From contig CAUJDF010000013.1 of assembly GCA_963169045.1 (NCBI GenBank), positions 1 to 64,000 on the forward strand: a DNA stretch of 64,000 nucleotides, in the 5' to 3' direction. Source of the DNA: Myxococcota bacterium. Lineage in GTDB: Bacteria; Myxococcota_A; Bradymonadia; UBA7976; UBA1532. This document shows positions 1 through 64,000 of this stretch, in pieces. The first letter of the stretch is position 1. The number at the start of each line of letters is the position of its first letter. Below the pieces are notes generated by a model, which saw only the letters and a list, made by a program, of their open reading frames with translations, ran no database searches and was not told the DNA's origin. A program made the position numbers and the translations under genes.

Positions 1-41
1 CGTGTACGGGCTCAGCGCCGCCGAGCTGACGCCGGCCGCAT

Positions 42-389
42 TCATGCGATCGACGGCCCCGGCAACCTGACCGGCAACAAGCCCGCCGGAGCGATGCACA
101 CGCAGGATCTCCGGTCACCAGGGCTTCGCTGATCGGTCACGACGCACGCGACCAGTTCGACGGAGGCTTCGCCGGCCTCGGTCTTCCCTGCGGCTCGCAG
201 CGCGTCGATCGCCATGCTCTGGGCGAGCATGTAGCCGTCGACCAGACCGGCCGCCAGGAGTGCCTGCTGACTACCCTCAGGTAACTGCGCGACCAACGCC
301 GCCATCTCGCGGACGTCGTCGAGGCCGCCGGCGAGCGCCCTGGAGACCCGGGCGGGCACGGACGGACCTCTGCGCTTCTCATCGGCCAT
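42..389 (-). CDS. hypothetical protein (115 aa)
   Basis: I do not recognise this protein. The chosen ATG at 389 has a GGAG six bases upstream on the minus strand; the open frame continues further upstream, but that extension looks non-coding. The N-terminal two thirds is Ala/Leu-rich and probably helical (GLDDVREMAALVAQL), with no signal peptide or membrane segment. The C-terminal third is rich in Pro, Arg and Cys and looks less like real protein, so the gene may be degraded or its end misread. It is divergent from the BlaI-type repressor gene. Function unknown. Confidence 0.4.
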   Translation of the reverse strand: MADEKRRGPSVPARVSRALAGGLDDVREMAALVAQLPEGSQQALLAAGLVDGYMLAQSMAIDALRAAGKTEAGEASVELVACVVTDQRSPGDRRSCVCIAPAGLLPVRLPGPSIA

Positions 390-601
390 TGCGGACTCCG
401 GCGCACCGCGTAGGGCGGCGGAAACGTGCACCCACGCGACTGTAGTTCGACTCGCACGCGGGGCCAATCGCGCGAACGGGGCCAGATCAGTCCGCCCTGC
501 TGCACCATCGCGAACGTGAGGACGCGCTCGTGCGTGTGCCGCGAGGCGCACACCCGGAGGGATTGCCGATCGACGGAGTTCCGCCGGAAGCAATCATGTT
601 G

Positions 602-618
602 TACTACGTCATGTAGTA
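602..618. promoter_or_regulatory. BlaI-type operator dyad
   Basis: TACTACGTCATGTAGTA has perfect 6-bp arms (TACTAC/GTAGTA) around a 5-base centre. The ACTAC...GTAGT arms resemble the TACA/TGTA-type operators of the BlaI/MecI/CopY family. The dyad ends 43 bases before the start of a BlaI-family gene, so autorepression of the downstream efflux operon is the natural reading. The matching repressor is inferred from adjacency. Confidence 0.7.
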
Positions 619-661
619 AAGAAGTGCCGCCGTCGAATCGCGTCCAAGAAGGGAGAGCCGC

Positions 662-1033
662 GTGGCGAAGGCCGGGGCGCTCGAGCGCCGCATCGTGGAG
701 ATTCTCTGGGAAGGCGGCGAGCTGTCGGTGCGCGGTGTCCTCGACCGCCTCGGCAGCGACCACGCCTACACGACGATCATGACCGTGCTCGACCGCCTGC
801 ACCGGAAGGGCGAGGTCGTCCGGCACAAGGTCGATGGCGCCTGGATGTACCGGGCCGCCGAGTCGCGGGAAGAGACGATCGGGCGCGAGGTCGCGCGACT
901 GCTCGTCGAGGAGGGACGCAGCGCGCCGCCGCTCTTCATGGCGTTCCTCGACGAGGCCGAAGCGCTCGACCCCGCGGCGCTCGACCAGCTCGAAGCGCTC
1001 ATCCGGCAGCGCCGGGCGGAGCGCAAGTCGTGA
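662..1033 (+). CDS. BlaI/MecI/CopY-family transcriptional repressor
   Basis: This is a 123-residue winged-helix repressor of usual family length. The N-terminal half (about 5-70) carries the family pattern: a helix with LERRIVEILWEGGELSV, the recognition helix region YTTIMTVLDRLHRKG, and a wing ending in GAWMYRA. The C-terminal half is the helical dimerisation part. The GTG start has a GGGAG upstream. The stop overlaps the start of the M56 protease gene by four bases (GTGA), so the two are translationally coupled. In BlaR1/BlaI pairs the membrane protease triggers repressor inactivation. Here the target is an RND metal-efflux operon rather than a beta-lactamase, so a metal signal is inferred. 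A palindromic operator lies just upstream. Confidence 0.85.
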   Translation: MAKAGALERRIVEILWEGGELSVRGVLDRLGSDHAYTTIMTVLDRLHRKGEVVRHKVDGAWMYRAAESREETIGREVARLLVEEGRSAPPLFMAFLDEAEALDPAALDQLEALIRQRRAERKS

Positions 1034-1983
1034 TCGCCGCCGCCGGGCTCGTCCTCGTGGCGAGCGCGCTGGCCCTGGTCGGCACGCAGGCGGCTGCGGT
1101 GCCGATCCTCTGGGGCTGGCGGCAGGTCTCTCGGCGCTTCTCGCCGGCGACGGAGCAGTCCTGGGCGCGCTGGTACCCGGCGGTGCTGTTCCTGCCGCTC
1201 GCGCTCGGTCTCCTGCTGCCGGTCGGCGCGATGATGGCGGCGTGCCACTGCGCCGCCGTCCCGGGACCGCATCTCTGCCCGCGCCACCCCGAGCTGGCTC
1301 TCGGTTGGGTACCCCACGCGGTGGTCGCGTGGGCGGTCTTCGGGCATGGGCCGCTGCGGGCGATGGCGCGGCTCGTGAGCGGCGCGTTGCGTGGCGGACG
1401 CATCGGCAGGCTCCTGCCGCGGAGTGTCCCCGCCGAGGGTCTGCACCTCGTCGACCTCGACTCGCCGACGGCCGTGACCGTCGGGCTCTTCCGGCCGGTC
1501 GTCGTCGCGGACCGCGGCTGGTGGGCGACCCTGACGCCCAGCGACCGGACCATCGTCCTCGCGCACGAGCAGGCGCACGTCGCGCGTCGCGATCTACTGA
1601 CGCACGCCTTCGTGCGCGCGCTCGCCGCGTTCCTGCCCGTGCGCCTGGCCGGGCCGCTCGTGGCGGGGTGGCTGGACCGGGCCGAGCAGTGCGCGGACCG
1701 GCACGCGGCGAACGTCGTCGGCGACCCCCTGGCGGTCGCCGAGCTGCTCATCCGTCAGCGTCGGCTCGGCGTGGCGCCCGCCGGACGACTCGGCCTGCAC
1801 GGCGGCAGCTTCGCGCGCCGCATCCACGCGCTCGCGGAGCTGCGCGACGAGGGCGAGCCTCTCACGTCCGACCTCGACGGGACGCTCGCGTTCGGGCTGC
1901 TCGCCGTTCCGCTGCTCGTGCAGGTGCTCTCGCCGCAGTTGCACGGCCTCGCCGAGGCCACCCTGCGCTTCCTCCACTTCTGA
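1030..1983 (+). CDS. M56-family membrane metalloprotease (BlaR1-like, no penicillin-sensor domain)
   Basis: This 317-residue integral membrane protein has the zinc-protease motif HEQAH (H179, E180, H183) and a downstream RAEQCAD segment matching the third-ligand region of M56/M48 peptidases. Hydrophobic segments lie at about 1-25, 48-70, 93-110 and 285-310. It stops where BlaR1 would continue into its penicillin-binding sensor, so beta-lactam sensing is unlikely. The loop between the second and third segments, expected to be periplasmic by BlaR1 topology, contains CHC-x9-C-x2-H (about residues 72-87), a possible metal site. It is coupled by a 4-base overlap to the BlaI-type gene and followed 18 bases later by efflux genes. 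Likely role: sensing a stress or metal and relieving repression. Confidence 0.8.
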   Translation: MIAAAGLVLVASALALVGTQAAAVPILWGWRQVSRRFSPATEQSWARWYPAVLFLPLALGLLLPVGAMMAACHCAAVPGPHLCPRHPELALGWVPHAVVAWAVFGHGPLRAMARLVSGALRGGRIGRLLPRSVPAEGLHLVDLDSPTAVTVGLFRPVVVADRGWWATLTPSDRTIVLAHEQAHVARRDLLTHAFVRALAAFLPVRLAGPLVAGWLDRAEQCADRHAANVVGDPLAVAELLIRQRRLGVAPAGRLGLHGGSFARRIHALAELRDEGEPLTSDLDGTLAFGLLAVPLLVQVLSPQLHGLAEATLRFLHF

Positions 1984-2001
1984 CCGCCGGGGACCGCGCT
2001 G

Positions 2002-3282
2002 ATGCCATCCACCATTTCCCGTCGAGGTGCAGGCGGCCCTACTACGCCGCGTAGGACCGCGTGCGCCCTGCTGTTGACCGCGGCGCTGCCCGCCGCGGCC
2101 GCGCCGCCGGAGAGCGAGGCCTGGCTCGTCGAGCGCTTCCTCGCCCAGGGACCGCAGCAGGCGGTCGCGGCGGCCGCGCGCGGGCGCGTCGCGGCGCTGA
2201 CCGAGGTCGGTCCGGCGGTGGGCAACCCGACGGTCGACGTGCGGCGGGAGCAGAGCTTCGGCGCCGACACCGAGTTCTCGACGACGATCGTCGGCGGGAC
2301 GATCGACCTCGAGATCGGCGGGCGGTACGGCCTGCGCCGCGAGGCGGGGCGGCTGCAGGCGGAGGCGGCGCAGGCGGAGACGCGGGCGGCCCTCGTCGAG
2401 GCCGTGTGCGGGCTGCGCCGGCAGGCGCTCGCGGCGCGTGTGGCCGGGGAGGAGTCCGCCGTCGCGGCCGCATGGCACGAGCGCATCACCGGCCTCGAGA
2501 GCGAGCTGGCGCGCCTCGTCCAGGGCGGCGAGAAGGCGCCGTTCGACCTGCGGCTCTTCCGCATGCGCCTGGCCGCCCACGATCGCACGCTGCAGCAGGC
2601 GCGGGCCCGGGCCGACGCCGCGCAGGCGGCGGTCGGCGCCTGGACCGGCGAGGACGTGCCGGCGCCCGTCGCGGCCGAACCGGCGACGCCGCCCGCCCCG
2701 GACGTGCTCGTCGCGCAAGCGATCGAGTCGCACCCGGCGCTGCAGGCGCTGCAGCTCCAGGCCCGGGCGGCGGAGGTCGACGAGGCGCACGCCGGGCGCT
2801 GGTGGGTGCCCGACCTCGGCCTCTACGGCGCGTGGCGTGGCGACACGGCAGGGGACAGCGACCTCGGGAACGGCTTCGAGGCCGGCGTCGCGGTCGCGGT
2901 GCCGCTCTTCGACACCGGCGGCCCCGAGCGGGCGGCCGCGCGGGCGGAGGCGCTGCGCGCCCGAGCGGAGCTGGCGCGGGCCGAGCGCGACCTGCGCGCC
3001 GACTTCGCCGGTCTGCATGCGGAGCTGACCCGCCTCGGCGCCATGACCGCTCCGCCGGCGTCCGACGAGCCTTCGCTGCTCGAGATGGCCGTCCGCCGCT
3101 ACCGCGCGGGCGAGGCGCCGCTCGGCGACCTGCTCGACACCCTCGAGGCGCTCGAGGCCGACGAGATCGCCCGCCTGCAGACCGCCGATCGCGTCCGCGG
3201 CCTGCGCCTCGCCCTTGCCTGCCGCGCCGGCCGCTTCGCCGAGCCCGACATCGCCGCCCTCGTGGAAGGAGCCGTGAAGTGA
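2002..3282 (+). CDS. TolC-family outer-membrane efflux protein (CzcC-like)
   Basis: This 426-residue protein is the presumed outer-membrane duct of the tripartite pump encoded with the next two genes. It has an Arg-containing N terminus, a hydrophobic signal (ACALLLTAALPAAAA), then long Ala/Glu/Arg-rich coiled-coil helices in two repeats, each holding a short strand region (GNPTVDVRREQ and VPDLGLYGAW) as in TolC/CzcC proteins. The central PLFDTGG is typical of the family. The ATG at 2002 is the only good start, but a BlaI-like dyad at 2040-2056 lies inside its first codons, so the real start is slightly uncertain. The last bases overlap the adaptor start (GTGA). Metal specificity is not evident from this protein. 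Confidence 0.85.
   Translation: MPSTISRRGAGGPTTPRRTACALLLTAALPAAAAPPESEAWLVERFLAQGPQQAVAAAARGRVAALTEVGPAVGNPTVDVRREQSFGADTEFSTTIVGGTIDLEIGGRYGLRREAGRLQAEAAQAETRAALVEAVCGLRRQALAARVAGEESAVAAAWHERITGLESELARLVQGGEKAPFDLRLFRMRLAAHDRTLQQARARADAAQAAVGAWTGEDVPAPVAAEPATPPAPDVLVAQAIESHPALQALQLQARAAEVDEAHAGRWWVPDLGLYGAWRGDTAGDSDLGNGFEAGVAVAVPLFDTGGPERAAARAEALRARAELARAERDLRADFAGLHAELTRLGAMTAPPASDEPSLLEMAVRRYRAGEAPLGDLLDTLEALEADEIARLQTADRVRGLRLALACRAGRFAEPDIAALVEGAVK
2040..2056. promoter_or_regulatory. second BlaI-like dyad (internal)
   Basis: TACTACGCCGCGTAGGA matches the 17-bp dyad at 602-618 in 13 of 17 positions and has 5-bp arms CTACG/CGTAG. It lies inside the first codons of the CzcC-like gene, where it could serve an internal promoter of the structural genes. 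It may also be chance within coding sequence. Confidence 0.4.
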
Positions 3283-4835
3283 GAGCCAATGCCATCGCGC
3301 CCGTCCTGGCGCTCGTCCTCGCCGCCTGCGGGCACGGCCACGACCACGGGCAGGAAGAATCCGGCCACGGTCATGGACACGGTCATGGCCACGGCGCGCA
3401 GGGCCACGCGGAGGAGGGGCCCGAGCCGGTCGCCCTCACGCTCTTCACGAACACTCACCAGATGTTCGTGGAGCTGGACGCGCCGATCGCCGGCAAGGCG
3501 TCGGGCTTCCATGCGCACGTGACGCGCCTCGCCGACCACCAGCCGGCGACTGCGGGCTCCCTCACCGTCGAGTGGCTGCGCGGCGGCGCCGCGGTGACGA
3601 AGGCGGTCGCCGACAAGGTCGCGCGGGCGGGCATCTTCACGCCCGAGCTGATGACGCCTCCGGAGCCGGGCGAGTACACGCTGCGGATGACCTTCGCCCA
3701 CGAGGCGGAGCGCGCGGTCTGGGAGGCCGGGCCGTTCAAGCTCGGCCCGGAGCCGGCGACGGCCCCGGAGGCGCCGGAGGAGGGCGACATCACCTTCCTC
3801 ATGGAGGCGCAGTGGAAGATCCCGTTCGGGCTCGGACTGCCGGAGGAGCGGCCCGTCGCGCGGCCGCTGCCAGTGCCCGCGGTGATCGCGCCCGACCCCG
3901 CCCGCTCACGGCCGGTGGCGGCGACGTCGGCGGGCCGCGTCGACTGGGTCGCCGACGGCCGGCCGATCGTCGTGGGGACGCGCGTGCGCGCTGGCGAGAC
4001 AATCGGGCGCCTCGTCCCCGCGGCCGCCGGCGAGCACCCGAGCACGCTCGAGGCGACCGCCAGCCAGGCCCGCATCGAGCTGGCGCGGGCGCGGGACGAG
4101 AAGGCGCGCCTGAAGGGGCTCGTGGCTGACGGCCTGGTACCCGCCTCGCGGCTCCGCGATGCGGAGGCGGCGGAGGCGCAGGCGGCGGCGGCGCTGAAGG
4201 GCGCGAGCACGCGCCTCGGGCAGGTGCGCGGCGCGGCGGCGCCCGGGATTCCGGTGGTCGCGCCGGTCGACGGCGTGGTCGTGGAGCAGGCGGTCGCGCA
4301 CGGCGCGCTCGCCGAGGCCGGCGCGACGCTGGCGCTCGTCGCCGACGACGCCGGGGTGCTCGTCCGCGGCCGGCTCTTCGGTCGCGAGACGCCGCGGCCG
4401 GACGAGATCCGCGAGGTCCGGCTGCGGCGCGGCGGCGAGCAGGCGAGCGTCACGCTCGAACGCGCGGCGCTGCTCAACGCCGCGTCGGTCGCCGACCCGG
4501 TGACGCAGACGACGCCGGTGGACGTCCGCGTCGACAACCCCGAGCGGCGCCTGCGCTTCGGCGAGGCGGTCGAGCTGACCCTCGCCGTCGGCGAGGAGAA
4601 GCCGTACCTGACGGTCCCGCGCGACGCCGTCGTCGAGATCAACACGCGCCCCTACATCTTCGTGATGAACAGCGGCGAGTCGTTCAGCCGGCGCGCCGTC
4701 CGCCTCGGGCCGGCCGACGCGGAGCGTGTCGCCATCCTCGAAGGCATCGCTCCGGCGGACCGCATCGTCGTGCGCGGCGCGTTCGACGTGTACGTCGCCT
4801 CGCTCGCCGGCACCGTCGAATCCCACCAGCACTGA
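3279..4835 (+). CDS. RND efflux periplasmic adaptor lipoprotein (CzcB/CusB-like, His-rich)
   Basis: The chosen GTG at 3279 overlaps the upstream stop and has a GGAAGGA ribosome site, giving 518 residues. The signal ends in a lipobox (LVLAAC, Cys17), so it is predicted to be an inner- or outer-leaflet lipoprotein. A HGHDHG...HGHGHGHGHG stretch follows and could collect metal ions. An extra beta-rich domain (about 50-165) precedes the usual adaptor fold: barrel-sandwich halves around a helical hairpin (about 220-340), then beta-barrel and membrane-proximal domains ending near HQH. It links the RND pump to the TolC-type duct. His-rich N termini in this family fit divalent metals or copper; the substrate is inferred, not proven. 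Confidence 0.88.
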   Translation: MRANAIAPVLALVLAACGHGHDHGQEESGHGHGHGHGHGAQGHAEEGPEPVALTLFTNTHQMFVELDAPIAGKASGFHAHVTRLADHQPATAGSLTVEWLRGGAAVTKAVADKVARAGIFTPELMTPPEPGEYTLRMTFAHEAERAVWEAGPFKLGPEPATAPEAPEEGDITFLMEAQWKIPFGLGLPEERPVARPLPVPAVIAPDPARSRPVAATSAGRVDWVADGRPIVVGTRVRAGETIGRLVPAAAGEHPSTLEATASQARIELARARDEKARLKGLVADGLVPASRLRDAEAAEAQAAAALKGASTRLGQVRGAAAPGIPVVAPVDGVVVEQAVAHGALAEAGATLALVADDAGVLVRGRLFGRETPRPDEIREVRLRRGGEQASVTLERAALLNAASVADPVTQTTPVDVRVDNPERRLRFGEAVELTLAVGEEKPYLTVPRDAVVEINTRPYIFVMNSGESFSRRAVRLGPADAERVAILEGIAPADRIVVRGAFDVYVASLAGTVESHQH

Positions 4836-4850
4836 CGGAGCCGCCGACCG

Positions 4851-7800
4851 ATGTGGAACGCAATCATCCATTGGTCCCTGCGGCACCGCGTGGCGGTGAT
4901 CGGGTTGGGGCTCGTGCTGACGCTGACCGGCCTGTGGGCCGCCACGCGCCTGCCCGTCGACGTGCTGCCCGACATCACGGCGCCGACGGTCACCGTGATC
5001 ACCGAGGCGCACGGCATGGCGCCGGACGAGGTGGAGAACCTCGTGACGCTGCCGCTCGAAACGGCGCTCAACGGCGCGCCGGGCGTGCGCCGCCTGCGCA
5101 GCTCGTCGGGCACCGGCATCTCGATCGTCTGGGCCGAATTCGAATGGGAGATCGACCCCTTCCGCGCGCGACAGGTCGTCACCGAGCGCCTGCAGCTCGC
5201 GACGACGACGCTCCCGCAGGGCGTCGAGGCCCCGATCCTCGCGCCCATGTCGTCGATCATGGGCGAGATCATGTTCCTCGGCGTGACGGCCGAGAAGGGC
5301 ACCGATCCCAAGCTGCTGCGCCAGCTCGCCGACAGACAGATCCGCCGTCGCCTTCTCGGCGTGCCGGGCGTGGCGCAGGTGACGCCGATCGGCGGGGAGC
5401 TGAAGCAGGTCCAAGTCGTGCTCGACCCCGACGCGCTGCGGCGGCTGAAGGTCGGCGTGCGGCAGGTCCTCGAGGTCCTCGGCGAGGCGTCGCAGAACGC
5501 GCCCGGCGGCTTCTACGTCAGCGGCCACCACGAGTACCTGATCCGCGCGCTCGGCCGCGCCGACACGCTCGAGGCGCTCGGGGCGATCGTCGTGGCGCGG
5601 CGCGACGGCGCGCCGGTGACGCTGCGTAGCATCGCCGAGGTGCGCGTGGGCGCGGCCCTCGCGCGCGGCACCGCCGCCATCGACGGCGAGCACGCGGTGG
5701 TGCTCGCCGTGCAGAAGGCGCCGCACGCGAACACGCTGACCCTCACCGAGGGCATCGACGCCGCGCTCGACGACATCGCCAAGACGCTGCCGAAGGGCGT
5801 GAGCCTCTACCGCAAGGGCTTCCGGCAGTCGCACTTCATCGAGCTGGCGCTCGGCAATGTCACCCTGCACATCGTGGAGAGCGCGATCCTGGTCGTCGTG
5901 ATCCTGGCGCTGTTCCTGATGAACTGGCGCACCACGTTCATCTCGCTCGTCGCACTGCCGCTGTCGCTGTTCGCGGGGCTGCTCGTGCTGTACGCGATCG
6001 GCGGTTCGGTCAACACGATGACCCTCGGAGGCTTCGCGATCGCCATCGGCGCGCTGGTCGATGACGCGATCATCGACGTCGAGAACGTGTACCGGCGCCT
6101 GCGACAGCGCGCCGCGCTCCCGCCCGAGGATCGGCCGCCACTGCTCCACGTTGTCTTCTCGGCGTCGTCGGAGATCCGCAACTCGATCGTCTACGCCACG
6201 GTGGTCATCGTGGTCGTCTTCCTGCCGCTGTTCTTCCTGAGCGGCCTCGAAGGCCGCCTGATGCGGCCGCTCGGCACCGCGTACGTCGTCAGCCTCGTGG
6301 CGTCGCTGCTCGTCGCCGTCACGATCACCCCCGCGCTCTGCGCCCTGCTGTTGCGCAACGTCCCCGCGCCGACGGAGCGCCGCGAGAGCGCCGTCGTGCG
6401 CGGCGCCCGCGCGCTCTACGCGCCGGTGCTGGGCTGGGCGCTGCGCTGGCCGCGCACCATCCTCGCGCTGACCGTACTCGGCGTCGCCGCCTCGGTCGGC
6501 CTGATCGCCACGTTCGGGCGCGGCTTCCTCCCGGCCTTCAATGAGGGCAGCTACACCATCGCCGCCGCGACCGTGCCGGGCACCTCGCTGGCGATCTCCG
6601 ACGAGATGGCCGGACGCCTCGACCGCGCGCTGGCCGACCTCGGCTTCATCACCTCGAACGTGCGGCGCACCGGCCGCGCCGAGGGCGACGAGCACGCCCA
6701 GGACGTGCAGTTCTCGGAGCTGGAGGTCACCGTCGATCCCGAGGCCGCCGAGAAGCTCGGCCAGGTCGAGATCGCGCGCCGCATCCGCGAGGCGGCCGCC
6801 AGCGTGCCGGGCCTCGTCGTCAGCGTCGGCCAGCCGATCGGGCACCGCATCGAGCACATGCTCTCCGGCGTGAAGACCTCGATCGCGGTGAAGGTCTTCG
6901 GCCCGGACCTCGCGACGCTGCGCTCGCTCGCCCGCCAGGTCCAGGGGGCGATGAGCGGCGTGGAGGGCGTCGTCGACCTCGCGGTCGAGCCGCAGACCGA
7001 CATCCCGCAGCTCGTCGTCCGGCCCGACCTGCCCATGCTGGCGCAGCTCGGCCTGACCCCCGGCGAGCTGGCGGAGGCCGTCGAGGTGGCCTTCCAGGGC
7101 CACCCGGTCGCGCAGTGGTGGGAGGAGTCGGCCGCCTACGACGTCGTCGTGCGCTACCCCGACGCGCAGCGCGCCGACTTCGACGCCATCGCCGCGAGCC
7201 CGGTCGACGCCGACGGCGAGCGCTTCGCGACGCTCGGGCAGGTGGCGCGCCTCGACCGCACGCTCGGCCCGAACCAGATCAACCGCGAGAACGTGCAGCG
7301 GCGCATCGTGGTCATGTCGAACGTGGCGGGGCGCGACGTGCGCGGCGTCATCGACGACGTGCGGGCGCGCCTCGCCGAGAGCGTGCCGATGCCCGAGGGC
7401 TACTACGTCGAGTACGGCGGCGAATTCGAGAGCGAGGCCCGCGCGAGCCGCACCATCGGCCTGCTGTCGCTCGCGGTGCTCGTCGTGATGGTCGGCCTGC
7501 TGTGGACGGCCTTCGGCTCGCTGCGCGACGCGCTCGTCGTCATGGTCAACCTGCCGCTGGCGCTCGTCGGCGGCGCGCTCGCGGTCGCCGCGACCGGCGG
7601 CGAGCTGTCGGTGCCGTCGCTGCTCGGCATCATCGCGCTGTTCGGCATCGCGACGCGCAACGGCATCATGCTCGTCACCCACTACCGGCACCTCGTGGAG
7701 GTGGAGGGCGCGAGCTTCGCCGAAGCGATCGAGCGCGGGAGCATGGAGCGCCTCGTGCCCGTCCTGATGACGGCGCTCGCGACCGGCCTCGCGCTCGTGC

Positions 7801-7952
7801 CGATCGCGCTCGCGCTCGGCGAGCCGGGCAACGAGATCCAGGCGCCGATGGCGCTCGTCATCCTCGGCGGGCTCCTCACCTCGACGGTGCTGAACATGGT
7901 GACGCTGCCCGCGCTGTACCGGCAGTACGGGCGGCCGGCGCGCACGCCGTGA
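4851..7952 (+). CDS. heavy-metal efflux RND permease (CzcA/CusA family)
   Basis: This is a 1033-residue inner-membrane proton antiporter of standard RND length. Evidence includes the N-terminal PVDVLPDITAPTVTVITEAHGMAPDEVE segment type (shown here in part: LPDITAPTV), two large periplasmic loops, and twelve expected membrane segments. The fourth segment carries GALVDDAIIDVENVY, the acidic proton-relay motif, with an extra Asp pair compared with CusA. The second half repeats the fold, with FLPAFNEGSY at its start. It follows its adaptor by 15 bases with a GGAG site and overlaps the EamA gene by four. It lacks the Met ladder seen in the CusA copy at 16.3-19.5 kb, so Zn/Co/Ni or another cation is as likely as copper. 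Confidence 0.9.
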   Translation: MWNAIIHWSLRHRVAVIGLGLVLTLTGLWAATRLPVDVLPDITAPTVTVITEAHGMAPDEVENLVTLPLETALNGAPGVRRLRSSSGTGISIVWAEFEWEIDPFRARQVVTERLQLATTTLPQGVEAPILAPMSSIMGEIMFLGVTAEKGTDPKLLRQLADRQIRRRLLGVPGVAQVTPIGGELKQVQVVLDPDALRRLKVGVRQVLEVLGEASQNAPGGFYVSGHHEYLIRALGRADTLEALGAIVVARRDGAPVTLRSIAEVRVGAALARGTAAIDGEHAVVLAVQKAPHANTLTLTEGIDAALDDIAKTLPKGVSLYRKGFRQSHFIELALGNVTLHIVESAILVVVILALFLMNWRTTFISLVALPLSLFAGLLVLYAIGGSVNTMTLGGFAIAIGALVDDAIIDVENVYRRLRQRAALPPEDRPPLLHVVFSASSEIRNSIVYATVVIVVVFLPLFFLSGLEGRLMRPLGTAYVVSLVASLLVAVTITPALCALLLRNVPAPTERRESAVVRGARALYAPVLGWALRWPRTILALTVLGVAASVGLIATFGRGFLPAFNEGSYTIAAATVPGTSLAISDEMAGRLDRALADLGFITSNVRRTGRAEGDEHAQDVQFSELEVTVDPEAAEKLGQVEIARRIREAAASVPGLVVSVGQPIGHRIEHMLSGVKTSIAVKVFGPDLATLRSLARQVQGAMSGVEGVVDLAVEPQTDIPQLVVRPDLPMLAQLGLTPGELAEAVEVAFQGHPVAQWWEESAAYDVVVRYPDAQRADFDAIAASPVDADGERFATLGQVARLDRTLGPNQINRENVQRRIVVMSNVAGRDVRGVIDDVRARLAESVPMPEGYYVEYGGEFESEARASRTIGLLSLAVLVVMVGLLWTAFGSLRDALVVMVNLPLALVGGALAVAATGGELSVPSLLGIIALFGIATRNGIMLVTHYRHLVEVEGASFAEAIERGSMERLVPVLMTALATGLALVPIALALGEPGNEIQAPMALVILGGLLTSTVLNMVTLPALYRQYGRPARTP

Positions 7953-9028
7953 CCGCGCCGGCGCTGTGGTGCCTCGTCGCCGCGGCGCTGTTCGGCGCGT
8001 CGACGCCCGCGTCGAAGGCCCTCCTCGGCCCCGTCGGGCCGCTCACCCTCGCGGGGCTGCTCTACCTCGGCGCCGCGCTCGCCGTGCTTCCCGCGGCCCT
8101 CGGCGGCAGATGGCGGCGCACCTCGGCAGCCGACCGCTGGCGGCTCGCGGGCGCCGTCCTCTTCGGCGGCGTGCTCGGGCCCGTGCTCATGCTCTCGGGC
8201 CTGCGGCTCGCCCCGGCCTCGTCGGTCGCGCTCTGGCTCAACGTCGAGACGGTGGCCACCGCGCTGCTCGGCGCGTTCGTCTTCCGCGAGCACGTGCACG
8301 CTCGCGGCTGGGCCGCAGTCGCGCTGATCTGCGGCGCCAGCGTGGCGCTCGCGTCGCCGTCCGGCTTCGAGACGGGGCCGGCGGCCGTCCTCGTGGCGCT
8401 CGCGTGCGCGGCGTGGGGCCTCGACAACAACCTGACCGCGGTCATCGACGGGTTCACGCCGGCGCAGACGACGCTCGTGAAGGGACTCGTCGCCGGCGCG
8501 TTCAACGTCGGCCTGGGCCTATGGCTCGAGGGGGCGCCCCCGGGATGGAGTGCGGTCGGCGGCGCCCTCGGCGTGGGCGCGCTCGGCTACGGGGCCTCGC
8601 TCGTGCTCTACGTCGCCGGCGCGCAGCAGCTCGGCGCGACGCGCTCGCAGATGGTGTTCTCGACGGCGCCATTCTGGGGTGTCGCGACGGCCTGGCTCGC
8701 GCTCGGCGAGCCGGTGCTCGGCGTGCAGGTCGGCGCCGGGTGCACGATGGTCCTGGCGCTGTGGCTCGTGCACACCGAGCGGCACGGGCACGTGCACCGG
8801 CTGCACCGGCACGAAGCGGTCGAGCACACGCACTGGCACCGTCACGGCGACGGGCACCACGACCATTCGCACGAGCGCCCGCCGCTGCTCGGCTGGCACG
8901 CCCACCCGCACACGCACGCGCCGGTGACGCACGAACACCCGCACCGACCCGACCTGCACCACCGCCACCGGCACCGGCGCGAGGAGCCGACGGACCCCGG
9001 GCCGCGCGAAGTGCCGCCCGGCGAATGA
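7949..9028 (+). CDS. EamA/DMT-family transporter with His-rich C-terminal tail
   Basis: The GTG at 7949 overlaps the RND stop by four bases, making this the last gene of the efflux operon. Residues 1-270 are a ten-segment drug/metabolite transporter with two EamA repeats (AALFGASTPASKALL, then AWGLDNNLTAVI). From about residue 270 it continues into a roughly 90-residue hydrophilic tail very rich in histidine (HGHVHRLHRHE, HRHGDGHHDHSH, HPHTHAP), not part of the usual fold. His-rich extensions are common in metal transporters and CDF proteins and suggest metal binding. A transporter moving a cation or chelate to feed the RND pump is an inference; amino-acid or nucleotide-sugar transport is the usual EamA role. 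Confidence 0.8.
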   Translation: MTAPALWCLVAAALFGASTPASKALLGPVGPLTLAGLLYLGAALAVLPAALGGRWRRTSAADRWRLAGAVLFGGVLGPVLMLSGLRLAPASSVALWLNVETVATALLGAFVFREHVHARGWAAVALICGASVALASPSGFETGPAAVLVALACAAWGLDNNLTAVIDGFTPAQTTLVKGLVAGAFNVGLGLWLEGAPPGWSAVGGALGVGALGYGASLVLYVAGAQQLGATRSQMVFSTAPFWGVATAWLALGEPVLGVQVGAGCTMVLALWLVHTERHGHVHRLHRHEAVEHTHWHRHGDGHHDHSHERPPLLGWHAHPHTHAPVTHEHPHRPDLHHRHRHRREEPTDPGPREVPPGE

Positions 9029-9035
9029 CGCCGGC

Positions 9036-10037
9036 CTACGACGCGAACGACCACTCGAACCGGCGCTTCTTCGCCAACTCCCAGTAGGCGGCGGTCTTCG
9101 CGTGGGGGCCTCGGCCGTAGACGAACCTGTTCGCGAAGACGAACTGGTGGACATTCAGCAGGTCCACGAAGAAGTACGGCGCAGGGGTCATCCACTCCAC
9201 GGGCAGCTTGGATTCCGTGTCGATCATCAGCACGAGCTGCGGTGTGAGCGGCATGTAGACGCCACGATGCGTACGTGCGACCGGGTGCCGGGAGTCGAGT
9301 TCGACGACGGGATGGTCCGACGTGAGGAATCCGCCGTCCACGTCGAAGAAGAACCGGAACTGATAACGCATGAACTCGGCCGGCAGCTTCTTCAGCCCAT
9401 CGAGCATGCAGAAGAGCGCGAACGCCTTCTCCCACTCGGCGCCCAGAGCCTCCCGCAGGGCATGCTCGATCTCCGGCGCTTCGGAGCGGAGTGCATCGTG
9501 CAGCGCGGCCACCTGGCCCTCGCGCCCGCGTGGCGTGCGGACCATCTGTGAAGCCACCAGCCTGGCGAGCTGCAGCCGGTCCGCTTCACTCAGCATGACG
9601 ATCCGCTGAAGAGCGTCCGCGACGAGACTGTCCGAGAGGAGCGGCGGATTCGAGCCTCTCATTGCCCGTACGATCGAGGAGAGTCGCTCGACGAGCGCCG
9701 AGACGACCGCGGGCGACGGACCGTCGACCGCGGCGCCCAGGTGCAGCTCGATCAGCTGCCCGCAGTCCCACGTCGACGCCGGGAAGTCGTAGAAGCCGTT
9801 CACGGCGGCGACGCGCTGAATCGGGAGACGCTTCCACGGACCCGGGGTCGACTTGTCGAAGCGGTGCACGTGCGCGCGGTCCAGCGAGAAAAAGCGGAGA
9901 TACGACTGCGCGACCGTGTGCTGGTGGACCACCCACGGATTGCCGAGGAGGTTCTTCCGGTTGTTCTCGCGCTTGCGGCTCACGGCTCCAGAGGATGAAC
10001 CGGCTGCGGCCATAGAGGCAACCGGCCGCGCGGCCAA
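9036..10037 (-). CDS. DUF4238-like protein
   Basis: This is a soluble protein of about 333 residues with no signal peptide. The N-terminal VVHQHTVAQSYLRFFS followed by HRFDK, and the later LTSDHPVV, match the pattern I associate with the DUF4238 family, whose biochemical function is unknown. The first ATG (10037) gives an Ala/Ser-rich leader; a second Met at 10013 is an alternative start. It converges on the EamA gene with a 7-base gap and has no clear link to metal handling. The assignment rests on motif memory only. Confidence 0.6.
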   Translation of the reverse strand: MAARPVASMAAAGSSSGAVSRKRENNRKNLLGNPWVVHQHTVAQSYLRFFSLDRAHVHRFDKSTPGPWKRLPIQRVAAVNGFYDFPASTWDCGQLIELHLGAAVDGPSPAVVSALVERLSSIVRAMRGSNPPLLSDSLVADALQRIVMLSEADRLQLARLVASQMVRTPRGREGQVAALHDALRSEAPEIEHALREALGAEWEKAFALFCMLDGLKKLPAEFMRYQFRFFFDVDGGFLTSDHPVVELDSRHPVARTHRGVYMPLTPQLVLMIDTESKLPVEWMTPAPYFFVDLLNVHQFVFANRFVYGRGPHAKTAAYWELAKKRRFEWSFAS

Positions 10038-10287
10038 CCCGATGCTGGCGTTCCGCCGGCGACCACGGTCGGGCTGCAGCGGCGCTCGGCACCTCGGCGG
10101 CCTTCACGCGGCGCGGGCGCCGGCGTCCCGACGCGGACCTTCCCCCTCGTTGAGCAGACCGATCGCACGGCAGTTCCGAGTCATCCTGGGGGAGTGAGTG
10201 CTTCTCGGGTGTCGGCGGGGAATGCACCGCGGGCCCGGACACGGAGCGCCTCGCGGAAGCTGACCGTGCGCGGCGGCGGGGTGGTCG

Positions 10288-11007
10288 TCACGCGCGCAGC
10301 GCCTTCGCGGCCGCGAGCGCACGCTCGTACCGCCGGTTGACCTCGTCCCACTGGACGTTCGCGAAGAAGGCGTCGATGTACGTCGCCGCCGCGGCGCCGT
10401 AGTCGAGCGCGTAGGAGTGTTCGTACATGTCCATCACGAGCAGCGGCACGCCGAACGCGACTGACTGCGTGTGGTGGCCGCTCCAGTAGGTGCGCAGGTC
10501 GCCGCTCTGGAAGTTGTAGTCGAGCAGCACCCAGCCGCTGCCGCCGCCGAGGCTCGCGCCGGTGGCGCGGAACAGCTCCTCCCAACGCCCGAGGCCGCCG
10601 AACTGCGCCGCCAGCGCCTTCTCGACGGGGCCGCTCGCCTTGCCGTCGCCGCCGAGGTTCCCGAAGTACGCCTCGTGCAGGATCATCGAGTTCGTGAACG
10701 TCAGCTCGCGCTCGCGCAGCCCGCCGACCACGAACGCGGGCGTGTCCTTGGTGACGCGGGCCAGCTCCTCCTCGGTCTTGTTCAGGTTCTTCACCGCGCC
10801 GCCATAGTTGTTCTCGTGGTGCGACACGATGAGCCGCTCCGAGAGCCCCCGCAGCGTCTTCGGGTCGAACGGCAGCGGCTTCGGCTCGTGCCGACCCGCC
10901 GGTGCGCCCGCTCCCTGCTTCTCCTGCGCCATGCCCACCCCTCCTGCGGCCGTCAGGGCCGCGGCCGTTCCGATCACGCCCAGTACCTTTCGTCGATCGA
11001 GCGTCAC
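10288..11007 (-). CDS. Fe/Mn-type superoxide dismutase, Tat-exported and divergent
   Basis: This 239-residue protein begins with a twin-arginine signal (DRRKVLG, then a hydrophobic core and GMAQ), so export of a folded metalloprotein is expected. Conserved iron/manganese SOD features are visible: the first-ligand His in LIVSHHENNYGG, the second in ILHEAYF, and the DxxxH pair in MDMYEHSYALDYG. GSGWVLL is also typical. By my alignment the active-site gateway residues His30 and Tyr34 of standard enzymes are replaced (Asn and Ala), so catalytic behaviour may differ. Expected role: removing periplasmic superoxide, relevant where copper drives radical chemistry. It is divergent from the beta-CASP nuclease gene. 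Confidence 0.8.
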   Translation of the reverse strand: MTLDRRKVLGVIGTAAALTAAGGVGMAQEKQGAGAPAGRHEPKPLPFDPKTLRGLSERLIVSHHENNYGGAVKNLNKTEEELARVTKDTPAFVVGGLRERELTFTNSMILHEAYFGNLGGDGKASGPVEKALAAQFGGLGRWEELFRATGASLGGGSGWVLLDYNFQSGDLRTYWSGHHTQSVAFGVPLLVMDMYEHSYALDYGAAAATYIDAFFANVQWDEVNRRYERALAAAKALRA

Positions 11008-11335
11008 GTCCGTCCCTTCGCGCGTCGATGCCGTCGAACGACGTCACCGAGTCCGCCCTGGTCCACACGCGGATGCCGCCGCCGTGGGAAGCGGTCGCAT
11101 CCTGGTCCTTGTCGCGGGCGACTGCGACGAGTTCCAGGTGGCCGAGGTTGGAGCAGACGCGATGCGGTGGCAATCGCCCGCGTTCCCAGGTCGTGACGTG
11201 GCTGTCCGACGGAGTGGAGAGCGCCGCTGCGTCCGGCCCGACACGGCGGCCTCACTGCGGTGCGCGACCAGGGGCACGCCCCTTGCTGTGCGCACAGATC
11301 CAGCCGACGAAAACGCGCGGAGGATGGAGCCCGAC
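11008..11335. other. divergent intergenic region, no gene seen
   Basis: This stretch separates the leftward superoxide dismutase gene from the rightward beta-CASP gene and must hold both promoters. The open frames in it are Arg/Pro-rich and look non-coding. I saw no copy of the ECF promoter motif, GTCAC dyad or BlaI dyad found elsewhere in the window. Confidence 0.5.
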
Positions 11336-12805
11336 ATGGCATGTGTAGACGATGGGACGCCGCCGACCCTGAGCTTCCTCGGCGGCGCGGGGACGGTGAC
11401 GGGCTCGAAGCACCTGGTCACGACCGCTCGCGGGCGGATCCTGCTCGACTGCGGTCTGTTCCAGGGGCTGAAGAGCCTGCGGCTTCGCAACTGGGACCGG
11501 CCGCCGTTCGATCCGGCGGGCCTCACGTCGGTCGTGCTCAGCCACGCGCACCTGGATCACTCGGGGTGGCTGCCGGTGCTCGTGCGCAAGGGCTTCCGCG
11601 GCGCCATCCACTGCACGTCGGGCACGGCCGACCTCGTCGGGGTCGTCCTGCGCGACGCGGCGAAGATCCAGGAGGAGGACGCCGCGCGCGCGAACCGCCA
11701 CGGCTACTCCAAGCACCGGCCCGCGCTGCCGCTCTACACGGTGGAGGACGTCGAGCGGACGCTCGATCGGCTTCGGCCGCACCCCTACGGGCGCGCCGTC
11801 GACGTGGAGGCCGGCGCCCGGGTGACGTTCCGGCGGGCGGCGCACATCCTCGGCTCGGCGACCGTGCAATTGGACCTCGACGAGCAGCGTCCGGTCCGGC
11901 TCGTCTTCTCGGGCGACCTGGGCCGCTGGCACCGCCCGATCCTGCGGGATCCGGAGTTCGTGCCCGAGGCCGACGTCCTGCTGGTCGAGTCCACGTACGG
12001 CGACCGCACGCACGCGAACGGGTCCGAGGAGACGCTCGTCCGGGTCATCCGGGATGCCTACGACCACGGCGGGGCCGTGATCGTGCCGGCGTTCGCGATC
12101 GGGCGGACGCAGGAGCTGATCTGGACGCTGCGGAAGCTGGAGGACGACGGGCGTCTGCCCCAGGTGCCGGTCTACATCGACAGCCCGATGGCGCGCAGCG
12201 TCACCGAGCTGTACTGCGAGCACCCGGAGGATCACGACCTCGACATGGCGACGCTGATGGACGAGCGGCGGTGCCCCCTGTGCTGCCGCGAGTACCACGT
12301 CGTCCGCACCACGCAGGAGTCGAAGGCGCTCAACCGCCGGCCCGGTCCGATGGTCATCATCGCGGGCAGCGGGATGGCGACCGGTGGGCGCGTGCTGCAC
12401 CACCTCCGCCATCGGCTGCCGGATCCTCGGACGACGGTGCTCCTGCCCGGTTTCCAGGCGGCGGGCACGCGCGGACGGTCCCTTCAGGAGGGGGCGCGCG
12501 AGGTCAAGATCCACGGTGGCTGGGTGCCCGTCCGCGCGCGCATCGAGACCCTGGACGGGCTCTCGGCGCACGCGGACCAGGACGAGATCCTGCGCTGGCT
12601 CGGCGGCTTCACGCGCCCGCCCGCGGTGACGTGGCTGGTTCACGGCGAGCCCGCCGCCAGCGCCGCCCTGGCGCTGCGCATCGAGAGCGAACTCGGATGG
12701 ACGGTCGGCGTCGCCGAGGACGGCGCCAGCGTGTCGTTGCTGGTCGAACCGGACGCGCCCGCGCGGGCGGGGAGGGAGGCGGATGCCAGGCTTCAGCGTG
12801 GGTGA
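11336..12805 (+). CDS. MBL-fold / beta-CASP RNA nuclease family protein
   Basis: This cytoplasmic metallo-beta-lactamase-fold protein of 489 residues carries the zinc motif HAHLDHSGWLP early on, later single His/Asp ligands (AAHILGSATV, SGDLG), and the beta-CASP motifs ESTYGDR, PAFAIGRTQE, GSGMATGGR and SAHADQDE. These place it with YSH1/RNase J-related RNA-processing enzymes; natural substrates of bacterial members of this branch are poorly defined. ATG 11336 was preferred to ATG 11324 because GGAG lies six bases before it, whereas GGAGG abuts the earlier ATG. The end overlaps the next gene by 23 bases. A DxxCPLCC segment near residue 310 might bind an extra metal. Confidence 0.85.
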   Translation: MACVDDGTPPTLSFLGGAGTVTGSKHLVTTARGRILLDCGLFQGLKSLRLRNWDRPPFDPAGLTSVVLSHAHLDHSGWLPVLVRKGFRGAIHCTSGTADLVGVVLRDAAKIQEEDAARANRHGYSKHRPALPLYTVEDVERTLDRLRPHPYGRAVDVEAGARVTFRRAAHILGSATVQLDLDEQRPVRLVFSGDLGRWHRPILRDPEFVPEADVLLVESTYGDRTHANGSEETLVRVIRDAYDHGGAVIVPAFAIGRTQELIWTLRKLEDDGRLPQVPVYIDSPMARSVTELYCEHPEDHDLDMATLMDERRCPLCCREYHVVRTTQESKALNRRPGPMVIIAGSGMATGGRVLHHLRHRLPDPRTTVLLPGFQAAGTRGRSLQEGAREVKIHGGWVPVRARIETLDGLSAHADQDEILRWLGGFTRPPAVTWLVHGEPAASAALALRIESELGWTVGVAEDGASVSLLVEPDAPARAGREADARLQRG

Positions 12806-13430
12806 CCGGCCCTGTCACTGTGACCTCTCGGGTCACGTTCCGCGCCTGGTGGCGATCACGGGCGGACCCGGCGCCGGCAAGACCGCGGTGCTCGAGATCG
12901 CGCGCCGGAGCTTCTGCCGGCACATCGCCGTCCTGCCGGAGGCGGCGGGGATCGTCTTCGGCGGCGGTTTTCCGCGCCTGGAGGATCCGGCGGCGCGGCG
13001 CGCGGCGCAGCGCGCCATCTACCACGTGCAGCGGCAGCTCGAGGCCTACGTGGACGAGGCGCGCGACGTGGCGGTGGCCCTCTGCGACCGCGGCACGCTC
13101 GACGGCCTGGCGTACTGGCCGGGCGAGGAGCAGGTCTTCTGGGCCGAGGTCGGATCGTCGCGCGCGACGGAGATGGCCCGCTACCACGCCGTCCTGCACA
13201 TGCGGACGCCGGCCGCTCAGCAGGGCTACGACCACAGCAACGCCCTGCGCATCGAGAGCGCGAGCGAAGCGGCGGTGCTCGACGGACGCATCGCCGACGC
13301 GTGGCAGGGCCATCCGCGTCGGCACTTCGTCGAGAGCACCGACGGCTTTCTCGAGAAGGCGACGGCCGCGCTTCAGCAGGTCCTGGCGGCGCTGCCGCCT
13401 TGCTGCCGGACGCACCCGCTCGCGCTCTGA
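12783..13430 (+). CDS. AAA-type P-loop ATPase/kinase-like protein (AAA_28 type)
   Basis: This 215-residue cytoplasmic nucleotide-binding protein has a perfect Walker A (GGPGAGKT, about residues 27-34) and a Walker-B-like stretch VALCDRGTLDGLAYW, as in small kinase-like AAA_28 proteins of unknown substrate. The first 20 residues include CHC and overlap the upstream nuclease frame, so the true start could be a later codon closer to LVAITGGPG. It is probably co-transcribed with the nuclease. It converges on the methyltransferase gene with a 13-base gap. Confidence 0.7.
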   Translation: MPGFSVGDRPCHCDLSGHVPRLVAITGGPGAGKTAVLEIARRSFCRHIAVLPEAAGIVFGGGFPRLEDPAARRAAQRAIYHVQRQLEAYVDEARDVAVALCDRGTLDGLAYWPGEEQVFWAEVGSSRATEMARYHAVLHMRTPAAQQGYDHSNALRIESASEAAVLDGRIADAWQGHPRRHFVESTDGFLEKATAALQQVLAALPPCCRTHPLAL

Positions 13431-13443
13431 AGCGGCGGGCCTC

Positions 13444-14067
13444 TCAGGCCGACGGCGCTCGCGCCGTGATCCGCTTGACGACGTCGAGCGCGAGGTCCGC
13501 CTGCTCGACGTCGACGAAGCCGGCGGCGCGGACGTTGGCGACCGTCTCCCGCGCGATGTGCGCGCCCCAGAGGCGGGCGGTCACGGCGTCGAGGCGCAGC
13601 ATCCAGCGGCGCAGCGCGGGGCGCTCCGAGAGGACGTGCTCGAGCAGCAGCAGGCGGCCGCCGGGGCGCAGGACGCGGCGCAGCTCGCGCAGGCCGAGGA
13701 CCGGATCGGGGACGGAGCAGAAGACGCAGCTCGCGATCGCGGTGTCGAAGGACGCGTCCTCGAAGGGCAGGCGCTGCGCGTCGGCGGCGAGCAGGCGGAC
13801 GTCGGTGTCGAGCTTCGCGGCCCGGCGGCGGGCGCGGTCGAGCATCTTCTCGGAGATGTCGATGGCGGTCACCCGGGCGGCGGCGGGGTAGTCGGCGAAG
13901 CTGTTGCCGGTGCCGACGCCGACCTCGAGCACGCGTGGGCCTTCGACGAGGGTCCAGAGGTCGCGGCGCCAGCGGCGCATCCGGCGTTCAGGGAGCGCCT
14001 CGAGCACGTCGTACACGGGGGCCACGCGGTCGTAGCGGCGGCGGGTCGATGCGGTGGTGTCGGTCAT
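13444..14067 (-). CDS. class I SAM-dependent methyltransferase
   Basis: This 207-residue enzyme has the Rossmann SAM-binding motif VLEVGVGTGNSF, followed by the acidic VTAIDISEKML, LLAADAQRLPFEDASFD and a downstream LRELRRVLRPGGRLLLLEH, all typical of UbiE/arsenite-methyltransferase-like enzymes. The substrate is unknown. It is the last gene of the leftward cus-operon cluster, 20 bases after the Met-rich lipoprotein. Start at the ATG 14067 gives MTDTT; the upstream open frame is not convincing. The three widely spaced cysteines of bacterial ArsM are not evident, so arsenic methylation is not supported. Confidence 0.8.
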   Translation of the reverse strand: MTDTTASTRRRYDRVAPVYDVLEALPERRMRRWRRDLWTLVEGPRVLEVGVGTGNSFADYPAAARVTAIDISEKMLDRARRRAAKLDTDVRLLAADAQRLPFEDASFDTAIASCVFCSVPDPVLGLRELRRVLRPGGRLLLLEHVLSERPALRRWMLRLDAVTARLWGAHIARETVANVRAAGFVDVEQADLALDVVKRITARAPSA

Positions 14068-14087
14068 GGGGTCCTCGATCGTGGCGT

Positions 14088-14921
14088 TCAGCGTGGGACG
14101 CACACGCGGGGCTCGAGGTCGCCGGCGGCGTCGGGGCGCGCCGCGCAGGCGTAGCCCTCGCGGCAGTCGGCGTCGTCTTCGCAGAGCGCGAGGCAGACGG
14201 GCTCGAGGTCGAGCACGCACTTCGCGCCCGCGCTCGCGCCGGCCTGGCCCGCGTCGTTCGGGCAGTCGTGGCCGTGCGCGGCGCAGGCGTCCACCGCGCA
14301 GTAGCCGCCGGGCCAGTCCTTGCGGCAGACCGGCGTGCCGGAGCCGCCGGCCGGGCACTCGTCGTCCGCGGCGCAAGTGCCGCCGACGGCGCCCGCCGCG
14401 TCGCCGGCCGGGGACGCGCCGCCGCCGTGCATGTGGTCGCCCATGTCGGGACAGCGCATGTCGCCGCTCTCGCGCATCATGGCGTTGCGGTGGCCGCGCA
14501 TCGCCATCATCCGGTCGGCCATCGCGGCGCGGTGTCGCTGCTCCTCGGCGCGCGCGGCGGGCGCGTCGGCGGCCTGGCGCATCGCCATCGCGTGCCGGTC
14601 GATCTCGGCGGCGGCGGCGCGCGCCGCGTCATCCATCGGCCGCATGTCGTGCATCATGCACATGCCCATGCCACGGCGGGCGGCGCCCATCTCGTCCATC
14701 GCGGCGCGCATCTCTTCGCGATGGCCGGCCTCCATGCGCTGCATGGCCGGCAGATCCTGCGCGCCAACGACCTCGTCGTGGTGGGCCGCGACCATCGACT
14801 CGACGTCGTCGGCGGAGTCGTCGAACTCGCTGGCGAAGTGAGCGAAGGCTTCGTCGGGATCGTGGTGGTCGTCACACCCTGCGAGGAACGACAGAACGAG
14901 CAGCCAGAACATACGCTTCAT
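14088..14921 (-). CDS. Met/His/Cys-rich lipoprotein (candidate metal-binding protein)
   Basis: This 277-residue predicted lipoprotein (lipobox LAGC, Cys16) opens with DDHHDPDE. A central helical region of about 150 residues holds roughly 22 of its 25 methionines plus many histidines (GMCMMHDM, MADRMMAM). This composition is typical of periplasmic Cu(I) binders. The last 100 residues are a Cys-rich repeat (CAADDECPAGG, CEDDADCREGYAC), resembling small disulfide modules of myxobacterial surface proteins. It starts 84 bases after the radical SAM gene in the cusCBA cluster and precedes a methyltransferase by 20 bases. Role as a copper sponge or chaperone for the Cus pump is inferred. No named family recognised. 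Confidence 0.75.
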   Translation of the reverse strand: MKRMFWLLVLSFLAGCDDHHDPDEAFAHFASEFDDSADDVESMVAAHHDEVVGAQDLPAMQRMEAGHREEMRAAMDEMGAARRGMGMCMMHDMRPMDDAARAAAAEIDRHAMAMRQAADAPAARAEEQRHRAAMADRMMAMRGHRNAMMRESGDMRCPDMGDHMHGGGASPAGDAAGAVGGTCAADDECPAGGSGTPVCRKDWPGGYCAVDACAAHGHDCPNDAGQAGASAGAKCVLDLEPVCLALCEDDADCREGYACAARPDAAGDLEPRVCVPR

Positions 14922-15005
14922 GACCCATCCTCCGCGTCGGGCTCCCCTTCGTGCGGGAGCATCGGGCGTGCCATCGGCGCGACCCGCGCGCCGCGTGGGC
15001 GGAGG

Positions 15006-16322
15006 TCACCGCGGCGTGTCGGGCGCTCCGGGCGAGGTCACCGTTTCGGCGAGCAGCAGCTCGAACGCGGCGAGCGCGAGCAGGCGGGGGATGACGGCGC
15101 GGAAGACGGCGCAGTACGGCGAGCGGCCGTCGACGTGGCCGTCGCGGCGGAAGAGCAGCAGCGGACAGCCGCCGGCGCAGCTCGGGTGGTAGGGGCAGGC
15201 GCGGCACTCGGCGTTCGCGGCCTCGCGCCGGAACGGAACACACTGTGTCTGTCCGCGCGCCTGCGCGGGCAGCGGCCGCTCGCCGTCGAGCGCGGCGCGC
15301 GTGGGCTCGTGCAGCGCGGCGTGGCAGGGAGCGAACGTGCCGTCGTGGCCGAACGCGAGGTAGGTCTCGCCGGCGCCGCAAGCCTTGCGCAGAGGACGCC
15401 ACAGCTCGAGGTCGCTGAAGCGCAGCCGGCGCGCGTAGCCGAGGGGCAGCGGGCGGCCCTCCCGGGCGCGGCGTTCCAGGCCGCGCTCGACGCGGCGCCA
15501 GGCTTCGTCCAGCACCGCGAGCAGGCGATCCAGCGCTTTGCCTTCGAGCGACGGGTCGCGTTCGGGCCGTCCCGCGCCGGCGCCGCGGCGGTCGTCGAGC
15601 GCGGCGCTGCCCCACTCGAGGTCGCGCACGAGGCTGAGGCGGAAGGCGAGCCCCTCCTCGACGAGGAAGTCGACGAGGTCGGGCAGGGCGTCGAGGTTGG
15701 TGCGCCCGACCGTCACGAGGACGTAGGGGTCGAGGCCCGCCGCGCGGTACGTCGCGAGCCCGCGCCGCAGACGGTCCCACGACGGTCCGCCGCCGGCCCG
15801 CGGCCGCATCGTGTCCTGCACCTCGGCGAGGCCGTCCATCGACACCGAGACCGAGAAGCCGTTCTCGCGCAGCCAGTCGGGCGCGCCGCGCGGGGTGACG
15901 GTGCCGTTCGTGATGATCGCGCCGGTCACGCGCACGCCGTGCGGCGCGCAGCGCGCGGTGGTCTCTTCGTACAGGCGGCGCAGGTGGGCGAAGCGCAGCA
16001 GCGGCTCGCCACCGGCGAAGCGCAGGTGGATGCGGTCCACCTCGCCGAGCGCGGCGGTGCGCTCGATCGCGCCGAGCAGGCGGTCGGACGCGGCGTCGGC
16101 GAGGTGCACGGGCGTCTTCGCGATGTAGCAGTAGGGGCACGCGAGGTTGCAGGCGTTGGTGAGGTGCACCCAGACGTTGAAGAAGCGCTCGCCGCCGCTG
16201 GACGCGCGCGGGAACGCGGGCGGCGGCGCGCCGTCGTCGAGCAGCGCCAGCGCGTTCTCGGCGTAGGGGTCGTGCACGAAGCGGCGCCCGTGGACGACGC
16301 CGAAGTTCAGTCCGGGTGTCAT
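15006..16322 (-). CDS. radical SAM/SPASM enzyme
   Basis: This 438-residue enzyme has the [4Fe-4S]-SAM motif CNLACPYC (C58, C62, C65), the GGEP motif (RFAGGEPLLRF), and a C-terminal SPASM domain with further cysteines (CGAGETYLAFG, FAPCHA, CRACPYHPSCAGGCPL) binding auxiliary clusters. SPASM enzymes usually modify peptides or proteins, as in sulfatase maturation or RiPP crosslinking. The ATG at 16322 overlaps the cusA stop by four bases, so it is translationally coupled to the copper pump. The next gene encodes a Met/Cys-rich lipoprotein, a conceivable substrate. No target is proven. It is unusual for a maturase to sit inside a cus operon. Confidence 0.85.
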   Translation of the reverse strand: MTPGLNFGVVHGRRFVHDPYAENALALLDDGAPPPAFPRASSGGERFFNVWVHLTNACNLACPYCYIAKTPVHLADAASDRLLGAIERTAALGEVDRIHLRFAGGEPLLRFAHLRRLYEETTARCAPHGVRVTGAIITNGTVTPRGAPDWLRENGFSVSVSMDGLAEVQDTMRPRAGGGPSWDRLRRGLATYRAAGLDPYVLVTVGRTNLDALPDLVDFLVEEGLAFRLSLVRDLEWGSAALDDRRGAGAGRPERDPSLEGKALDRLLAVLDEAWRRVERGLERRAREGRPLPLGYARRLRFSDLELWRPLRKACGAGETYLAFGHDGTFAPCHAALHEPTRAALDGERPLPAQARGQTQCVPFRREAANAECRACPYHPSCAGGCPLLLFRRDGHVDGRSPYCAVFRAVIPRLLALAAFELLLAETVTSPGAPDTPR

Positions 16323-19300
16323 GTCTCCACTCGCTTCAGACCGATGGACCGCCAGCTCACGTAGACCGCCGGCACCACGATCAGTGTCAGGATGAGCAGC
16401 GTGAGCAGGCCGCCCATCATCGGCGAGGCGATGCGCTTCATGACATCGGCGCCGGGTCCGGTCGCGAGCATGACCGGCGCGAGGCCGACCAGGTTCATGC
16501 CGACGGTCATCAGCAGCGGGCGGACGCGGCGCACGGCGCCTTCGAGCGCGCAGGCCACGAGGTCGCCCGGCGTCCGCAGGCGTCCCTCCTTCTGCCATTG
16601 CTCGTAGGTCTGTTCGAGGTAGATGACCATGACTGACGCGGTCTCGGCGGCGATGCCGACGAGGGCGATGAGACCGACCCAGACGGCGATGCTCGTGTTG
16701 AAGCCGAGGCCGTACAGCAGCCACAGGCTGCCGACCATCGCGAAGGGCACCGAGAGCATCACGAGCAGCGACAGCGAGAGCTTGCCGAACTCGAAGTAGA
16801 GCAGGCCGAGCACGAGCGCGAGCGTGATGGGGATCAGGTACTTCAGGCGCTCGCGGATACGCTCGAGGAACTCGTACTGGCCGGTCCACTGCAGGTGGTA
16901 GCCGGTGGGCAGGTCGAGGTCGGCGACGGCGGCCTTGGCGCGCTCCACGTAGCCGCCGAGGTCCGACTCGGTCGTGTCGATGAACACATAGCCGACGAGG
17001 GAGCCGCCCTCGTTCTTGATCATGGGCGGTCCGTCGCGGACCTCCAGGCGGCCGAGCTGGGCGAGCGGCACCTGGGCCTCGCTCGGGGCGGCGCCCATCG
17101 CCATGCCGGGAGCGGTCGCCGTGGTGCGGACCGGGACGAGCACGCGTCCGAGCGCCTGCACGTCGCTGCGCAGCTCGCGGGGGTAGCGCACGTTGATCGT
17201 GAAGCGCTGTCGGCCCTCGACGGTCTGGTCGACGACCATGCCGCCGATGGCGGTCTCGACCTGCTCGAGCACGTCCATCACGCGCAGGCCGTAGCGGGCG
17301 ATGGCGGCGCGGTCCGGGACGAAGTCGATGTAGGCGCCGCCGGTCTCGCGGTCGGCGTAGACGCTGCGCGTCCCGGGGACGGCGCGCAGCCGCTCCTCGA
17401 TGGCGCGCGCGACGCGCTCGATCTCCGCGAGGTCGTCGCCGAAGACCTTCACGCCGACCGGCGTCCGGATGCCGGTGGTGAGCATGTCGACGCGCGCCTT
17501 GATCGGCATGGTGACGGCGTTCTGCACGCCGGGCATCCGCAGCGCGCGGTCGATCTCCTCGGCGAGCTTCTCCGGGGTCATCCCGGGGCGCCACTGTTCG
17601 CGGGGCTTGAGCACGATCGTGGTCTCGAACATCGACAGCGGCGCCGGGTCGGTCGGGGTCTCGGCGCGCCCCGCCTTGCCGAAGACGGTCTCCACTTCCG
17701 GGAATTCCTGTTTGAGGACGCGGTCTTGTATCTGGATGACGCGCCGCGCCTCCTCGATGGAGATGTTCGGCAGCGTGACCGGCATGAACAGATAGCTGCC
17801 TTCGTAGAGCGGCGGCATGAACTCGGAGCCGAGCTTCGCGAGCGGCCACGCGCACGAGGCGAGGATCAGCAGCGCCGCGGTCAGCACGAGCTTGCGGTGG
17901 CCGAGCACCCAGCGCAGGACGGGCCGGTAGGCGCCGATGGCGGCGCGGTTCACCGGGTTGGCGCGCTCCGGGCGGACGCGGCCCCGGATGAACAGCACCA
18001 TGAGCGCCGGGCCGACGGTCACCGACAGGATGGCGGCGCACGTCATCGCGAAAGTCTTGGTGTAGGCCAGCGGCGTGAACAGACGGCCCTCCTGGGCTTC
18101 GAGCGCGAAGACGGGCAGGAAGGAGACGGCGATGATCAGGAGCGATCCGAAGATGGGACGGGCCAGCTCCTTCGCGGCGTCGATGACGATCTCGGCGCGG
18201 GGGCGTGTGTCGCCCTCGGTCTCGATCTTCCGGTGGGCGTTCTCGACGAGGACGACGGTGGCGTCGACCATGTCGCCGATGGCGATGATGATGCCGCCGA
18301 GCGACATGATGTTCAGCGTCACGCCCGTGAAGTACATGGGGATGAAGCTGGCGAGCACGGCGAGCGGCAGGGTGACGATCGCCACGAGCGCGCTGCGGAA
18401 ATGCATGAGGAAGACGGCGATGAAGAGAAGCACGACCAGCATCTCTTCCGTGAGCGCCTCGCGCAGCGTATCGATGGCGCCGCGAATGAGGTCGGATCGG
18501 TCGTAGGCGATCTCGACCTCGACGCCTTCGGGAAAGGACGTCTTCAGCTCTTCGAGGCGCGCCTTGACGCGGTCGATCACTTCGAGCGCGTTCTCGCCGC
18601 TGCGCATCACGACGATGCCGCCGACGGCCTCGCCCTCGCCGTTCCACTCGAGCAGGCCGCGGCGGATCTCGGGGCCGATCTCGACGCGGCCCAGCTCGCT
18701 CAGCCGGACGGGAACGCCGTCGCTGCCGACCTTCACGACGACCTGCGCGAGGTCCTCGGCCTGCTTCACGTAGCCCAGACCGCGGAAGACGTACTCGCGT
18801 CCCGACCACTCGACTACGCGCCCGCCGACGTCCTGGTTGCTCATGCGCACGGCCTCGACGACCTGCGGCAGGCTGACATCGAAGGCTTCGAGGCGCGTCG
18901 GATCGACGACGACCTGGTACTGCTTCTCGAAGCCGCCGACCGAGGCCACCTGGGAGACGCCGGGCACCTGCTGCAGGGCGTAGCGCAGGCTGAAGTCCTG
19001 GAAGGCGCGCAGCGACTGCAGGTCGTTGCGGCCGGACCGATCGACGAGGACGTAGTTGAAGACCCAGCCGGAGGCGGTGGCGTCGGGGCCGAGCACCGGC
19101 GTCACGCCGGGCGGAAGGGCGCTCGCGGCGCCCGACAAGTACTCGAGCACGCGGCTGCGTGCCCAGTACTGGTCGGTGCCATCCTCGAAGATCGCGTAGA
19201 TGAAGCTCATCCCGAACATGGAGAAGCCGCGGACGGCCTTCACGCGCGGCGCCGAGACGAGCGTCGTGACGAGCGGGTAGGTGATCTGGTCCTCGACGAG

Positions 19301-19477
19301 CTGGGGGCTGCGGCCCATCCACTCCGTCCAGACGATCACCTGGGGGTCGGTCAGATCGGGGATGGCGTCGAGCGGGCTCTTGCGGACGGCGAACACACCG
19401 CCGAGCGCGAGCGCGAGCGCGAAGACGATCATGAGCCCGCGCCGGCGCGCGCACCACTCGACGAGTCGCTCGAACAT
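16319..19477 (-). CDS. cusA: Cu(I)/Ag(I)-type RND efflux permease CusA
   Basis: This 1052-residue inner-membrane pump has the full RND architecture: SPLDAIPDLTDPQVIVWTEW at the first periplasmic loop, GDMVDATVVLVENAH in the fourth membrane segment, and the second-half start FMPPLYEGSYLFMPVTLP. EFPEVETVFGKAGRAETPTDPAPLSM-type sequence and PREQWRPGM follow closely the CusA clade, and methionines occur where CusA uses Met pairs to relay Cu(I). It lies between its adaptor (1-base TGATG overlap) and a radical SAM gene (4-base overlap). Function: removal of Cu(I) or Ag(I) from the periplasm through CusC. It differs from the RND pump at 4.9-8.0 kb. Confidence 0.93.
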   Translation of the reverse strand: MFERLVEWCARRRGLMIVFALALALGGVFAVRKSPLDAIPDLTDPQVIVWTEWMGRSPQLVEDQITYPLVTTLVSAPRVKAVRGFSMFGMSFIYAIFEDGTDQYWARSRVLEYLSGAASALPPGVTPVLGPDATASGWVFNYVLVDRSGRNDLQSLRAFQDFSLRYALQQVPGVSQVASVGGFEKQYQVVVDPTRLEAFDVSLPQVVEAVRMSNQDVGGRVVEWSGREYVFRGLGYVKQAEDLAQVVVKVGSDGVPVRLSELGRVEIGPEIRRGLLEWNGEGEAVGGIVVMRSGENALEVIDRVKARLEELKTSFPEGVEVEIAYDRSDLIRGAIDTLREALTEEMLVVLLFIAVFLMHFRSALVAIVTLPLAVLASFIPMYFTGVTLNIMSLGGIIIAIGDMVDATVVLVENAHRKIETEGDTRPRAEIVIDAAKELARPIFGSLLIIAVSFLPVFALEAQEGRLFTPLAYTKTFAMTCAAILSVTVGPALMVLFIRGRVRPERANPVNRAAIGAYRPVLRWVLGHRKLVLTAALLILASCAWPLAKLGSEFMPPLYEGSYLFMPVTLPNISIEEARRVIQIQDRVLKQEFPEVETVFGKAGRAETPTDPAPLSMFETTIVLKPREQWRPGMTPEKLAEEIDRALRMPGVQNAVTMPIKARVDMLTTGIRTPVGVKVFGDDLAEIERVARAIEERLRAVPGTRSVYADRETGGAYIDFVPDRAAIARYGLRVMDVLEQVETAIGGMVVDQTVEGRQRFTINVRYPRELRSDVQALGRVLVPVRTTATAPGMAMGAAPSEAQVPLAQLGRLEVRDGPPMIKNEGGSLVGYVFIDTTESDLGGYVERAKAAVADLDLPTGYHLQWTGQYEFLERIRERLKYLIPITLALVLGLLYFEFGKLSLSLLVMLSVPFAMVGSLWLLYGLGFNTSIAVWVGLIALVGIAAETASVMVIYLEQTYEQWQKEGRLRTPGDLVACALEGAVRRVRPLLMTVGMNLVGLAPVMLATGPGADVMKRIASPMMGGLLTLLILTLIVVPAVYVSWRSIGLKRVET

Positions 19478-20889
19478 CAGTGGCCCCCGTGGCCCATTGG
19501 CTGGTCGGTGGCGCGCAGGCGGCTCTCGCTGTCGATGAGGAACTGCGCCGAGGCGACCACCTCGTCGCCCTCGCGAAGGCCGCCGCGGACCTCGACGCGG
19601 CCCTCGCCGCGGCGGCCGACGGTGACCGCGACGGGGCGGAAGCGCCCGGGGCCGACGGCGACGTACACGATCTGCTGGCGGCCGGTGTCGATGACCGCCT
19701 CCTCCGGGACGGTCAGCGCCTCGCCGGCGACGGTGGGCAACAGGACCGTCGCGAAGCTGCCGGGGCGCAGCAGGCCGGCGGGGTTCGCGGCGACGAGGCG
19801 GATGCGCACCGTGCGCGTCGCGGGATCGACGGTCGGGTAGACGTAGTCGACGCGGGCCCGGAACGGCGCCTCGAGCCCCTGCACGCGGACCTCGGCGGTG
19901 CCCGTGCGGTCGACGCGCTGGACCTCGAACTCGTAGACGTCGGAGAGGATCCAGACCTCGGACAGGTCGGCGATGCGATAGAGCATCATGCCCGGCTCGA
20001 TGAAGTGGCCGCGCAGGACCATTTTCTCGAGCACCGTCCCGCCGATCGGCGAGCGAAAGACGACGGTGCGCTGAGGGCCCTTCTGCTCGATGAGCTTGAT
20101 CTGATCCTCGGGCACGTCCCACAGACGCAGGCGCTCGCGGGCGGCGGCGGCGAGGTCGGGGTGTGTTCGACGGACGTTGGCATATTCCTGCTGGGCGGCG
20201 AACAGATCCTGGCTGTAGAGCGAATACAGGGGGTCGCCGCGCTTCACCTGCTGGCCGACGGTGTTCACGTAGAGGCGGTCGATCCAGCCCATCAGCTTGG
20301 AGTGGACGTGTGCCTCGCGGCGCTCGTCGGGCTGGACGACGGCCGATGCGCGGACCTGGCCCGCGACGGAGGTGCGCTCGGCGCGCGCGAGGCGGACGCC
20401 GATGAGCTGGAGGCGGTCCGGCGCGATCTCGACCACGGCGTGGCCCTCGGGCAGCGGCGGCGCCTCGCCGTCCGGCGGCGCGTGGCCCTCGGACGGGGGC
20501 GCGTGCCCCTCGTGGCCCGTGGAGGCCGGTGCGCGGCCGGTGGTCGCGGGCGCGGGGCCTTCGTGGCCGGCGGAGGCGGGCGCGTGCCCCTCGTGGCCAG
20601 TGGCCGGCGCACGGACCTCATGTCCGGCGGAGGCGGGCGCGTGGCCGTCGTGGCCAGTGGAGGCGGGCGCATGGCCCTCATGGCCGGTCGTCGCGGGCGC
20701 GTGCATCCGGTGCGGCGGCGGCTCTTCGGCGCGGCCGCAGCCGGCGAGCGCGACGAGCGTCAGCGCGCCGAAGAGGCGAGCGGCGCGGCGAGCAGGCGCT
20801 CCAGCTCGTAGCGGGCGCCCTCGCGCCGCACCACCGCCTCCAGGCGTTGTGCCTCCAGGCCCAGCAGGGCCTCCAGATCCTCGAGCCAT
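19477..20889 (-). CDS. cusB: Cus-type RND periplasmic adaptor CusB with His-rich repeats (start uncertain)
   Basis: The body is a clear CusB adaptor: VVQPDERREAHVHSKLMGW, YVNTVGQQVKRGDPLYSLYS, a helical hairpin, FRSPIGGTVLEK, and a beta-barrel ending in MGHGGH. Before it lies a roughly 70-residue series of ten-residue units such as HAPASTGHDG. A lipobox (LVALAGC, Cys codon at 20739) follows an Arg-rich stretch. No ATG, GTG or TTG lies in frame near the expected start. The nearest upstream ATG, 20889, would overlap cusC by 130 bases; a CTG at 20763 overlapping the cusC stop would leave only about eight residues before the cysteine. I give the longest canonical form. Confidence 0.85.
   Translation of the reverse strand: MARGSGGPAGPGGTTPGGGGAARGRPLRAGAPARRAARLFGALTLVALAGCGRAEEPPPHRMHAPATTGHEGHAPASTGHDGHAPASAGHEVRAPATGHEGHAPASAGHEGPAPATTGRAPASTGHEGHAPPSEGHAPPDGEAPPLPEGHAVVEIAPDRLQLIGVRLARAERTSVAGQVRASAVVQPDERREAHVHSKLMGWIDRLYVNTVGQQVKRGDPLYSLYSQDLFAAQQEYANVRRTHPDLAAAARERLRLWDVPEDQIKLIEQKGPQRTVVFRSPIGGTVLEKMVLRGHFIEPGMMLYRIADLSEVWILSDVYEFEVQRVDRTGTAEVRVQGLEAPFRARVDYVYPTVDPATRTVRIRLVAANPAGLLRPGSFATVLLPTVAGEALTVPEEAVIDTGRQQIVYVAVGPGRFRPVAVTVGRRGEGRVEVRGGLREGDEVVASAQFLIDSESRLRATDQPMGHGGH
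20490..20703. repeat. 30-bp in-frame tandem repeats encoding His-rich units
   Basis: About seven imperfect copies of a 30-base unit encode HAPA(S/T)(T/A)GH(E/D)G near the N terminus of the CusB-like adaptor, with some shortened units at the distal end. The repeat probably expands and contracts by slippage and makes a flexible His-bearing linker. Confidence 0.75.
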
Positions 20890-22010
20890 CGCAGGAAGTC
20901 TCCCGTTCCGCTCACGTACGCGGCCTCGTCGGCCTTCACGGTCTCGCGCAGGCGCGGCAGCGCCGTCTCTTCGAGCGCGGCGAGCGCGCGCTGCGCCGCC
21001 CGCGCGCGACTCCACGCCATGCGCACCTCGGCGTCGGTCATCGTCGCCATCGCGACGCGCTCGCGCTCGGCGCGGCGCACCATCGCGCCGGCCATCGCGA
21101 CCTCGTTCTCCTGGCGGTCCCACCACCACAGCGGCACCGAGAGGCTCAGCTCGCCGCCCCATGTGTCGTCCATCTCCGGACTCGTCCGCTGCTCGTAGAA
21201 GGCGCCGACCATGACCATCGGGAGGTACATCTTCTCGGCCAGGCGGCGCTGCGCCTCCGCCTCGGCGCGCATGGCCTCCGCCTCCGCGATCTCGGGCGTC
21301 GAGGGCACGCGCGCGGTGAGCGCGTCGAGGTCGGGGACCGGCGGCTGCTCGGGCAGCACCGGGGCGCCGGGGTCGTCCTGCGCCGGACGCCCGCGCAGGG
21401 CGTTGAGCATCGCCGCGACCGCGAGACGCTCCTCGGCGAGCGAGGCCTGCTCCGCCTGCATCGAGGCGACCTCCGCCTCGGCGCGCAGGATGTCGTGGTG
21501 CGCCATCATCAGCCCCGCCGAGTAGCGGGCGAGCGCCGAGCTGCGCATCAGCTCGAGCGCCTCGATCTGGCGCGCGAGGACGCCGCCCATCTCGCCGATC
21601 ATCCACAGCTCGAAGAACAGGCCGGCGGCGCGGGTGCGCGCGTCCCACTCGACGCGGCGGCGGCGCGCCTCGGCGCCCTGCAGCGCGCCGCGGGCGGCGT
21701 CCTTGGCGGCGGCGCGCCGGCCGAAGACGTTGAGCGTCTGCGTGAAGCGCCAGGTCAGCATCGGCTCGCCCATGCCGCCGGGCAGCGGCACCTCCTCGGC
21801 CATGAGGCCGACGGTCGGATCGTCCCAGGCGCCGGCGACGCCGACGCGGGCCCGGGCGACGTCGATCTCCGCGTCTTCCACCGCGAGCGCCGGGGCGGCG
21901 CGTGAGACGTCGGCGAGCACCTGCTCGAGCGTCAGCGGCGGCCCGTCCTCGGCCCGGGCCGGGGCGGCCAGCGCGAGGAGCATTGCGAAGAGGAGGGGGC
22001 GGAGCGGCAT
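20760..22010 (-). CDS. cusC: TolC-family outer-membrane protein CusC-like
   Basis: This protein of 416 residues begins at ATG 22010 with a signal peptide (MPLRPLLFAMLLALAAPARA) and continues with two TolC repeats of long helices. Family marks are LTLEQVL near the N terminus, DDPTVGLMAEEVPLPGG, the beta-strand region WGGELSLSVPLWWWD, and many methionines in helical positions. Upstream frame residues before 22010 look non-coding. It is the first structural gene of the cusCBA cluster; its stop overlaps the possible CTG start of cusB. A GTCAC/GTGAC dyad lies about 60 bases upstream. It should form the outer duct for Cu(I) export. Confidence 0.87.
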   Translation of the reverse strand: MPLRPLLFAMLLALAAPARAEDGPPLTLEQVLADVSRAAPALAVEDAEIDVARARVGVAGAWDDPTVGLMAEEVPLPGGMGEPMLTWRFTQTLNVFGRRAAAKDAARGALQGAEARRRRVEWDARTRAAGLFFELWMIGEMGGVLARQIEALELMRSSALARYSAGLMMAHHDILRAEAEVASMQAEQASLAEERLAVAAMLNALRGRPAQDDPGAPVLPEQPPVPDLDALTARVPSTPEIAEAEAMRAEAEAQRRLAEKMYLPMVMVGAFYEQRTSPEMDDTWGGELSLSVPLWWWDRQENEVAMAGAMVRRAERERVAMATMTDAEVRMAWSRARAAQRALAALEETALPRLRETVKADEAAYVSGTGDFLRWLEDLEALLGLEAQRLEAVVRREGARYELERLLAAPLASSAR

Positions 22011-22070
22011 CGCCGGACTTGGGTGCAAGGCGTGATCCACCCAGGGTGAGCGAGACAGGCGGAGGACGAC

Positions 22071-22086
22071 GTCACCGGTGGGTGAC
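22071..22086. promoter_or_regulatory. GTCAC-N6-GTGAC dyad upstream of cusCBA
   Basis: GTCACCGGTGGGTGAC, a 16-bp dyad with perfect 6-bp arms (GTCACC/GGTGAC), lies 61 bases before the cusC start. It differs by one base from the dyad at 23335-23350, which suggests a shared operator for a dimeric regulator not encoded in this window. Confidence 0.6.
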
Positions 22087-22089
22087 GCT

Positions 22090-23172
22090 TCAGGGCATGG
22101 CGCCCTGCTCGTGGAGACACGTGATGCCATTCGGACCCTCGCCGACCGGCAGGGTGGCGGCCACGCGCCCGTCGGCCACGTCGACGCGCTGGACGCTCCC
22201 GTCGACGAGGAGCGTCACCCAGACCGAGGCGCCGTCCGGCGTCACGACGACGCCGTGCGGCCCCTGTCCGACGGGGATGCTCGCGAGCACCTCGCCGGTG
22301 CTCGCGTCGAGGCGGTACAGCGTGTCGCCGGCGGGACGGTCGAGCAGGACGCCCTGGTCGGCGACCCAGACGCTCCCGCCGTCCGGATGGGGGTAGATCT
22401 GGAGCGGCCCGGCGCTGTCCGCCGGCAGGTCGAAGAGGCGCACATCGCCGGTCCCGAGGTCGAGCCGCGCCACCTGCCGCGTGTCGAAGAGCGTCGCGAA
22501 GGCCGCCGAGCCGTCCGGGAGGACCGCGGACTGGACGGCGACGCCGGGCAGGTCGTGGGAGGTGACGGCGCCGGTCTCCGTATCGACGACCTGCAGCGAG
22601 CCGTCGCCCATGCCGGCGACGACGAGGCGGCCGTCGGGCGTGAGGCGTGCGCCGTGCGGTCCGCTGCCCGCGGGCAGGTCGACGCGTCGCGTCACCTCGC
22701 CGCGCGCCAGGTCGACGAAGAGCACCTGGTCGGCCTCGTTGGCGGTCACGAACGCGCGCTGCCCGTCGAGGACCACGTGGGCGACGTGCAGCTCTTCGCC
22801 GAGTGGAACCCGGCGGGTCACGGCGCCCGTCTCGAGGTCCACGCCGACCAGCTCCTCGGGCATCGGCGCGTCGCCGTGGCCGCCGTGATCGCTCGCGGGC
22901 ATGGCCGTCGCCCACACCGTGTGCCCGTCCGGGGCGCCCTGGACGTTGTGAATCGTGTAGGCGGTGCGCGCCCCGTGCACCTCCGTCGCGAGGTCGATTC
23001 GCCGGACGACGCGGCCCGTCACCTCGTCGATCACGGCGAGCACGCCCTCGTCTTCGACGGCGGCGACGATGCGCCCCTCGTGCGTCGCGGGCGCCTCGTC
23101 GTCGGTGACGGCGTCGTCGCACGCGGCGATCGCGCCGGTCAGGAGCATGGCACGGCGGAGCGAGCGGATCAT
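22090..23172 (-). CDS. YVTN/YncE-type beta-propeller lipoprotein
   Basis: This 360-residue predicted lipoprotein (lipobox AIAAC) starts at ATG 23172 with a strong GGAGGAGG site; the longer upstream frame is rejected. It is built of repeated blades with the pattern V-ID-TGxVxxxIPVGxGPHGVxxTPDG, typical of YVTN-repeat propellers. A HGGHGD stretch sits in one loop. These proteins are often surface or periplasmic scaffolds of unclear function. It precedes cusC by 79 bases in the same direction and may be co-transcribed; a copper role is suggested only by location. Confidence 0.75.
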   Translation of the reverse strand: MIRSLRRAMLLTGAIAACDDAVTDDEAPATHEGRIVAAVEDEGVLAVIDEVTGRVVRRIDLATEVHGARTAYTIHNVQGAPDGHTVWATAMPASDHGGHGDAPMPEELVGVDLETGAVTRRVPLGEELHVAHVVLDGQRAFVTANEADQVLFVDLARGEVTRRVDLPAGSGPHGARLTPDGRLVVAGMGDGSLQVVDTETGAVTSHDLPGVAVQSAVLPDGSAAFATLFDTRQVARLDLGTGDVRLFDLPADSAGPLQIYPHPDGGSVWVADQGVLLDRPAGDTLYRLDASTGEVLASIPVGQGPHGVVVTPDGASVWVTLLVDGSVQRVDVADGRVAATLPVGEGPNGITCLHEQGAMP

Positions 23173-23287
23173 GGGCAACCTCCTCCCGAGTCCTCTGTGG
23201 ACCTCGTTGTCCACTGTGCAGCGGTCGTGCCGTCCCGCCGGCCCCGGCCGGACGCGGCGCCCATCGGCCGTGCGTGTGTCCGCGCTG

Positions 23288-23299
23288 GTCACATGTGAC
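23288..23299. promoter_or_regulatory. GTCAC-N2-GTGAC palindrome
   Basis: GTCACATGTGAC is a perfect 12-bp palindrome in the divergent region between the YVTN lipoprotein (minus) and the rightward lipoprotein operon (plus). A related 16-bp dyad follows 36 bases later. An operator role is inferred from recurrence of the motif at several promoters in this window. Confidence 0.55.
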
Positions 23300-23334
23300 G
23301 CCGGCGGTCGCGCTGCACCGTTTCCCGACGCCCA

Positions 23335-23350
23335 GTCACCGGAGGGTGAC
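23335..23350. promoter_or_regulatory. GTCAC-N6-GTGAC dyad in divergent promoter region
   Basis: GTCACCGGAGGGTGAC matches the cus-operon dyad (22071-22086) in 15 of 16 positions. It lies 94 bases before the start of the plus-strand lipoprotein gene and may coordinate that operon with cus and the YVTN gene. Confidence 0.6.
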
Positions 23351-23443
23351 CGGCGCCCGCCGTTCCCCGCCGCCCGGCGGGCCCGCGGCGCAGGGCACGT
23401 TCGTTGCTCCTTCGCTTCGACGGACGTGAACCGGAGAAGCGCG

Positions 23444-24022
23444 ATGCGGAGCGTGGCGTGGGCCCTCGCGGCACTGACCCTGGCGGCGTGCGGCGGGAGC
23501 GGGACGAAGCCGGAAGACATGACGGTCGAGGAGCACCAGGCCGCGGTGGCCTCGGACGAAAAGGCGGCGCGTCTGCACGACCATCTCCGGCTGCATCGGC
23601 GTGACGACGCGGTCGACAGCTTCGCGCTGGCGAAGCTCTACGCGTCGCACGCGGCGGAGCACGGCGCGGCGGCGAAGCAGCTCGACGCGCAGCACGCGGC
23701 CGCCTGCGAGGGTCTCGCCGCCGAGCTGCAGGGCGAGTGTCCGCTGATGCACTACCGCGTGAGCGACGTCGAGCGGCTCGCCGACGGCGTGCGGGTGACG
23801 TTCCGGGGCGCCGAGGCCGGCGCGCTCCTCCGGCACGCCGAGTGCCACCGCGCCCACGGCGCCTCGGAGGGTCGCGAGGAGATGCCCGCGTGCCCGCTCT
23901 ACAGCAAGGGCCTGAACCTGCGCGCGGAGCCGAGCGAGGGCGGCGCCGCGCTGTTCTTCACGAGCGCCGAGGCGGCGACCGTCGAGCGCGTGCAGTCGAT
24001 GTACGAGCCCGCGCGCCCCTGA
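23444..24022 (+). CDS. lipoprotein, paralog A of an unrecognised family
   Basis: This 192-residue predicted lipoprotein has a short signal and lipobox TLAACGGSGTKPED. It shares a skeleton with the protein at 25397-25987: GTKPED and EHxAA near the N terminus, a CPLM segment, DGVRVT, ECHRAxGAxEGRE, then MPxCPLYSK and a C-terminal xYxPA. The conserved cysteines (CPL, ECH, CPLYSK) and histidines could bind a metal or form disulfides. It begins a four-gene operon with gaps of 11-16 bases: lipoprotein, PaaK-like enzyme, paralog, cation ATPase. I do not recognise a named family. ATG 23444 is the only start giving a signal peptide. Confidence 0.8.
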   Translation: MRSVAWALAALTLAACGGSGTKPEDMTVEEHQAAVASDEKAARLHDHLRLHRRDDAVDSFALAKLYASHAAEHGAAAKQLDAQHAAACEGLAAELQGECPLMHYRVSDVERLADGVRVTFRGAEAGALLRHAECHRAHGASEGREEMPACPLYSKGLNLRAEPSEGGAALFFTSAEAATVERVQSMYEPARP

Positions 24023-24038
24023 GCGCGAGGAGGGCGCC

Positions 24039-25382
24039 ATGCACCCGCTGATCATCGCGAGGGTGCTCGCCGGACGCAGCGCGCTGCGGCGCCGCGAGAC
24101 GTGGAGCGCGGAGCGGCTCCGCGCGCACCAGGCGCGGGCCCTCGAAGAGCTGCGGTCCTTCGCGGTCGCGCGCTCGCCGTTCTACCGCCGCTTCCACGCC
24201 GGCCTCGAGCGGGCGCCGCTCGGCGAGCTGCCCATCCTCACCAAGCAAGTGCTCATGGAGCGCTTCGACGAGGTGGTCACCGATCCGCGATTGCACCTCG
24301 CCGACCTCGAAGCCTGGCTGCGGGACCTGCGCGGCGACGAGCGCTTCCTCGGGCGGTACTGGGTCTCGACGACGTCGGGCAGCTCCGGACGCAAGAGCAT
24401 CGTGCCGAGCGACGCGCGCGAGTGGTCGACGGTGATCGCGTCGTACGCGCGGGCGAACGAGTGGGCGGGCGTGAAGGCGGGGCTCGGGCGCCGCGTGACG
24501 ATGGCGGTGGTCAGCTCGACGGCGCCCTGGCACCAGTCCTCGCGCGTCGCGACGACGCTGCGCAGCCCGATGGTGCGCTCGCACCGGTTCGACGCCTCGA
24601 CGCCGCTGCCGGACCTCGTCGCGCGGCTGAACGCGCTCGACCCGGAGGTGCTCGTCGCCTACGCCTCGATGGTGCGCATCCTCGCCGAGGAGCAGCTCGC
24701 GGGCCGGCTGCGACTGCGGCCGCGCGCCGTGAACTGCTCGTCGGAGGTGCTGACGGCCGAGGGACGCGCGCTCGCCACGCGGGCGTGGGGCTCGCCGCCG
24801 TTCGAGGTCTACGCGGCGACGGAGACCGGTGGCATCGCGGCGGAGTGTTTCGCGCATCGCGGCATGCACCTGTTCGAGGACCTCGTGATCCCGGAGGTGG
24901 TCAACGCGGAGGGGCGGCCCGTGCCGCCGGGGCAGAGCGGGGACCGGCTGCTGGTGACGGTGCTGTTCTCGCGCACGCTGCCGCTCGTCCGCTACGAGAT
25001 GACCGACCGCGTGCGCCTCTCGACGGAGACCTGTCCGTGCGGGCGGCCCTTCCGGCTGGTGGCCGCGGTCGAGGGCCGCACCGACGACGTGCTGCGGCTG
25101 CCCGGGCTGCGGACGCCGACCGTCGACGTGCACCCCGTCGCCGTGCACCAGGCGCTCGACGCGCTGCCGTGCGCGGCCTGGCAGGTGCGCCAGGAGGCCG
25201 ACCGCCTGCGGCTGCTCGTCGCCGGACCGCCGCCGGGCTTCGAAGCCGGCGTCGTCGGCGGCGCGCTCGCGGCGGCGCTGCAGCGGGCCGGCGCGGCGCC
25301 GATCGGGGTCGCCGTCGAGGTGGTGGAGACGATCGCGCCGGGCGCCGCGGGCAAGCGGCCGCTGATCGTCGCGCGCAAGTGA
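24039..25382 (+). CDS. PaaK-like adenylate-forming enzyme
   Basis: This 447-residue cytoplasmic protein is related to phenylacetate-CoA ligase and coenzyme F390 synthetase-like proteins of the ANL superfamily. It shows the ATP-binding loop STTSGSSGRKS (about residues 110-120), the VYAATETGG motif, and LVRYEMTDRVRL followed by CPCGRPF as in PaaK-like enzymes. These adenylate a carboxylate; the acid is unknown. It starts 16 bases after the first lipoprotein with GAGGAGGG upstream and ends 14 bases before its paralog. The link between an acyl-activating enzyme and two paralogous lipoproteins is unexplained and might mean a lipid or cell-wall modification. Confidence 0.8.
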   Translation: MHPLIIARVLAGRSALRRRETWSAERLRAHQARALEELRSFAVARSPFYRRFHAGLERAPLGELPILTKQVLMERFDEVVTDPRLHLADLEAWLRDLRGDERFLGRYWVSTTSGSSGRKSIVPSDAREWSTVIASYARANEWAGVKAGLGRRVTMAVVSSTAPWHQSSRVATTLRSPMVRSHRFDASTPLPDLVARLNALDPEVLVAYASMVRILAEEQLAGRLRLRPRAVNCSSEVLTAEGRALATRAWGSPPFEVYAATETGGIAAECFAHRGMHLFEDLVIPEVVNAEGRPVPPGQSGDRLLVTVLFSRTLPLVRYEMTDRVRLSTETCPCGRPFRLVAAVEGRTDDVLRLPGLRTPTVDVHPVAVHQALDALPCAAWQVRQEADRLRLLVAGPPPGFEAGVVGGALAAALQRAGAAPIGVAVEVVETIAPGAAGKRPLIVARK

Positions 25383-25396
25383 AGAGGAGGTGGATC

Positions 25397-25987
25397 ATGC
25401 GTCGCTCGATCGGGATGTGGATGCTCGCGCTGGCGCTCGGCGGCTGCGGCGGGGTCGGGACGAAACCCGAAGACGCGAGCGCGGCGGAACACGAGGCTGC
25501 GGCGCGCGAGGCGCAGGCGCGCGCGGATCGTCCGCGGACCGCGATCCCGCGCGCGGCCGGACGCGACGTCGACCTCGGCGAACGGTACGTGCCGAGCGCG
25601 TCGTCCGCCGAGCACGCGGCGCAGCACCGCGAGGCCGCGCGGCGACTGCGCGACGCGGAGGCAGCGGCGTGCGGCGGCGTCGCCGAGAAGGCGCGCGCCA
25701 CGTGCCCGCTGATGCGCCACCCCGTCCTCGCGGTCGAGGCGCTGCCGGACGGCGTGCGCGTCACGTACGGCGGCGCGAGCGCCGAGGCGCTCGGTCGCGA
25801 CGCGGAGTGCCACCGCGCGTTCGGGGCGACCGAAGGACGCGAGGGCATGCCGGGTTGCCCGCTGTACAGCAAGGCGCTCCGCGTCCGGGCGGAGGCCGTG
25901 GACGGCGGCGCGGCGCTGGTGCTCACGAGCGACGATCCGGAGACGGTCGCGCGCGTCCGCGGCATCTACGTGCCGGCGAGCCGCTGA
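25397..25987 (+). CDS. lipoprotein, paralog B of the 23.4-kb protein
   Basis: This 196-residue predicted lipoprotein has the lipobox ALGGCGGVGTKPED and a GAGGAGG ribosome site. It has the same conserved features as the protein at 23444-24022: GTKPED, EHEAA, CPLMRHP, PDGVRVTYGG, ECHRAFGATEGREGMPGCPLYSK and a C-terminal YVPA. The middle section (about residues 40-85) differs, being Arg/Ala-rich here. It starts 14 bases after the PaaK-like gene and ends 11 bases before the P-type ATPase, so the four genes are surely co-transcribed. The pair probably arose by tandem duplication with the ligase between the copies. Function unknown. Confidence 0.8.
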   Translation: MRRSIGMWMLALALGGCGGVGTKPEDASAAEHEAAAREAQARADRPRTAIPRAAGRDVDLGERYVPSASSAEHAAQHREAARRLRDAEAAACGGVAEKARATCPLMRHPVLAVEALPDGVRVTYGGASAEALGRDAECHRAFGATEGREGMPGCPLYSKALRVRAEAVDGGAALVLTSDDPETVARVRGIYVPASR

Positions 25988-25998
25988 ACGGAGGCCCC

Positions 25999-28710
<2,712 letters not shown>

Positions 28711-29895
28711 GGCGCCGCGCGAACGGCACGTCGCGCGGACGGTTCATCACGAAGGCGCCGACGACGCGTCCGTCGCGGACGAAGAACGTCGTGAACGCGC
28801 GCTCGTCGCCGCGGGTGACGGGGCGCTCCGTCCCGTCGAGCGTCCCCAGCACCTGCAGGCGCACGCCGTACTGCTCCGACGAGGCGGCCGGGACGGCGGC
28901 GTGGGGCGTCGGGTCGCCGGCCATCGTGCGGCCGACGGCGAGCCCCTGGCCGTGGGCGCGCCCGTAGGTCTCGCCACGGAACGTCCGTCCGTCGGCGAAG
29001 CAGGTGCGGGCGACGTCGCCGGCGGCGAACACGTCGGGGAGGCTCGTCCGGCCGTACTCGTCGACGAGGACGCCGTCGTCGAGCGCGATGCCGGCGCTCC
29101 GCAGCCAGCTCGTCGCCGGGCGGACGCCGATGCCGACGAGGACGAGGTCGGCGGGGAGCACCGTGCCGTCGCCGAGCCGCACGGCCTCGACCGAAGCGAC
29201 GCCGAGGAGGACCTCGGCCTTCGCGCCGCTCAGGATGCGGACGCCGTGGTCGGCGTGCAGCCGCGTGACCGCCTCCGCGGCCGCGTGCCCCCGCAACAGC
29301 CGGTGCAGCGGCTGGGGTGCCGCCTCGACGACGACGACCTCCTTGCCGATGCCGCGGGCGGCCGCCGCGACTTCGAGGCCGACCAGGCCCGCGCCGATGA
29401 CGACGACGCGGCTGGCGGACGCGAGCTTCGCGCGGAGCGCCAGCGCATCGTCCATGCGACGCAGCGAGAGCACGTTCTCGAGCGACGTGCCTCGCGCGGG
29501 CAGCTCGAGCGGGGTGCTGCCCGTCGCGATGAGCAGCCGCTGGTAGTCGATCTCGCGACCGCTCCAGAGGCGGACGCGGCGCCGAACGGGATCGAGCGTC
29601 GAGGCGCGCTCGCCGAGGACGAGGGTGACGCCGTGGTCCTGGTAGAAGGTCCGCGGCTGGATCAGCGTGTCCGGGGGCTCCATCTGGCCCCGGAGCAGCT
29701 CCTTGGACAACGGGGGCCGCTCGTACGGCAGGTGGACCTCGTCGCCGACGAGCGTGATCGGACCGCCGTAGCCGGCGGCACGCATGGCTTCGATGGCGCG
29801 CACGGCCGCGAGGCCGGCGCCGATGACGACGTGCATCTCGCACCTCTCGACGGGAGGGGCGGGGCGCCGGGGGGCGCCGCGCGGGGGTGGTCGCG

Positions 29896-30108
29896 TCAGG
29901 CGGCGGTGGACGACTCGTAGCCGGCCTCGGAGAGCGCCTCGATCATCGTCGCGACGGGCGTCCGGGCGTCGTGGCGCACGAGCACCTGGCCCTTCTGCAG
30001 CCGCACGTCGACCTCCGTGATGCCGTCGAGATCGCGCAGCGCCTCCCCGACGTGGTGGACGCAGGAGCGGCAGGTCATGCCCTGGACGTTCAGCAAGGTC
30101 TCGTTCAT
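29896..30108 (-). CDS. copZ: copper chaperone, single HMA domain (CopZ-like)
   Basis: This 70-residue cytosolic protein consists of one heavy-metal-associated domain with GMTCRSC (Cys13 and Cys16), the standard Cu(I) binding loop, and a full ferredoxin-like fold length. It should deliver Cu(I) to the P1B ATPase encoded divergently 143 bases away. Start ATG 30108 follows a GGGAGAG site; an upstream extension of 24 residues is rejected. The ECF-type promoter ends 51 bases upstream. Confidence 0.9.
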   Translation of the reverse strand: MNETLLNVQGMTCRSCVHHVGEALRDLDGITEVDVRLQKGQVLVRHDARTPVATMIEALSEAGYESSTAA

Positions 30109-30158
30109 CGCTTCTCTCCCGGTGGGTCGACGCTTCATCGCGTCGTTGCAACCGGGCT

Positions 30159-30184
30159 GACGCTCGACCTGGCGGGGCATTACA
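30159..30184 (-). promoter_or_regulatory. ECF-type promoter of copZ-reductase
   Basis: Read on the minus strand: TGTAATG (30184-30178), 15 bases, CGTC (30162-30159). The elements and spacing are identical to three other sites in the window, and copZ starts 51 bases further. It lies back to back with the copA promoter, so the upstream elements form the inverted pair CATTAC/GTAATG. Confidence 0.75.
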
Positions 30185-30196
30185 GGCGACGGCGAC

Positions 30197-30222
30197 CGTA
30201 ATGAACCGGCGGCGGTCGCGTC
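30197..30222 (+). promoter_or_regulatory. ECF-type promoter of copA
   Basis: CGTAATG (30197-30203), 15 bases, CGTC (30219-30222). One base differs from the TGTAATG seen at the other four sites. The copA ATG lies 30 bases past CGTC. Confidence 0.75.
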
Positions 30223-30251
30223 ATCCCGGACGAACCGCGAGGGGTGCCGCC

Positions 30252-32738
30252 ATGAGGGACATGAACGTGGTCGTCGAGGACGAGGTCTGCGAGCTGCCCA
30301 TCCAGGGCATGACGTGCGCGAGCTGCGTGCGCCGGGTGGAGCGCGCGCTGAAGAAGGTGGATGGCGTGCGCGAGGCGACGGTGAACCTCGTCACCGAGCG
30401 CGCGTCCGTCACCTTCGATCGGGAGCGCACGTCCGAAGAGGCGCTGGCGCGGGCGATCGAGGCCGCAGGCTACCAGGTCACGAGTCGGCCGGCGACCGAC
30501 GCGACGATCGAACTCGACGTCACGGGCATGACGTGCGCCGCATGCGTGCGGCGGATCGAGAAGGCGCTCCGTGCCGTCGACGGGGTCGAGGAGGCGAGCG
30601 TCAACCTGCCGCTCGAGCGCGCGACGGTGCGCGTCGACCCGAGCCGCGCCGGACGCGAACAGCTCGTCGCCGCGATCCGGAAGGCCGGCTACGACGTCGT
30701 CGAGCATGCGCCGACCGACGACCTCGCGAAGGCGGCCGACACGCGCGAGGCCGCCGACGAGAGGGAGCGGCGCGCGCTGAAGCGCGACTTCGTGATCTCG
30801 GCGGTGCTGACGGTGCCGCTGCTCGTCGTCGCGATGTCGCACGGCGCCATCCCGGCCTTCGACGGCCCCATCGGGCGCTGGCTGCAGTTCGCGCTCACGA
30901 CGCCGATCGTGCTCGGTCCCGGTCGGCGATTCTTCCGCCTGGCGTGGGCGGCGCTCCGGCACCGCAGCGCGGACATGAACACCCTCATCGCGCTGGGCAC
31001 CGGCGCGGCCTGGATCTACTCGACCGTCGCGGTGGCGTTCCCGCGGCTCTTCCCGCACGCCGAGCACGGGATGATGCCGCACCTGTACTTCGAGGCGGCG
31101 GGGGCGGTCATCACCTTCGTGCTTCTCGGCAAGCTCCTCGAAACCCGCGCTCGAAAGCGCCTCGCGGACGCCGTTCGTGGGCTCGTCGCCCTGCAGCCGA
31201 AGAACGCGCGGCGCCTCGCGGGCGAAGACGAGGAGGAGGTGCCGATCGAGCGGCTCCGGTCCGGCGACCTCGTCCTCGTGCGGCCGGGCGAGCGCGTCCC
31301 GACCGACGGCGAGGTCGTGCGGGGCACGTCGGCGGTCGACGAGTCGATGCTGACCGGCGAGAGCATGCCGGTCGACAAGGCGGCCGGCGCGCGCGTGTTC
31401 GCCGGGACGCTCAACCAGTCGGGATCATTGATCTTTCGGGTGACGCGCACCGGCAAGGGCACGGCGCTGGCGCGCATCGTCGAGGCGGTGGAGCAGGCCC
31501 AGGGCTCGAAGGCGCCCATCGCGCGGCTCGCCGACGTGGTGAGCGGCTGGTTCGTGCCCGTGGTCGTCGGGATCGCGCTGGTGACGTTCATCGCGTGGCT
31601 GCTGCTCGACCCGACGGCCGAGGGCGTCGCCACGGCGGTCGAGCGGTTCGTGGCGGTGCTCGTCATCGCGTGCCCCTGCGCGCTCGGCCTGGCGACGCCG
31701 GCGGCGGTCGCGGTCGGCACCGGCCGCGGCGCAGAGCTGGGCGTCCTCGTGAAGGGCGGCGCGGCGCTCGAGGCGGCGAGCCGCATCGACAACGTGCTCC
31801 TGGACAAGACCGGGACGCTCACGGCCGGCAAGCCCGCGCTCACGGACGTGGTCGCGAGCGGCGTGGACGAGATGGAGCTGCTCTGGCTCGTGGCCTCGGT
31901 CGAACGCGAGAGCGAGCACCCGATCGCCCGCGCCATCGTCGACGGCGCGCTCGAGCGCGGCGCCCGGCCGCAGCGCGCCGAGCACTTCGCGAGCGTGCCC
32001 GGCGGAGGCGTGGAAGGCCGCGTCGAGGGCCGCCGCGTCCGCGTTGGGACGGCCGCCTGGCTCGGCGTGGACACCTCGCCGCTCGAAGAGCAGGCCGACG
32101 CGCTCGCGGCGCTGGGCCGCACGCCCTCGTTCGTGGCCGTCGACGGCCGACTCGCCGGGCTCGTCGCCGTGGCCGACCGGCCGACGGACGAGGCGAAGCG
32201 GACGGTCGCGGCGCTGCGCGCGATGGGCATCGAAGTGGCGATGGTGACCGGCGACCGCGAGCGCACGGCGCGGGCGGTCGCCGCCGAGCTGGGCATCGAG
32301 AACGTGCACGCCGAGGTCAAGCCAGAGGACAAGGCGAGTGTGGTCGCTGCGGAACGAGCGCGCGGACGCACCGTGGCGATGGTCGGCGATGGTGTGAACG
32401 ATGCGCCCGCGCTGGCAGGCGCCGACGTCGGCGTGGCCATCGGCACCGGTACGGACATCGCGGTCGCCGCGGCCGACGTCGCGCTGCTGCGTGGCGGCAT
32501 CGCCGGCCTGCCCACGGCGCTGCGGCTGGCGCGCGCGACGCTGCGCAACATCCGCCAGAACCTGTTCTGGGCGTTCGTCTACAACGTCGTCGGCATCCCG
32601 CTCGCCGCCGGTGCGCTCTACGCCTGGACCGGGTGGCTGCTCTCGCCGGTCTTCGCGAGCGCCGCGATGTCGCTGTCGAGCGTCTCGGTGCTCCTCAACG
32701 CACTGCGCCTTCGTCGCTTCGGCCGCGCCGAGGCCTGA
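30252..32738 (+). CDS. copA: Cu(I)-exporting P1B-type ATPase with two HMA domains
   Basis: This 828-residue inner-membrane pump carries two N-terminal HMA domains (CASC at 22-25, CAAC at 95-98), the P1B-1 transmembrane motif [19 protein letters not shown] in the actuator domain, DKTGTLT, and the hinge [11 protein letters not shown]. The seventh and eighth segments have YN (AFVYNVVGIP) and MSLSS, the residues that define Cu(I) transporters. It moves Cu(I) from cytoplasm to periplasm. ATG 30252 was chosen over an upstream ATG because it fits the 30-base leader of the predicted promoter. It is divergent from copZ and converges on a multicopper oxidase gene with 11 bases between them. Confidence 0.93.
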   Translation: MRDMNVVVEDEVCELPIQGMTCASCVRRVERALKKVDGVREATVNLVTERASVTFDRERTSEEALARAIEAAGYQVTSRPATDATIELDVTGMTCAACVRRIEKALRAVDGVEEASVNLPLERATVRVDPSRAGREQLVAAIRKAGYDVVEHAPTDDLAKAADTREAADERERRALKRDFVISAVLTVPLLVVAMSHGAIPAFDGPIGRWLQFALTTPIVLGPGRRFFRLAWAALRHRSADMNTLIALGTGAAWIYSTVAVAFPRLFPHAEHGMMPHLYFEAAGAVITFVLLGKLLETRARKRLADAVRGLVALQPKNARRLAGEDEEEVPIERLRSGDLVLVRPGERVPTDGEVVRGTSAVDESMLTGESMPVDKAAGARVFAGTLNQSGSLIFRVTRTGKGTALARIVEAVEQAQGSKAPIARLADVVSGWFVPVVVGIALVTFIAWLLLDPTAEGVATAVERFVAVLVIACPCALGLATPAAVAVGTGRGAELGVLVKGGAALEAASRIDNVLLDKTGTLTAGKPALTDVVASGVDEMELLWLVASVERESEHPIARAIVDGALERGARPQRAEHFASVPGGGVEGRVEGRRVRVGTAAWLGVDTSPLEEQADALAALGRTPSFVAVDGRLAGLVAVADRPTDEAKRTVAALRAMGIEVAMVTGDRERTARAVAAELGIENVHAEVKPEDKASVVAAERARGRTVAMVGDGVNDAPALAGADVGVAIGTGTDIAVAAADVALLRGGIAGLPTALRLARATLRNIRQNLFWAFVYNVVGIPLAAGALYAWTGWLLSPVFASAAMSLSSVSVLLNALRLRRFGRAEA

Positions 32739-32749
32739 ACCCCGTCGCG

Positions 32750-34045
32750 CTACGCGCCACCCCCGCCGACATCCCGCTCGATGCCATCCGCGCGCAACTC
32801 CTCGGCGGTCGCCGCCCGGGCGACGGTCCCCGGCGGGTGGTCGTACCAGCCGACGCCGCCCTGCGCCGGCAGCCGGGCGCGCACCTTGAGGAGCGTGGTC
32901 ATCCCTCCGAGGTCGAAGTGGCCGAACGGTCCCGGCCCGACCTTCATCGGAACGCTGTTCTCCGGCGCGGGCATCTTCATCTCGCCCATGTCGGCCATGC
33001 CCGCCGTGCCCATGCTCATGTAGCCCGGCACGAGCCGCTGCAATCGCGCCTCGAGGTCCGGCGGGACGTGCGCGCCCACCATCGCCGGCCGCGCGTGGCC
33101 CATCTGGTTCATCATGTGGTGGGTCATGTGGCAGTGCATGGCCCAGTCGCCCGGATCGCCGGCCACGAACTCGATGGTCCGCACGTCGCCCACCGACACG
33201 AGCACCGTCGTCTCCGGCACGCGCGCCGCCGGGGACACGGGACCGCCGTTCGTCGCAACGACCTCGAACACGTGGCCGTGCAGGTGGATGGGGTGGTGGT
33301 CCATCGGGCTCAGGTTGCCGATGCGGATGCGGACGCGCTCTCCGGTCTCGGCCACCATCGGCGTCGTGCCCGGGTAGGAGCGGCCGTTGATCGTCAACAC
33401 GTTGAAATCGCTGGGCTCCTGCGGCTCGGGCCGCGCCATGCCGGCGGGCACCATGAACTCGGCGAGCAGCAGCGCGTAGTCGCGGTCCACACGAGGGCCG
33501 ACGGGGCGCCGCGGGTGCACGACGATGAGACCCATCATGCCGAGGCCGACCTGGGTCATCTCGTCGATGTGGGGGTGGTAGAGGAACGTGCCCGCGCGGT
33601 CGAAGACGAACTCGTAGACGAACGTCGCCCCCGGCGGGATCGGCGGCTGCGTGAGGCCGCCCACTCCGTCCATGCCGTTGGGCAGCAGGACGCCGTGCCA
33701 GTGAACACTCGTGGGCTCCGGCAGATCGTTGCTGACGTAGAAGCGGCAGCGATCGCCCTCGGTCGCCTCGATGGTCGGACCGGGGACGCGGCCGTTGTAC
33801 GTCCAGGCGTTGATCTTCAGGCCGTCGACCACCTCGTGAACCGCCGGCGCGGCAATGAGGTGGAAGACCTTCACACCGTTCACCGTCCGCCAGGGGAGCG
33901 TGACGCCGTCCGGCGTCACGACGCGACCGCGGCTGCGCGCCTGCGGAACCGAGGAAGTCGCCTGCGCGAGCGCTCGGGGCGCCGCGCCGACCAGGGTGGC
34001 ACCGCCCACGGCGGCGAGGACTTCGCGCCGACTGGGTCCCGTCAT
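32750..34045 (-). CDS. two-domain multicopper oxidase, Tat-exported, Met-rich tail (cassette 1)
   Basis: This 431-residue enzyme begins with a twin-arginine signal (SRREVL, then ALAQ). Copper motifs are HWHG (about 115), LYHPH (160), HPIHLHGH (250) and HCHMTHHMMNQM (about 302-313). The short distance between the first and last motif fits a two-domain oxidase of the small-laccase type. A tail of about 110 residues after the last motif includes MADMGEMKMPAP, a likely Cu(I)-binding Met stretch. It probably oxidises Cu(I) in the periplasm. It lies two bases after the TolC-like gene and is paralogous to the oxidase at 43272-44591. Confidence 0.9.
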   Translation of the reverse strand: MTGPSRREVLAAVGGATLVGAAPRALAQATSSVPQARSRGRVVTPDGVTLPWRTVNGVKVFHLIAAPAVHEVVDGLKINAWTYNGRVPGPTIEATEGDRCRFYVSNDLPEPTSVHWHGVLLPNGMDGVGGLTQPPIPPGATFVYEFVFDRAGTFLYHPHIDEMTQVGLGMMGLIVVHPRRPVGPRVDRDYALLLAEFMVPAGMARPEPQEPSDFNVLTINGRSYPGTTPMVAETGERVRIRIGNLSPMDHHPIHLHGHVFEVVATNGGPVSPAARVPETTVLVSVGDVRTIEFVAGDPGDWAMHCHMTHHMMNQMGHARPAMVGAHVPPDLEARLQRLVPGYMSMGTAGMADMGEMKMPAPENSVPMKVGPGPFGHFDLGGMTTLLKVRARLPAQGGVGWYDHPPGTVARAATAEELRADGIERDVGGGGA

Positions 34046-34047
34046 CG

Positions 34048-35457
34048 TCAATCTCCCTCTTCGGGCGCTTCGGGCGCTTCCACCGGCGCGGCCAGGCTGT
34101 CCGTGGGCGCGCCCTCCGCGACGGGTGAGCCGCCGGCGAGCAGGCGGTCGAGGTCCGCGCGCGCGAGCCAGTAGTCCCGCAGCGCTTCGGCGTGGCGCAC
34201 GGACGCCTCCGCCACCGCGCGGCGGGCGCGCAGCAGTTCGAAGATGCCGATGGTGATTGCGTTGAACTGCAGGACGCTCTGCTCGAGGACGCGCTGGCGC
34301 AGCGGGACGACGACCTCGCCGAGGAACGCGGCGCGGTCGCGTGCCGCCCGCAGCCGGACCGCGGCATTCCCGGCCGCCGTGCGCACGTCGAGCGCACGAG
34401 CGCGCAATTGCAGCTCTGCCTGCCGCTCGAGAGCCTCGGAACGCGCGATCCCTCCCGAGTTGCGATCGAAGAGAGGCAACCCGACCGAGAGCGCCGGTCC
34501 GACGGCCCACTCGCCTTCGGGCTCCCGCTCCGCGGATGCACCGACGCCGATCCGCGGCACCCAGCCGGCGATGCGGGCCTGCGTGGACGCAGCAGTCGCC
34601 GCATCACGCTGTCGGCGCAGGGCGGCCAGCGCCAGGCTGCGCTCGACGGCCCGCCCCTCGACTGCCGCCAGATCGCCGTCGTTCTCCGCCGGAAGGGCGG
34701 GCAGGGGATCGGCGATGTGCCAGGTGGCCTCGGGGCCCCACAGCCCCAGCAGGCGCTCGAGCTGCGCTCGCTCCTCGAGCAGCGCCGACTCGGCCATCGC
34801 GAGGCTCAGGCGGGCCTCTTCGAACTCCGCCTGCTGCAGATCGACCTCGAGGCGCGTGACGTTGCCGGCCGCGTAGAGCCGTTGCGCAACTTCGAAAGCG
34901 GCCCCCGCGATCTCGTGCGCCGTCCGCCGCAGGTCGAGCACCCGCATGCCCACCTGGACGCGCCGGTAGGCCGCACGCGCCCCGTCGGCACGATTGACGG
35001 CCCCCTCCACTGCTCGCAGCCGTGCCGCGTCGAGCCGTGCGGTCGCGCTGCGACGGCCGGCCGGGATGGCGAGGAAGGTCGTGACGTCCTGCAGGAGCGC
35101 CAGCTCGTATGCCGTGCCGTCGCCCTCGAGCGCGAAGCGCACTTCGGCGTCGATCTCCGGATTGGGCGGGGCGCTCGCACCGATGAGGTCGCCGCGTTCG
35201 GCGCCGAGCGCGGCGAGCGCCGCGTCGAGGTCCGGCGCGTTCACCAGCGCCAGGCGAACCGCCTCGTCCGCGGTGAGTCCGTCGGCGAGAACGGCGCGCA
35301 GATCGCCGAGCCCATCCGGCGTTGCTTCGGCCGGCGGGGTTCCGAGCCGCTCCGCCACGTCACGGCGGATGTCCTCGCGGATCTCGCGCTGGCTCGGCAC
35401 GCCGCACGAGCACGTCGAGACCGCCGCGATGAGGAGCGCTTTGCGTCCGAACCTCAT
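34048..35457 (-). CDS. TolC-family outer-membrane protein (cassette 1)
   Basis: This 469-residue probable lipoprotein (signal ending near CSCG) has two TolC repeats of long helices, LTADEAVRLALVNAP near the start, SAPPNPEIDAEVRF as first strand region, and PLFDRNSGG in the second repeat. It is related to the TolC-type protein at 41824-43251 (SVGLPLFDR versus SVGIPLFDR; comparable AAGNVTRLEVD and RVGNVTDLD segments). No RND adaptor or pump is encoded beside it, so its export partner is unclear. ATG 35457 overlaps the upstream lipoprotein stop by four bases. It may let copper or oxidised products cross the outer membrane. Confidence 0.87.
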   Translation of the reverse strand: MRFGRKALLIAAVSTCSCGVPSQREIREDIRRDVAERLGTPPAEATPDGLGDLRAVLADGLTADEAVRLALVNAPDLDAALAALGAERGDLIGASAPPNPEIDAEVRFALEGDGTAYELALLQDVTTFLAIPAGRRSATARLDAARLRAVEGAVNRADGARAAYRRVQVGMRVLDLRRTAHEIAGAAFEVAQRLYAAGNVTRLEVDLQQAEFEEARLSLAMAESALLEERAQLERLLGLWGPEATWHIADPLPALPAENDGDLAAVEGRAVERSLALAALRRQRDAATAASTQARIAGWVPRIGVGASAEREPEGEWAVGPALSVGLPLFDRNSGGIARSEALERQAELQLRARALDVRTAAGNAAVRLRAARDRAAFLGEVVVPLRQRVLEQSVLQFNAITIGIFELLRARRAVAEASVRHAEALRDYWLARADLDRLLAGGSPVAEGAPTDSLAAPVEAPEAPEEGD

Positions 35458-35861
35458 CGTCCGGCCTCCTCCGGAGGGAAGAGGGGCGGCGGCGCGGGAC
35501 ACGCCTGCGTCGCGTCCGCGGGCGACGTACCGCCTGCTCGACGACCGGGTCCGCTTGCCGGCGCCGGTGCGCCGTGCCCCGGGCCGTGCGCTCCGTGGCC
35601 TTCCGCCGACGGCCCGTGCCCCGCCGCGTGACGAGCATGCGGATCCTCGGGCGGAGGCACAGCCGCCTCGCCCGGGACGCGGAACGGCGCGCAATGCGGC
35701 GGGAGGTCCGGACGGAGAGTCAGCGTGCGCGCCGGCAGCGACGTTCCCGGTGCGCTGGGATTCGCCGGGTCCGCCGACGAGGTCGCGACTCCGGTCGCAC
35801 CGCCACATCCGAGCGCGGTGGCCACCAGGAGGGGAGAGAGCCTCGCGCTCGAACCCTTCAT
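35454..35861 (-). CDS. small His-rich lipoprotein (cassette 1)
   Basis: This 135-residue predicted lipoprotein (lipobox ATALGC) is Pro/Ala-rich, with a HARHAAGHGPSAEGHGAHG segment in the middle and two cysteines (PHCAP, QACPAP). It has no catalytic fold and looks like a flexible metal binder. It is the first gene of the leftward cassette, overlapping the TolC-like gene by four bases, and matches in position the His-rich protein at 41213-41788. ATG 35861 was preferred because it gives a signal peptide behind GGGGGCGGACATGAA-like sequence. No named family. Confidence 0.7.
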   Translation of the reverse strand: MKGSSARLSPLLVATALGCGGATGVATSSADPANPSAPGTSLPARTLTLRPDLPPHCAPFRVPGEAAVPPPEDPHARHAAGHGPSAEGHGAHGPGHGAPAPASGPGRRAGGTSPADATQACPAPPPLFPPEEAGR

Positions 35862-36010
35862 GTCCGCCCCCGAGAGCCGTCGCGCCCCGTCGCGCGAGTC
35901 CTCGTCTGCCGACGCGCACGCCGGCCGATGGTCGCGCCCGAAGATGCGGACGGGCACGTCGTCGCGCCATGCGCGGTCCTGCGCGGATCGCCGATGACAG
36001 TGACTGCGGC

Positions 36011-36024
36011 GTCCACATGTGACC
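36011..36024. promoter_or_regulatory. degenerate GTCAC/GTGAC-type palindrome
   Basis: GTCCACATGTGACC contains the perfect core CACATGTG and one complete GTGAC half-site. It resembles GTCACATGTGAC at 23288. It lies between the leftward cassette 1 (start 35861) and the rightward glycosyltransferase-like gene, where no ECF promoter motif is seen. Confidence 0.4.
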
Positions 36025-36096
36025 GGTGCGGACACACTCAGCGCGAAGTGGCTCGTGGCTTCCCCTCCGGGTTATCAGGACCAGGCGAGGTTCACG

Positions 36097-37623
36097 ATGC
36101 CGTCGAGCAGATCGCAGACTGCGATGCACGCCGCGCTGCTGGTCCTGGTGTGGCTGGCGCTGCGGGTCGTCTTCTTCGAGGGGCTCTGGGGCTACGACGA
36201 CCTCGACCACATCGGCTACGCGATGGATCCGGGGCCGCCGGCGGACGTCTTCCAGGCGCGGCTGATGCTCAACGCGCTGCTCATCGGCGCCTACCGGCTC
36301 TTCGGCGCCGCCGAGTGGGTCTGGGCGCTCCCGACCATGTTCGCGTCGCTGGTGTTCGTGTTCGCGACGTGGCTCACGGCGCGCCGACTCTTGCCTGAAC
36401 GCACCGCGCTCGCCGCCGGCCTGCTGGCGGCGACGCTCGTCCTCGACGTGACGACCTCGACCGACACGGGCGGCAGCCCCTTCGCCAATGCGTTCGCGAG
36501 CGTCGGGACCGGCCTCCTGCTCACGGGCGAGGGCCGGCGACGGCTTGTGGCCGCCGGGATCGTGCTCGCCGGCGGCATGCTCGCGCACCTCGCGACGGCC
36601 CTGTACGTGCTGCCGCTCATCGTCGCTTGGGCCCTTCACGACGGCCGGCGCTGGCGCGAGGCGTTCCTGCTCTTCGGCGTGGTCTCGGCCACCTACGTGA
36701 TCGTGGATTGCACCCTCTTCACGATCCTGCTCGGCGACCCGCTCGGCCATTACCGCCTGCTCGTCGGCACGCACCTCACGAACCAGCCGTACCTCGACGT
36801 GCCGCCCCGCCTGGCGGACGGATCGTTCAACCCCTGGTTCTTCGGGTGGAGCTTTCGCGCGCTCGTCTTCACGAAGCACTTCGGGCTGCTGCTCGGGCCG
36901 GTGCTCGCCGCAGGCATCGTGATGTGGCGCCGCTGGGACCGGACCGCGCGTCTGATGGTGCTCGCCGTCGGGCTCGGGTGGCTCTACCTCAACTTCGGCA
37001 GCCAACACCCGTTCGGCTGGGCGCCGCTCGCGAAGAACGAGCGCTACTGCTATCCGCTGGCGCTGCCGGCCATCCTGCTCGCGCTCCGCGTGCTCGCCGA
37101 GATTCGTCGGCCGACGCTGCGCGCGGCGTGGGTCGCCGGCCTCGTGCTCCCGGTGCCACCGCTGCTGCTGGCGGCGGGACCGTGGGGGCAGAACGTCGAG
37201 ATCTCGCGCGAACTGATCGCCGTCGCCGAGGCGCACCCCGACCGCACCTTCGTGACCGATCCGCACACGTACGACGAGATGTTCATGCTCGGGGAGCGGC
37301 GGGCGCCGCCGAACGTGGCCATCCTCGACGACGGCACACCGGACCTGCGGCCCAACGAGAAGCCGCCGCGGCTGCCGCCCCGGCCCGGCGACTGGTACGC
37401 GCTCGTCAACCCCATGCACCTGCACCGCGAGCGCGCCCGCGCCTTCGCGGAGTTCGTGCGTGAGCGGATGAGGGCCGAGCCGGTGACGGCGCCGACGTGG
37501 CGCCTGATCGCGATGGTGCTCCCCGAGCGGGTGCGGACCGACTGGCCGGTGATGATGCGCAAGCCGCCGGCCGAGGTGGCGCGCTTCCCCGAAGCGCCCG
37601 CCCTCGCCGACGCCGGCCGTTGA
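36097..37623 (+). CDS. polytopic membrane protein, GT39-like glycosyltransferase
   Basis: From ATG 36097 this is a 508-residue membrane protein with about ten hydrophobic segments and an early extracytoplasmic loop containing GYDDLDHIGYAM, the acidic motif position expected for ArnT/PMT-like (GT39) lipid-linked sugar transferases. A soluble C-terminal part follows (from about 380). An upstream GTG at 36019 would put a palindromic site inside the gene, so I chose the later ATG, which has AGGCGAGG before it. It is followed by a methyltransferase and a flavoprotein, forming a separate non-metal operon. Substrate unknown. Confidence 0.7.
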   Translation: MPSSRSQTAMHAALLVLVWLALRVVFFEGLWGYDDLDHIGYAMDPGPPADVFQARLMLNALLIGAYRLFGAAEWVWALPTMFASLVFVFATWLTARRLLPERTALAAGLLAATLVLDVTTSTDTGGSPFANAFASVGTGLLLTGEGRRRLVAAGIVLAGGMLAHLATALYVLPLIVAWALHDGRRWREAFLLFGVVSATYVIVDCTLFTILLGDPLGHYRLLVGTHLTNQPYLDVPPRLADGSFNPWFFGWSFRALVFTKHFGLLLGPVLAAGIVMWRRWDRTARLMVLAVGLGWLYLNFGSQHPFGWAPLAKNERYCYPLALPAILLALRVLAEIRRPTLRAAWVAGLVLPVPPLLLAAGPWGQNVEISRELIAVAEAHPDRTFVTDPHTYDEMFMLGERRAPPNVAILDDGTPDLRPNEKPPRLPPRPGDWYALVNPMHLHRERARAFAEFVRERMRAEPVTAPTWRLIAMVLPERVRTDWPVMMRKPPAEVARFPEAPALADAGR

Positions 37624-37694
37624 GAACGGTGACGAAGCGCCGGCGCGTGCTGGAACGTGAGTTGCTGATCGCCGCCATCCCGAGAGGAGCGAGG

Positions 37695-38678
37695 ATGCAG
37701 ACGCTGCGTTGGGCGCCGGCTGGAGACGGTCTCGAAATGGAGAAGGTCGTCTGCTGCCTCTGCGGCATCGACGACGCCGATCCGGTGGCCGTCGGCGAGG
37801 ACTTCGAGTACCACACCTCGCCGGAGGTGTTCCGTGCGGTCCGCTGCCGCCGCTGCAGCCTCGTCTACCTCGACCCACGCCCGGCCGCCAGCGAGGTGTC
37901 GCGCATCTACCCGGCCGACTACCACGCCTACGACTTCTCGGCGGAGAGCTTCGGCCTCGTCCACGCGGTGCGCCGGCGCCTCGAAGCGCGTCGCATGTTG
38001 TCGTGGTGCGAAGGACTCGGGCCGGAGGCGCGCATCCTCGACGTCGGGTGCGGCGACGGATTCCACCTCGGCATCCTGCGCGAGTTCGGACGGCCCGGCT
38101 GGCGCCTCGAAGGCATCGACCCCGACCCTCGCGCGGTCGAAGCCGGGCAGCGTCGCGGGCTCACCGTACACCAGGGGACTATCCAGACGGTCCAGTTGCC
38201 GCCGTCGAGCTTCGATCTGGCGCTCCTCATCATGACGATCGAGCACGTCGACGATCCGATCGGCGTCCTCGACGGCATCTTCGCCGCGCTGCGCCCCGGC
38301 GGCCGGTGCGTCATCGTCACTGACAACGTCGAGTCGCCGGACTTCCGTGTCTTCGGCGGACGCCACTGGGGCGGCTACCACTTCCCGCGCCACTTCACCC
38401 TGTTCGGCAAGCAGACGCTGCGGGCGGCCGCCGCCCGCGCCGGGTTCGAAGTCGCGTCGCTGCGCACGATCGTCAGCCCCGTGAACTGGGTCTACTCGAT
38501 CCGGAACCTGCTGGTCGATGTGCACGCGCCCGAATGGATGGTGGAGCGCTTCAGCTTGCGAGCGCCGGGCGCGCTCGCCGCATTCACGCTCCTCGACATG
38601 GCGAACGCGCGTGTCGGGCGCGGGGCGGTCCTGAACGCCATCCTGCGCCGCCCGGCGACCGTCACGGAGGCCCCTTGA
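37695..38678 (+). CDS. SAM-dependent methyltransferase with N-terminal Cys motif
   Basis: This 327-residue enzyme has an N-terminal CCLCG...CRRCSLVYLDPRP zinc-ribbon-like stretch (about residues 18-60), then a class I methyltransferase core: ILDVGCGDGFHLG, LEGIDPDPRAVEAG, IEHVDDP and LRPGGRCVIVTDN. This arrangement is common in methyltransferases of sugar or polysaccharide clusters. ATG 37695 has GAGAGGAGC upstream. The stop overlaps the TTG start of the flavoprotein gene. Substrate unknown; a sugar or lipid-linked glycan is a guess from the neighbours. Confidence 0.78.
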   Translation: MQTLRWAPAGDGLEMEKVVCCLCGIDDADPVAVGEDFEYHTSPEVFRAVRCRRCSLVYLDPRPAASEVSRIYPADYHAYDFSAESFGLVHAVRRRLEARRMLSWCEGLGPEARILDVGCGDGFHLGILREFGRPGWRLEGIDPDPRAVEAGQRRGLTVHQGTIQTVQLPPSSFDLALLIMTIEHVDDPIGVLDGIFAALRPGGRCVIVTDNVESPDFRVFGGRHWGGYHFPRHFTLFGKQTLRAAAARAGFEVASLRTIVSPVNWVYSIRNLLVDVHAPEWMVERFSLRAPGALAAFTLLDMANARVGRGAVLNAILRRPATVTEAP

Positions 38679-40078
38679 GTTCCAGGCCGGGTTCCAAGAG
38701 CTTTCCGCCGGTCGCCGTCGTCGGCGGCGGCGTCGCCGGCCTCACCGCGGCGCGCGCGCTGCGCGAGCGCGGCGTACCGGTGCGCATCTACGAGGTGGGA
38801 CCGCAGCTCGCCGGTCTCGCGTGCAGCTTCCGGGACGACGAAGGCTTCAGCTTCGACTTCGGCGCCCACTTCGTCACCAACCGCCTGGCGGCCGCGCTGG
38901 GCATGGGTGCGGTCTGCCGAACGGTGCAGCGCTACGGCGAGGTCGTCCGGGTCGGCGACCGCTTCCGGAGCTATCCGTTGGGCCTGCTCGCGAGTCCGCG
39001 GCACGACGTGAGCGCGGCGGTCGCCCGGGCGCGAGCGCTCTTCGACGCGACGGCCCCGCAGAGCGCGGCCGAGGCCTTCCGCCGCGAGTACGGCCCGGCC
39101 TTCGCTGACGAAATCGCGCTCCCCCTCGTGGAGGCCTGGTCGGGCGTCGCCGCGGACCAGCTCGCGCCCTCGGTTCTGCAGAAGCTGCCGACGGGCATCG
39201 TACGGACGTTGCTGATGTGCGCTGTCGGCCGGCTCACGCATCGAGCGATCGCGATCGGGTACTGCCGAGAGCAGCCGACGTCGCCGCACGTCTGGCACGT
39301 CTATCCGGAGGGCGGCACCGGCGCGCTCTGCGCCCGGCTGGCGGAGGGCCTCGAGGACGTCGTCGAGCTGCAGGCGCGCGTCGAGAGAATCCATGTCGTG
39401 GACGGCCGCGCCGTCGGACTCCGCGTGAACGGCCGCGACGTCGAAGCGTCCGCGGTGGTCAGCACGGCGCCCATCCACGTGCTTCCGCGGCTCGTCGAGG
39501 GCACCGACATCCTGGCGGACTTCACGGCATTCCAGTTCCGCGCGATGACCTTCTGCAACCTGCACCTGCGCGGGCGCGGGCTCCTGCCGGACGTCGTCGT
39601 CTGGCTCCCCGAGCGCGACTTCCGCACGTTCCGGGTGACGGAGGCCACGCAGTCGATGCCGTGGCTCGCGCCCGAGGGCAAGACGACGCTGACCGTCGAC
39701 GTCGGCTGCCGCGCGGGCGACGAGTGGTGGCGCCTCGACGATGCGGCGATCGTCGAAGCTTCCCTGGATGACGTCCGGCCGCTGGTACCCGACGTGCGCG
39801 AGCGCTTCCTCGGCGCGCGCGTGCTCCGCACGCCGATCGCCTATCCGGTGTTCCTGCGCGATTACGAGGCCGCCCGGCGGCGGCTCGTCGACAAGGGGAC
39901 CGGCGTCGACCGGCTGCTCAGCGTCGGCCGCAACGGCGAGTTCGATCACCTGCTCATGGAGGACGTCTACTACCGGACGCTCCACCGCGTTCGCCGTCTG
40001 GCCGACGAGCTTTGCGCCGGCGGGCGTGGTTTCTCCGACCGGGAGCCTCGCGCGTCGACGGCGGACGCGTGGCTGTAA
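38675..40078 (+). CDS. FAD-dependent oxidoreductase/isomerase (amine-oxidase / mutase-like)
   Basis: This 467-residue flavoprotein has an N-terminal dinucleotide-binding motif VAVVGGGVAGLTAARAL and an early DFGAHFVTN segment. Its pattern (FRSYPLG, WHVYPEGGTGALCARLAEGL, YDVYYRTLH-like end) fits the protoporphyrinogen-oxidase/UDP-galactopyranose-mutase-like group. TTG 38675 overlaps the upstream stop (TTGA) and has GGAGG five bases before it, so it is translationally coupled. Its stop codon lies within the TGTAATG element of the next promoter. A role in sugar metabolism is likely from the operon, but unproven. Confidence 0.75.
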   Translation: MSSRPGSKSFPPVAVVGGGVAGLTAARALRERGVPVRIYEVGPQLAGLACSFRDDEGFSFDFGAHFVTNRLAAALGMGAVCRTVQRYGEVVRVGDRFRSYPLGLLASPRHDVSAAVARARALFDATAPQSAAEAFRREYGPAFADEIALPLVEAWSGVAADQLAPSVLQKLPTGIVRTLLMCAVGRLTHRAIAIGYCREQPTSPHVWHVYPEGGTGALCARLAEGLEDVVELQARVERIHVVDGRAVGLRVNGRDVEASAVVSTAPIHVLPRLVEGTDILADFTAFQFRAMTFCNLHLRGRGLLPDVVVWLPERDFRTFRVTEATQSMPWLAPEGKTTLTVDVGCRAGDEWWRLDDAAIVEASLDDVRPLVPDVRERFLGARVLRTPIAYPVFLRDYEAARRRLVDKGTGVDRLLSVGRNGEFDHLLMEDVYYRTLHRVRRLADELCAGGRGFSDREPRASTADAWL

Positions 40079-40099
40079 TGTCGCGCGACGTCCTGCGTC
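40074..40099 (+). promoter_or_regulatory. ECF-type promoter of cupredoxin-sigma operon
   Basis: TGTAATG (40074-40080), 15 bases, CGTC (40096-40099). The start codon of the cupredoxin gene lies 36 bases past CGTC. Because the sigma factor gene is second in this operon, the site implies positive autoregulation. Confidence 0.8.
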
Positions 40100-40134
40100 T
40101 GCACCTCCGGATCTTGTGAATTCGGAGGTGCACC

Positions 40135-40497
40135 ATGAGGAATCCACGTCGCCTTTTCGCAGCGATCTTCGCGCTGTCCCTGTCGCCCGTCGCGTCGTTC
40201 TCGCCGGCGGCGGCGCAGGAAGCGCCCGTCCGCGAGGTCGAGGTGATCGTCGACGGCGGGTACCGGCCCGACCAGATCACCGCTCGCGCCGGCGAGCGCT
40301 TGCGGCTGAAGTTCGTGCGTCACGAGGACGGCTCGTGCACGCGGGAGGTCGTCTTCCCGACCCTCGACATCCGCAAGGACCTGCCGCCGCACCAGCCCGT
40401 GTTCGTCGATCTGCCGGCGCTCGCGGCGGGCGAATACGAGTTCCGCTGCGGCATGAAGATGATCCGGGGCCGGATTGTGGTGGAGCCGGCCCGCTGA
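40135..40497 (+). CDS. periplasmic cupredoxin-like protein
   Basis: This 120-residue exported protein has a cleavable signal (to about residue 28, PAAAQ) and a single cupredoxin domain. The C-terminal FRCGMKM (Cys105, Met107, Met109) matches the ligand loop of cupredoxins of the EfeO/P-type-ATPase-associated type; His63 and Cys68 (RHEDGSC) may also bind metal. GGAGGTG precedes the ATG. The sigma factor gene starts nine bases after its stop. It probably binds periplasmic copper and could buffer or report copper for the sigma-factor circuit; the latter is inference. Confidence 0.87.
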   Translation: MRNPRRLFAAIFALSLSPVASFSPAAAQEAPVREVEVIVDGGYRPDQITARAGERLRLKFVRHEDGSCTREVVFPTLDIRKDLPPHQPVFVDLPALAAGEYEFRCGMKMIRGRIVVEPAR

Positions 40498-40506
40498 GGA
40501 AGCCCG

Positions 40507-41085
40507 TTGTGCGAACACGCCCCGCCGCGTCCGGACGGCGAGCCCGCGCTCGAGACCACGCCCGAAGTCGCTCGAGTGCTGGTCGAGAACCTTCGCCAGT
40601 TCCTGGCCTTCGTCGAGCACCGCGTCGGTGACCGCGCGCTCGCCGAGGACATCCTGCAGGACGCCTTCGTCCGTTCCCTCGACAAGCTGGCGACGCTGCG
40701 GGACGAGGAGTCCGTCGTCGCGTGGTTCTACCGCAGCCTGCGCAACGCGGTGACCGATCGCTGGCGTCGCCGCGACGCGTCGCAGCGGGCGCTGGCGGCG
40801 TTCGCCGACGAGCTGCGCGCCGAGGAACCGAACGACGAGGTGCACGGCGTGCTCTGCCGGTGCGTCGGGCAGCTCGCCGAGACGCTCAAGCCGGAGTACG
40901 CGGCGGCGCTGCAGCGCATCGAGGTCGACGGCGTGGCCGTGAAGGACTACGCGCAGGAGGCCGGCATCACGAGCAACAACGCGGCCGTGCGCGTGTTCCG
41001 GGCGCGCGATGCGCTCCGCAAGCATGTGGCGCGGTCCTGCGGCACCTGCGCGACGCACGGCTGCGTCGACTGCACCTGCGGCTGA
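40507..41085 (+). CDS. ECF RNA polymerase sigma factor with Cys-rich C terminus (CorE/ECF44-like)
   Basis: This 192-residue sigma factor has region 2 (about 25-95: DRALAEDILQDAFVRSLDKL, WFYRSLRNAVTDRWRR) and region 4 (about 120-175: AVKDYAQEAGITSNNAAVRVFRARDALRKHV). The linker carries a CRC pair (C117, C119), and the last 15 residues hold C178, C181, C186, C189 and C191. This arrangement is that of CorE-type factors, in which the cysteines sense copper redox state directly and no anti-sigma factor is needed. None is encoded here. The TTG start has GAGGAAG upstream. Five matching promoters within 16 kb form the likely regulon, including its own operon. Confidence 0.9.
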   Translation: MCEHAPPRPDGEPALETTPEVARVLVENLRQFLAFVEHRVGDRALAEDILQDAFVRSLDKLATLRDEESVVAWFYRSLRNAVTDRWRRRDASQRALAAFADELRAEEPNDEVHGVLCRCVGQLAETLKPEYAAALQRIEVDGVAVKDYAQEAGITSNNAAVRVFRARDALRKHVARSCGTCATHGCVDCTCG

Positions 41086-41151
41086 GATCGGACGCCCGCG
41101 GCCCCTTCGGGCACCCGCCTTGCACTTCGACCCGAAATCTCCGTTCGGACC

Positions 41152-41177
41152 TGTAATGCCCGGCAGGCCTGCGCGTC
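41152..41177 (+). promoter_or_regulatory. ECF-type promoter of cassette 2
   Basis: TGTAATG (41152-41158), 15 bases, CGTC (41174-41177). The ATG of the His-rich gene lies 36 bases past CGTC, the same distance as at the sigma-factor operon. Confidence 0.8.
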
Positions 41178-41212
41178 TGCACGAGCGAGATCGCCAAGAG
41201 GAAGCAGAGGAC

Positions 41213-41788
41213 ATGGACGAGACTTCGGCCTTCGTCGCGCTCGGGGGCGCGTTCGCCGTCTTCGGCGGTGGCTGGTACCTGTTCGCGCCGCTCCGCGGCC
41301 TGTTCGGCCCGGCGCCGGGACGGGCGCTCCCGTGCTGCCTGCGGCGCGCCACGGCGACCGAGGGCCGCCGCCTCGGGCGCGTCGTCGCCCTCGGCGCGGC
41401 GGTGACCGGCTGCGCGGGCTCCGGACTGCCGGAGACGCTCCCGGCCGACTCGCCCGCGAACCCGGCGGCGCAGGCGGCGCCGCGTCCGACCGTGGCGCAG
41501 GCCCTGCGCTCCGCGGATCCGCTGGCGTGGCCGCCGCTCGCGCCGGCGCCGGCCGGCGGACATCACCACCACCACGGGCATCACGGCGCGGCGGCCGCCC
41601 CCGCCGCGTCCGGGCACGCGGGTCACGGCGGCGCGGCTGGCAAGGAGGCGGACAGTGACCACGCGGGTCACAGTCACGGTGACCACGCAGGTCACGGCGC
41701 GCCGACTGCCCCGTCCCCCGCGAGCGTCCCGGCGAACGACCACTCCGGACATGGCGCGCCGCCCACGCAGGGCGGCCAATCCCACTGA
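41213..41788 (+). CDS. His-rich membrane/secreted small protein (cassette 2)
   Basis: This 191-residue protein starts with a hydrophobic segment (AFVALGGAFAVFGGGWYLF), followed by a second one ending in a lipobox-like AVTGC near residue 70, and then a Pro/Ala/His-rich tail: GGHHHHHGHHG, HAGHSHGDHAGHG, HSGHG. It has no recognised domain; the tail should bind copper or other soft metals. ATG 41213 is fixed by the promoter 36 bases upstream of it. Whether the second segment is a lipoprotein signal from an older start cannot be decided. It occupies the same cassette position as the protein at 35454-35861. Confidence 0.75.
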   Translation: MDETSAFVALGGAFAVFGGGWYLFAPLRGLFGPAPGRALPCCLRRATATEGRRLGRVVALGAAVTGCAGSGLPETLPADSPANPAAQAAPRPTVAQALRSADPLAWPPLAPAPAGGHHHHHGHHGAAAAPAASGHAGHGGAAGKEADSDHAGHSHGDHAGHGAPTAPSPASVPANDHSGHGAPPTQGGQSH

Positions 41789-41823
41789 GCACCGCGGCCC
41801 ACGCAACCGTCGAGGAATAAACC

Positions 41824-43251
41824 ATGCGCCAGCCGATTGCGACTGCGCTCGCCCTCCTGGTGTCCCTGGGGGGCTGCACGACCACCTCCGTTCGGTCCGA
41901 CGTGGCCGCCGTGAACGACCTGCTCAGCGTGCGGGACGCGCTGCCCGTCGCGGTCACCGTGCCGAAGGACGAAGCCTTCGCCGACACCGACGACGAGATC
42001 GAGAAGCTGCTGAAACAGCCGCTCTCGGCCGACGCCGCCGCCCGCATCGCCCTCCTGAACAACCAGGCGCTCAAGGCCTCGATCGTCGAGCTGGGCGTGC
42101 CCCGAGGCGCGCTCGTGCAGGCCGGCCTCGCGCCCAATCCCGAGGTCGAGTTCGCGATGAGCCGGCCGCTCGAGGGCCACCACGAGTTCGACACCGAGGT
42201 AGCCGTCGAATTCGACCTCTCGCGCCTCATCCTCATGCCGCAGCGGAAGGGCGTGGCCTCCGCGGAGTTGCAGGCCGCCCGCCAGCGTCTGGCCGGAGAC
42301 GTCCTCGACACCGCCCACCGCGCGCGCCTGGCGCTGTTCGACGTGCAGGCGGCTCAGCAGCTCCTCGAGCTTCGGACGCGCGCGCTGCAGAGCTTCCAGG
42401 CGGGATACGAGACCGCGGTCGAGCTGCACCGCGTCGGCAACGTCACCGACCTCGACCTCCTCACCGAACGGTCCGCGGTGGAGGCCGCGCGGGTCGCCGT
42501 CGCGGCCGCCGAGACGCAGGTCGTCGACGCGCGCGAGCGGCTGAACGTCGTGCTCGGGTTGTTCGGCGCGCAGACGAGCTGGACGGTCGCGGGGACGCTG
42601 CCGGCGCCCCCCGCCGAAGAAGTCCAGGCGGCGACGCTCGAACAGCGGGCCGTCGAGAGCAGCCTGGAGCTGGCGGAGCTGAAGGCGCGACTCGATGCGA
42701 CGGCGGGCCGCGCGGACCTCGCGAGCGCGAGCGGCTGGCTGTCGCACCTGGCCGTCGGCGCCCACGCCGAGCGCGAGGAGCAGGTCTGGGAGGTGGGCGG
42801 CCATGTGTCCGTCGGCATCCCGCTCTTCGACCGGGGGCAGGGTGAGGTGGCCTCCGCCGAGGCCCAGCTCCGCGGCCTGCAGCACCGCTACGTGCAAACG
42901 GCGACCGAAGCGCGCGCCGCCGCGCGAACCGTCTACAGCCGGACGGAGACGGCCCGGCGGAGCGCGATCCACCTGCGCGACGTGCTGCTGCCGTCGCGCC
43001 AGCACGCGCTCGAGGAGACGCTCCGCTTCTACAACGCCATGCAGATCGGCGTGTTCCAGCTCCTGCAGGCGCAGCGCGACACGCTCGACGCCGGCGTCGC
43101 CTACATCCAGACACTGCACGACTACTGGCGCGCCCGCGCCGCGCTCGACCTCGTCCTGGCCGGACGCCACACCGGGCTCGGGCTCGGCGAAGCCCGCGCC
43201 GGCTCCGTGATGCCCGCGGCCTCCTCCGGAGGCGGCGGCGACGCCCACTGA
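41824..43251 (+). CDS. TolC-family outer-membrane lipoprotein (cassette 2)
   Basis: This 475-residue protein has a lipobox signal (LVSLGGC) and two helical TolC repeats, with LSADAAARIALLNNQALKAS, LAPNPEVEFAMSRPL and SVGIPLFDRGQG as family marks. It is paralogous to the TolC-like protein of cassette 1. GAGGAATAAACC precedes the ATG. No RND partner is encoded beside it; instead a Tat-exported oxidase follows after 20 bases. It lies downstream of an ECF-type promoter, so copper induction is expected. Export function and substrate remain inferred. Confidence 0.88.
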   Translation: MRQPIATALALLVSLGGCTTTSVRSDVAAVNDLLSVRDALPVAVTVPKDEAFADTDDEIEKLLKQPLSADAAARIALLNNQALKASIVELGVPRGALVQAGLAPNPEVEFAMSRPLEGHHEFDTEVAVEFDLSRLILMPQRKGVASAELQAARQRLAGDVLDTAHRARLALFDVQAAQQLLELRTRALQSFQAGYETAVELHRVGNVTDLDLLTERSAVEAARVAVAAAETQVVDARERLNVVLGLFGAQTSWTVAGTLPAPPAEEVQAATLEQRAVESSLELAELKARLDATAGRADLASASGWLSHLAVGAHAEREEQVWEVGGHVSVGIPLFDRGQGEVASAEAQLRGLQHRYVQTATEARAAARTVYSRTETARRSAIHLRDVLLPSRQHALEETLRFYNAMQIGVFQLLQAQRDTLDAGVAYIQTLHDYWRARAALDLVLAGRHTGLGLGEARAGSVMPAASSGGGGDAH

Positions 43252-43271
43252 AAACGACGCTGGAGAGATCG

Positions 43272-44591
43272 ATGAACCGCCGTAACTTCCTGCAGTGGAG
43301 CGCCCTCGCCGGGGGCACCCTGATCAGCTCGAAGGCGCTCGCCGCCCAGGCCGACGAGATCGTGCGCGCCGCGGGGGGACCGCCCGATCCGCCGCTCACG
43401 CGACCGAAGGTCGTCGCGCCCGGCGGCCAGGTCGCCGTGCACACGCCGAATGGCGCCACGCTGCCGCTGCGCACTGTCGGCAAGGTGCGCGTCGGGCACC
43501 TCGTGGCGATGCCGTTCGAGCACGAGTTCGCGCCCGGCCTGAAAGGCGAGGTGTGGGGCTACAACGGGCGAACGCCCGGACCCACCATCGAGGCGGTCGA
43601 AGGTGACGTCATCCGCCTGTACGTGACGAACCGGCTCCCCGAGCCGACGACCGTTCACTGGCACGGCGTGCTGCTGCCGAACGGCATGGACGGCGTTTCG
43701 GGCCTCACGCAGCGACCGATCAAGCCGGGCGAGACCTTCATGTACGAGTTCCCGCTGACGAAGGCGGGCACGTACATGTACCACCCGCACTTCGACGAGA
43801 TGACCCAGATGGCGCTCGGCATGGTGGGCATGTTCATCGTGCACCCGCGCCGGCCCGTCGGGCCCCGCGTCGATCGGGACTTCGCGCTGATGACGCACGA
43901 ATGGCAGATCGCGCCCGGCGCCCGGCGTCCGAATCCGAACGCCATGAGCGACTTCAACCTGCTCACGTTCAATTCGAAGGCCTTCCCGGGGACCGAGCCA
44001 CTCATGGTGCGCAAGGGCGAGCGCGTGCGGCTGCGCTTCGGCAACCTGTCGGCGATGGATCACCACCCGATCCACCTCCACGGCTTCGCGTTCGAGATGA
44101 CGGCTACCGACGGCGGCTACATCCCGCCGTCGGCGCGCATCCCGGAGACGACGGTCCTCGTCCCCGTCGGCAGCACGCGTGTCGTCGAGTTCGTGGCCGA
44201 CGCCCCCGGCGACTGGGCGATGCACTGCCACATGACGCACCACGTGATGACGCAGATGGGCCACGGCGGGCCGGTGATGGTCGGCGTCGACGCGAAGCGC
44301 ATCGACCGCCGCGTCCAGGCGATGCTGCCCGAGTACATGACGATGGGCCACGACGGCATGGGCGCGATGGCCGAGATGGACATGCCGTTCCCGAAGAACA
44401 GCCTGCCCATGCGCGGCACGCCCGGGCAGTTCTCGTCCATCGACATGGGTGGCATGTTCACCGTCGTGAAGGTGCGCGACGGCGAGGCGACCGAGTGGTA
44501 CCGCAACCCGGCGGGGACCGTCGCGGACGTGGCGGACCCGGCGAAGATGCGGGCCGACGGCATCGACCCGGACGCGAAGTTCGACGTCTGA
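43272..44591 (+). CDS. two-domain multicopper oxidase, Tat-exported, Met-rich tail (cassette 2)
   Basis: This 439-residue enzyme has a twin-arginine signal (NRRNFLQW, then KALAAQ). Copper ligands are HWHG (about 129), YHPHFDEM, HPIHLHGF and HCHMTHHVMTQM (about 317), spaced as in two-domain small-laccase-type oxidases. After the last motif about 110 residues follow, with MTMGHDGMGAMAEMDMP, a Met-rich Cu(I)-binding stretch also present in its paralog at 32750-34045. It likely detoxifies Cu(I) by oxidation in the periplasm. It starts 20 bases after the TolC-like gene in the ECF-controlled cassette. Confidence 0.92.
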   Translation: MNRRNFLQWSALAGGTLISSKALAAQADEIVRAAGGPPDPPLTRPKVVAPGGQVAVHTPNGATLPLRTVGKVRVGHLVAMPFEHEFAPGLKGEVWGYNGRTPGPTIEAVEGDVIRLYVTNRLPEPTTVHWHGVLLPNGMDGVSGLTQRPIKPGETFMYEFPLTKAGTYMYHPHFDEMTQMALGMVGMFIVHPRRPVGPRVDRDFALMTHEWQIAPGARRPNPNAMSDFNLLTFNSKAFPGTEPLMVRKGERVRLRFGNLSAMDHHPIHLHGFAFEMTATDGGYIPPSARIPETTVLVPVGSTRVVEFVADAPGDWAMHCHMTHHVMTQMGHGGPVMVGVDAKRIDRRVQAMLPEYMTMGHDGMGAMAEMDMPFPKNSLPMRGTPGQFSSIDMGGMFTVVKVRDGEATEWYRNPAGTVADVADPAKMRADGIDPDAKFDV

Positions 44592-44630
44592 CCGGCGCAG
44601 CGACTCGCCGCCGTCGCGCCGACCGCTGGT

Positions 44631-44942
44631 TCAGCGCGGCTCGGCCGTATGCAGCGCGGCGACGAGCATCTCGAGCGGCGGCACACCCAGCAGTCTGCCG
44701 TCCGCTCCCTCGTAGAGCCGGCAGCAGGGGTCGGTCGAAGTCCGTTCGGCGATGTCCACGCCGTTCACCAGCACCGTCGGCGAGCCGAAGCCACGAACGT
44801 GGTCCGGCTCGGCCGGGTCGTCAATGCGAACCTCTCGCCAGATCGGAGGCTCGCCGATCTCGGCGAACGCCTGCTGCAACCGATCGCGCGCCGCGTCCAC
44901 GTTCGGACAGTCACCGGCAAACAGCAGTTCGACGATGGGCAT
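44631..44942 (-). CDS. thioredoxin-like small protein (DF-family type)
   Basis: This 103-residue cytosolic protein has a thioredoxin-like pattern: VELLFAGDCPNVDAARDRL at the N terminus with CPN at the active-site position, then GSPTVLVNGVDI and CCRLYEG. This matches the DF-family (seleno)protein group, in which the first Cys may be Sec; here it is an ordinary Cys codon. Function is unknown, though such genes often lie near mercury or other metal-resistance loci. It converges on the cassette 2 oxidase and precedes, on the other side, the CCxxC lipoprotein by 16 bases on the same strand. Confidence 0.7.
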   Translation of the reverse strand: MPIVELLFAGDCPNVDAARDRLQQAFAEIGEPPIWREVRIDDPAEPDHVRGFGSPTVLVNGVDIAERTSTDPCCRLYEGADGRLLGVPPLEMLVAALHTAEPR

Positions 44943-44958
44943 CGGCGGGTCTCCCGGT

Positions 44959-45396
44959 TCAGTTCGGCCGCTGCTGCGCCAGGTCCACGCCGTGGTAGGA
45001 CAGGATCTCGTCGGCGTTCTTCGCCCAGAGCGTCGGGAACTTCTCGATGCACATCCCGCAGCACTGGTTGAATTCGAACGTCTTGCCCTGGAAGCGCGGA
45101 TCGGTGCCGGCGTACTCGACGCGCGTCGTGAAGCGGCCGAGAGTCTCCTGGCCCATCGGGCTGCGGGTCACGCCGCAGAGGCTGTTGTTCACCTTCACCA
45201 GGTTGCCCTCGACGGCGAAGGGCGCGCGCTCGCCCTGTCCCGGCTTCAGGGCGGCCGGCGCGGCGGGCGCCGCCGTGACCGGCGCGGTCACATGTGGCTG
45301 CGCGGGTGACGCCGCGGTCTTGGTGTCGCGGTCCATCGTGCAGGCGGCGGTGAGCAGCGTCAGGCCGGCGATGCCCGACCAGCGGGAAAGGCGCAT
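44959..45396 (-). CDS. lipoprotein with CCxxC metal-binding-like motif (TRASH/YHS-like)
   Basis: This 145-residue predicted lipoprotein (lipobox LTAAC, Cys19) has an Ala/Pro linker and a C-terminal domain with KVNNSLCGVT and FEFNQCCGMCIEKF. The latter resembles the FCCxxC...F motif of YHS/TRASH metal-binding domains, but the full domain is not clear. It is divergent from the second Cu(I) ATPase and forms a pair with the thioredoxin-like gene. ATG 45396 gives the signal; a longer upstream frame is rejected. A periplasmic copper-binding role is inferred. Confidence 0.72.
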   Translation of the reverse strand: MRLSRWSGIAGLTLLTAACTMDRDTKTAASPAQPHVTAPVTAAPAAPAALKPGQGERAPFAVEGNLVKVNNSLCGVTRSPMGQETLGRFTTRVEYAGTDPRFQGKTFEFNQCCGMCIEKFPTLWAKNADEILSYHGVDLAQQRPN

Positions 45397-45566
45397 CCGT
45401 GTCCTCCTTCGGTTCGGAACATCGGTGAGCAAGAGCCGCACCAGGGATCAGGACCCGCATTCAACCGCATCGCGGAGCGCCCGCATTCGCCCTCGCGACG
45501 GCCGCTGGCGAGCGCGCGGTCGCTCCTCTGGACCGTCGATTGCAATTTGCAGGGTCGGCGCACCCC

Positions 45567-45592
45567 TGTAATGACCGGCCGCCGGGCGCGTC
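45567..45592 (+). promoter_or_regulatory. ECF-type promoter of second Cu(I) ATPase operon
   Basis: TGTAATG (45567-45573), 15 bases, CGTC (45589-45592). The ATPase ATG lies 31 bases past CGTC. No second motif pointing toward the divergent lipoprotein gene was found. Confidence 0.8.
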
Positions 45593-45622
45593 AGCGAGGG
45601 TGAAGCGCCGCAGGAGGACGTC

Positions 45623-47938
<2,316 letters not shown>

Positions 47939-47941
47939 CCG

Positions 47942-50900
47942 ATGCCCGGCCTCCGCGCGCTCGCCGCCTGCCTGACGCTCGCCGCCCTCGGCTGCTCTCC
48001 GGGAGAACCGGCGAGCCGCGCGCCGACCGGGAGCGAGCGCCCGACCGACCCGCTCGCCGCCGCGCCGGGGGCGACCTGGCCGGCCCCCGCGCCCACGGGC
48101 GAGACCCGAGAGTACGCGCTCGTCGCCGCGCCGGCGGAGGTGCCGCTCCTCGACGGGCGGACGATGCGGGTGTGGGCGTACAACGGCCAGGTGCCCGGCC
48201 CGGTGCTCCGCGCGAAGGTCGGCGACCGCATGCGCGTCCGCGTGACGAACGGCCTCGATCAGCCCACGTCGGTTCACTGGCACGGAATTCGGCTCGCAAA
48301 CGCGATGGACGGCGTCCCCGGCGTCACGCAGCCGCCGATCGCGCCGGGGGAGTCGTTCACCTACGAGTTCCTGGCGCGCGACGCGGGCACGTTCTGGTTC
48401 CACCCGCACGTCCGCGGCAGCGAGCAGGTCGAGCGCGGCCTGCACGGCGTGCTCGTCGTCGAGGATCCGGCCGATCCGCCCGCCCGCGAGCTGGTCTGGG
48501 TGCTCGACGACTGGCGGTTCGGGACCGACGGCGAGATCGACCCGCGCTTCGTCACCCGGCACGACCTCGCCCACGACGGGCGCTGGGGCCGCACGATCAC
48601 CGTCAACGGCCGCGTCGCGCCGACGTTCGACGTCGCGCCCGGCGAACGGCTCCGCATCCGCATGATCGACGTCGCCAACGGACGCGTCTTCGTGCCGCGC
48701 GTCGTCGGGGCGGAGGCGCGGATCATTGCCTTCGACGGCCGACCCACCGCGCGTCCGCTCACGCTCGGCCGGGACTTCGAGATGGCCCCCGGCAACCGCG
48801 CGGACCTCGAGGTCGTCGCGCCGCCGGTCCCGGGCGTGGTCACCGTCGTCGACGACTTCGCGCGCGGGTCGCCGACGCTCGCGACGCTGCGCGTCACCGG
48901 CGAACCGCGCCGGGCGTCGGCGGGTCCCGCGTTCCCCGTCGCGGCGTCGCCCGACTGGAGCGCGGCGCTCGATCGCGAGCCCGACCTGCGGTTCGCGCTG
49001 AACGTGCGCCAGGGCGGGCCGTACGGGCTCGAGTGGATGCTGAACGGCGAGCCGATGCGGGACCACGGCGACGTGTCCGCCCACCACGGCACGGGCGCGA
49101 AGATGGCGCTCGGATCGTTCGTGAAGATGCGATTCGTCAACGAATCCTGGCGCTTGCACCCCATGCACCTGCACGGGCAGTTCTTCCGCGTGCTCGCCCG
49201 CGACGGCGTCCCCGTCGACGAGGGACGTTGGCGCGATACCGTGCTCGTCCACCCGCGCGAGACCGTCGACGTCGGCCTCGTCGCCGAGGATCCCGGCCGC
49301 TGGGCGCTGCATTGCCATGTGCTCGAACACCACGACTCGGGGATGATGACCGTCGTCGACGTGGAGGGGCGGGGGACGATGGGCAGCGCGTTCGGATTGC
49401 TCCTGAGCGGTCTCTCGTGGGCGCTCGCCGGCGCGTCTCCGGTGAAGGGCGCGATCGATCCGCCGGCCGCGCCCGGCGCGATGGCGCCGAACCTCACGGC
49501 GCAGGGAGACGAGGTGCGGCTGACCTGGCTCGAGCCGGCCGGCGACGGACACCGGCTGCGTTTCGCGGCGCTGAAGAAGGCGGGCTGGGACGAGCCGCGA
49601 ACCATCGCCGAGGGCGACGACCTCGTGGCGAACTGGGCCGACGTCCCCTCCGTCGCACGCGTCGCCGACGGTGCTCTGGTCGCGCACCACTCGCGTCACC
49701 TGGGCGACGGGAAGCACGCCTCCGAGGTGCGGCTCTCGCGCTCCACCGACGGCGGGCGCACGTGGCGCGATCTGGGCCCCGCCCACGACGACCGGACGCC
49801 CACGGAGCACGGCTTCGTCTCGTTCGTGCCGTCCGCCGGCGGCTTGCGCGTGGCGTGGCTGGACGGTCGCGAGACCCCGCCGGGTGGACCGATGACGCTG
49901 CGCGCGGCGCGGATCGATGGTGACCGTGTCGGTCCCTCGGAGGTGATCGACGCTCGCGTCTGCGATTGTTGCGGGACGGCCGCGGCCACGACCGCCGAAG
50001 GTGCGATCATCGCCTTCCGCGACCGCGGCGAGCGCGAAGTGCGCGACATCGCCGTCGCCCGCTTCGTCGGCGGCCGTTGGGAGGCGCCCCGGACCGTGCA
50101 CGCCGACGGCTGGGAGATGCCCGGTTGTCCGGTCAACGGCCCGGCCATCGCTGCGGACGGACGCCGCGTCGCCCTCGCGTGGTTCACCGGCGCCGGCGGC
50201 GCGTCGCGTGTTCGCGTCGCGTTCTCCGAGGACGCGGGGACCACGTTCGGCGCGCCGGTGGACGTCGACGGCGGGGCTCCGCTAGGTCGCGTCGGACTCG
50301 TGCTCCTGCCGGGCGGCGACGCCGTCGTGAGCTGGATCGAGATCTTGCCCGCGAGGAAGGCGGCCGTCCGTCTCCGGCGCGTCGCCGGCGACGGTCGCCT
50401 CGGCCCGCCCCTGACCGTCGCCGAGACGAGCCCGGACCGGAAGGCGGGCTTCCCGCGCCTGGTCCGGAGTGGTGACGACCTCGTCGTCGCCTGGACCGAG
50501 ACGAGCGAGCCATCGCGCCTGCGCGCCGCACGAGTGCCGTCCGCTTCGGTGAGCGCGGTCGGAAAGTCGCCGGAGGTAGTCGCGCCCACGCTCCCCGCGC
50601 CGGCGTTGCCGGACTACGCCGCGCCCGCGTCGGATGGGCGGGCGTTCTCGCTCGGCGATGCGCTCGGCAGCGTCGTGCTCGTGAACGTCTGGGCAACGTG
50701 GTGTCGACCGTGTCGGGCGGAGCTGCCCGTGCTCGCCCGCCTTCACGAGACCCATGCGCCACGTGGTCTGAGGGTCGTCGGCGTCTCTGTCGACGAGGAC
50801 GCCGAAGCGTTGCGCCGGCACCTCGCCGACGCGCCGCTTCCGTACACCGTCCTGCGCGACCCCGCCGGCGCCCCCCGCGCGTTCCGGGCGATGGCGGTCC

Positions 50901-51022
50901 CCGCGACGCGGCTCTATGACCGCTCCGGACGGCTCGTCTGGAGCCGTGACGGCGCGTTCTCGTCGGGCGATCCCGCCTTCGCCGCCGCGCTCGAAGCGGC
51001 GCTCGCTTCTTCGCCGCGCTGA
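47942..51022 (+). CDS. fusion protein: multicopper oxidase - BNR/sialidase-like propeller - TlpA-like thioredoxin
   Basis: This is one uninterrupted 1026-residue frame. Residues 1-17 form a lipoprotein signal (AALGC). Residues about 60-478 are a three-domain multicopper oxidase: HWHG (111), FHPH (153), HPMHLHG (406), HCHVLEHHDSGMM (456). At about 480 an internal MGSAFGLLLSGLSWALAG looks like a former signal peptide. Residues about 500-880 form a BNR-repeat propeller (SRSTDGGRTW, SEDAGTTF) with CDCCG and MPGCPVNGP. Residues about 885-1026 are a TlpA-like thioredoxin domain with WCRPC (about 919). It follows the ATPase by three bases. Likely role: periplasmic copper oxidation plus thiol-disulfide chemistry; the combination is unfamiliar to me. 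Confidence 0.88.
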   Translation: MPGLRALAACLTLAALGCSPGEPASRAPTGSERPTDPLAAAPGATWPAPAPTGETREYALVAAPAEVPLLDGRTMRVWAYNGQVPGPVLRAKVGDRMRVRVTNGLDQPTSVHWHGIRLANAMDGVPGVTQPPIAPGESFTYEFLARDAGTFWFHPHVRGSEQVERGLHGVLVVEDPADPPARELVWVLDDWRFGTDGEIDPRFVTRHDLAHDGRWGRTITVNGRVAPTFDVAPGERLRIRMIDVANGRVFVPRVVGAEARIIAFDGRPTARPLTLGRDFEMAPGNRADLEVVAPPVPGVVTVVDDFARGSPTLATLRVTGEPRRASAGPAFPVAASPDWSAALDREPDLRFALNVRQGGPYGLEWMLNGEPMRDHGDVSAHHGTGAKMALGSFVKMRFVNESWRLHPMHLHGQFFRVLARDGVPVDEGRWRDTVLVHPRETVDVGLVAEDPGRWALHCHVLEHHDSGMMTVVDVEGRGTMGSAFGLLLSGLSWALAGASPVKGAIDPPAAPGAMAPNLTAQGDEVRLTWLEPAGDGHRLRFAALKKAGWDEPRTIAEGDDLVANWADVPSVARVADGALVAHHSRHLGDGKHASEVRLSRSTDGGRTWRDLGPAHDDRTPTEHGFVSFVPSAGGLRVAWLDGRETPPGGPMTLRAARIDGDRVGPSEVIDARVCDCCGTAAATTAEGAIIAFRDRGEREVRDIAVARFVGGRWEAPRTVHADGWEMPGCPVNGPAIAADGRRVALAWFTGAGGASRVRVAFSEDAGTTFGAPVDVDGGAPLGRVGLVLLPGGDAVVSWIEILPARKAAVRLRRVAGDGRLGPPLTVAETSPDRKAGFPRLVRSGDDLVVAWTETSEPSRLRAARVPSASVSAVGKSPEVVAPTLPAPALPDYAAPASDGRAFSLGDALGSVVLVNVWATWCRPCRAELPVLARLHETHAPRGLRVVGVSVDEDAEALRRHLADAPLPYTVLRDPAGAPRAFRAMAVPATRLYDRSGRLVWSRDGAFSSGDPAFAAALEAALASSPR

Positions 51023-51116
51023 GGAGCGGCCGGGACCGGACTGCGCCCGGCCAGGAGGACCGCACCATTGGCGTGGTCCGCGTGAGGTGTGCTGCGCCGG
51101 TGTTTGTGCGTACCGT

Positions 51117-51133
51117 GTGACCCCGGCGGTCAC
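51117..51133. promoter_or_regulatory. inverted GTGACC/GGTCAC repeat
   Basis: GTGACC-N5-GGTCAC is a perfect inverted repeat with the half-sites facing the opposite way from the other GTCAC/GTGAC dyads. It lies 114 bases upstream of the oxidase gene at 51247. Whether it binds the same regulator is uncertain. Confidence 0.4.
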
Positions 51134-51246
51134 CCGTGGCGCGTCCGGTGACTGCCCGAGGCCTCGCGACGTTGGACGCGCACGTGCGGCGCTGTGTGGC
51201 GTCCGCCTTGCACGACGGCCGGACGATCCGACGGGGAGGTGACGGC

Positions 51247-52833
51247 ATGCATTCTCGATGGGGGCGGCTCGCCGCGGCGCTGACGGCCCTGGCGTTCACC
51301 GCGTGCGGTGGGCACGGCGCTCACGACGGTGAGAGCGACGGCGGAGGCCACGAGGGCCACGGAGGCGCAGGCAGCGACGCCGGTGCCGGCGGCGGACACG
51401 ACGGTCATGGTGGTGGCGGCGCGGGCGGTCATGCCGCCGGCAGCGTTCCGGCCGTGTGGGACGCGCCGGTCTACGAAGGCCAGTGGAACACCGCGCCCGC
51501 GGCCGACCTCGACGCGTCTCCGAACGTGCTCGAGGTCGAGCTGGTCGCCCGTGCCGCCGACGTCGAGTACCTGCCCGGCAAGACGGCCGCGGTCTGGACA
51601 TACAACGGCACGGTGCCCGGGCCCGTCCTCGAGGCGCGGGTCGGCGACCGCGTCATCGTTCACTTCCGCAACGAGCTGCCCGAGGAAACGACGATTCACT
51701 GGCATGGAGTCCGGGTCCCCGCCGCGATGGACGGCGTGCCGGTGCTTCAGACCCCCGTGCCGCCCGGCGGCACGTTCGACTACGAGTTCTTCGTCCCGGG
51801 CGCGGGCACGTTCTGGTACCACCCGCACGTGCGCTCCGACGAGCAGGTGGAGCGCGGCCTCTACGGCGCCATCGTCGTGCGCGGCGACGGCGAGCCCGAT
51901 GTCGGCGGCGACGAGGTCCTCGTTCTCGACGACGTGCTCGTCGACCAGGAGGGCGCCCTCGCGACCTTCGAGTACGACCCGGCCGAGGCCGCGATGGGCC
52001 CGCCGATGCTCGGCCGCCAGGGAAACGTGATCCTCGTGAACGGCCGCCCGCGTCCACGCGTGGCGCTGCGTCCCGGCGAACAGCGGCGCTGGCGCCTGAT
52101 CAACGCCGCCAACGCGCGCTACTTCCGGCTGTCGGGCGTTCGCATGACGCTGATCGGCACGGACGGGGGTCTGCTGCCGGCGCCGCGCGACGTCGACGAA
52201 CTGCTGCTGGTCCCCGGCGAGCGGGCCGACGTCGTGGTCACGGCGCCGGCGGAGCACGGCGCGGAGGTGGATCTCGTCACGCTGCCCTACGATCGCGGTC
52301 ACGGCACCGGAGAGGCCCCAGCGGCCAACGTGCTGCGCCTGTCGACGACGCACGGCGCGCCTGTCGAGGCGCGCCCGCTGCCCGAGACGTTGCGCATCAT
52401 CGAGCCGCTGCCGGCGCCGGTCCGCACGCGGAGCTTCCGCCTGAGCGAGGAGGTCGGCGGCGGTCACGCCGGACACGGCAGCGGCGGCGCGACCGGCGAG
52501 CCCGTGTTCAGGATCAACGGCGAGGCCTTCCCGGACAACGCGGCGCTCGAGACCGAACTCGGGGCGGTCGAAGAGTGGACGATGATCAACGAGTCGGAGA
52601 TGGACCACCCGTTCCATCTCCACGGCTTCTTCTTCCAGGTCGTCTCCCGCGGGGGACGTGCGGAGCCGCCGGCCTGGAAGGACACCGTCAATCTGCGCGG
52701 CCGTGAAGAGCTGGTGCTCCGGGTCCGCTTCGACGACCACCCGGGTCGCTGGATGTACCACTGCCACATCCTCGAGCACGCGGAGCGGGGGATGATGGGC
52801 GAGATCGACGTCCGCGCGCCGGCGACGCCCTGA
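51247..52833 (+). CDS. three-domain multicopper oxidase lipoprotein with His/Gly linker
   Basis: This 528-residue predicted lipoprotein (lipobox AFTAC) has a Gly/His-rich linker of about 50 residues (GHGAHDGESDGGGHEGHGG) before the oxidase. Copper motifs are HWHG (about 151), YHPHVRSDEQ, HPFHLHG (about 453) and YHCHILEHAERGMM (about 504), a full three-domain spacing. It is probably tethered in the periplasm or on the outer membrane and oxidises Cu(I) or organic substrates. ATG 51247 follows a GGGGAGGTG site. It has no ECF promoter motif, but an inverted GTGACC repeat lies upstream. Confidence 0.9.
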   Translation: MHSRWGRLAAALTALAFTACGGHGAHDGESDGGGHEGHGGAGSDAGAGGGHDGHGGGGAGGHAAGSVPAVWDAPVYEGQWNTAPAADLDASPNVLEVELVARAADVEYLPGKTAAVWTYNGTVPGPVLEARVGDRVIVHFRNELPEETTIHWHGVRVPAAMDGVPVLQTPVPPGGTFDYEFFVPGAGTFWYHPHVRSDEQVERGLYGAIVVRGDGEPDVGGDEVLVLDDVLVDQEGALATFEYDPAEAAMGPPMLGRQGNVILVNGRPRPRVALRPGEQRRWRLINAANARYFRLSGVRMTLIGTDGGLLPAPRDVDELLLVPGERADVVVTAPAEHGAEVDLVTLPYDRGHGTGEAPAANVLRLSTTHGAPVEARPLPETLRIIEPLPAPVRTRSFRLSEEVGGGHAGHGSGGATGEPVFRINGEAFPDNAALETELGAVEEWTMINESEMDHPFHLHGFFFQVVSRGGRAEPPAWKDTVNLRGREELVLRVRFDDHPGRWMYHCHILEHAERGMMGEIDVRAPATP

Positions 52834-52941
52834 AAGTCCATCGCGTGCGACTCGTCGACGGCTTCGACGCGACTGCAATCTGACCGTCTTCGGAACGCTG
52901 ACGTTCTACCGCGCCGGGGTCGCCTGACCCGTATCCCGCGC

Positions 52942-52955
52942 GGTCACACGTGACC
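52942..52955. promoter_or_regulatory. GTCAC-N2-GTGAC palindrome
   Basis: GGTCACACGTGACC has perfect 6-bp arms and a 2-base centre. It lies 59 bases upstream of the galactose-oxidase-like gene, with the same half-sites and spacing as GTCACATGTGAC at 23288. Confidence 0.55.
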
Positions 52956-53014
52956 GAATCGGCTCCACTACGGTCTCCGAAACCGCGTGTTAGGTTGCGG
53001 CCGGGAGGTGGTCA

Positions 53015-55162
53015 ATGCGCGGGTCGATGCGGCTCTGCCTGTTGGCGGCCGTCCTGGTGGCGTGCGGCGACGACGGAGCGGCCGGAAGTGGCGCCACCGA
53101 CGCAACGCAGGGCGACGCGCGCGCCCCGGACGCAGGCTCCGACGCTCGCATCGACGACGGTTCGCCGCCGGACGCTCGCCCGCCCGCGCCCGACGCCGCG
53201 CATACCGACAGTGGCCTACCGGACGGCAGTCCTTCCGATGGGGCCGTGAACGACGGCGCCTTCGACGCGGCGCGGCCCGACGCGCAGGTGCCGACGCTCG
53301 ACGCCGCGCCGCCGACACCCGACGCTCGGCCGCCGATGCCGGATGCGGTTCTGCCGGATGCCACGCTCGACACGGCGGCGCCCGACGCGGTCGTCGATGC
53401 CGTCGCGCCGGAGGCCGCGCCGCCAGACGCCATCGCCGACGCGGCCGTGCCCGATGCCACTCCCGACGCGGCCGCGCCCGATGCCACTCCCGACGCGGCC
53501 TCGCCCGCCTGCCGCGAGCGCGTCTTCGGCCGGGTCGTCGCCGACGGCACCGGAGAGCCCATCGCCGGCGCTCGCGTCACCCTCCTCCGCGACGACGAAG
53601 GCGAGTTCTTCGAGGCGCGCACCGGTGCGGCCGGCGACTTCGCGATCGACGGTGTGCCGGCGGGACGCTACGCCGGCGGCGCCTCCGCGCCGGGGAGGGC
53701 CTACGTCGAGCAGGTCGTCGATCTCGACGGCGGCTGCCTCGACCTGTCCATCGCGCTGGGACCGGAGACCGAACGAGGCCGTTGGGATCGCCTCGGGGAT
53801 CCCGGCGAACGCTTCGGCGGCACGAACTCCGGCGTCCTGCTGCCCGACGGTCGCGTGATCTGGTGTCACGACACGCGCGATCCCGTGATCTTCGACCCCG
53901 CCGCCGAAGGGCACGCGCGCTTCCAGGCGGGCGCCGACTCCGGGACGATCCAGGGCTGCCATGCCGTCAGCGTGCTCGATGACGGCCGCGTCCTGTACGT
54001 CGGCGGCGCCGACCGTCCCGTGTACGGCCCGGGCACGCGCCAGGTGAAGCTCTACGACGCCGTCGCCGACCGCTGGACGGTCATGGAGGACCCGCAGCGC
54101 CTCAACGACGCGCGCTGGTACCCGAGCCTCGCGCCGCTGCCCGGCGGCGGCTTCCTCACGATGGGCGGCGGCGGGCTCGACAACCCGGTGCGCATCCGCA
54201 GCACCGAGGTCCTCGACCCGGTGACCCTGCGGTGGCGGCGCGTCGGCGACCTGGCGATCGGGAACGAGGTCTCGCCGGTGGTCCTGCTGTTCACGGGCGA
54301 GGTGCTGATGACGCACCGCCCGCCGCAGCTCTACGATCCGGCGACCGAGCAGTGGCGCCTCGCGGGCGACTTCGTCCAGGGCCCGCGCATGCCGAACGGC
54401 GACCACGCGGACCACGAGATGGTCCTGCTGCCCGACGGCCGCGTCGCCGCCATCGGCTACAAGAGCTTCGTCGCCGGCCAGCCGGGGCAGATGCTCGAGG
54501 TCTACGATCCCGCCATCGATCGCTGGTCGCTCGGCGCCCCGGTCCACCCGGTCCGGTCACGGCCGAGCATCGTGATGCTCCCGGACCGACGGGTTCTGGT
54601 CATGGGCGGCGCGAAGGAGGAGCGCGACGATCCGACGCCGGTGAACCGCTGGAACCAGGTCGCGCTCACCGATGCCTACGACCCGACGACCGACACGTGG
54701 CGCCGCCTGGCCGACATGAACCTGGCGCGCGAGTACCACGCGATGCCCATCCTCCTGCCGGACGGTCGCGTGCTCGTCACCGGCGGCGAGGAGGCGCCCG
54801 GGAACGAGCCGAGCGCCAGCGTCGTGGAGGTGTTCTCGCCGCCGTACCTGTTCCGCGGCCCGCGACCGCGCATCACCGAGCTGGCCGAACGCCGCTTCGC
54901 GGCCGGCGACGAGGTTCGCTTCCGCGTCCAACGCACGCGGGGGGTCACGGGCGTGGCGCTGCTCGGCGCGATCGCCACGACCCACTTCATGGACTCCGGC
55001 CCCGGCCGCTACCTGGACCTGGACTTCCAGCAGGCCGGTGACGAGGTCGTCGCGCGCCTCCCCGCGGAGGCCGCCCGCGCGGTGCCGGGGCACTACATCC
55101 TCGTCGCGCTCGTGGACGACGTGCCCTCCGAGGGCGTGATGGTCTCGATCCGGCGGCCTTGA
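53015..55162 (+). CDS. galactose-oxidase/glyoxal-oxidase-like copper radical oxidase lipoprotein
   Basis: This 715-residue predicted lipoprotein (lipobox VLVAC) has an Asp/Pro/Ala linker (about 20-165, PDA repeats) and a carboxypeptidase-regulatory-like domain (about 167-240). A kelch-type propeller and a C-terminal Ig-like domain follow. Residues expected for a Cys-Tyr radical copper site are present: Cys315 (GCHAVSVLDDG), Tyr369 (ARWYPS), Tyr574-His575 (AREYHAM) and His657 (THFMDSG). This matches family AA5 oxidases, which turn alcohols or aldehydes into aldehydes or acids with release of H2O2. Substrate unknown. It lies between two multicopper oxidases. Two starts (53015 and the Met at 53027) are both compatible with a signal. 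Confidence 0.85.
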   Translation: MRGSMRLCLLAAVLVACGDDGAAGSGATDATQGDARAPDAGSDARIDDGSPPDARPPAPDAAHTDSGLPDGSPSDGAVNDGAFDAARPDAQVPTLDAAPPTPDARPPMPDAVLPDATLDTAAPDAVVDAVAPEAAPPDAIADAAVPDATPDAAAPDATPDAASPACRERVFGRVVADGTGEPIAGARVTLLRDDEGEFFEARTGAAGDFAIDGVPAGRYAGGASAPGRAYVEQVVDLDGGCLDLSIALGPETERGRWDRLGDPGERFGGTNSGVLLPDGRVIWCHDTRDPVIFDPAAEGHARFQAGADSGTIQGCHAVSVLDDGRVLYVGGADRPVYGPGTRQVKLYDAVADRWTVMEDPQRLNDARWYPSLAPLPGGGFLTMGGGGLDNPVRIRSTEVLDPVTLRWRRVGDLAIGNEVSPVVLLFTGEVLMTHRPPQLYDPATEQWRLAGDFVQGPRMPNGDHADHEMVLLPDGRVAAIGYKSFVAGQPGQMLEVYDPAIDRWSLGAPVHPVRSRPSIVMLPDRRVLVMGGAKEERDDPTPVNRWNQVALTDAYDPTTDTWRRLADMNLAREYHAMPILLPDGRVLVTGGEEAPGNEPSASVVEVFSPPYLFRGPRPRITELAERRFAAGDEVRFRVQRTRGVTGVALLGAIATTHFMDSGPGRYLDLDFQQAGDEVVARLPAEAARAVPGHYILVALVDDVPSEGVMVSIRRP
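53449..53504 (+). repeat. 27-bp direct repeat in the PDA linker
   Basis: The unit CCCGATGCCACTCCCGACGC with its following bases occurs twice in tandem in frame, extending the Pro-Asp-Ala linker of the copper radical oxidase. It probably arose by slippage. Confidence 0.6.
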
Positions 55163-55226
55163 GGCGGGCACGCCGCGTGCACAGTGTGCGGCGCTCGTTC
55201 GTGCGCTGACGCCGTGGGGGTGATCC

Positions 55227-56732
55227 GTGTCGAGGAAGTCGTGGGTGGTGCTCCTGGTCTGTCTGTCGTGGGGATGCGAAGGCGGCGGCGGGGGCGGTGA
55301 CGACCCGTCGCCGGACGCCGCCGCGCCCGACGCCGCGGTCGAGGCGCCGACGCCGGACGCCGCCGAGGCGCCGGCGGACGCTTCGGTGACGCCCGAGCCC
55401 GATGCCGCTGCGCCCGCGCCGCCGCTGCCCGAAGTGCAGGGGCCGGCCCTCGCCGAGGACATCAACCCCGACGCGCGCATCGTCGAGGTGAACCTCAACG
55501 CCAGCAAGCAGCGCGTCCGCCTCGCCGACGGCGCCACCGTGGAGATGTACGCGTACAACGGCCAGGTGCCGGGGCCGATGATCCACGCCCGCCAGGGGGA
55601 CACGATCATCGTCCACTTCACGAACGCGCTGGACGAGGACACGACCATTCACTGGCACGGTCTGAGGATCCCCGCCGACATGGACGGCAGCCCGCGCATC
55701 CAGGCGCCGGTCCGGCCCGGCGAGACCTTCACGTACACGTTCCAGGCGCCGGACGCCGGCTCGTACTGGTACCACCCGCATGTCCGCGCCAACGAGCAGG
55801 TCGAGAAGGGGCTGTACGGCCCGATCGTCATCCGCGGCGAAGACGAGCCCGCGTACGACGCCGAGCGCTACCTCATGCTCGACGACATCCTGCTGGACGA
55901 CGACCAGATCGCCCCGTTCATGTCGAACCACATGGAGGAGATGCACGGTCGGACCGGCAACGTGCTGCTCACCAACGGCCGCGCCGAACCGGCGTCGAGC
56001 ACCGCGCGTCAGGGCCAGGTCGAGCGCTGGCGCATCGTCAACACCGCGAACGCGCGCACGATGTCGCTCGGCATCTCCGGCGCCACCTTCCGCGTGATCG
56101 GCACCGACGGCGGCTTGCTCGCGACGCCGTACACCATCGATCGACTCGAGGTGCCGGTCGGCCAGCGGTACGACGTCGAGGTCAGCTACGGCGACGCCGG
56201 GCGCGCGTCCGTGCGCAGCTACGTGCTCGTGCTCGACGAGAACGACAACGTCGTCGAGGAGCCGTTCGAGGTCTTCGCCGTCGACGTCGCTCAGACCGGG
56301 GCGTCGCCGCGCACCGTCGAGTGGCCCGAGATCGCGCCGCCCGCGCGGCGTCCGGTCGCCGAGACGATCGAGCTGCGCTTCAACGGCCGCCAGACGGCGC
56401 ACGGGCTCGAGTGGACGATCAACGGCCAGGCGCACGCGCACGAGCCCCTGTTCACCTTCACGCAGGGCGAGACCGTGCGCATGCGCCTCATCAACGAGGC
56501 GGGCCCGGAGCACCCGTTCCACCTGCACGGCCAGTTCTTCACCGTCGAGAACGGCCCGGCGCTGACGACGCCGCAGCCCGGCTTGAAGGACACCGTACTG
56601 GTGCCCGGCCAGAGCACCGTCGTCATCCGGGCCAACCTCGACAACCCCGGCCGCTGGATGGCGCACTGTCACATCCTGGAGCACGCCGAGCTGGGGATGA
56701 TGTCCGAGTTCGTCGTCGAGCCGGCGCCCTGA
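55227..56732 (+). CDS. three-domain multicopper oxidase lipoprotein with PDA linker
   Basis: This 501-residue protein has a lipobox (LSWGC), a Gly stretch and an Asp/Ala/Pro linker (about 20-70), followed by a three-domain oxidase: HWHG (about 142), YHPHVRANEQ, HPFHLHG (about 430) and HCHILEHAELGMM (about 480). It closely resembles the oxidase at 51247-52833 in motif context, suggesting duplication. It is probably surface-tethered and acts on Cu(I) or phenolic substrates. It starts 64 bases after the radical oxidase with GGGGGTGAT upstream and is likely co-transcribed with it. Confidence 0.9.
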   Translation: MSRKSWVVLLVCLSWGCEGGGGGGDDPSPDAAAPDAAVEAPTPDAAEAPADASVTPEPDAAAPAPPLPEVQGPALAEDINPDARIVEVNLNASKQRVRLADGATVEMYAYNGQVPGPMIHARQGDTIIVHFTNALDEDTTIHWHGLRIPADMDGSPRIQAPVRPGETFTYTFQAPDAGSYWYHPHVRANEQVEKGLYGPIVIRGEDEPAYDAERYLMLDDILLDDDQIAPFMSNHMEEMHGRTGNVLLTNGRAEPASSTARQGQVERWRIVNTANARTMSLGISGATFRVIGTDGGLLATPYTIDRLEVPVGQRYDVEVSYGDAGRASVRSYVLVLDENDNVVEEPFEVFAVDVAQTGASPRTVEWPEIAPPARRPVAETIELRFNGRQTAHGLEWTINGQAHAHEPLFTFTQGETVRMRLINEAGPEHPFHLHGQFFTVENGPALTTPQPGLKDTVLVPGQSTVVIRANLDNPGRWMAHCHILEHAELGMMSEFVVEPAP

Positions 56733-56747
56733 CCGACGCGTCGTTTC

Positions 56748-57812
56748 GTGAAGGATTCCGCGGCATTCGACTCCCACGGGGCCAACGCGCCCTCGCCGCC
56801 GGTCTCACCCGCGGCGACGGAGGCTGGCTCGGCATCGGGCGCGCGGCGTCGGTGGGCATCGCTCGCGGCCACCGTCCTCGCCACGATCGCCACCGTCGTC
56901 CTGGGCGACCTGGCCCTCCAGCGCGTCCAGCCGCTGTTTCCGCCCGTCCGCCACGTCCACGATGGCATCGCCGATCTCGAAGCCGCCGATCCGACGGTGA
57001 TCGTCCTCGGTTCGAGTCACGCGCGGTCGTTCGACGCCGTGAAGGCGCTCGTCGAGGCCGAGACGAGGGGCCGCCAGCGCCTCGTCACCGTGCCGGTCGA
57101 GATGGGCGGCTTCTCGTCCTACCGCTGGGTCCTCGAGCACCGGATCGCGCCGCTGCTCGGCGCCGAGCGACCGAGCGCGCGGCATCTGCTGCTCGTCACC
57201 ACGTTCTACGACGCCTGCTCTCCCAGCGTGACCCGCGGGGACCTGAACATCCCCGCCCGCGCGTGGACGCTGCTGCACTACGTGCGGGACGTGCGGCGGA
57301 ACGGCCTGACGGACTTCAACCGCAACTACGTCCGCGAGCGCTGGAAGCAGATCTTCCCGAGTTCCGTCCTGGTTCAGGACCGCGGCGCGGCGAACATCGC
57401 CGGCGCGCTCAAGCGTCTCGTGCGGCCGGAGCCGCCCGGCGAGGTCGTCGAGTGGGCGCGGGGGAACCTCGAGGCGCAGGCCGAGTGGTGCCGCGACGAG
57501 GGCGAGCTGGCGGCGCTGGCGTCCATCGCGGACTTCGCGGCCGCCCGCGGCCTCACCCTCACGGTCGTCCTCTTCCCGCTGGTGCCGGACATCGTCACCG
57601 AGAAGGCCCGCCGGACGACGCTCGCCCAGTATGCGGACCGCGTCCGCAACATGGCGGAAGAGAAGGCTTTTCGCGTGGCCGACCTGACCCTGTCCAGCCC
57701 CCTCGTCCTCGCGGACTTCGCCGGCGATCTCGACCACGTCACGCGCGATGGCAACCGGAAGTTCGCCGAGTGGGCGCTCGCGAACGACCTGCGCTGGCTG
57801 TGGGCGCCCTGA
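56748..57812 (+). CDS. membrane-anchored SGNH/GDSL-like protein
   Basis: This 354-residue protein has a single N-terminal membrane anchor (about 36-58) and a periplasmic domain with VIVLGSSHARSFD and, near the C terminus, DHVTRDGNRKFAEWAL. GSSH near the start and DxxH near the end are the pattern of SGNH hydrolase-fold proteins such as AlgX/PatB-like acetyltransferase partners. GTG 56748 lies 15 bases after the oxidase stop. It probably acts on a cell-surface polysaccharide; substrate unknown. It converges on a large membrane protein gene with four bases between them. Confidence 0.65.
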   Translation: MKDSAAFDSHGANAPSPPVSPAATEAGSASGARRRWASLAATVLATIATVVLGDLALQRVQPLFPPVRHVHDGIADLEAADPTVIVLGSSHARSFDAVKALVEAETRGRQRLVTVPVEMGGFSSYRWVLEHRIAPLLGAERPSARHLLLVTTFYDACSPSVTRGDLNIPARAWTLLHYVRDVRRNGLTDFNRNYVRERWKQIFPSSVLVQDRGAANIAGALKRLVRPEPPGEVVEWARGNLEAQAEWCRDEGELAALASIADFAAARGLTLTVVLFPLVPDIVTEKARRTTLAQYADRVRNMAEEKAFRVADLTLSSPLVLADFAGDLDHVTRDGNRKFAEWALANDLRWLWAP

Positions 57813-57816
57813 CCGC

Positions 57817-59562
57817 TCACCGGTCCGTCGGAGCGAGCAGCCGGAAGAGCAGGTGCCGCTCGCCGCGCTCGACCAGACGCGCGTTCTCCTCGAGCCACGG
57901 CGCGAGCGCCTCCTCGTGGGCCTCGAGCGCGTCGGCGCGTTCGACGAACAGCGTCGCCCCGCCGCGGATCGCCTCCTCGAGAAGTCCGACGCCCGCGACG
58001 TCGGCCGGCAGCGACCATCCCGGACGGCGCGCCGCGTAGAACACGATCGGCTCCTGGAAGTTGTTCGAACGCGCCCACGCCGCGTCCCACGCGACGTCGG
58101 GGCTGCGCACGACGATGAGCCCGCCTTCAGGGACGAGCACCGCGATGCGTTCGCCCAGCGCGGCTTCCGGCACTTCGCCCGGCGCGGCCGTGCGCTGACG
58201 GGCGTGGACGTGCGCCGCCGCGAGGGCGACGATCGCCACGGCCATCGCGGGACGGCGCCACTCGCGCGCGAGCAGGGCAGCGACCGCGGCGGCGACGACC
58301 ACTTCGATCCCCGCGACGACGTCGGGCCCATAGGGACCGGCGGCCCGCAGGCCGGCCGCGATCGGCGTGGCCACGGCGAGGGCGCCGAGGGTTCGCAACT
58401 TGCGCTCGCGCAGCGCCTCCGGCAACGCCAGCCCGGCGGCGACGGCCACGAGCAGCATGAAGAACGCGTGGTAGTGGAGCCCGGCGGCGGAGGTCGTGTA
58501 CCGCATCGCCGTCACCAGCCCGAGGCCCGTCGCGGCCGCCCACGGCAGCACGAAACCGCGATGCCGCCGGCTGGCGACGGCGGCGACGAGCGCCGCCAGC
58601 GCCAGGACGTGCAGGCCGGCGTCGACGGCGGTCGCGCCGAGGGCGGCCCAGCGGCGCGGGTTCACCAGGTCGACGAGGCGCGGGAACTTGGAGTCGGGCT
58701 CGCCGAGGACGCCGAAGGAGCGCCCCGACTCGACGTAGAGACCGTGCGCATGCGCCAGGAAGGCGGCCACGATGGCCAGCACCGCCGCCCAGGCGACCCA
58801 AAGCGAGGACCGGCGAATCGGCCGCCCGGGCGCGGTCAGGGCCCGCAGCGACATATAGAGGCCGAGGTGCAGGGCCGGCGGCTTCACCAGGGCGGCGAGT
58901 GCGAGGCAGCCGGCCGCGGCGGCCAGCGTTCCGCGCCGGGGCGCGCGGATCCAGCGCTCGAACGCGAGGATGGCGCCCGCGTAGAACGCGAGGCACAGCG
59001 CCTCCGGCATGAACGCCACGGCGAGCCCGTCGAGGACCGCGCTCGAGAGGGCCGTCCAGATCACAGCCGCGCGCGCCAACCACCGCTGCTCCTGGGGGAC
59101 CGCCTCCGCCGCAATCTGTGAGGCCAGCAGCACGGCGGTCGTCATCGCGAACCACGACACGCAACTGCCGGCAATGTCCCCCATGCCCGTGAGCGCCTGC
59201 AGGGCGGCCACGATCCACGGGTGCAGCGCGAGTTCCGTCTCCACGTAGCCGGGGGGCGGCCCGCCCCAGAAGACCTGGGGGTGCAGCAGGTCGAAGTCGA
59301 CGTGCAGGAAGTGCCACGCGATCGAAGCGGTGTCGGACGCGCGCCACACACCCCACCGGCCCTCCAGCGGCGCGTGGAGCGCGGAGAGCAGGGAGACGGC
59401 CCACACCGCCCAGCCGCAGGCCAGCGCGAGCCGCGCGAGACGTTCGCCGTCCCAGGTGAACCGCCGGGTCACGGTCGGCGCTTCGGCGCTTCGTTCGGCC
59501 GGGTCGACCATCGGCAAGAGAGGCATCTCGGCGACCTCCTCCGCGGGCGCGGACGCGTTCAA
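57817..59562 (-). CDS. polytopic membrane protein, possibly GT39-like
   Basis: This 581-residue membrane protein has about eleven hydrophobic segments between residues 45 and 430 and a soluble C-terminal part (about 440-581). An early loop with WRASDTASIAWHFLHVDFDLLHP and later HPWIV resembles the first extracytoplasmic loop of GT39-type mannosyl/arabinosyl transferases, but the match is weak. Its layout is similar to the protein at 36097-37623. The ATG at 59562 is five bases from the divergent GTG at 59568, so one or both starts may be internal (Met13 at 59526 here). Substrate unknown. Confidence 0.55.
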   Translation of the reverse strand: MNASAPAEEVAEMPLLPMVDPAERSAEAPTVTRRFTWDGERLARLALACGWAVWAVSLLSALHAPLEGRWGVWRASDTASIAWHFLHVDFDLLHPQVFWGGPPPGYVETELALHPWIVAALQALTGMGDIAGSCVSWFAMTTAVLLASQIAAEAVPQEQRWLARAAVIWTALSSAVLDGLAVAFMPEALCLAFYAGAILAFERWIRAPRRGTLAAAAGCLALAALVKPPALHLGLYMSLRALTAPGRPIRRSSLWVAWAAVLAIVAAFLAHAHGLYVESGRSFGVLGEPDSKFPRLVDLVNPRRWAALGATAVDAGLHVLALAALVAAVASRRHRGFVLPWAAATGLGLVTAMRYTTSAAGLHYHAFFMLLVAVAAGLALPEALRERKLRTLGALAVATPIAAGLRAAGPYGPDVVAGIEVVVAAAVAALLAREWRRPAMAVAIVALAAAHVHARQRTAAPGEVPEAALGERIAVLVPEGGLIVVRSPDVAWDAAWARSNNFQEPIVFYAARRPGWSLPADVAGVGLLEEAIRGGATLFVERADALEAHEEALAPWLEENARLVERGERHLLFRLLAPTDR

Positions 59563-59699
59563 GGCCCGTGCCGCCGGCCGACTTGCGACTCGCCGGCATG
59601 CCGATGCCCGCCTTCGCCCTCGGCGCGGGGCATATCGCCCCGTCGGATGCCCACGTCGCGTCGGTCCTGCCGGACCGGGGATTGCACGACCCCGGGGAC

Positions 59700-61103
59700 A
59701 TGGACCGGCACGGCCACCCGCCGCCGATGGTCATGATGGCCGTCGACCACTACCGCATGTACCGCTGGGTCCAGGCGCCCATCGCGGTGCTCTCGCTCTG
59801 GCTGATCACGAGCCCGTTCACCCTCGGATACACGAGCCGCGCGCTCATCGTGAGCGACGTCGTCAGCGGCGTGGTTGCCCTCGCGATGTCACTGTTCGCG
59901 CTGCACCCGAGGCGCGGACTCGTCTCGTGGCTCATCGCGGCGGTCGGACTCTGGCTGCTCTTCGCGCCGCTCCTCTTCTGGGCGCCGGAGGCCGCCGCGT
60001 ACGCCAACGACACGCTCATCGGCGCGTTCCTGATCGCGTTCGGCCTGATCATTCCCATGAGCATGGAGATGAAGGGGCCGGCGATCCCGCCGGGCTGGTC
60101 GTACAACCCGTCGTCGTGGCCGCAGCGCGCGCCCGTGGCGGCGCTCGCCTTCCTGGGTTTCCTCGCCTCGCGGTACATGGCCGCGTACCAGCTCGGGTAC
60201 ATCGACTCGGCCTGGGATCCCTTCTTCGGCGACGGCACGCGCCGCGTCCTCGACTCCGAGGTCTCGCGGATATGGCCGGTCTCGGACGCGGGGCTCGGCG
60301 CGGCGACCTACGTCATCGAGCTGCTCATGGCGCTGATGGGCGATCCGCGCCGCTGGCGCACCATGCCGTGGATGGTGGCCGGCTTCGGCGTGGTCGTGGT
60401 GCCGCTCGGCATCGTCAGCATCGCGCTCATCGTCATGCAGCCGCTCGCGGTCGGCGCCTGGTGCACGCTCTGCCTGTTCACCGCGGTGACGATGCTGGTG
60501 ATGATCCCGCTCTCGCTGGACGAGGTCGTGGCGATGGTCCAGTTCGTCGCGCGCGAGAAGCGGGCGGGCCGCAGCGCGTGGCGCACCTTCTGGCTCGGCG
60601 GCGACCTGCCGGACGACACGCCGACGTGGCGGACGACCCGCCCCGAGACCTGGCGCCCGCACGGCATGCTCTGGGGGGTCACCGGCACGTGGAGTCTCTG
60701 GCTCGCGGCCGCCGCTGGCGTCTGGCTGATGTTCGCGCCGGCGGTGTTCGGCATCTCCATCGAGGCGGCCGCCGCCGACAGCGACCACCTGGTCGGCGCG
60801 CTGGTCGTCGTGGTCGCGGTCATCTCGCTCGCCGAGGTCGCGCGGCCGGCGCGCTTCCTCCTCGCGCCGCTCGGGCTGTGGCTCGTGGCGGCCCCCTGGT
60901 TCCTCGAGGGCGCGACGGTCGCCTCGCGCCTGAACAGCGCGCTCGTGGGTGTCGCGGTGGCGCTGCTCTCGCTCCCGCTTGGCCGGCTGCGCGACCGCTA
61001 CGGCCGCTACGACCGCGTCGTCCTCTGGAGCCCGCGCCCGAGCGCCCGCGCGCGGCACGACCGCATGGAGTGGGGGCCGCGCCCGCCCGTCGGGGTCCGC
61101 TGA
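59700..61103 (+). CDS. SPW-repeat / vitamin K epoxide reductase (VKOR)-family membrane protein
   Basis: This protein of about 467 residues has SPW-type repeats (LSLWLITSPFTLGY near the start and WSLWLAAAAGVWLMF later) flanking a VKOR-like domain with the redox motif WCTLC in GAWCTLCLFTAVTM. VKOR enzymes use quinones to reoxidise DsbA-like proteins, so a role in periplasmic disulfide formation is likely. An earlier GTG at 59568 is possible but leaves no room for a promoter against the divergent gene, so I prefer ATG 59700. It ends one base before the GH15 start. A link to the TlpA-like fusion protein is conceivable. Confidence 0.75.
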   Translation: MDRHGHPPPMVMMAVDHYRMYRWVQAPIAVLSLWLITSPFTLGYTSRALIVSDVVSGVVALAMSLFALHPRRGLVSWLIAAVGLWLLFAPLLFWAPEAAAYANDTLIGAFLIAFGLIIPMSMEMKGPAIPPGWSYNPSSWPQRAPVAALAFLGFLASRYMAAYQLGYIDSAWDPFFGDGTRRVLDSEVSRIWPVSDAGLGAATYVIELLMALMGDPRRWRTMPWMVAGFGVVVVPLGIVSIALIVMQPLAVGAWCTLCLFTAVTMLVMIPLSLDEVVAMVQFVAREKRAGRSAWRTFWLGGDLPDDTPTWRTTRPETWRPHGMLWGVTGTWSLWLAAAAGVWLMFAPAVFGISIEAAAADSDHLVGALVVVVAVISLAEVARPARFLLAPLGLWLVAAPWFLEGATVASRLNSALVGVAVALLSLPLGRLRDRYGRYDRVVLWSPRPSARARHDRMEWGPRPPVGVR

Positions 61104-61104
61104 C

Positions 61105-62922
61105 ATGAGCCGGCCCGACGACCTGCCCCTCGGACGGTATGCAATCGTCGGCGACGGGGTGACGGCCGCGCTCGTCGCCGACGACGGGGCCGTCGACTGG
61201 CTCTGTCATGGGCGCTTCGACGGTCCGGCCGTCTTCTGCCGCCTGCTCGACCGCGAGCGCGGCGGTTACCTCCAGGTGGCGCCCGACGCGCCGGGCTTCC
61301 GCGCCACGCGCACCTACGCTGGCGACACCAACGTCCTCGAGACGCGGCTCGACGGCCCGACCGGCGCGATGCGCGTGACCGACTGCATGCCGCTCGGAAC
61401 GGACGGATCTATGCTCCTGCGCAAGCTGGAGGGCCTCGCGGGCGAGGTCCCGGTCCGCGTGGAGTTCGTGCCGACCTTCGACTTCGCGCGCGCGGGCGCC
61501 GACATCGAGCGGACCGCCGGCGGATGTGTCGCGCGCGCGGCGGATCGCTGCCTCCGTCTCGCGTGTCCGCCGCCGCTGACCGTCGGCCAGGGGCGCGCGA
61601 CGGGCTCGTTCGGCCTCGCGGCAGGGGAGACGCGCTGGGTCGTGCTGACGCACGGCGCGCCCGCACCCGACGGCGACGCCGCCGAGGCCGCGCTCCGCGC
61701 CACCGTCGCCGCCTGGGAGGACTGGATCGCCCGCGGCCGTTTCCCCGGGCGTCATGCGCATCTCCTGCGTCGCAGCGCGCTCGCGATGAAGGCCCTGATC
61801 CACGCGTCCACGGGCGCGATGGTCGCCGCGCCCACGACCTCGCTGCCGGAGTCGCCCGGAGGCTGCCGCAACTGGGACTACCGCTTCACGTGGCTGCGCG
61901 ACTCGTCATGGGTCGTCAGCGCGCTGATGGACCTCGGCTATCACGACGAGTCGATGGCGTTCATCGGGTGGCTCGAGGGGCTCCACCTCGACGGCGCGAG
62001 GCATGCCGTCTGTTACGATCTCGACGGCTGCGCTCCCAGCGAAGAACGCGTGCTCCACCACCTGCGCGGCTATGGCGACGCACGACCGGTGCGCGTAGGC
62101 AACGCGGCGGCCGCCCAGGATCAACACGACGTCTTCGGCGAGGTGATCGCCGCCGTCCACATGTGCTCGGAGGCGATGCCCGAGATGCGGCCCCTCGAGC
62201 CGCGGCTCTGGCGCCTCGTGACGTCGATGGCCGACGAAGCCGCCGCCCACTGGCGCCACGGCGACGCCGGCATCTGGGAGATGCGTAGTCCGCCTCGTCA
62301 CTTCCTGGCTTCCAAGCTGCTGTGCTGGACGGCGCTGGACCGCGCCCTGGCGATGGCCCGGCGCGACGGCCTGCCGGGGCCCGTCGAGAGGTGGGCCGCC
62401 GAGCGCGCCCGCCTTCGTGATGCCATCCTGGCCGAAGGCTTCCACCCGGGCGTCGGCGCGTTCACGATGGCCCTCGGCGACGACGCGCTCGACGCGACGG
62501 CGCTCCTCCTCCCGCGATACGGCCTGCTGCCGGCGACCGATCCGCGCGTCGTCCGCACCGTCGATCGCGTGCGCGAGCGTCTGTCGGCGGGGCGGGGACT
62601 CCTCCGGCGGTACGTCGCGCCGGACGGCCTTCCAGGCGAAGAGGGCGCCTTCATCGCCTGCAGCTTCTGGCTCGTCGAGTGCCTGGCGCGGCAAGGCCGT
62701 CTCGACGAGGCCCGCGACGTGTTCGAGCAGGCGGCCGCGTGCGGCAACGACGTCGGCCTGTTGTCCGAGGAGGTCTGGCCCGGTACGGGCGAGCTGCTCG
62801 GCAACTTCCCCCAATCGTTCAGTCATCTCGCGCTGATCCAGGCGGCCGTGGCCCTCGCCGATGCGGAGGCCGGCATCCCCGGAGACCGGCCCAAGGGGTG
62901 CGAGCGACGCGACGGACCGTAG
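61105..62922 (+). CDS. glycoside hydrolase family 15 protein (glucoamylase/trehalase-like)
   Basis: This 605-residue cytoplasmic enzyme has the GH15 N-terminal beta-domain (about 1-220, ALVADDGAVDWLC) and an (alpha/alpha)6 catalytic barrel. Family motifs are CRNWDYRFTWLRDSS, with Asp and Arg at the sugar-binding site, and NDVGLLSEEVWPGTGELLGNFPQSFSH with the probable catalytic glutamates. It hydrolyses alpha-glucosidic links; bacterial members include trehalases. ATG 61105 follows the previous stop by one base. It seems unrelated to metals. Confidence 0.88.
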   Translation: MSRPDDLPLGRYAIVGDGVTAALVADDGAVDWLCHGRFDGPAVFCRLLDRERGGYLQVAPDAPGFRATRTYAGDTNVLETRLDGPTGAMRVTDCMPLGTDGSMLLRKLEGLAGEVPVRVEFVPTFDFARAGADIERTAGGCVARAADRCLRLACPPPLTVGQGRATGSFGLAAGETRWVVLTHGAPAPDGDAAEAALRATVAAWEDWIARGRFPGRHAHLLRRSALAMKALIHASTGAMVAAPTTSLPESPGGCRNWDYRFTWLRDSSWVVSALMDLGYHDESMAFIGWLEGLHLDGARHAVCYDLDGCAPSEERVLHHLRGYGDARPVRVGNAAAAQDQHDVFGEVIAAVHMCSEAMPEMRPLEPRLWRLVTSMADEAAAHWRHGDAGIWEMRSPPRHFLASKLLCWTALDRALAMARRDGLPGPVERWAAERARLRDAILAEGFHPGVGAFTMALGDDALDATALLLPRYGLLPATDPRVVRTVDRVRERLSAGRGLLRRYVAPDGLPGEEGAFIACSFWLVECLARQGRLDEARDVFEQAAACGNDVGLLSEEVWPGTGELLGNFPQSFSHLALIQAAVALADAEAGIPGDRPKGCERRDGP

Positions 62923-62951
62923 CGTTGCCGGCCGGAGCACCGCGGGTGACA

Positions 62952-62972
62952 CCGTGACCGCCGCGGCCACGG
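62952..62972. other. GC-rich inverted repeat after the GH15 gene
   Basis: CCGTGACCGC-C-GCGGCCACGG forms a stem of ten pairs with one mismatch, 29 bases after the GH15 stop and 110 before the next start. No T-tract follows, so it could be a factor-dependent terminator element or an operator rather than a standard terminator. Confidence 0.3.
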
Positions 62973-63082
62973 TTCGCCGCAGCAACCCCAACCCCGCCCG
63001 CGCCCCCCGGCGTGGCCCGGACCTTGCTCCTTGCCCCGCCCGGCGCGGCCGTCGCGCCCCGATGATTCCGAGAGGAGAGAGC

Positions 63083-63496
63083 ATGTCCATCCGGCGCCTC
63101 GCGCTCGTCGTCGCCCTCGCCGTCGCCCCCGCGGGCGTCGCGCTCGCCCAGGACCACAAGCACGGCGACCACGGGAAGCACGAGGGTCACGCCGCGCCCG
63201 CGGCGGCGAAGACCACGGTCACCGGCGAGGTCCTCGACCTCGTCTGCTACATGCAGCACCCCGCCACCGGCCAGGGCCCCGGCCACGCCGGCTGCGCGCA
63301 GCAGTGCATCAACAAAGGCCTGCCCGCCGGCCTCAAGGTCGGCGACAAGGTCTACCTGCTGATGGGCAAGGGCCACGACAGCATCGTCGACAAGGTCGCG
63401 CCGCTGGCGGGCAAGAACGCCAAGGTCACCGGCTCCGTCATCGAGAGCGGCGGCCTGAGCGCGCTCGTCATCGAATCGGTGAGCGCCGCGCCGTGA
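63083..63496 (+). CDS. periplasmic His-rich protein with Cys motif
   Basis: This 137-residue exported protein has a cleavable signal (ending ALAQ), a HKHGDHGKHEGHA stretch, and a compact beta-rich domain with LVCYMQHPATGQG, HAGCAQQCINKGLP and a C-terminal GSVIESGGLSALVIESV. The VCYxxHxxTGxG...CAxxCIxxGLP pattern recurs in bacteria beside cytochromes, but I know no name or function. ATG 63083 has GAGAGGAGAGAG upstream. Its stop overlaps the cytochrome start (GTGA). It may bind a metal or assist heme-protein redox; both are inference. Confidence 0.75.
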   Translation: MSIRRLALVVALAVAPAGVALAQDHKHGDHGKHEGHAAPAAAKTTVTGEVLDLVCYMQHPATGQGPGHAGCAQQCINKGLPAGLKVGDKVYLLMGKGHDSIVDKVAPLAGKNAKVTGSVIESGGLSALVIESVSAAP

Positions 63497-64000
63497 CGCG
63501 TCGGCACCGCGTCGTCCTCGCCGCGGCGGCGCTCGTCGCGGCGGCCGGCGCGGCCGCCTGGCACTGGGTGACGCGCCCAGGCCCCACGGCCGCCGAGCGC
63601 GGCCACGCGGCGTACCGGCGCCTCGGCTGCGAGGGCTGCCACGGCCCCGGTGGAACCGGCGGCGTCGCCAACCCCGGCAGCCGGGAGCGGAACGTCCCCG
63701 GCTTCACCGGCGGCACGGCGATGATGTACGTCGAGTCCGAGGACGACCTGCGGCAGTGGATCCTCGACGGGCGGCCGAAGCGGCTCGCGGAGAGCCCCGC
63801 CGGTCCGGAGGCCCTGCTGAAGATGCCCGCCTACCGCGACCGCATCTCCGCGGCCGAACTCGACGACCTCGTCGCCTGGTACCGCGCCGTCGCGGAGTAC
63901 GAGGACGTGCCGCCGGACGCCGTCGCGGGACGCGAGGTGGCCCGCAGGGCGGGCTGCTTCGGCTGCCACGGACCCGGCGGGCGCGTGGGCGTGCCCAACC
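63493..64000 (+). CDS. diheme cytochrome c, cut by window end
   Basis: The first 169 codons are visible. An N-terminal anchor or signal (VVLAAAALVAAAGAAAW) is followed by a heme site CEGCH, an AMMYVESEDDLRQWILDG segment, and a second heme site CFGCH near the window end, with KMPAY as a possible Met ligand region of the first heme. Two cytochrome c domains in tandem are therefore likely. The GTG start overlaps the previous stop, so it is translationally coupled to the His-rich gene. It may be an electron acceptor for periplasmic oxidation; partner unknown. Confidence 0.85.
   Translation, partial: MTRRHRVVLAAAALVAAAGAAAWHWVTRPGPTAAERGHAAYRRLGCEGCHGPGGTGGVANPGSRERNVPGFTGGTAMMYVESEDDLRQWILDGRPKRLAESPAGPEALLKMPAYRDRISAAELDDLVAWYRAVAEYEDVPPDAVAGREVARRAGCFGCHGPGGRVGVPN

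Follow-up and report, generated by a model that had tools for sequence, protein, structure and literature searches.

A multicopper oxidase, a CxCC beta-propeller and a TlpA-like thioredoxin domain encoded in one open reading frame within a Myxococcota copper cluster

Are a multicopper oxidase (MCO), a beta-propeller and a thiol-disulfide enzyme, which occur as products of separate genes in other genomes, indeed joined in one protein at this locus, and what could such a protein do? In the window, that is the whole stretch of 64,000 nucleotides analysed here, the frame opens with an ATG at 47942 and runs through 1026 codons with zero internal stops to the TGA at 51020-51022 (Table 1). Pfam assigned Cu-oxidase_3 to residues 68-177, Cu-oxidase to 217-286, Cu-oxidase_2 to 383-475 and AhpC-TSA/Redoxin to 889-999 of the encoded protein. 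An AlphaFold2 model of residues 480-1026, built on an alignment of 69 sequences, gave a beta-propeller with a thioredoxin fold behind it, at a mean pLDDT of 92; in the full-length model, with few oxidases in the alignment, the MCO half was uninformative. The open frame, the Pfam domains and the fold model bear out the sequence-only reading that three periplasmic modules share one frame, and the CDCC, GCPVNGP and WCRPC motifs named there are all present. A chance origin of the frame can be discounted, because the propeller-TlpA part is a conserved unit and the oxidase retains each of its four copper-ligand motifs. The one-frame fusion in the window is real.

Table 1. Features of the fused reading frame and of the genes upstream of it, with positions in the window
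Feature	Position	Strand	Basis
TolC-type outer membrane efflux protein	41824..43251	+	PF02321
Separate MCO of the same cluster	43272..44591	+	Profile match
Copper-translocating P-type ATPase, ending 3 bases before the fused frame	45623..47938	+	TIGR01511, 614 bits (cut-off 397)
Fused frame, 1026 aa: MCO, relic signal, CxCC propeller, TlpA	47942..51022	+	Frame, Pfam, AlphaFold2
N-terminal lipoprotein-type signal, MPGLRALAACLTLAALGC18	47942..47995	+	Sequence; top hydrophobic 15-mer of the protein
MCO, residues 68-475; HWH 112, HPH 154, HPMHLH 406, HCHVLEHHDSGM 457	48143..49366	+	Pfam and motifs
Shine-Dalgarno-like GGAGG upstream of internal ATG 49379	49363..49367	+	Anti-Shine-Dalgarno energy
Linker GRGT, residues 476-479, read as translated former intergenic spacer	49367..49378	+	Sequence; ends of unfused relatives
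Putative relic internal signal, residues 480-497, without lipobox Cys and Lys/Arg	49379..49432	+	Alignment, sequence
Seven-bladed beta-propeller of the CxCC family, residues about 502-870	49445..50551	+	Alignment, AlphaFold2, fold match
CDCC, residues 674-677 (Cys 674, 676, 677)	49961..49972	+	Invariant in 69 homologues
GCPVNGP, residues 728-734, with fourth conserved Cys 729	50123..50143	+	Sequence, alignment
TlpA/ResA-like thioredoxin domain, residues about 886-1020	50597..51001	+	Pfam, NCBIfam, PDB and fold matches
WCRPC redox motif, residues 920-924	50699..50713	+	Sequence

The N-terminal half is a three-domain MCO which passed all three Pfam cut-offs (Cu-oxidase_3, 137 bits against 21; Cu-oxidase, 31 against 21; Cu-oxidase_2, 95 against 20.4) and retains the complete set of copper ligands, HxH, HxH, HxxHxH and HCHxxxHxxxxM. 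It resembles the CopA/PcoA- and CueO-type copper-resistance MCOs in its three cupredoxin domains, its four ligand motifs and its copper ATPase and TolC-type neighbours. However, it scored far below the NCBIfam equivalog cut-offs for CopA (171 bits, cut-off 479) and CueO (145 bits, cut-off 525), and it differs from these enzymes by its lipoprotein-type signal and by the propeller and TlpA domains at its C-terminal side.

The oxidase part ends with MMTVVDVE, and the four codons of GRGT then lead to M480, the onset of a hydrophobic segment. Unfused relatives of the oxidase terminate at the strand which reads VVDVE here, or no more than a few residues away from it. The bases before the ATG at 49379, gtggaggggcgggggacg, include GGAGG, and the anti-Shine-Dalgarno energy at this codon (-9.8 kcal/mol) ranks second among the 50 in-frame ATG/GTG codons and approaches that of the strongest gene starts around it. 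Given these oxidase ends, the GGAGG and the strong predicted pairing, GRGT is best read as the ribosome-binding spacer of an old second gene, translated after loss of the oxidase stop. The stretch 480-497, third most hydrophobic 15-mer of the fused protein, matches the position at which separate homologues begin with a signal peptide of their own, so that the relic export signal claimed by the sequence-only reading is well supported. Most homologues carry a lipobox Cys and an early Lys/Arg in this signal, whereas the internal signal of the fused protein has neither. Their loss would fit a relic that is out of use, as supportive evidence, since some Planctomycetota members of the family also lack both. 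Given the Shine-Dalgarno sequence at 49379, the second half may still be made separately as well.

The middle module belongs to a propeller family defined in this analysis by the motifs NWxDxP, (E/Q)HGF, WLDG, CxCC and CPVNGP, all of which are present in the window protein; plasmid members were compared too. The cysteines of CxCC are invariant (69 of 69 family sequences), as is the fourth cysteine in all 68 sequences that reach that far. Neither Pfam nor NCBIfam has a model dedicated to the family; BNR_2 matched the window propeller with 24.9 bits, below the gathering cut-off of 31.4, and gave weak matches in 24 of the 69 members. Plasmid records label the protein 'sialidase family protein', while the word sialidase is absent from the R. 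litoralis genome paper (PMC3141670). The comparison with BNR_2 or sialidase-type propellers rests on fold similarity, together with Asp-box-like SxDxGxTW repeats; the CxCC propeller differs by seven motif repeats, a cysteine site and a sub-threshold or weak Pfam score. Fold matches to CylK, PLL-type lectins, GH145-like and PL25 propellers, with about 6-15% identity, tell the fold and not the function, and the 60 best PDB sequence hits were all thioredoxins, with no propeller among them. Literature searches within one open-access library found no papers on the CxCC family. A copper propeller which did turn up in the literature is thiocyanate dehydrogenase.

Seven motifs, AMAPN (residue 513), NWAD (564), EHGF (622), CDCC (674), CPVNG (729), PLGR (780) and AGFPR (835), follow each other at a spacing of 51-58 residues, and in the AlphaFold2 model every one of them coincides with, or shortly precedes, the strand that opens a blade. 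CxCC lies in one of these seven blade-entry loops, and other invariant N/D/E/H/R residues occupy the sister loops. The motifs may encircle the pore on one face and together form a composite site, and the setting of CxCC fits a metal site or a composite active site. CxCC is not an active site of the thioredoxin type, and on this point the sequence-only reading needs changing.

The C-terminal domain is a TlpA/ResA-like thioredoxin, which matched AhpC-TSA/Redoxin with 62.5 bits (cut-off 26), carries WCRPC and gave fold matches to 3gl3 and 3kcm. It shares the thioredoxin fold and WCxPC with the periplasmic TlpA/ResA proteins, its nearest solved relatives being 3kcm, 3gl3, ResA and TlpA, but scored under the equivalog cut-offs and sits behind a propeller and an oxidase.

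Elsewhere the propeller-TlpA unit is a separate and mostly lipidated protein. Its closest relatives share 43-51% identity over the full length, and in Myxococcota the propeller usually bears TlpA. A search for the three-domain architecture returned the window fusion as the sole case in the collections searched, with an oxidase fusion in 0 of 90 other non-redundant relatives. Further fused copies were found neither in 84,980 species genomes scanned with two peptide patterns (74 loci), nor in 379 genomes of the phylum, nor among the plasmid hits, where the genes are separate in the eight regions opened. At the MCO relatives L137, L144, L135 and L140, long open frames turned out to be run-on reading ahead of the gene, the MCOs ending normally, and a 1028-codon frame at L096 consists of two genes overlapping in different frames and is no fusion.

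Separate neighbouring genes, which the sequence-only reading had suggested looking for, were found in other genomes. With gene calls made in this analysis, an MCO or copper ATPase homologue lay at most 6 genes away in 9 of 20 TlpA-bearing loci versus 2 of 71 propeller-only loci, where the 20 take in the window and the near-identical L028/L029, and L119 was shifted to this group by hand, its TlpA domain being below cut-off. At L125, propeller-TlpA, a CsoR/RicR-like repressor, a copper ATPase, TolC and an MCO follow in a row; the L119 cluster comprises TolC, MCO and propeller-TlpA, and at L021 propeller-TlpA is followed by CopA. Six of 14 propeller-TlpA genomes have an MCO or ATPase within about 7 kb, corresponding to P of about 2e-7 at an assumed background of 2%, a value uncorrected for relatedness, clustering of resistance genes and short contigs. 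A rough hand estimate of this background gave about 1.5%, counting 15 kb for each of about 130 MCO/ATPase places over about 127 Mb.

On Roseobacter plasmids (e.g. pRLO149_83; Phaeobacter and Sulfitobacter plasmids) an oxidase and a CxCC propeller likewise share one cluster, several of which also hold TolC, DsbA or metal ATPases; in contrast to the fused frame, all genes are separate and the propeller is without TlpA. A multicopper or copper oxidase was present in 8 of 8 propeller neighbourhoods opened and a DsbA-type gene in 4 of 8, several clusters showing the order TolC, oxidase, ..., cytochrome c, propeller. The oxidases of three plasmids matched the fused oxidase better than any other oxidase of the window. 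These matches and the shared clusters indicate that relatives of the fused oxidase and of the propeller occur together as separate genes, DsbA replacing TlpA. The pairing of a copper oxidase with a thiol-disulfide enzyme thus recurs in Myxococcota loci and on Roseobacter plasmids. In Flavobacteria (L030-L090), the CxCC propeller directly follows rimO in 17 loci, a conserved chromosomal arrangement, and neither MCO nor copper ATPase was found near these rimO-adjoining propellers; the role of the propeller may therefore not be copper. It is the gene neighbourhoods that support the copper link of the family, which is likely a so far unnamed component of copper-resistance clusters.

The window itself is rich in copper genes: in addition to the fusion, it encodes four more MCOs and a second copper ATPase (30753-33994, 43272-44591, 51136-52833, 55227-56732). 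A Kelch/galactose-oxidase-like protein (53015-55162, + strand) with a weak match to GlxA, a radical copper oxidase, lies between two MCO genes. A gene 8.5 kb downstream of the fusion (59568-61103, + strand) links a VKOR (disulfide-forming) domain to an SPW repeat domain, so that another thiol-disulfide enzyme is encoded in the vicinity of the copper cluster. On the minus strand (44631-44942), a small protein shows a sub-threshold relation to the 'DF family (seleno)protein' model; L119 and L125 have homologues in their propeller clusters as well. At 40135-41085 (+ strand), a cupredoxin domain protein precedes an ECF-type sigma factor, a possible cluster regulator.

How could the fusion have arisen and act? 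We tentatively propose a reading whose chances, taken as a whole, fall slightly short of even. A stop codon would have been lost between two adjacent operon genes, encoding a lipoprotein MCO and a propeller-TlpA protein, and the product would belong to a copper-resistance cluster and be located in the cell envelope. CxCC and the fourth cysteine, at the mouth of the pore, would bind Cu(I); copper or oxygen might oxidise these cysteines to a disulfide, the TlpA domain would reduce them again, and the MCO domain would convert Cu(I) to the less toxic Cu(II), with transfer between domains of the fused chain. That a TlpA domain in cis keeps CxCC reduced for Cu(I) is proposed by analogy with Bradyrhizobium TlpA, which reduces the copper proteins ScoI and CoxB before metallation (PMC6696091). 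The fusion of genes that are separate elsewhere suggests that copper oxidation and thiol chemistry act jointly, and the functional proposal of the sequence-only reading, in which a copper oxidase tied to a thiol-disulfide enzyme might mend disulfides damaged by copper or load cysteine sites with copper, is reasonable but unproven. A bolder generalisation, which we hold to be unlikely, would make the CxCC propellers a new periplasmic copper-thiolate class with a site built from blade-entry loops, and MCO, propeller and thiol-disulfide enzyme a recurring detoxification module, present here as one chain.

The frame might yield two proteins in practice, if the internal start at 49379 or cleavage after export between ALA and GAS (496/497) frees propeller-TlpA and leaves the full-length chain as a minor product or precursor. 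The strong Shine-Dalgarno sequence, the AxA site after the hydrophobic stretch and the separate state of all other relatives make this conceivable; but the frame is open across the junction and the internal signal has lost the charge and the lipobox Cys typical of most homologues, and we consider such an outcome somewhat doubtful. The single fused example also raises the question of an assembly or sequencing error, since its G-rich junction is represented by the assembly sequence and a one-base indel in the G run 49366-49375 would join genes that are separate in the organism; with the frame shifted, the oxidase would stop at TGA 49404, in a 26-base overlap. Such an indel would, however, have to hit the roughly 10 bases that separate the ATG from the final conserved codon of the oxidase, and the decayed look of the inner signal is not explained by sequencing error, which renders this explanation improbable.

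Very improbable, in our view, is a propeller that binds or cleaves carbohydrate or cell wall and lies in metal clusters by coincidence. Its top structural matches and the sialidase label of the plasmid records point that way, as do L,D-transpeptidase genes found near the propeller on several plasmids, but identity to those folds is low, three cysteines are among the invariant residues and the copper neighbourhoods recur across distant phyla.

If the proposed stop-loss origin and envelope copper unit are true, a widespread family misnamed sialidase, carried on conjugative marine plasmids, would belong to bacterial copper resistance; the natural fusion would identify the two working partners of this family and provide a testable tie by which copper oxidation in the cell envelope would be connected with the redox control of thiols there. 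Should the fusion alone hold, it would still be a plain example of two neighbouring operon genes merged via a Shine-Dalgarno spacer, the signal of the second gene persisting inside the frame. The CxCC propeller family, with its likely part in copper-resistance clusters, is a wider and more useful result than the fusion itself.
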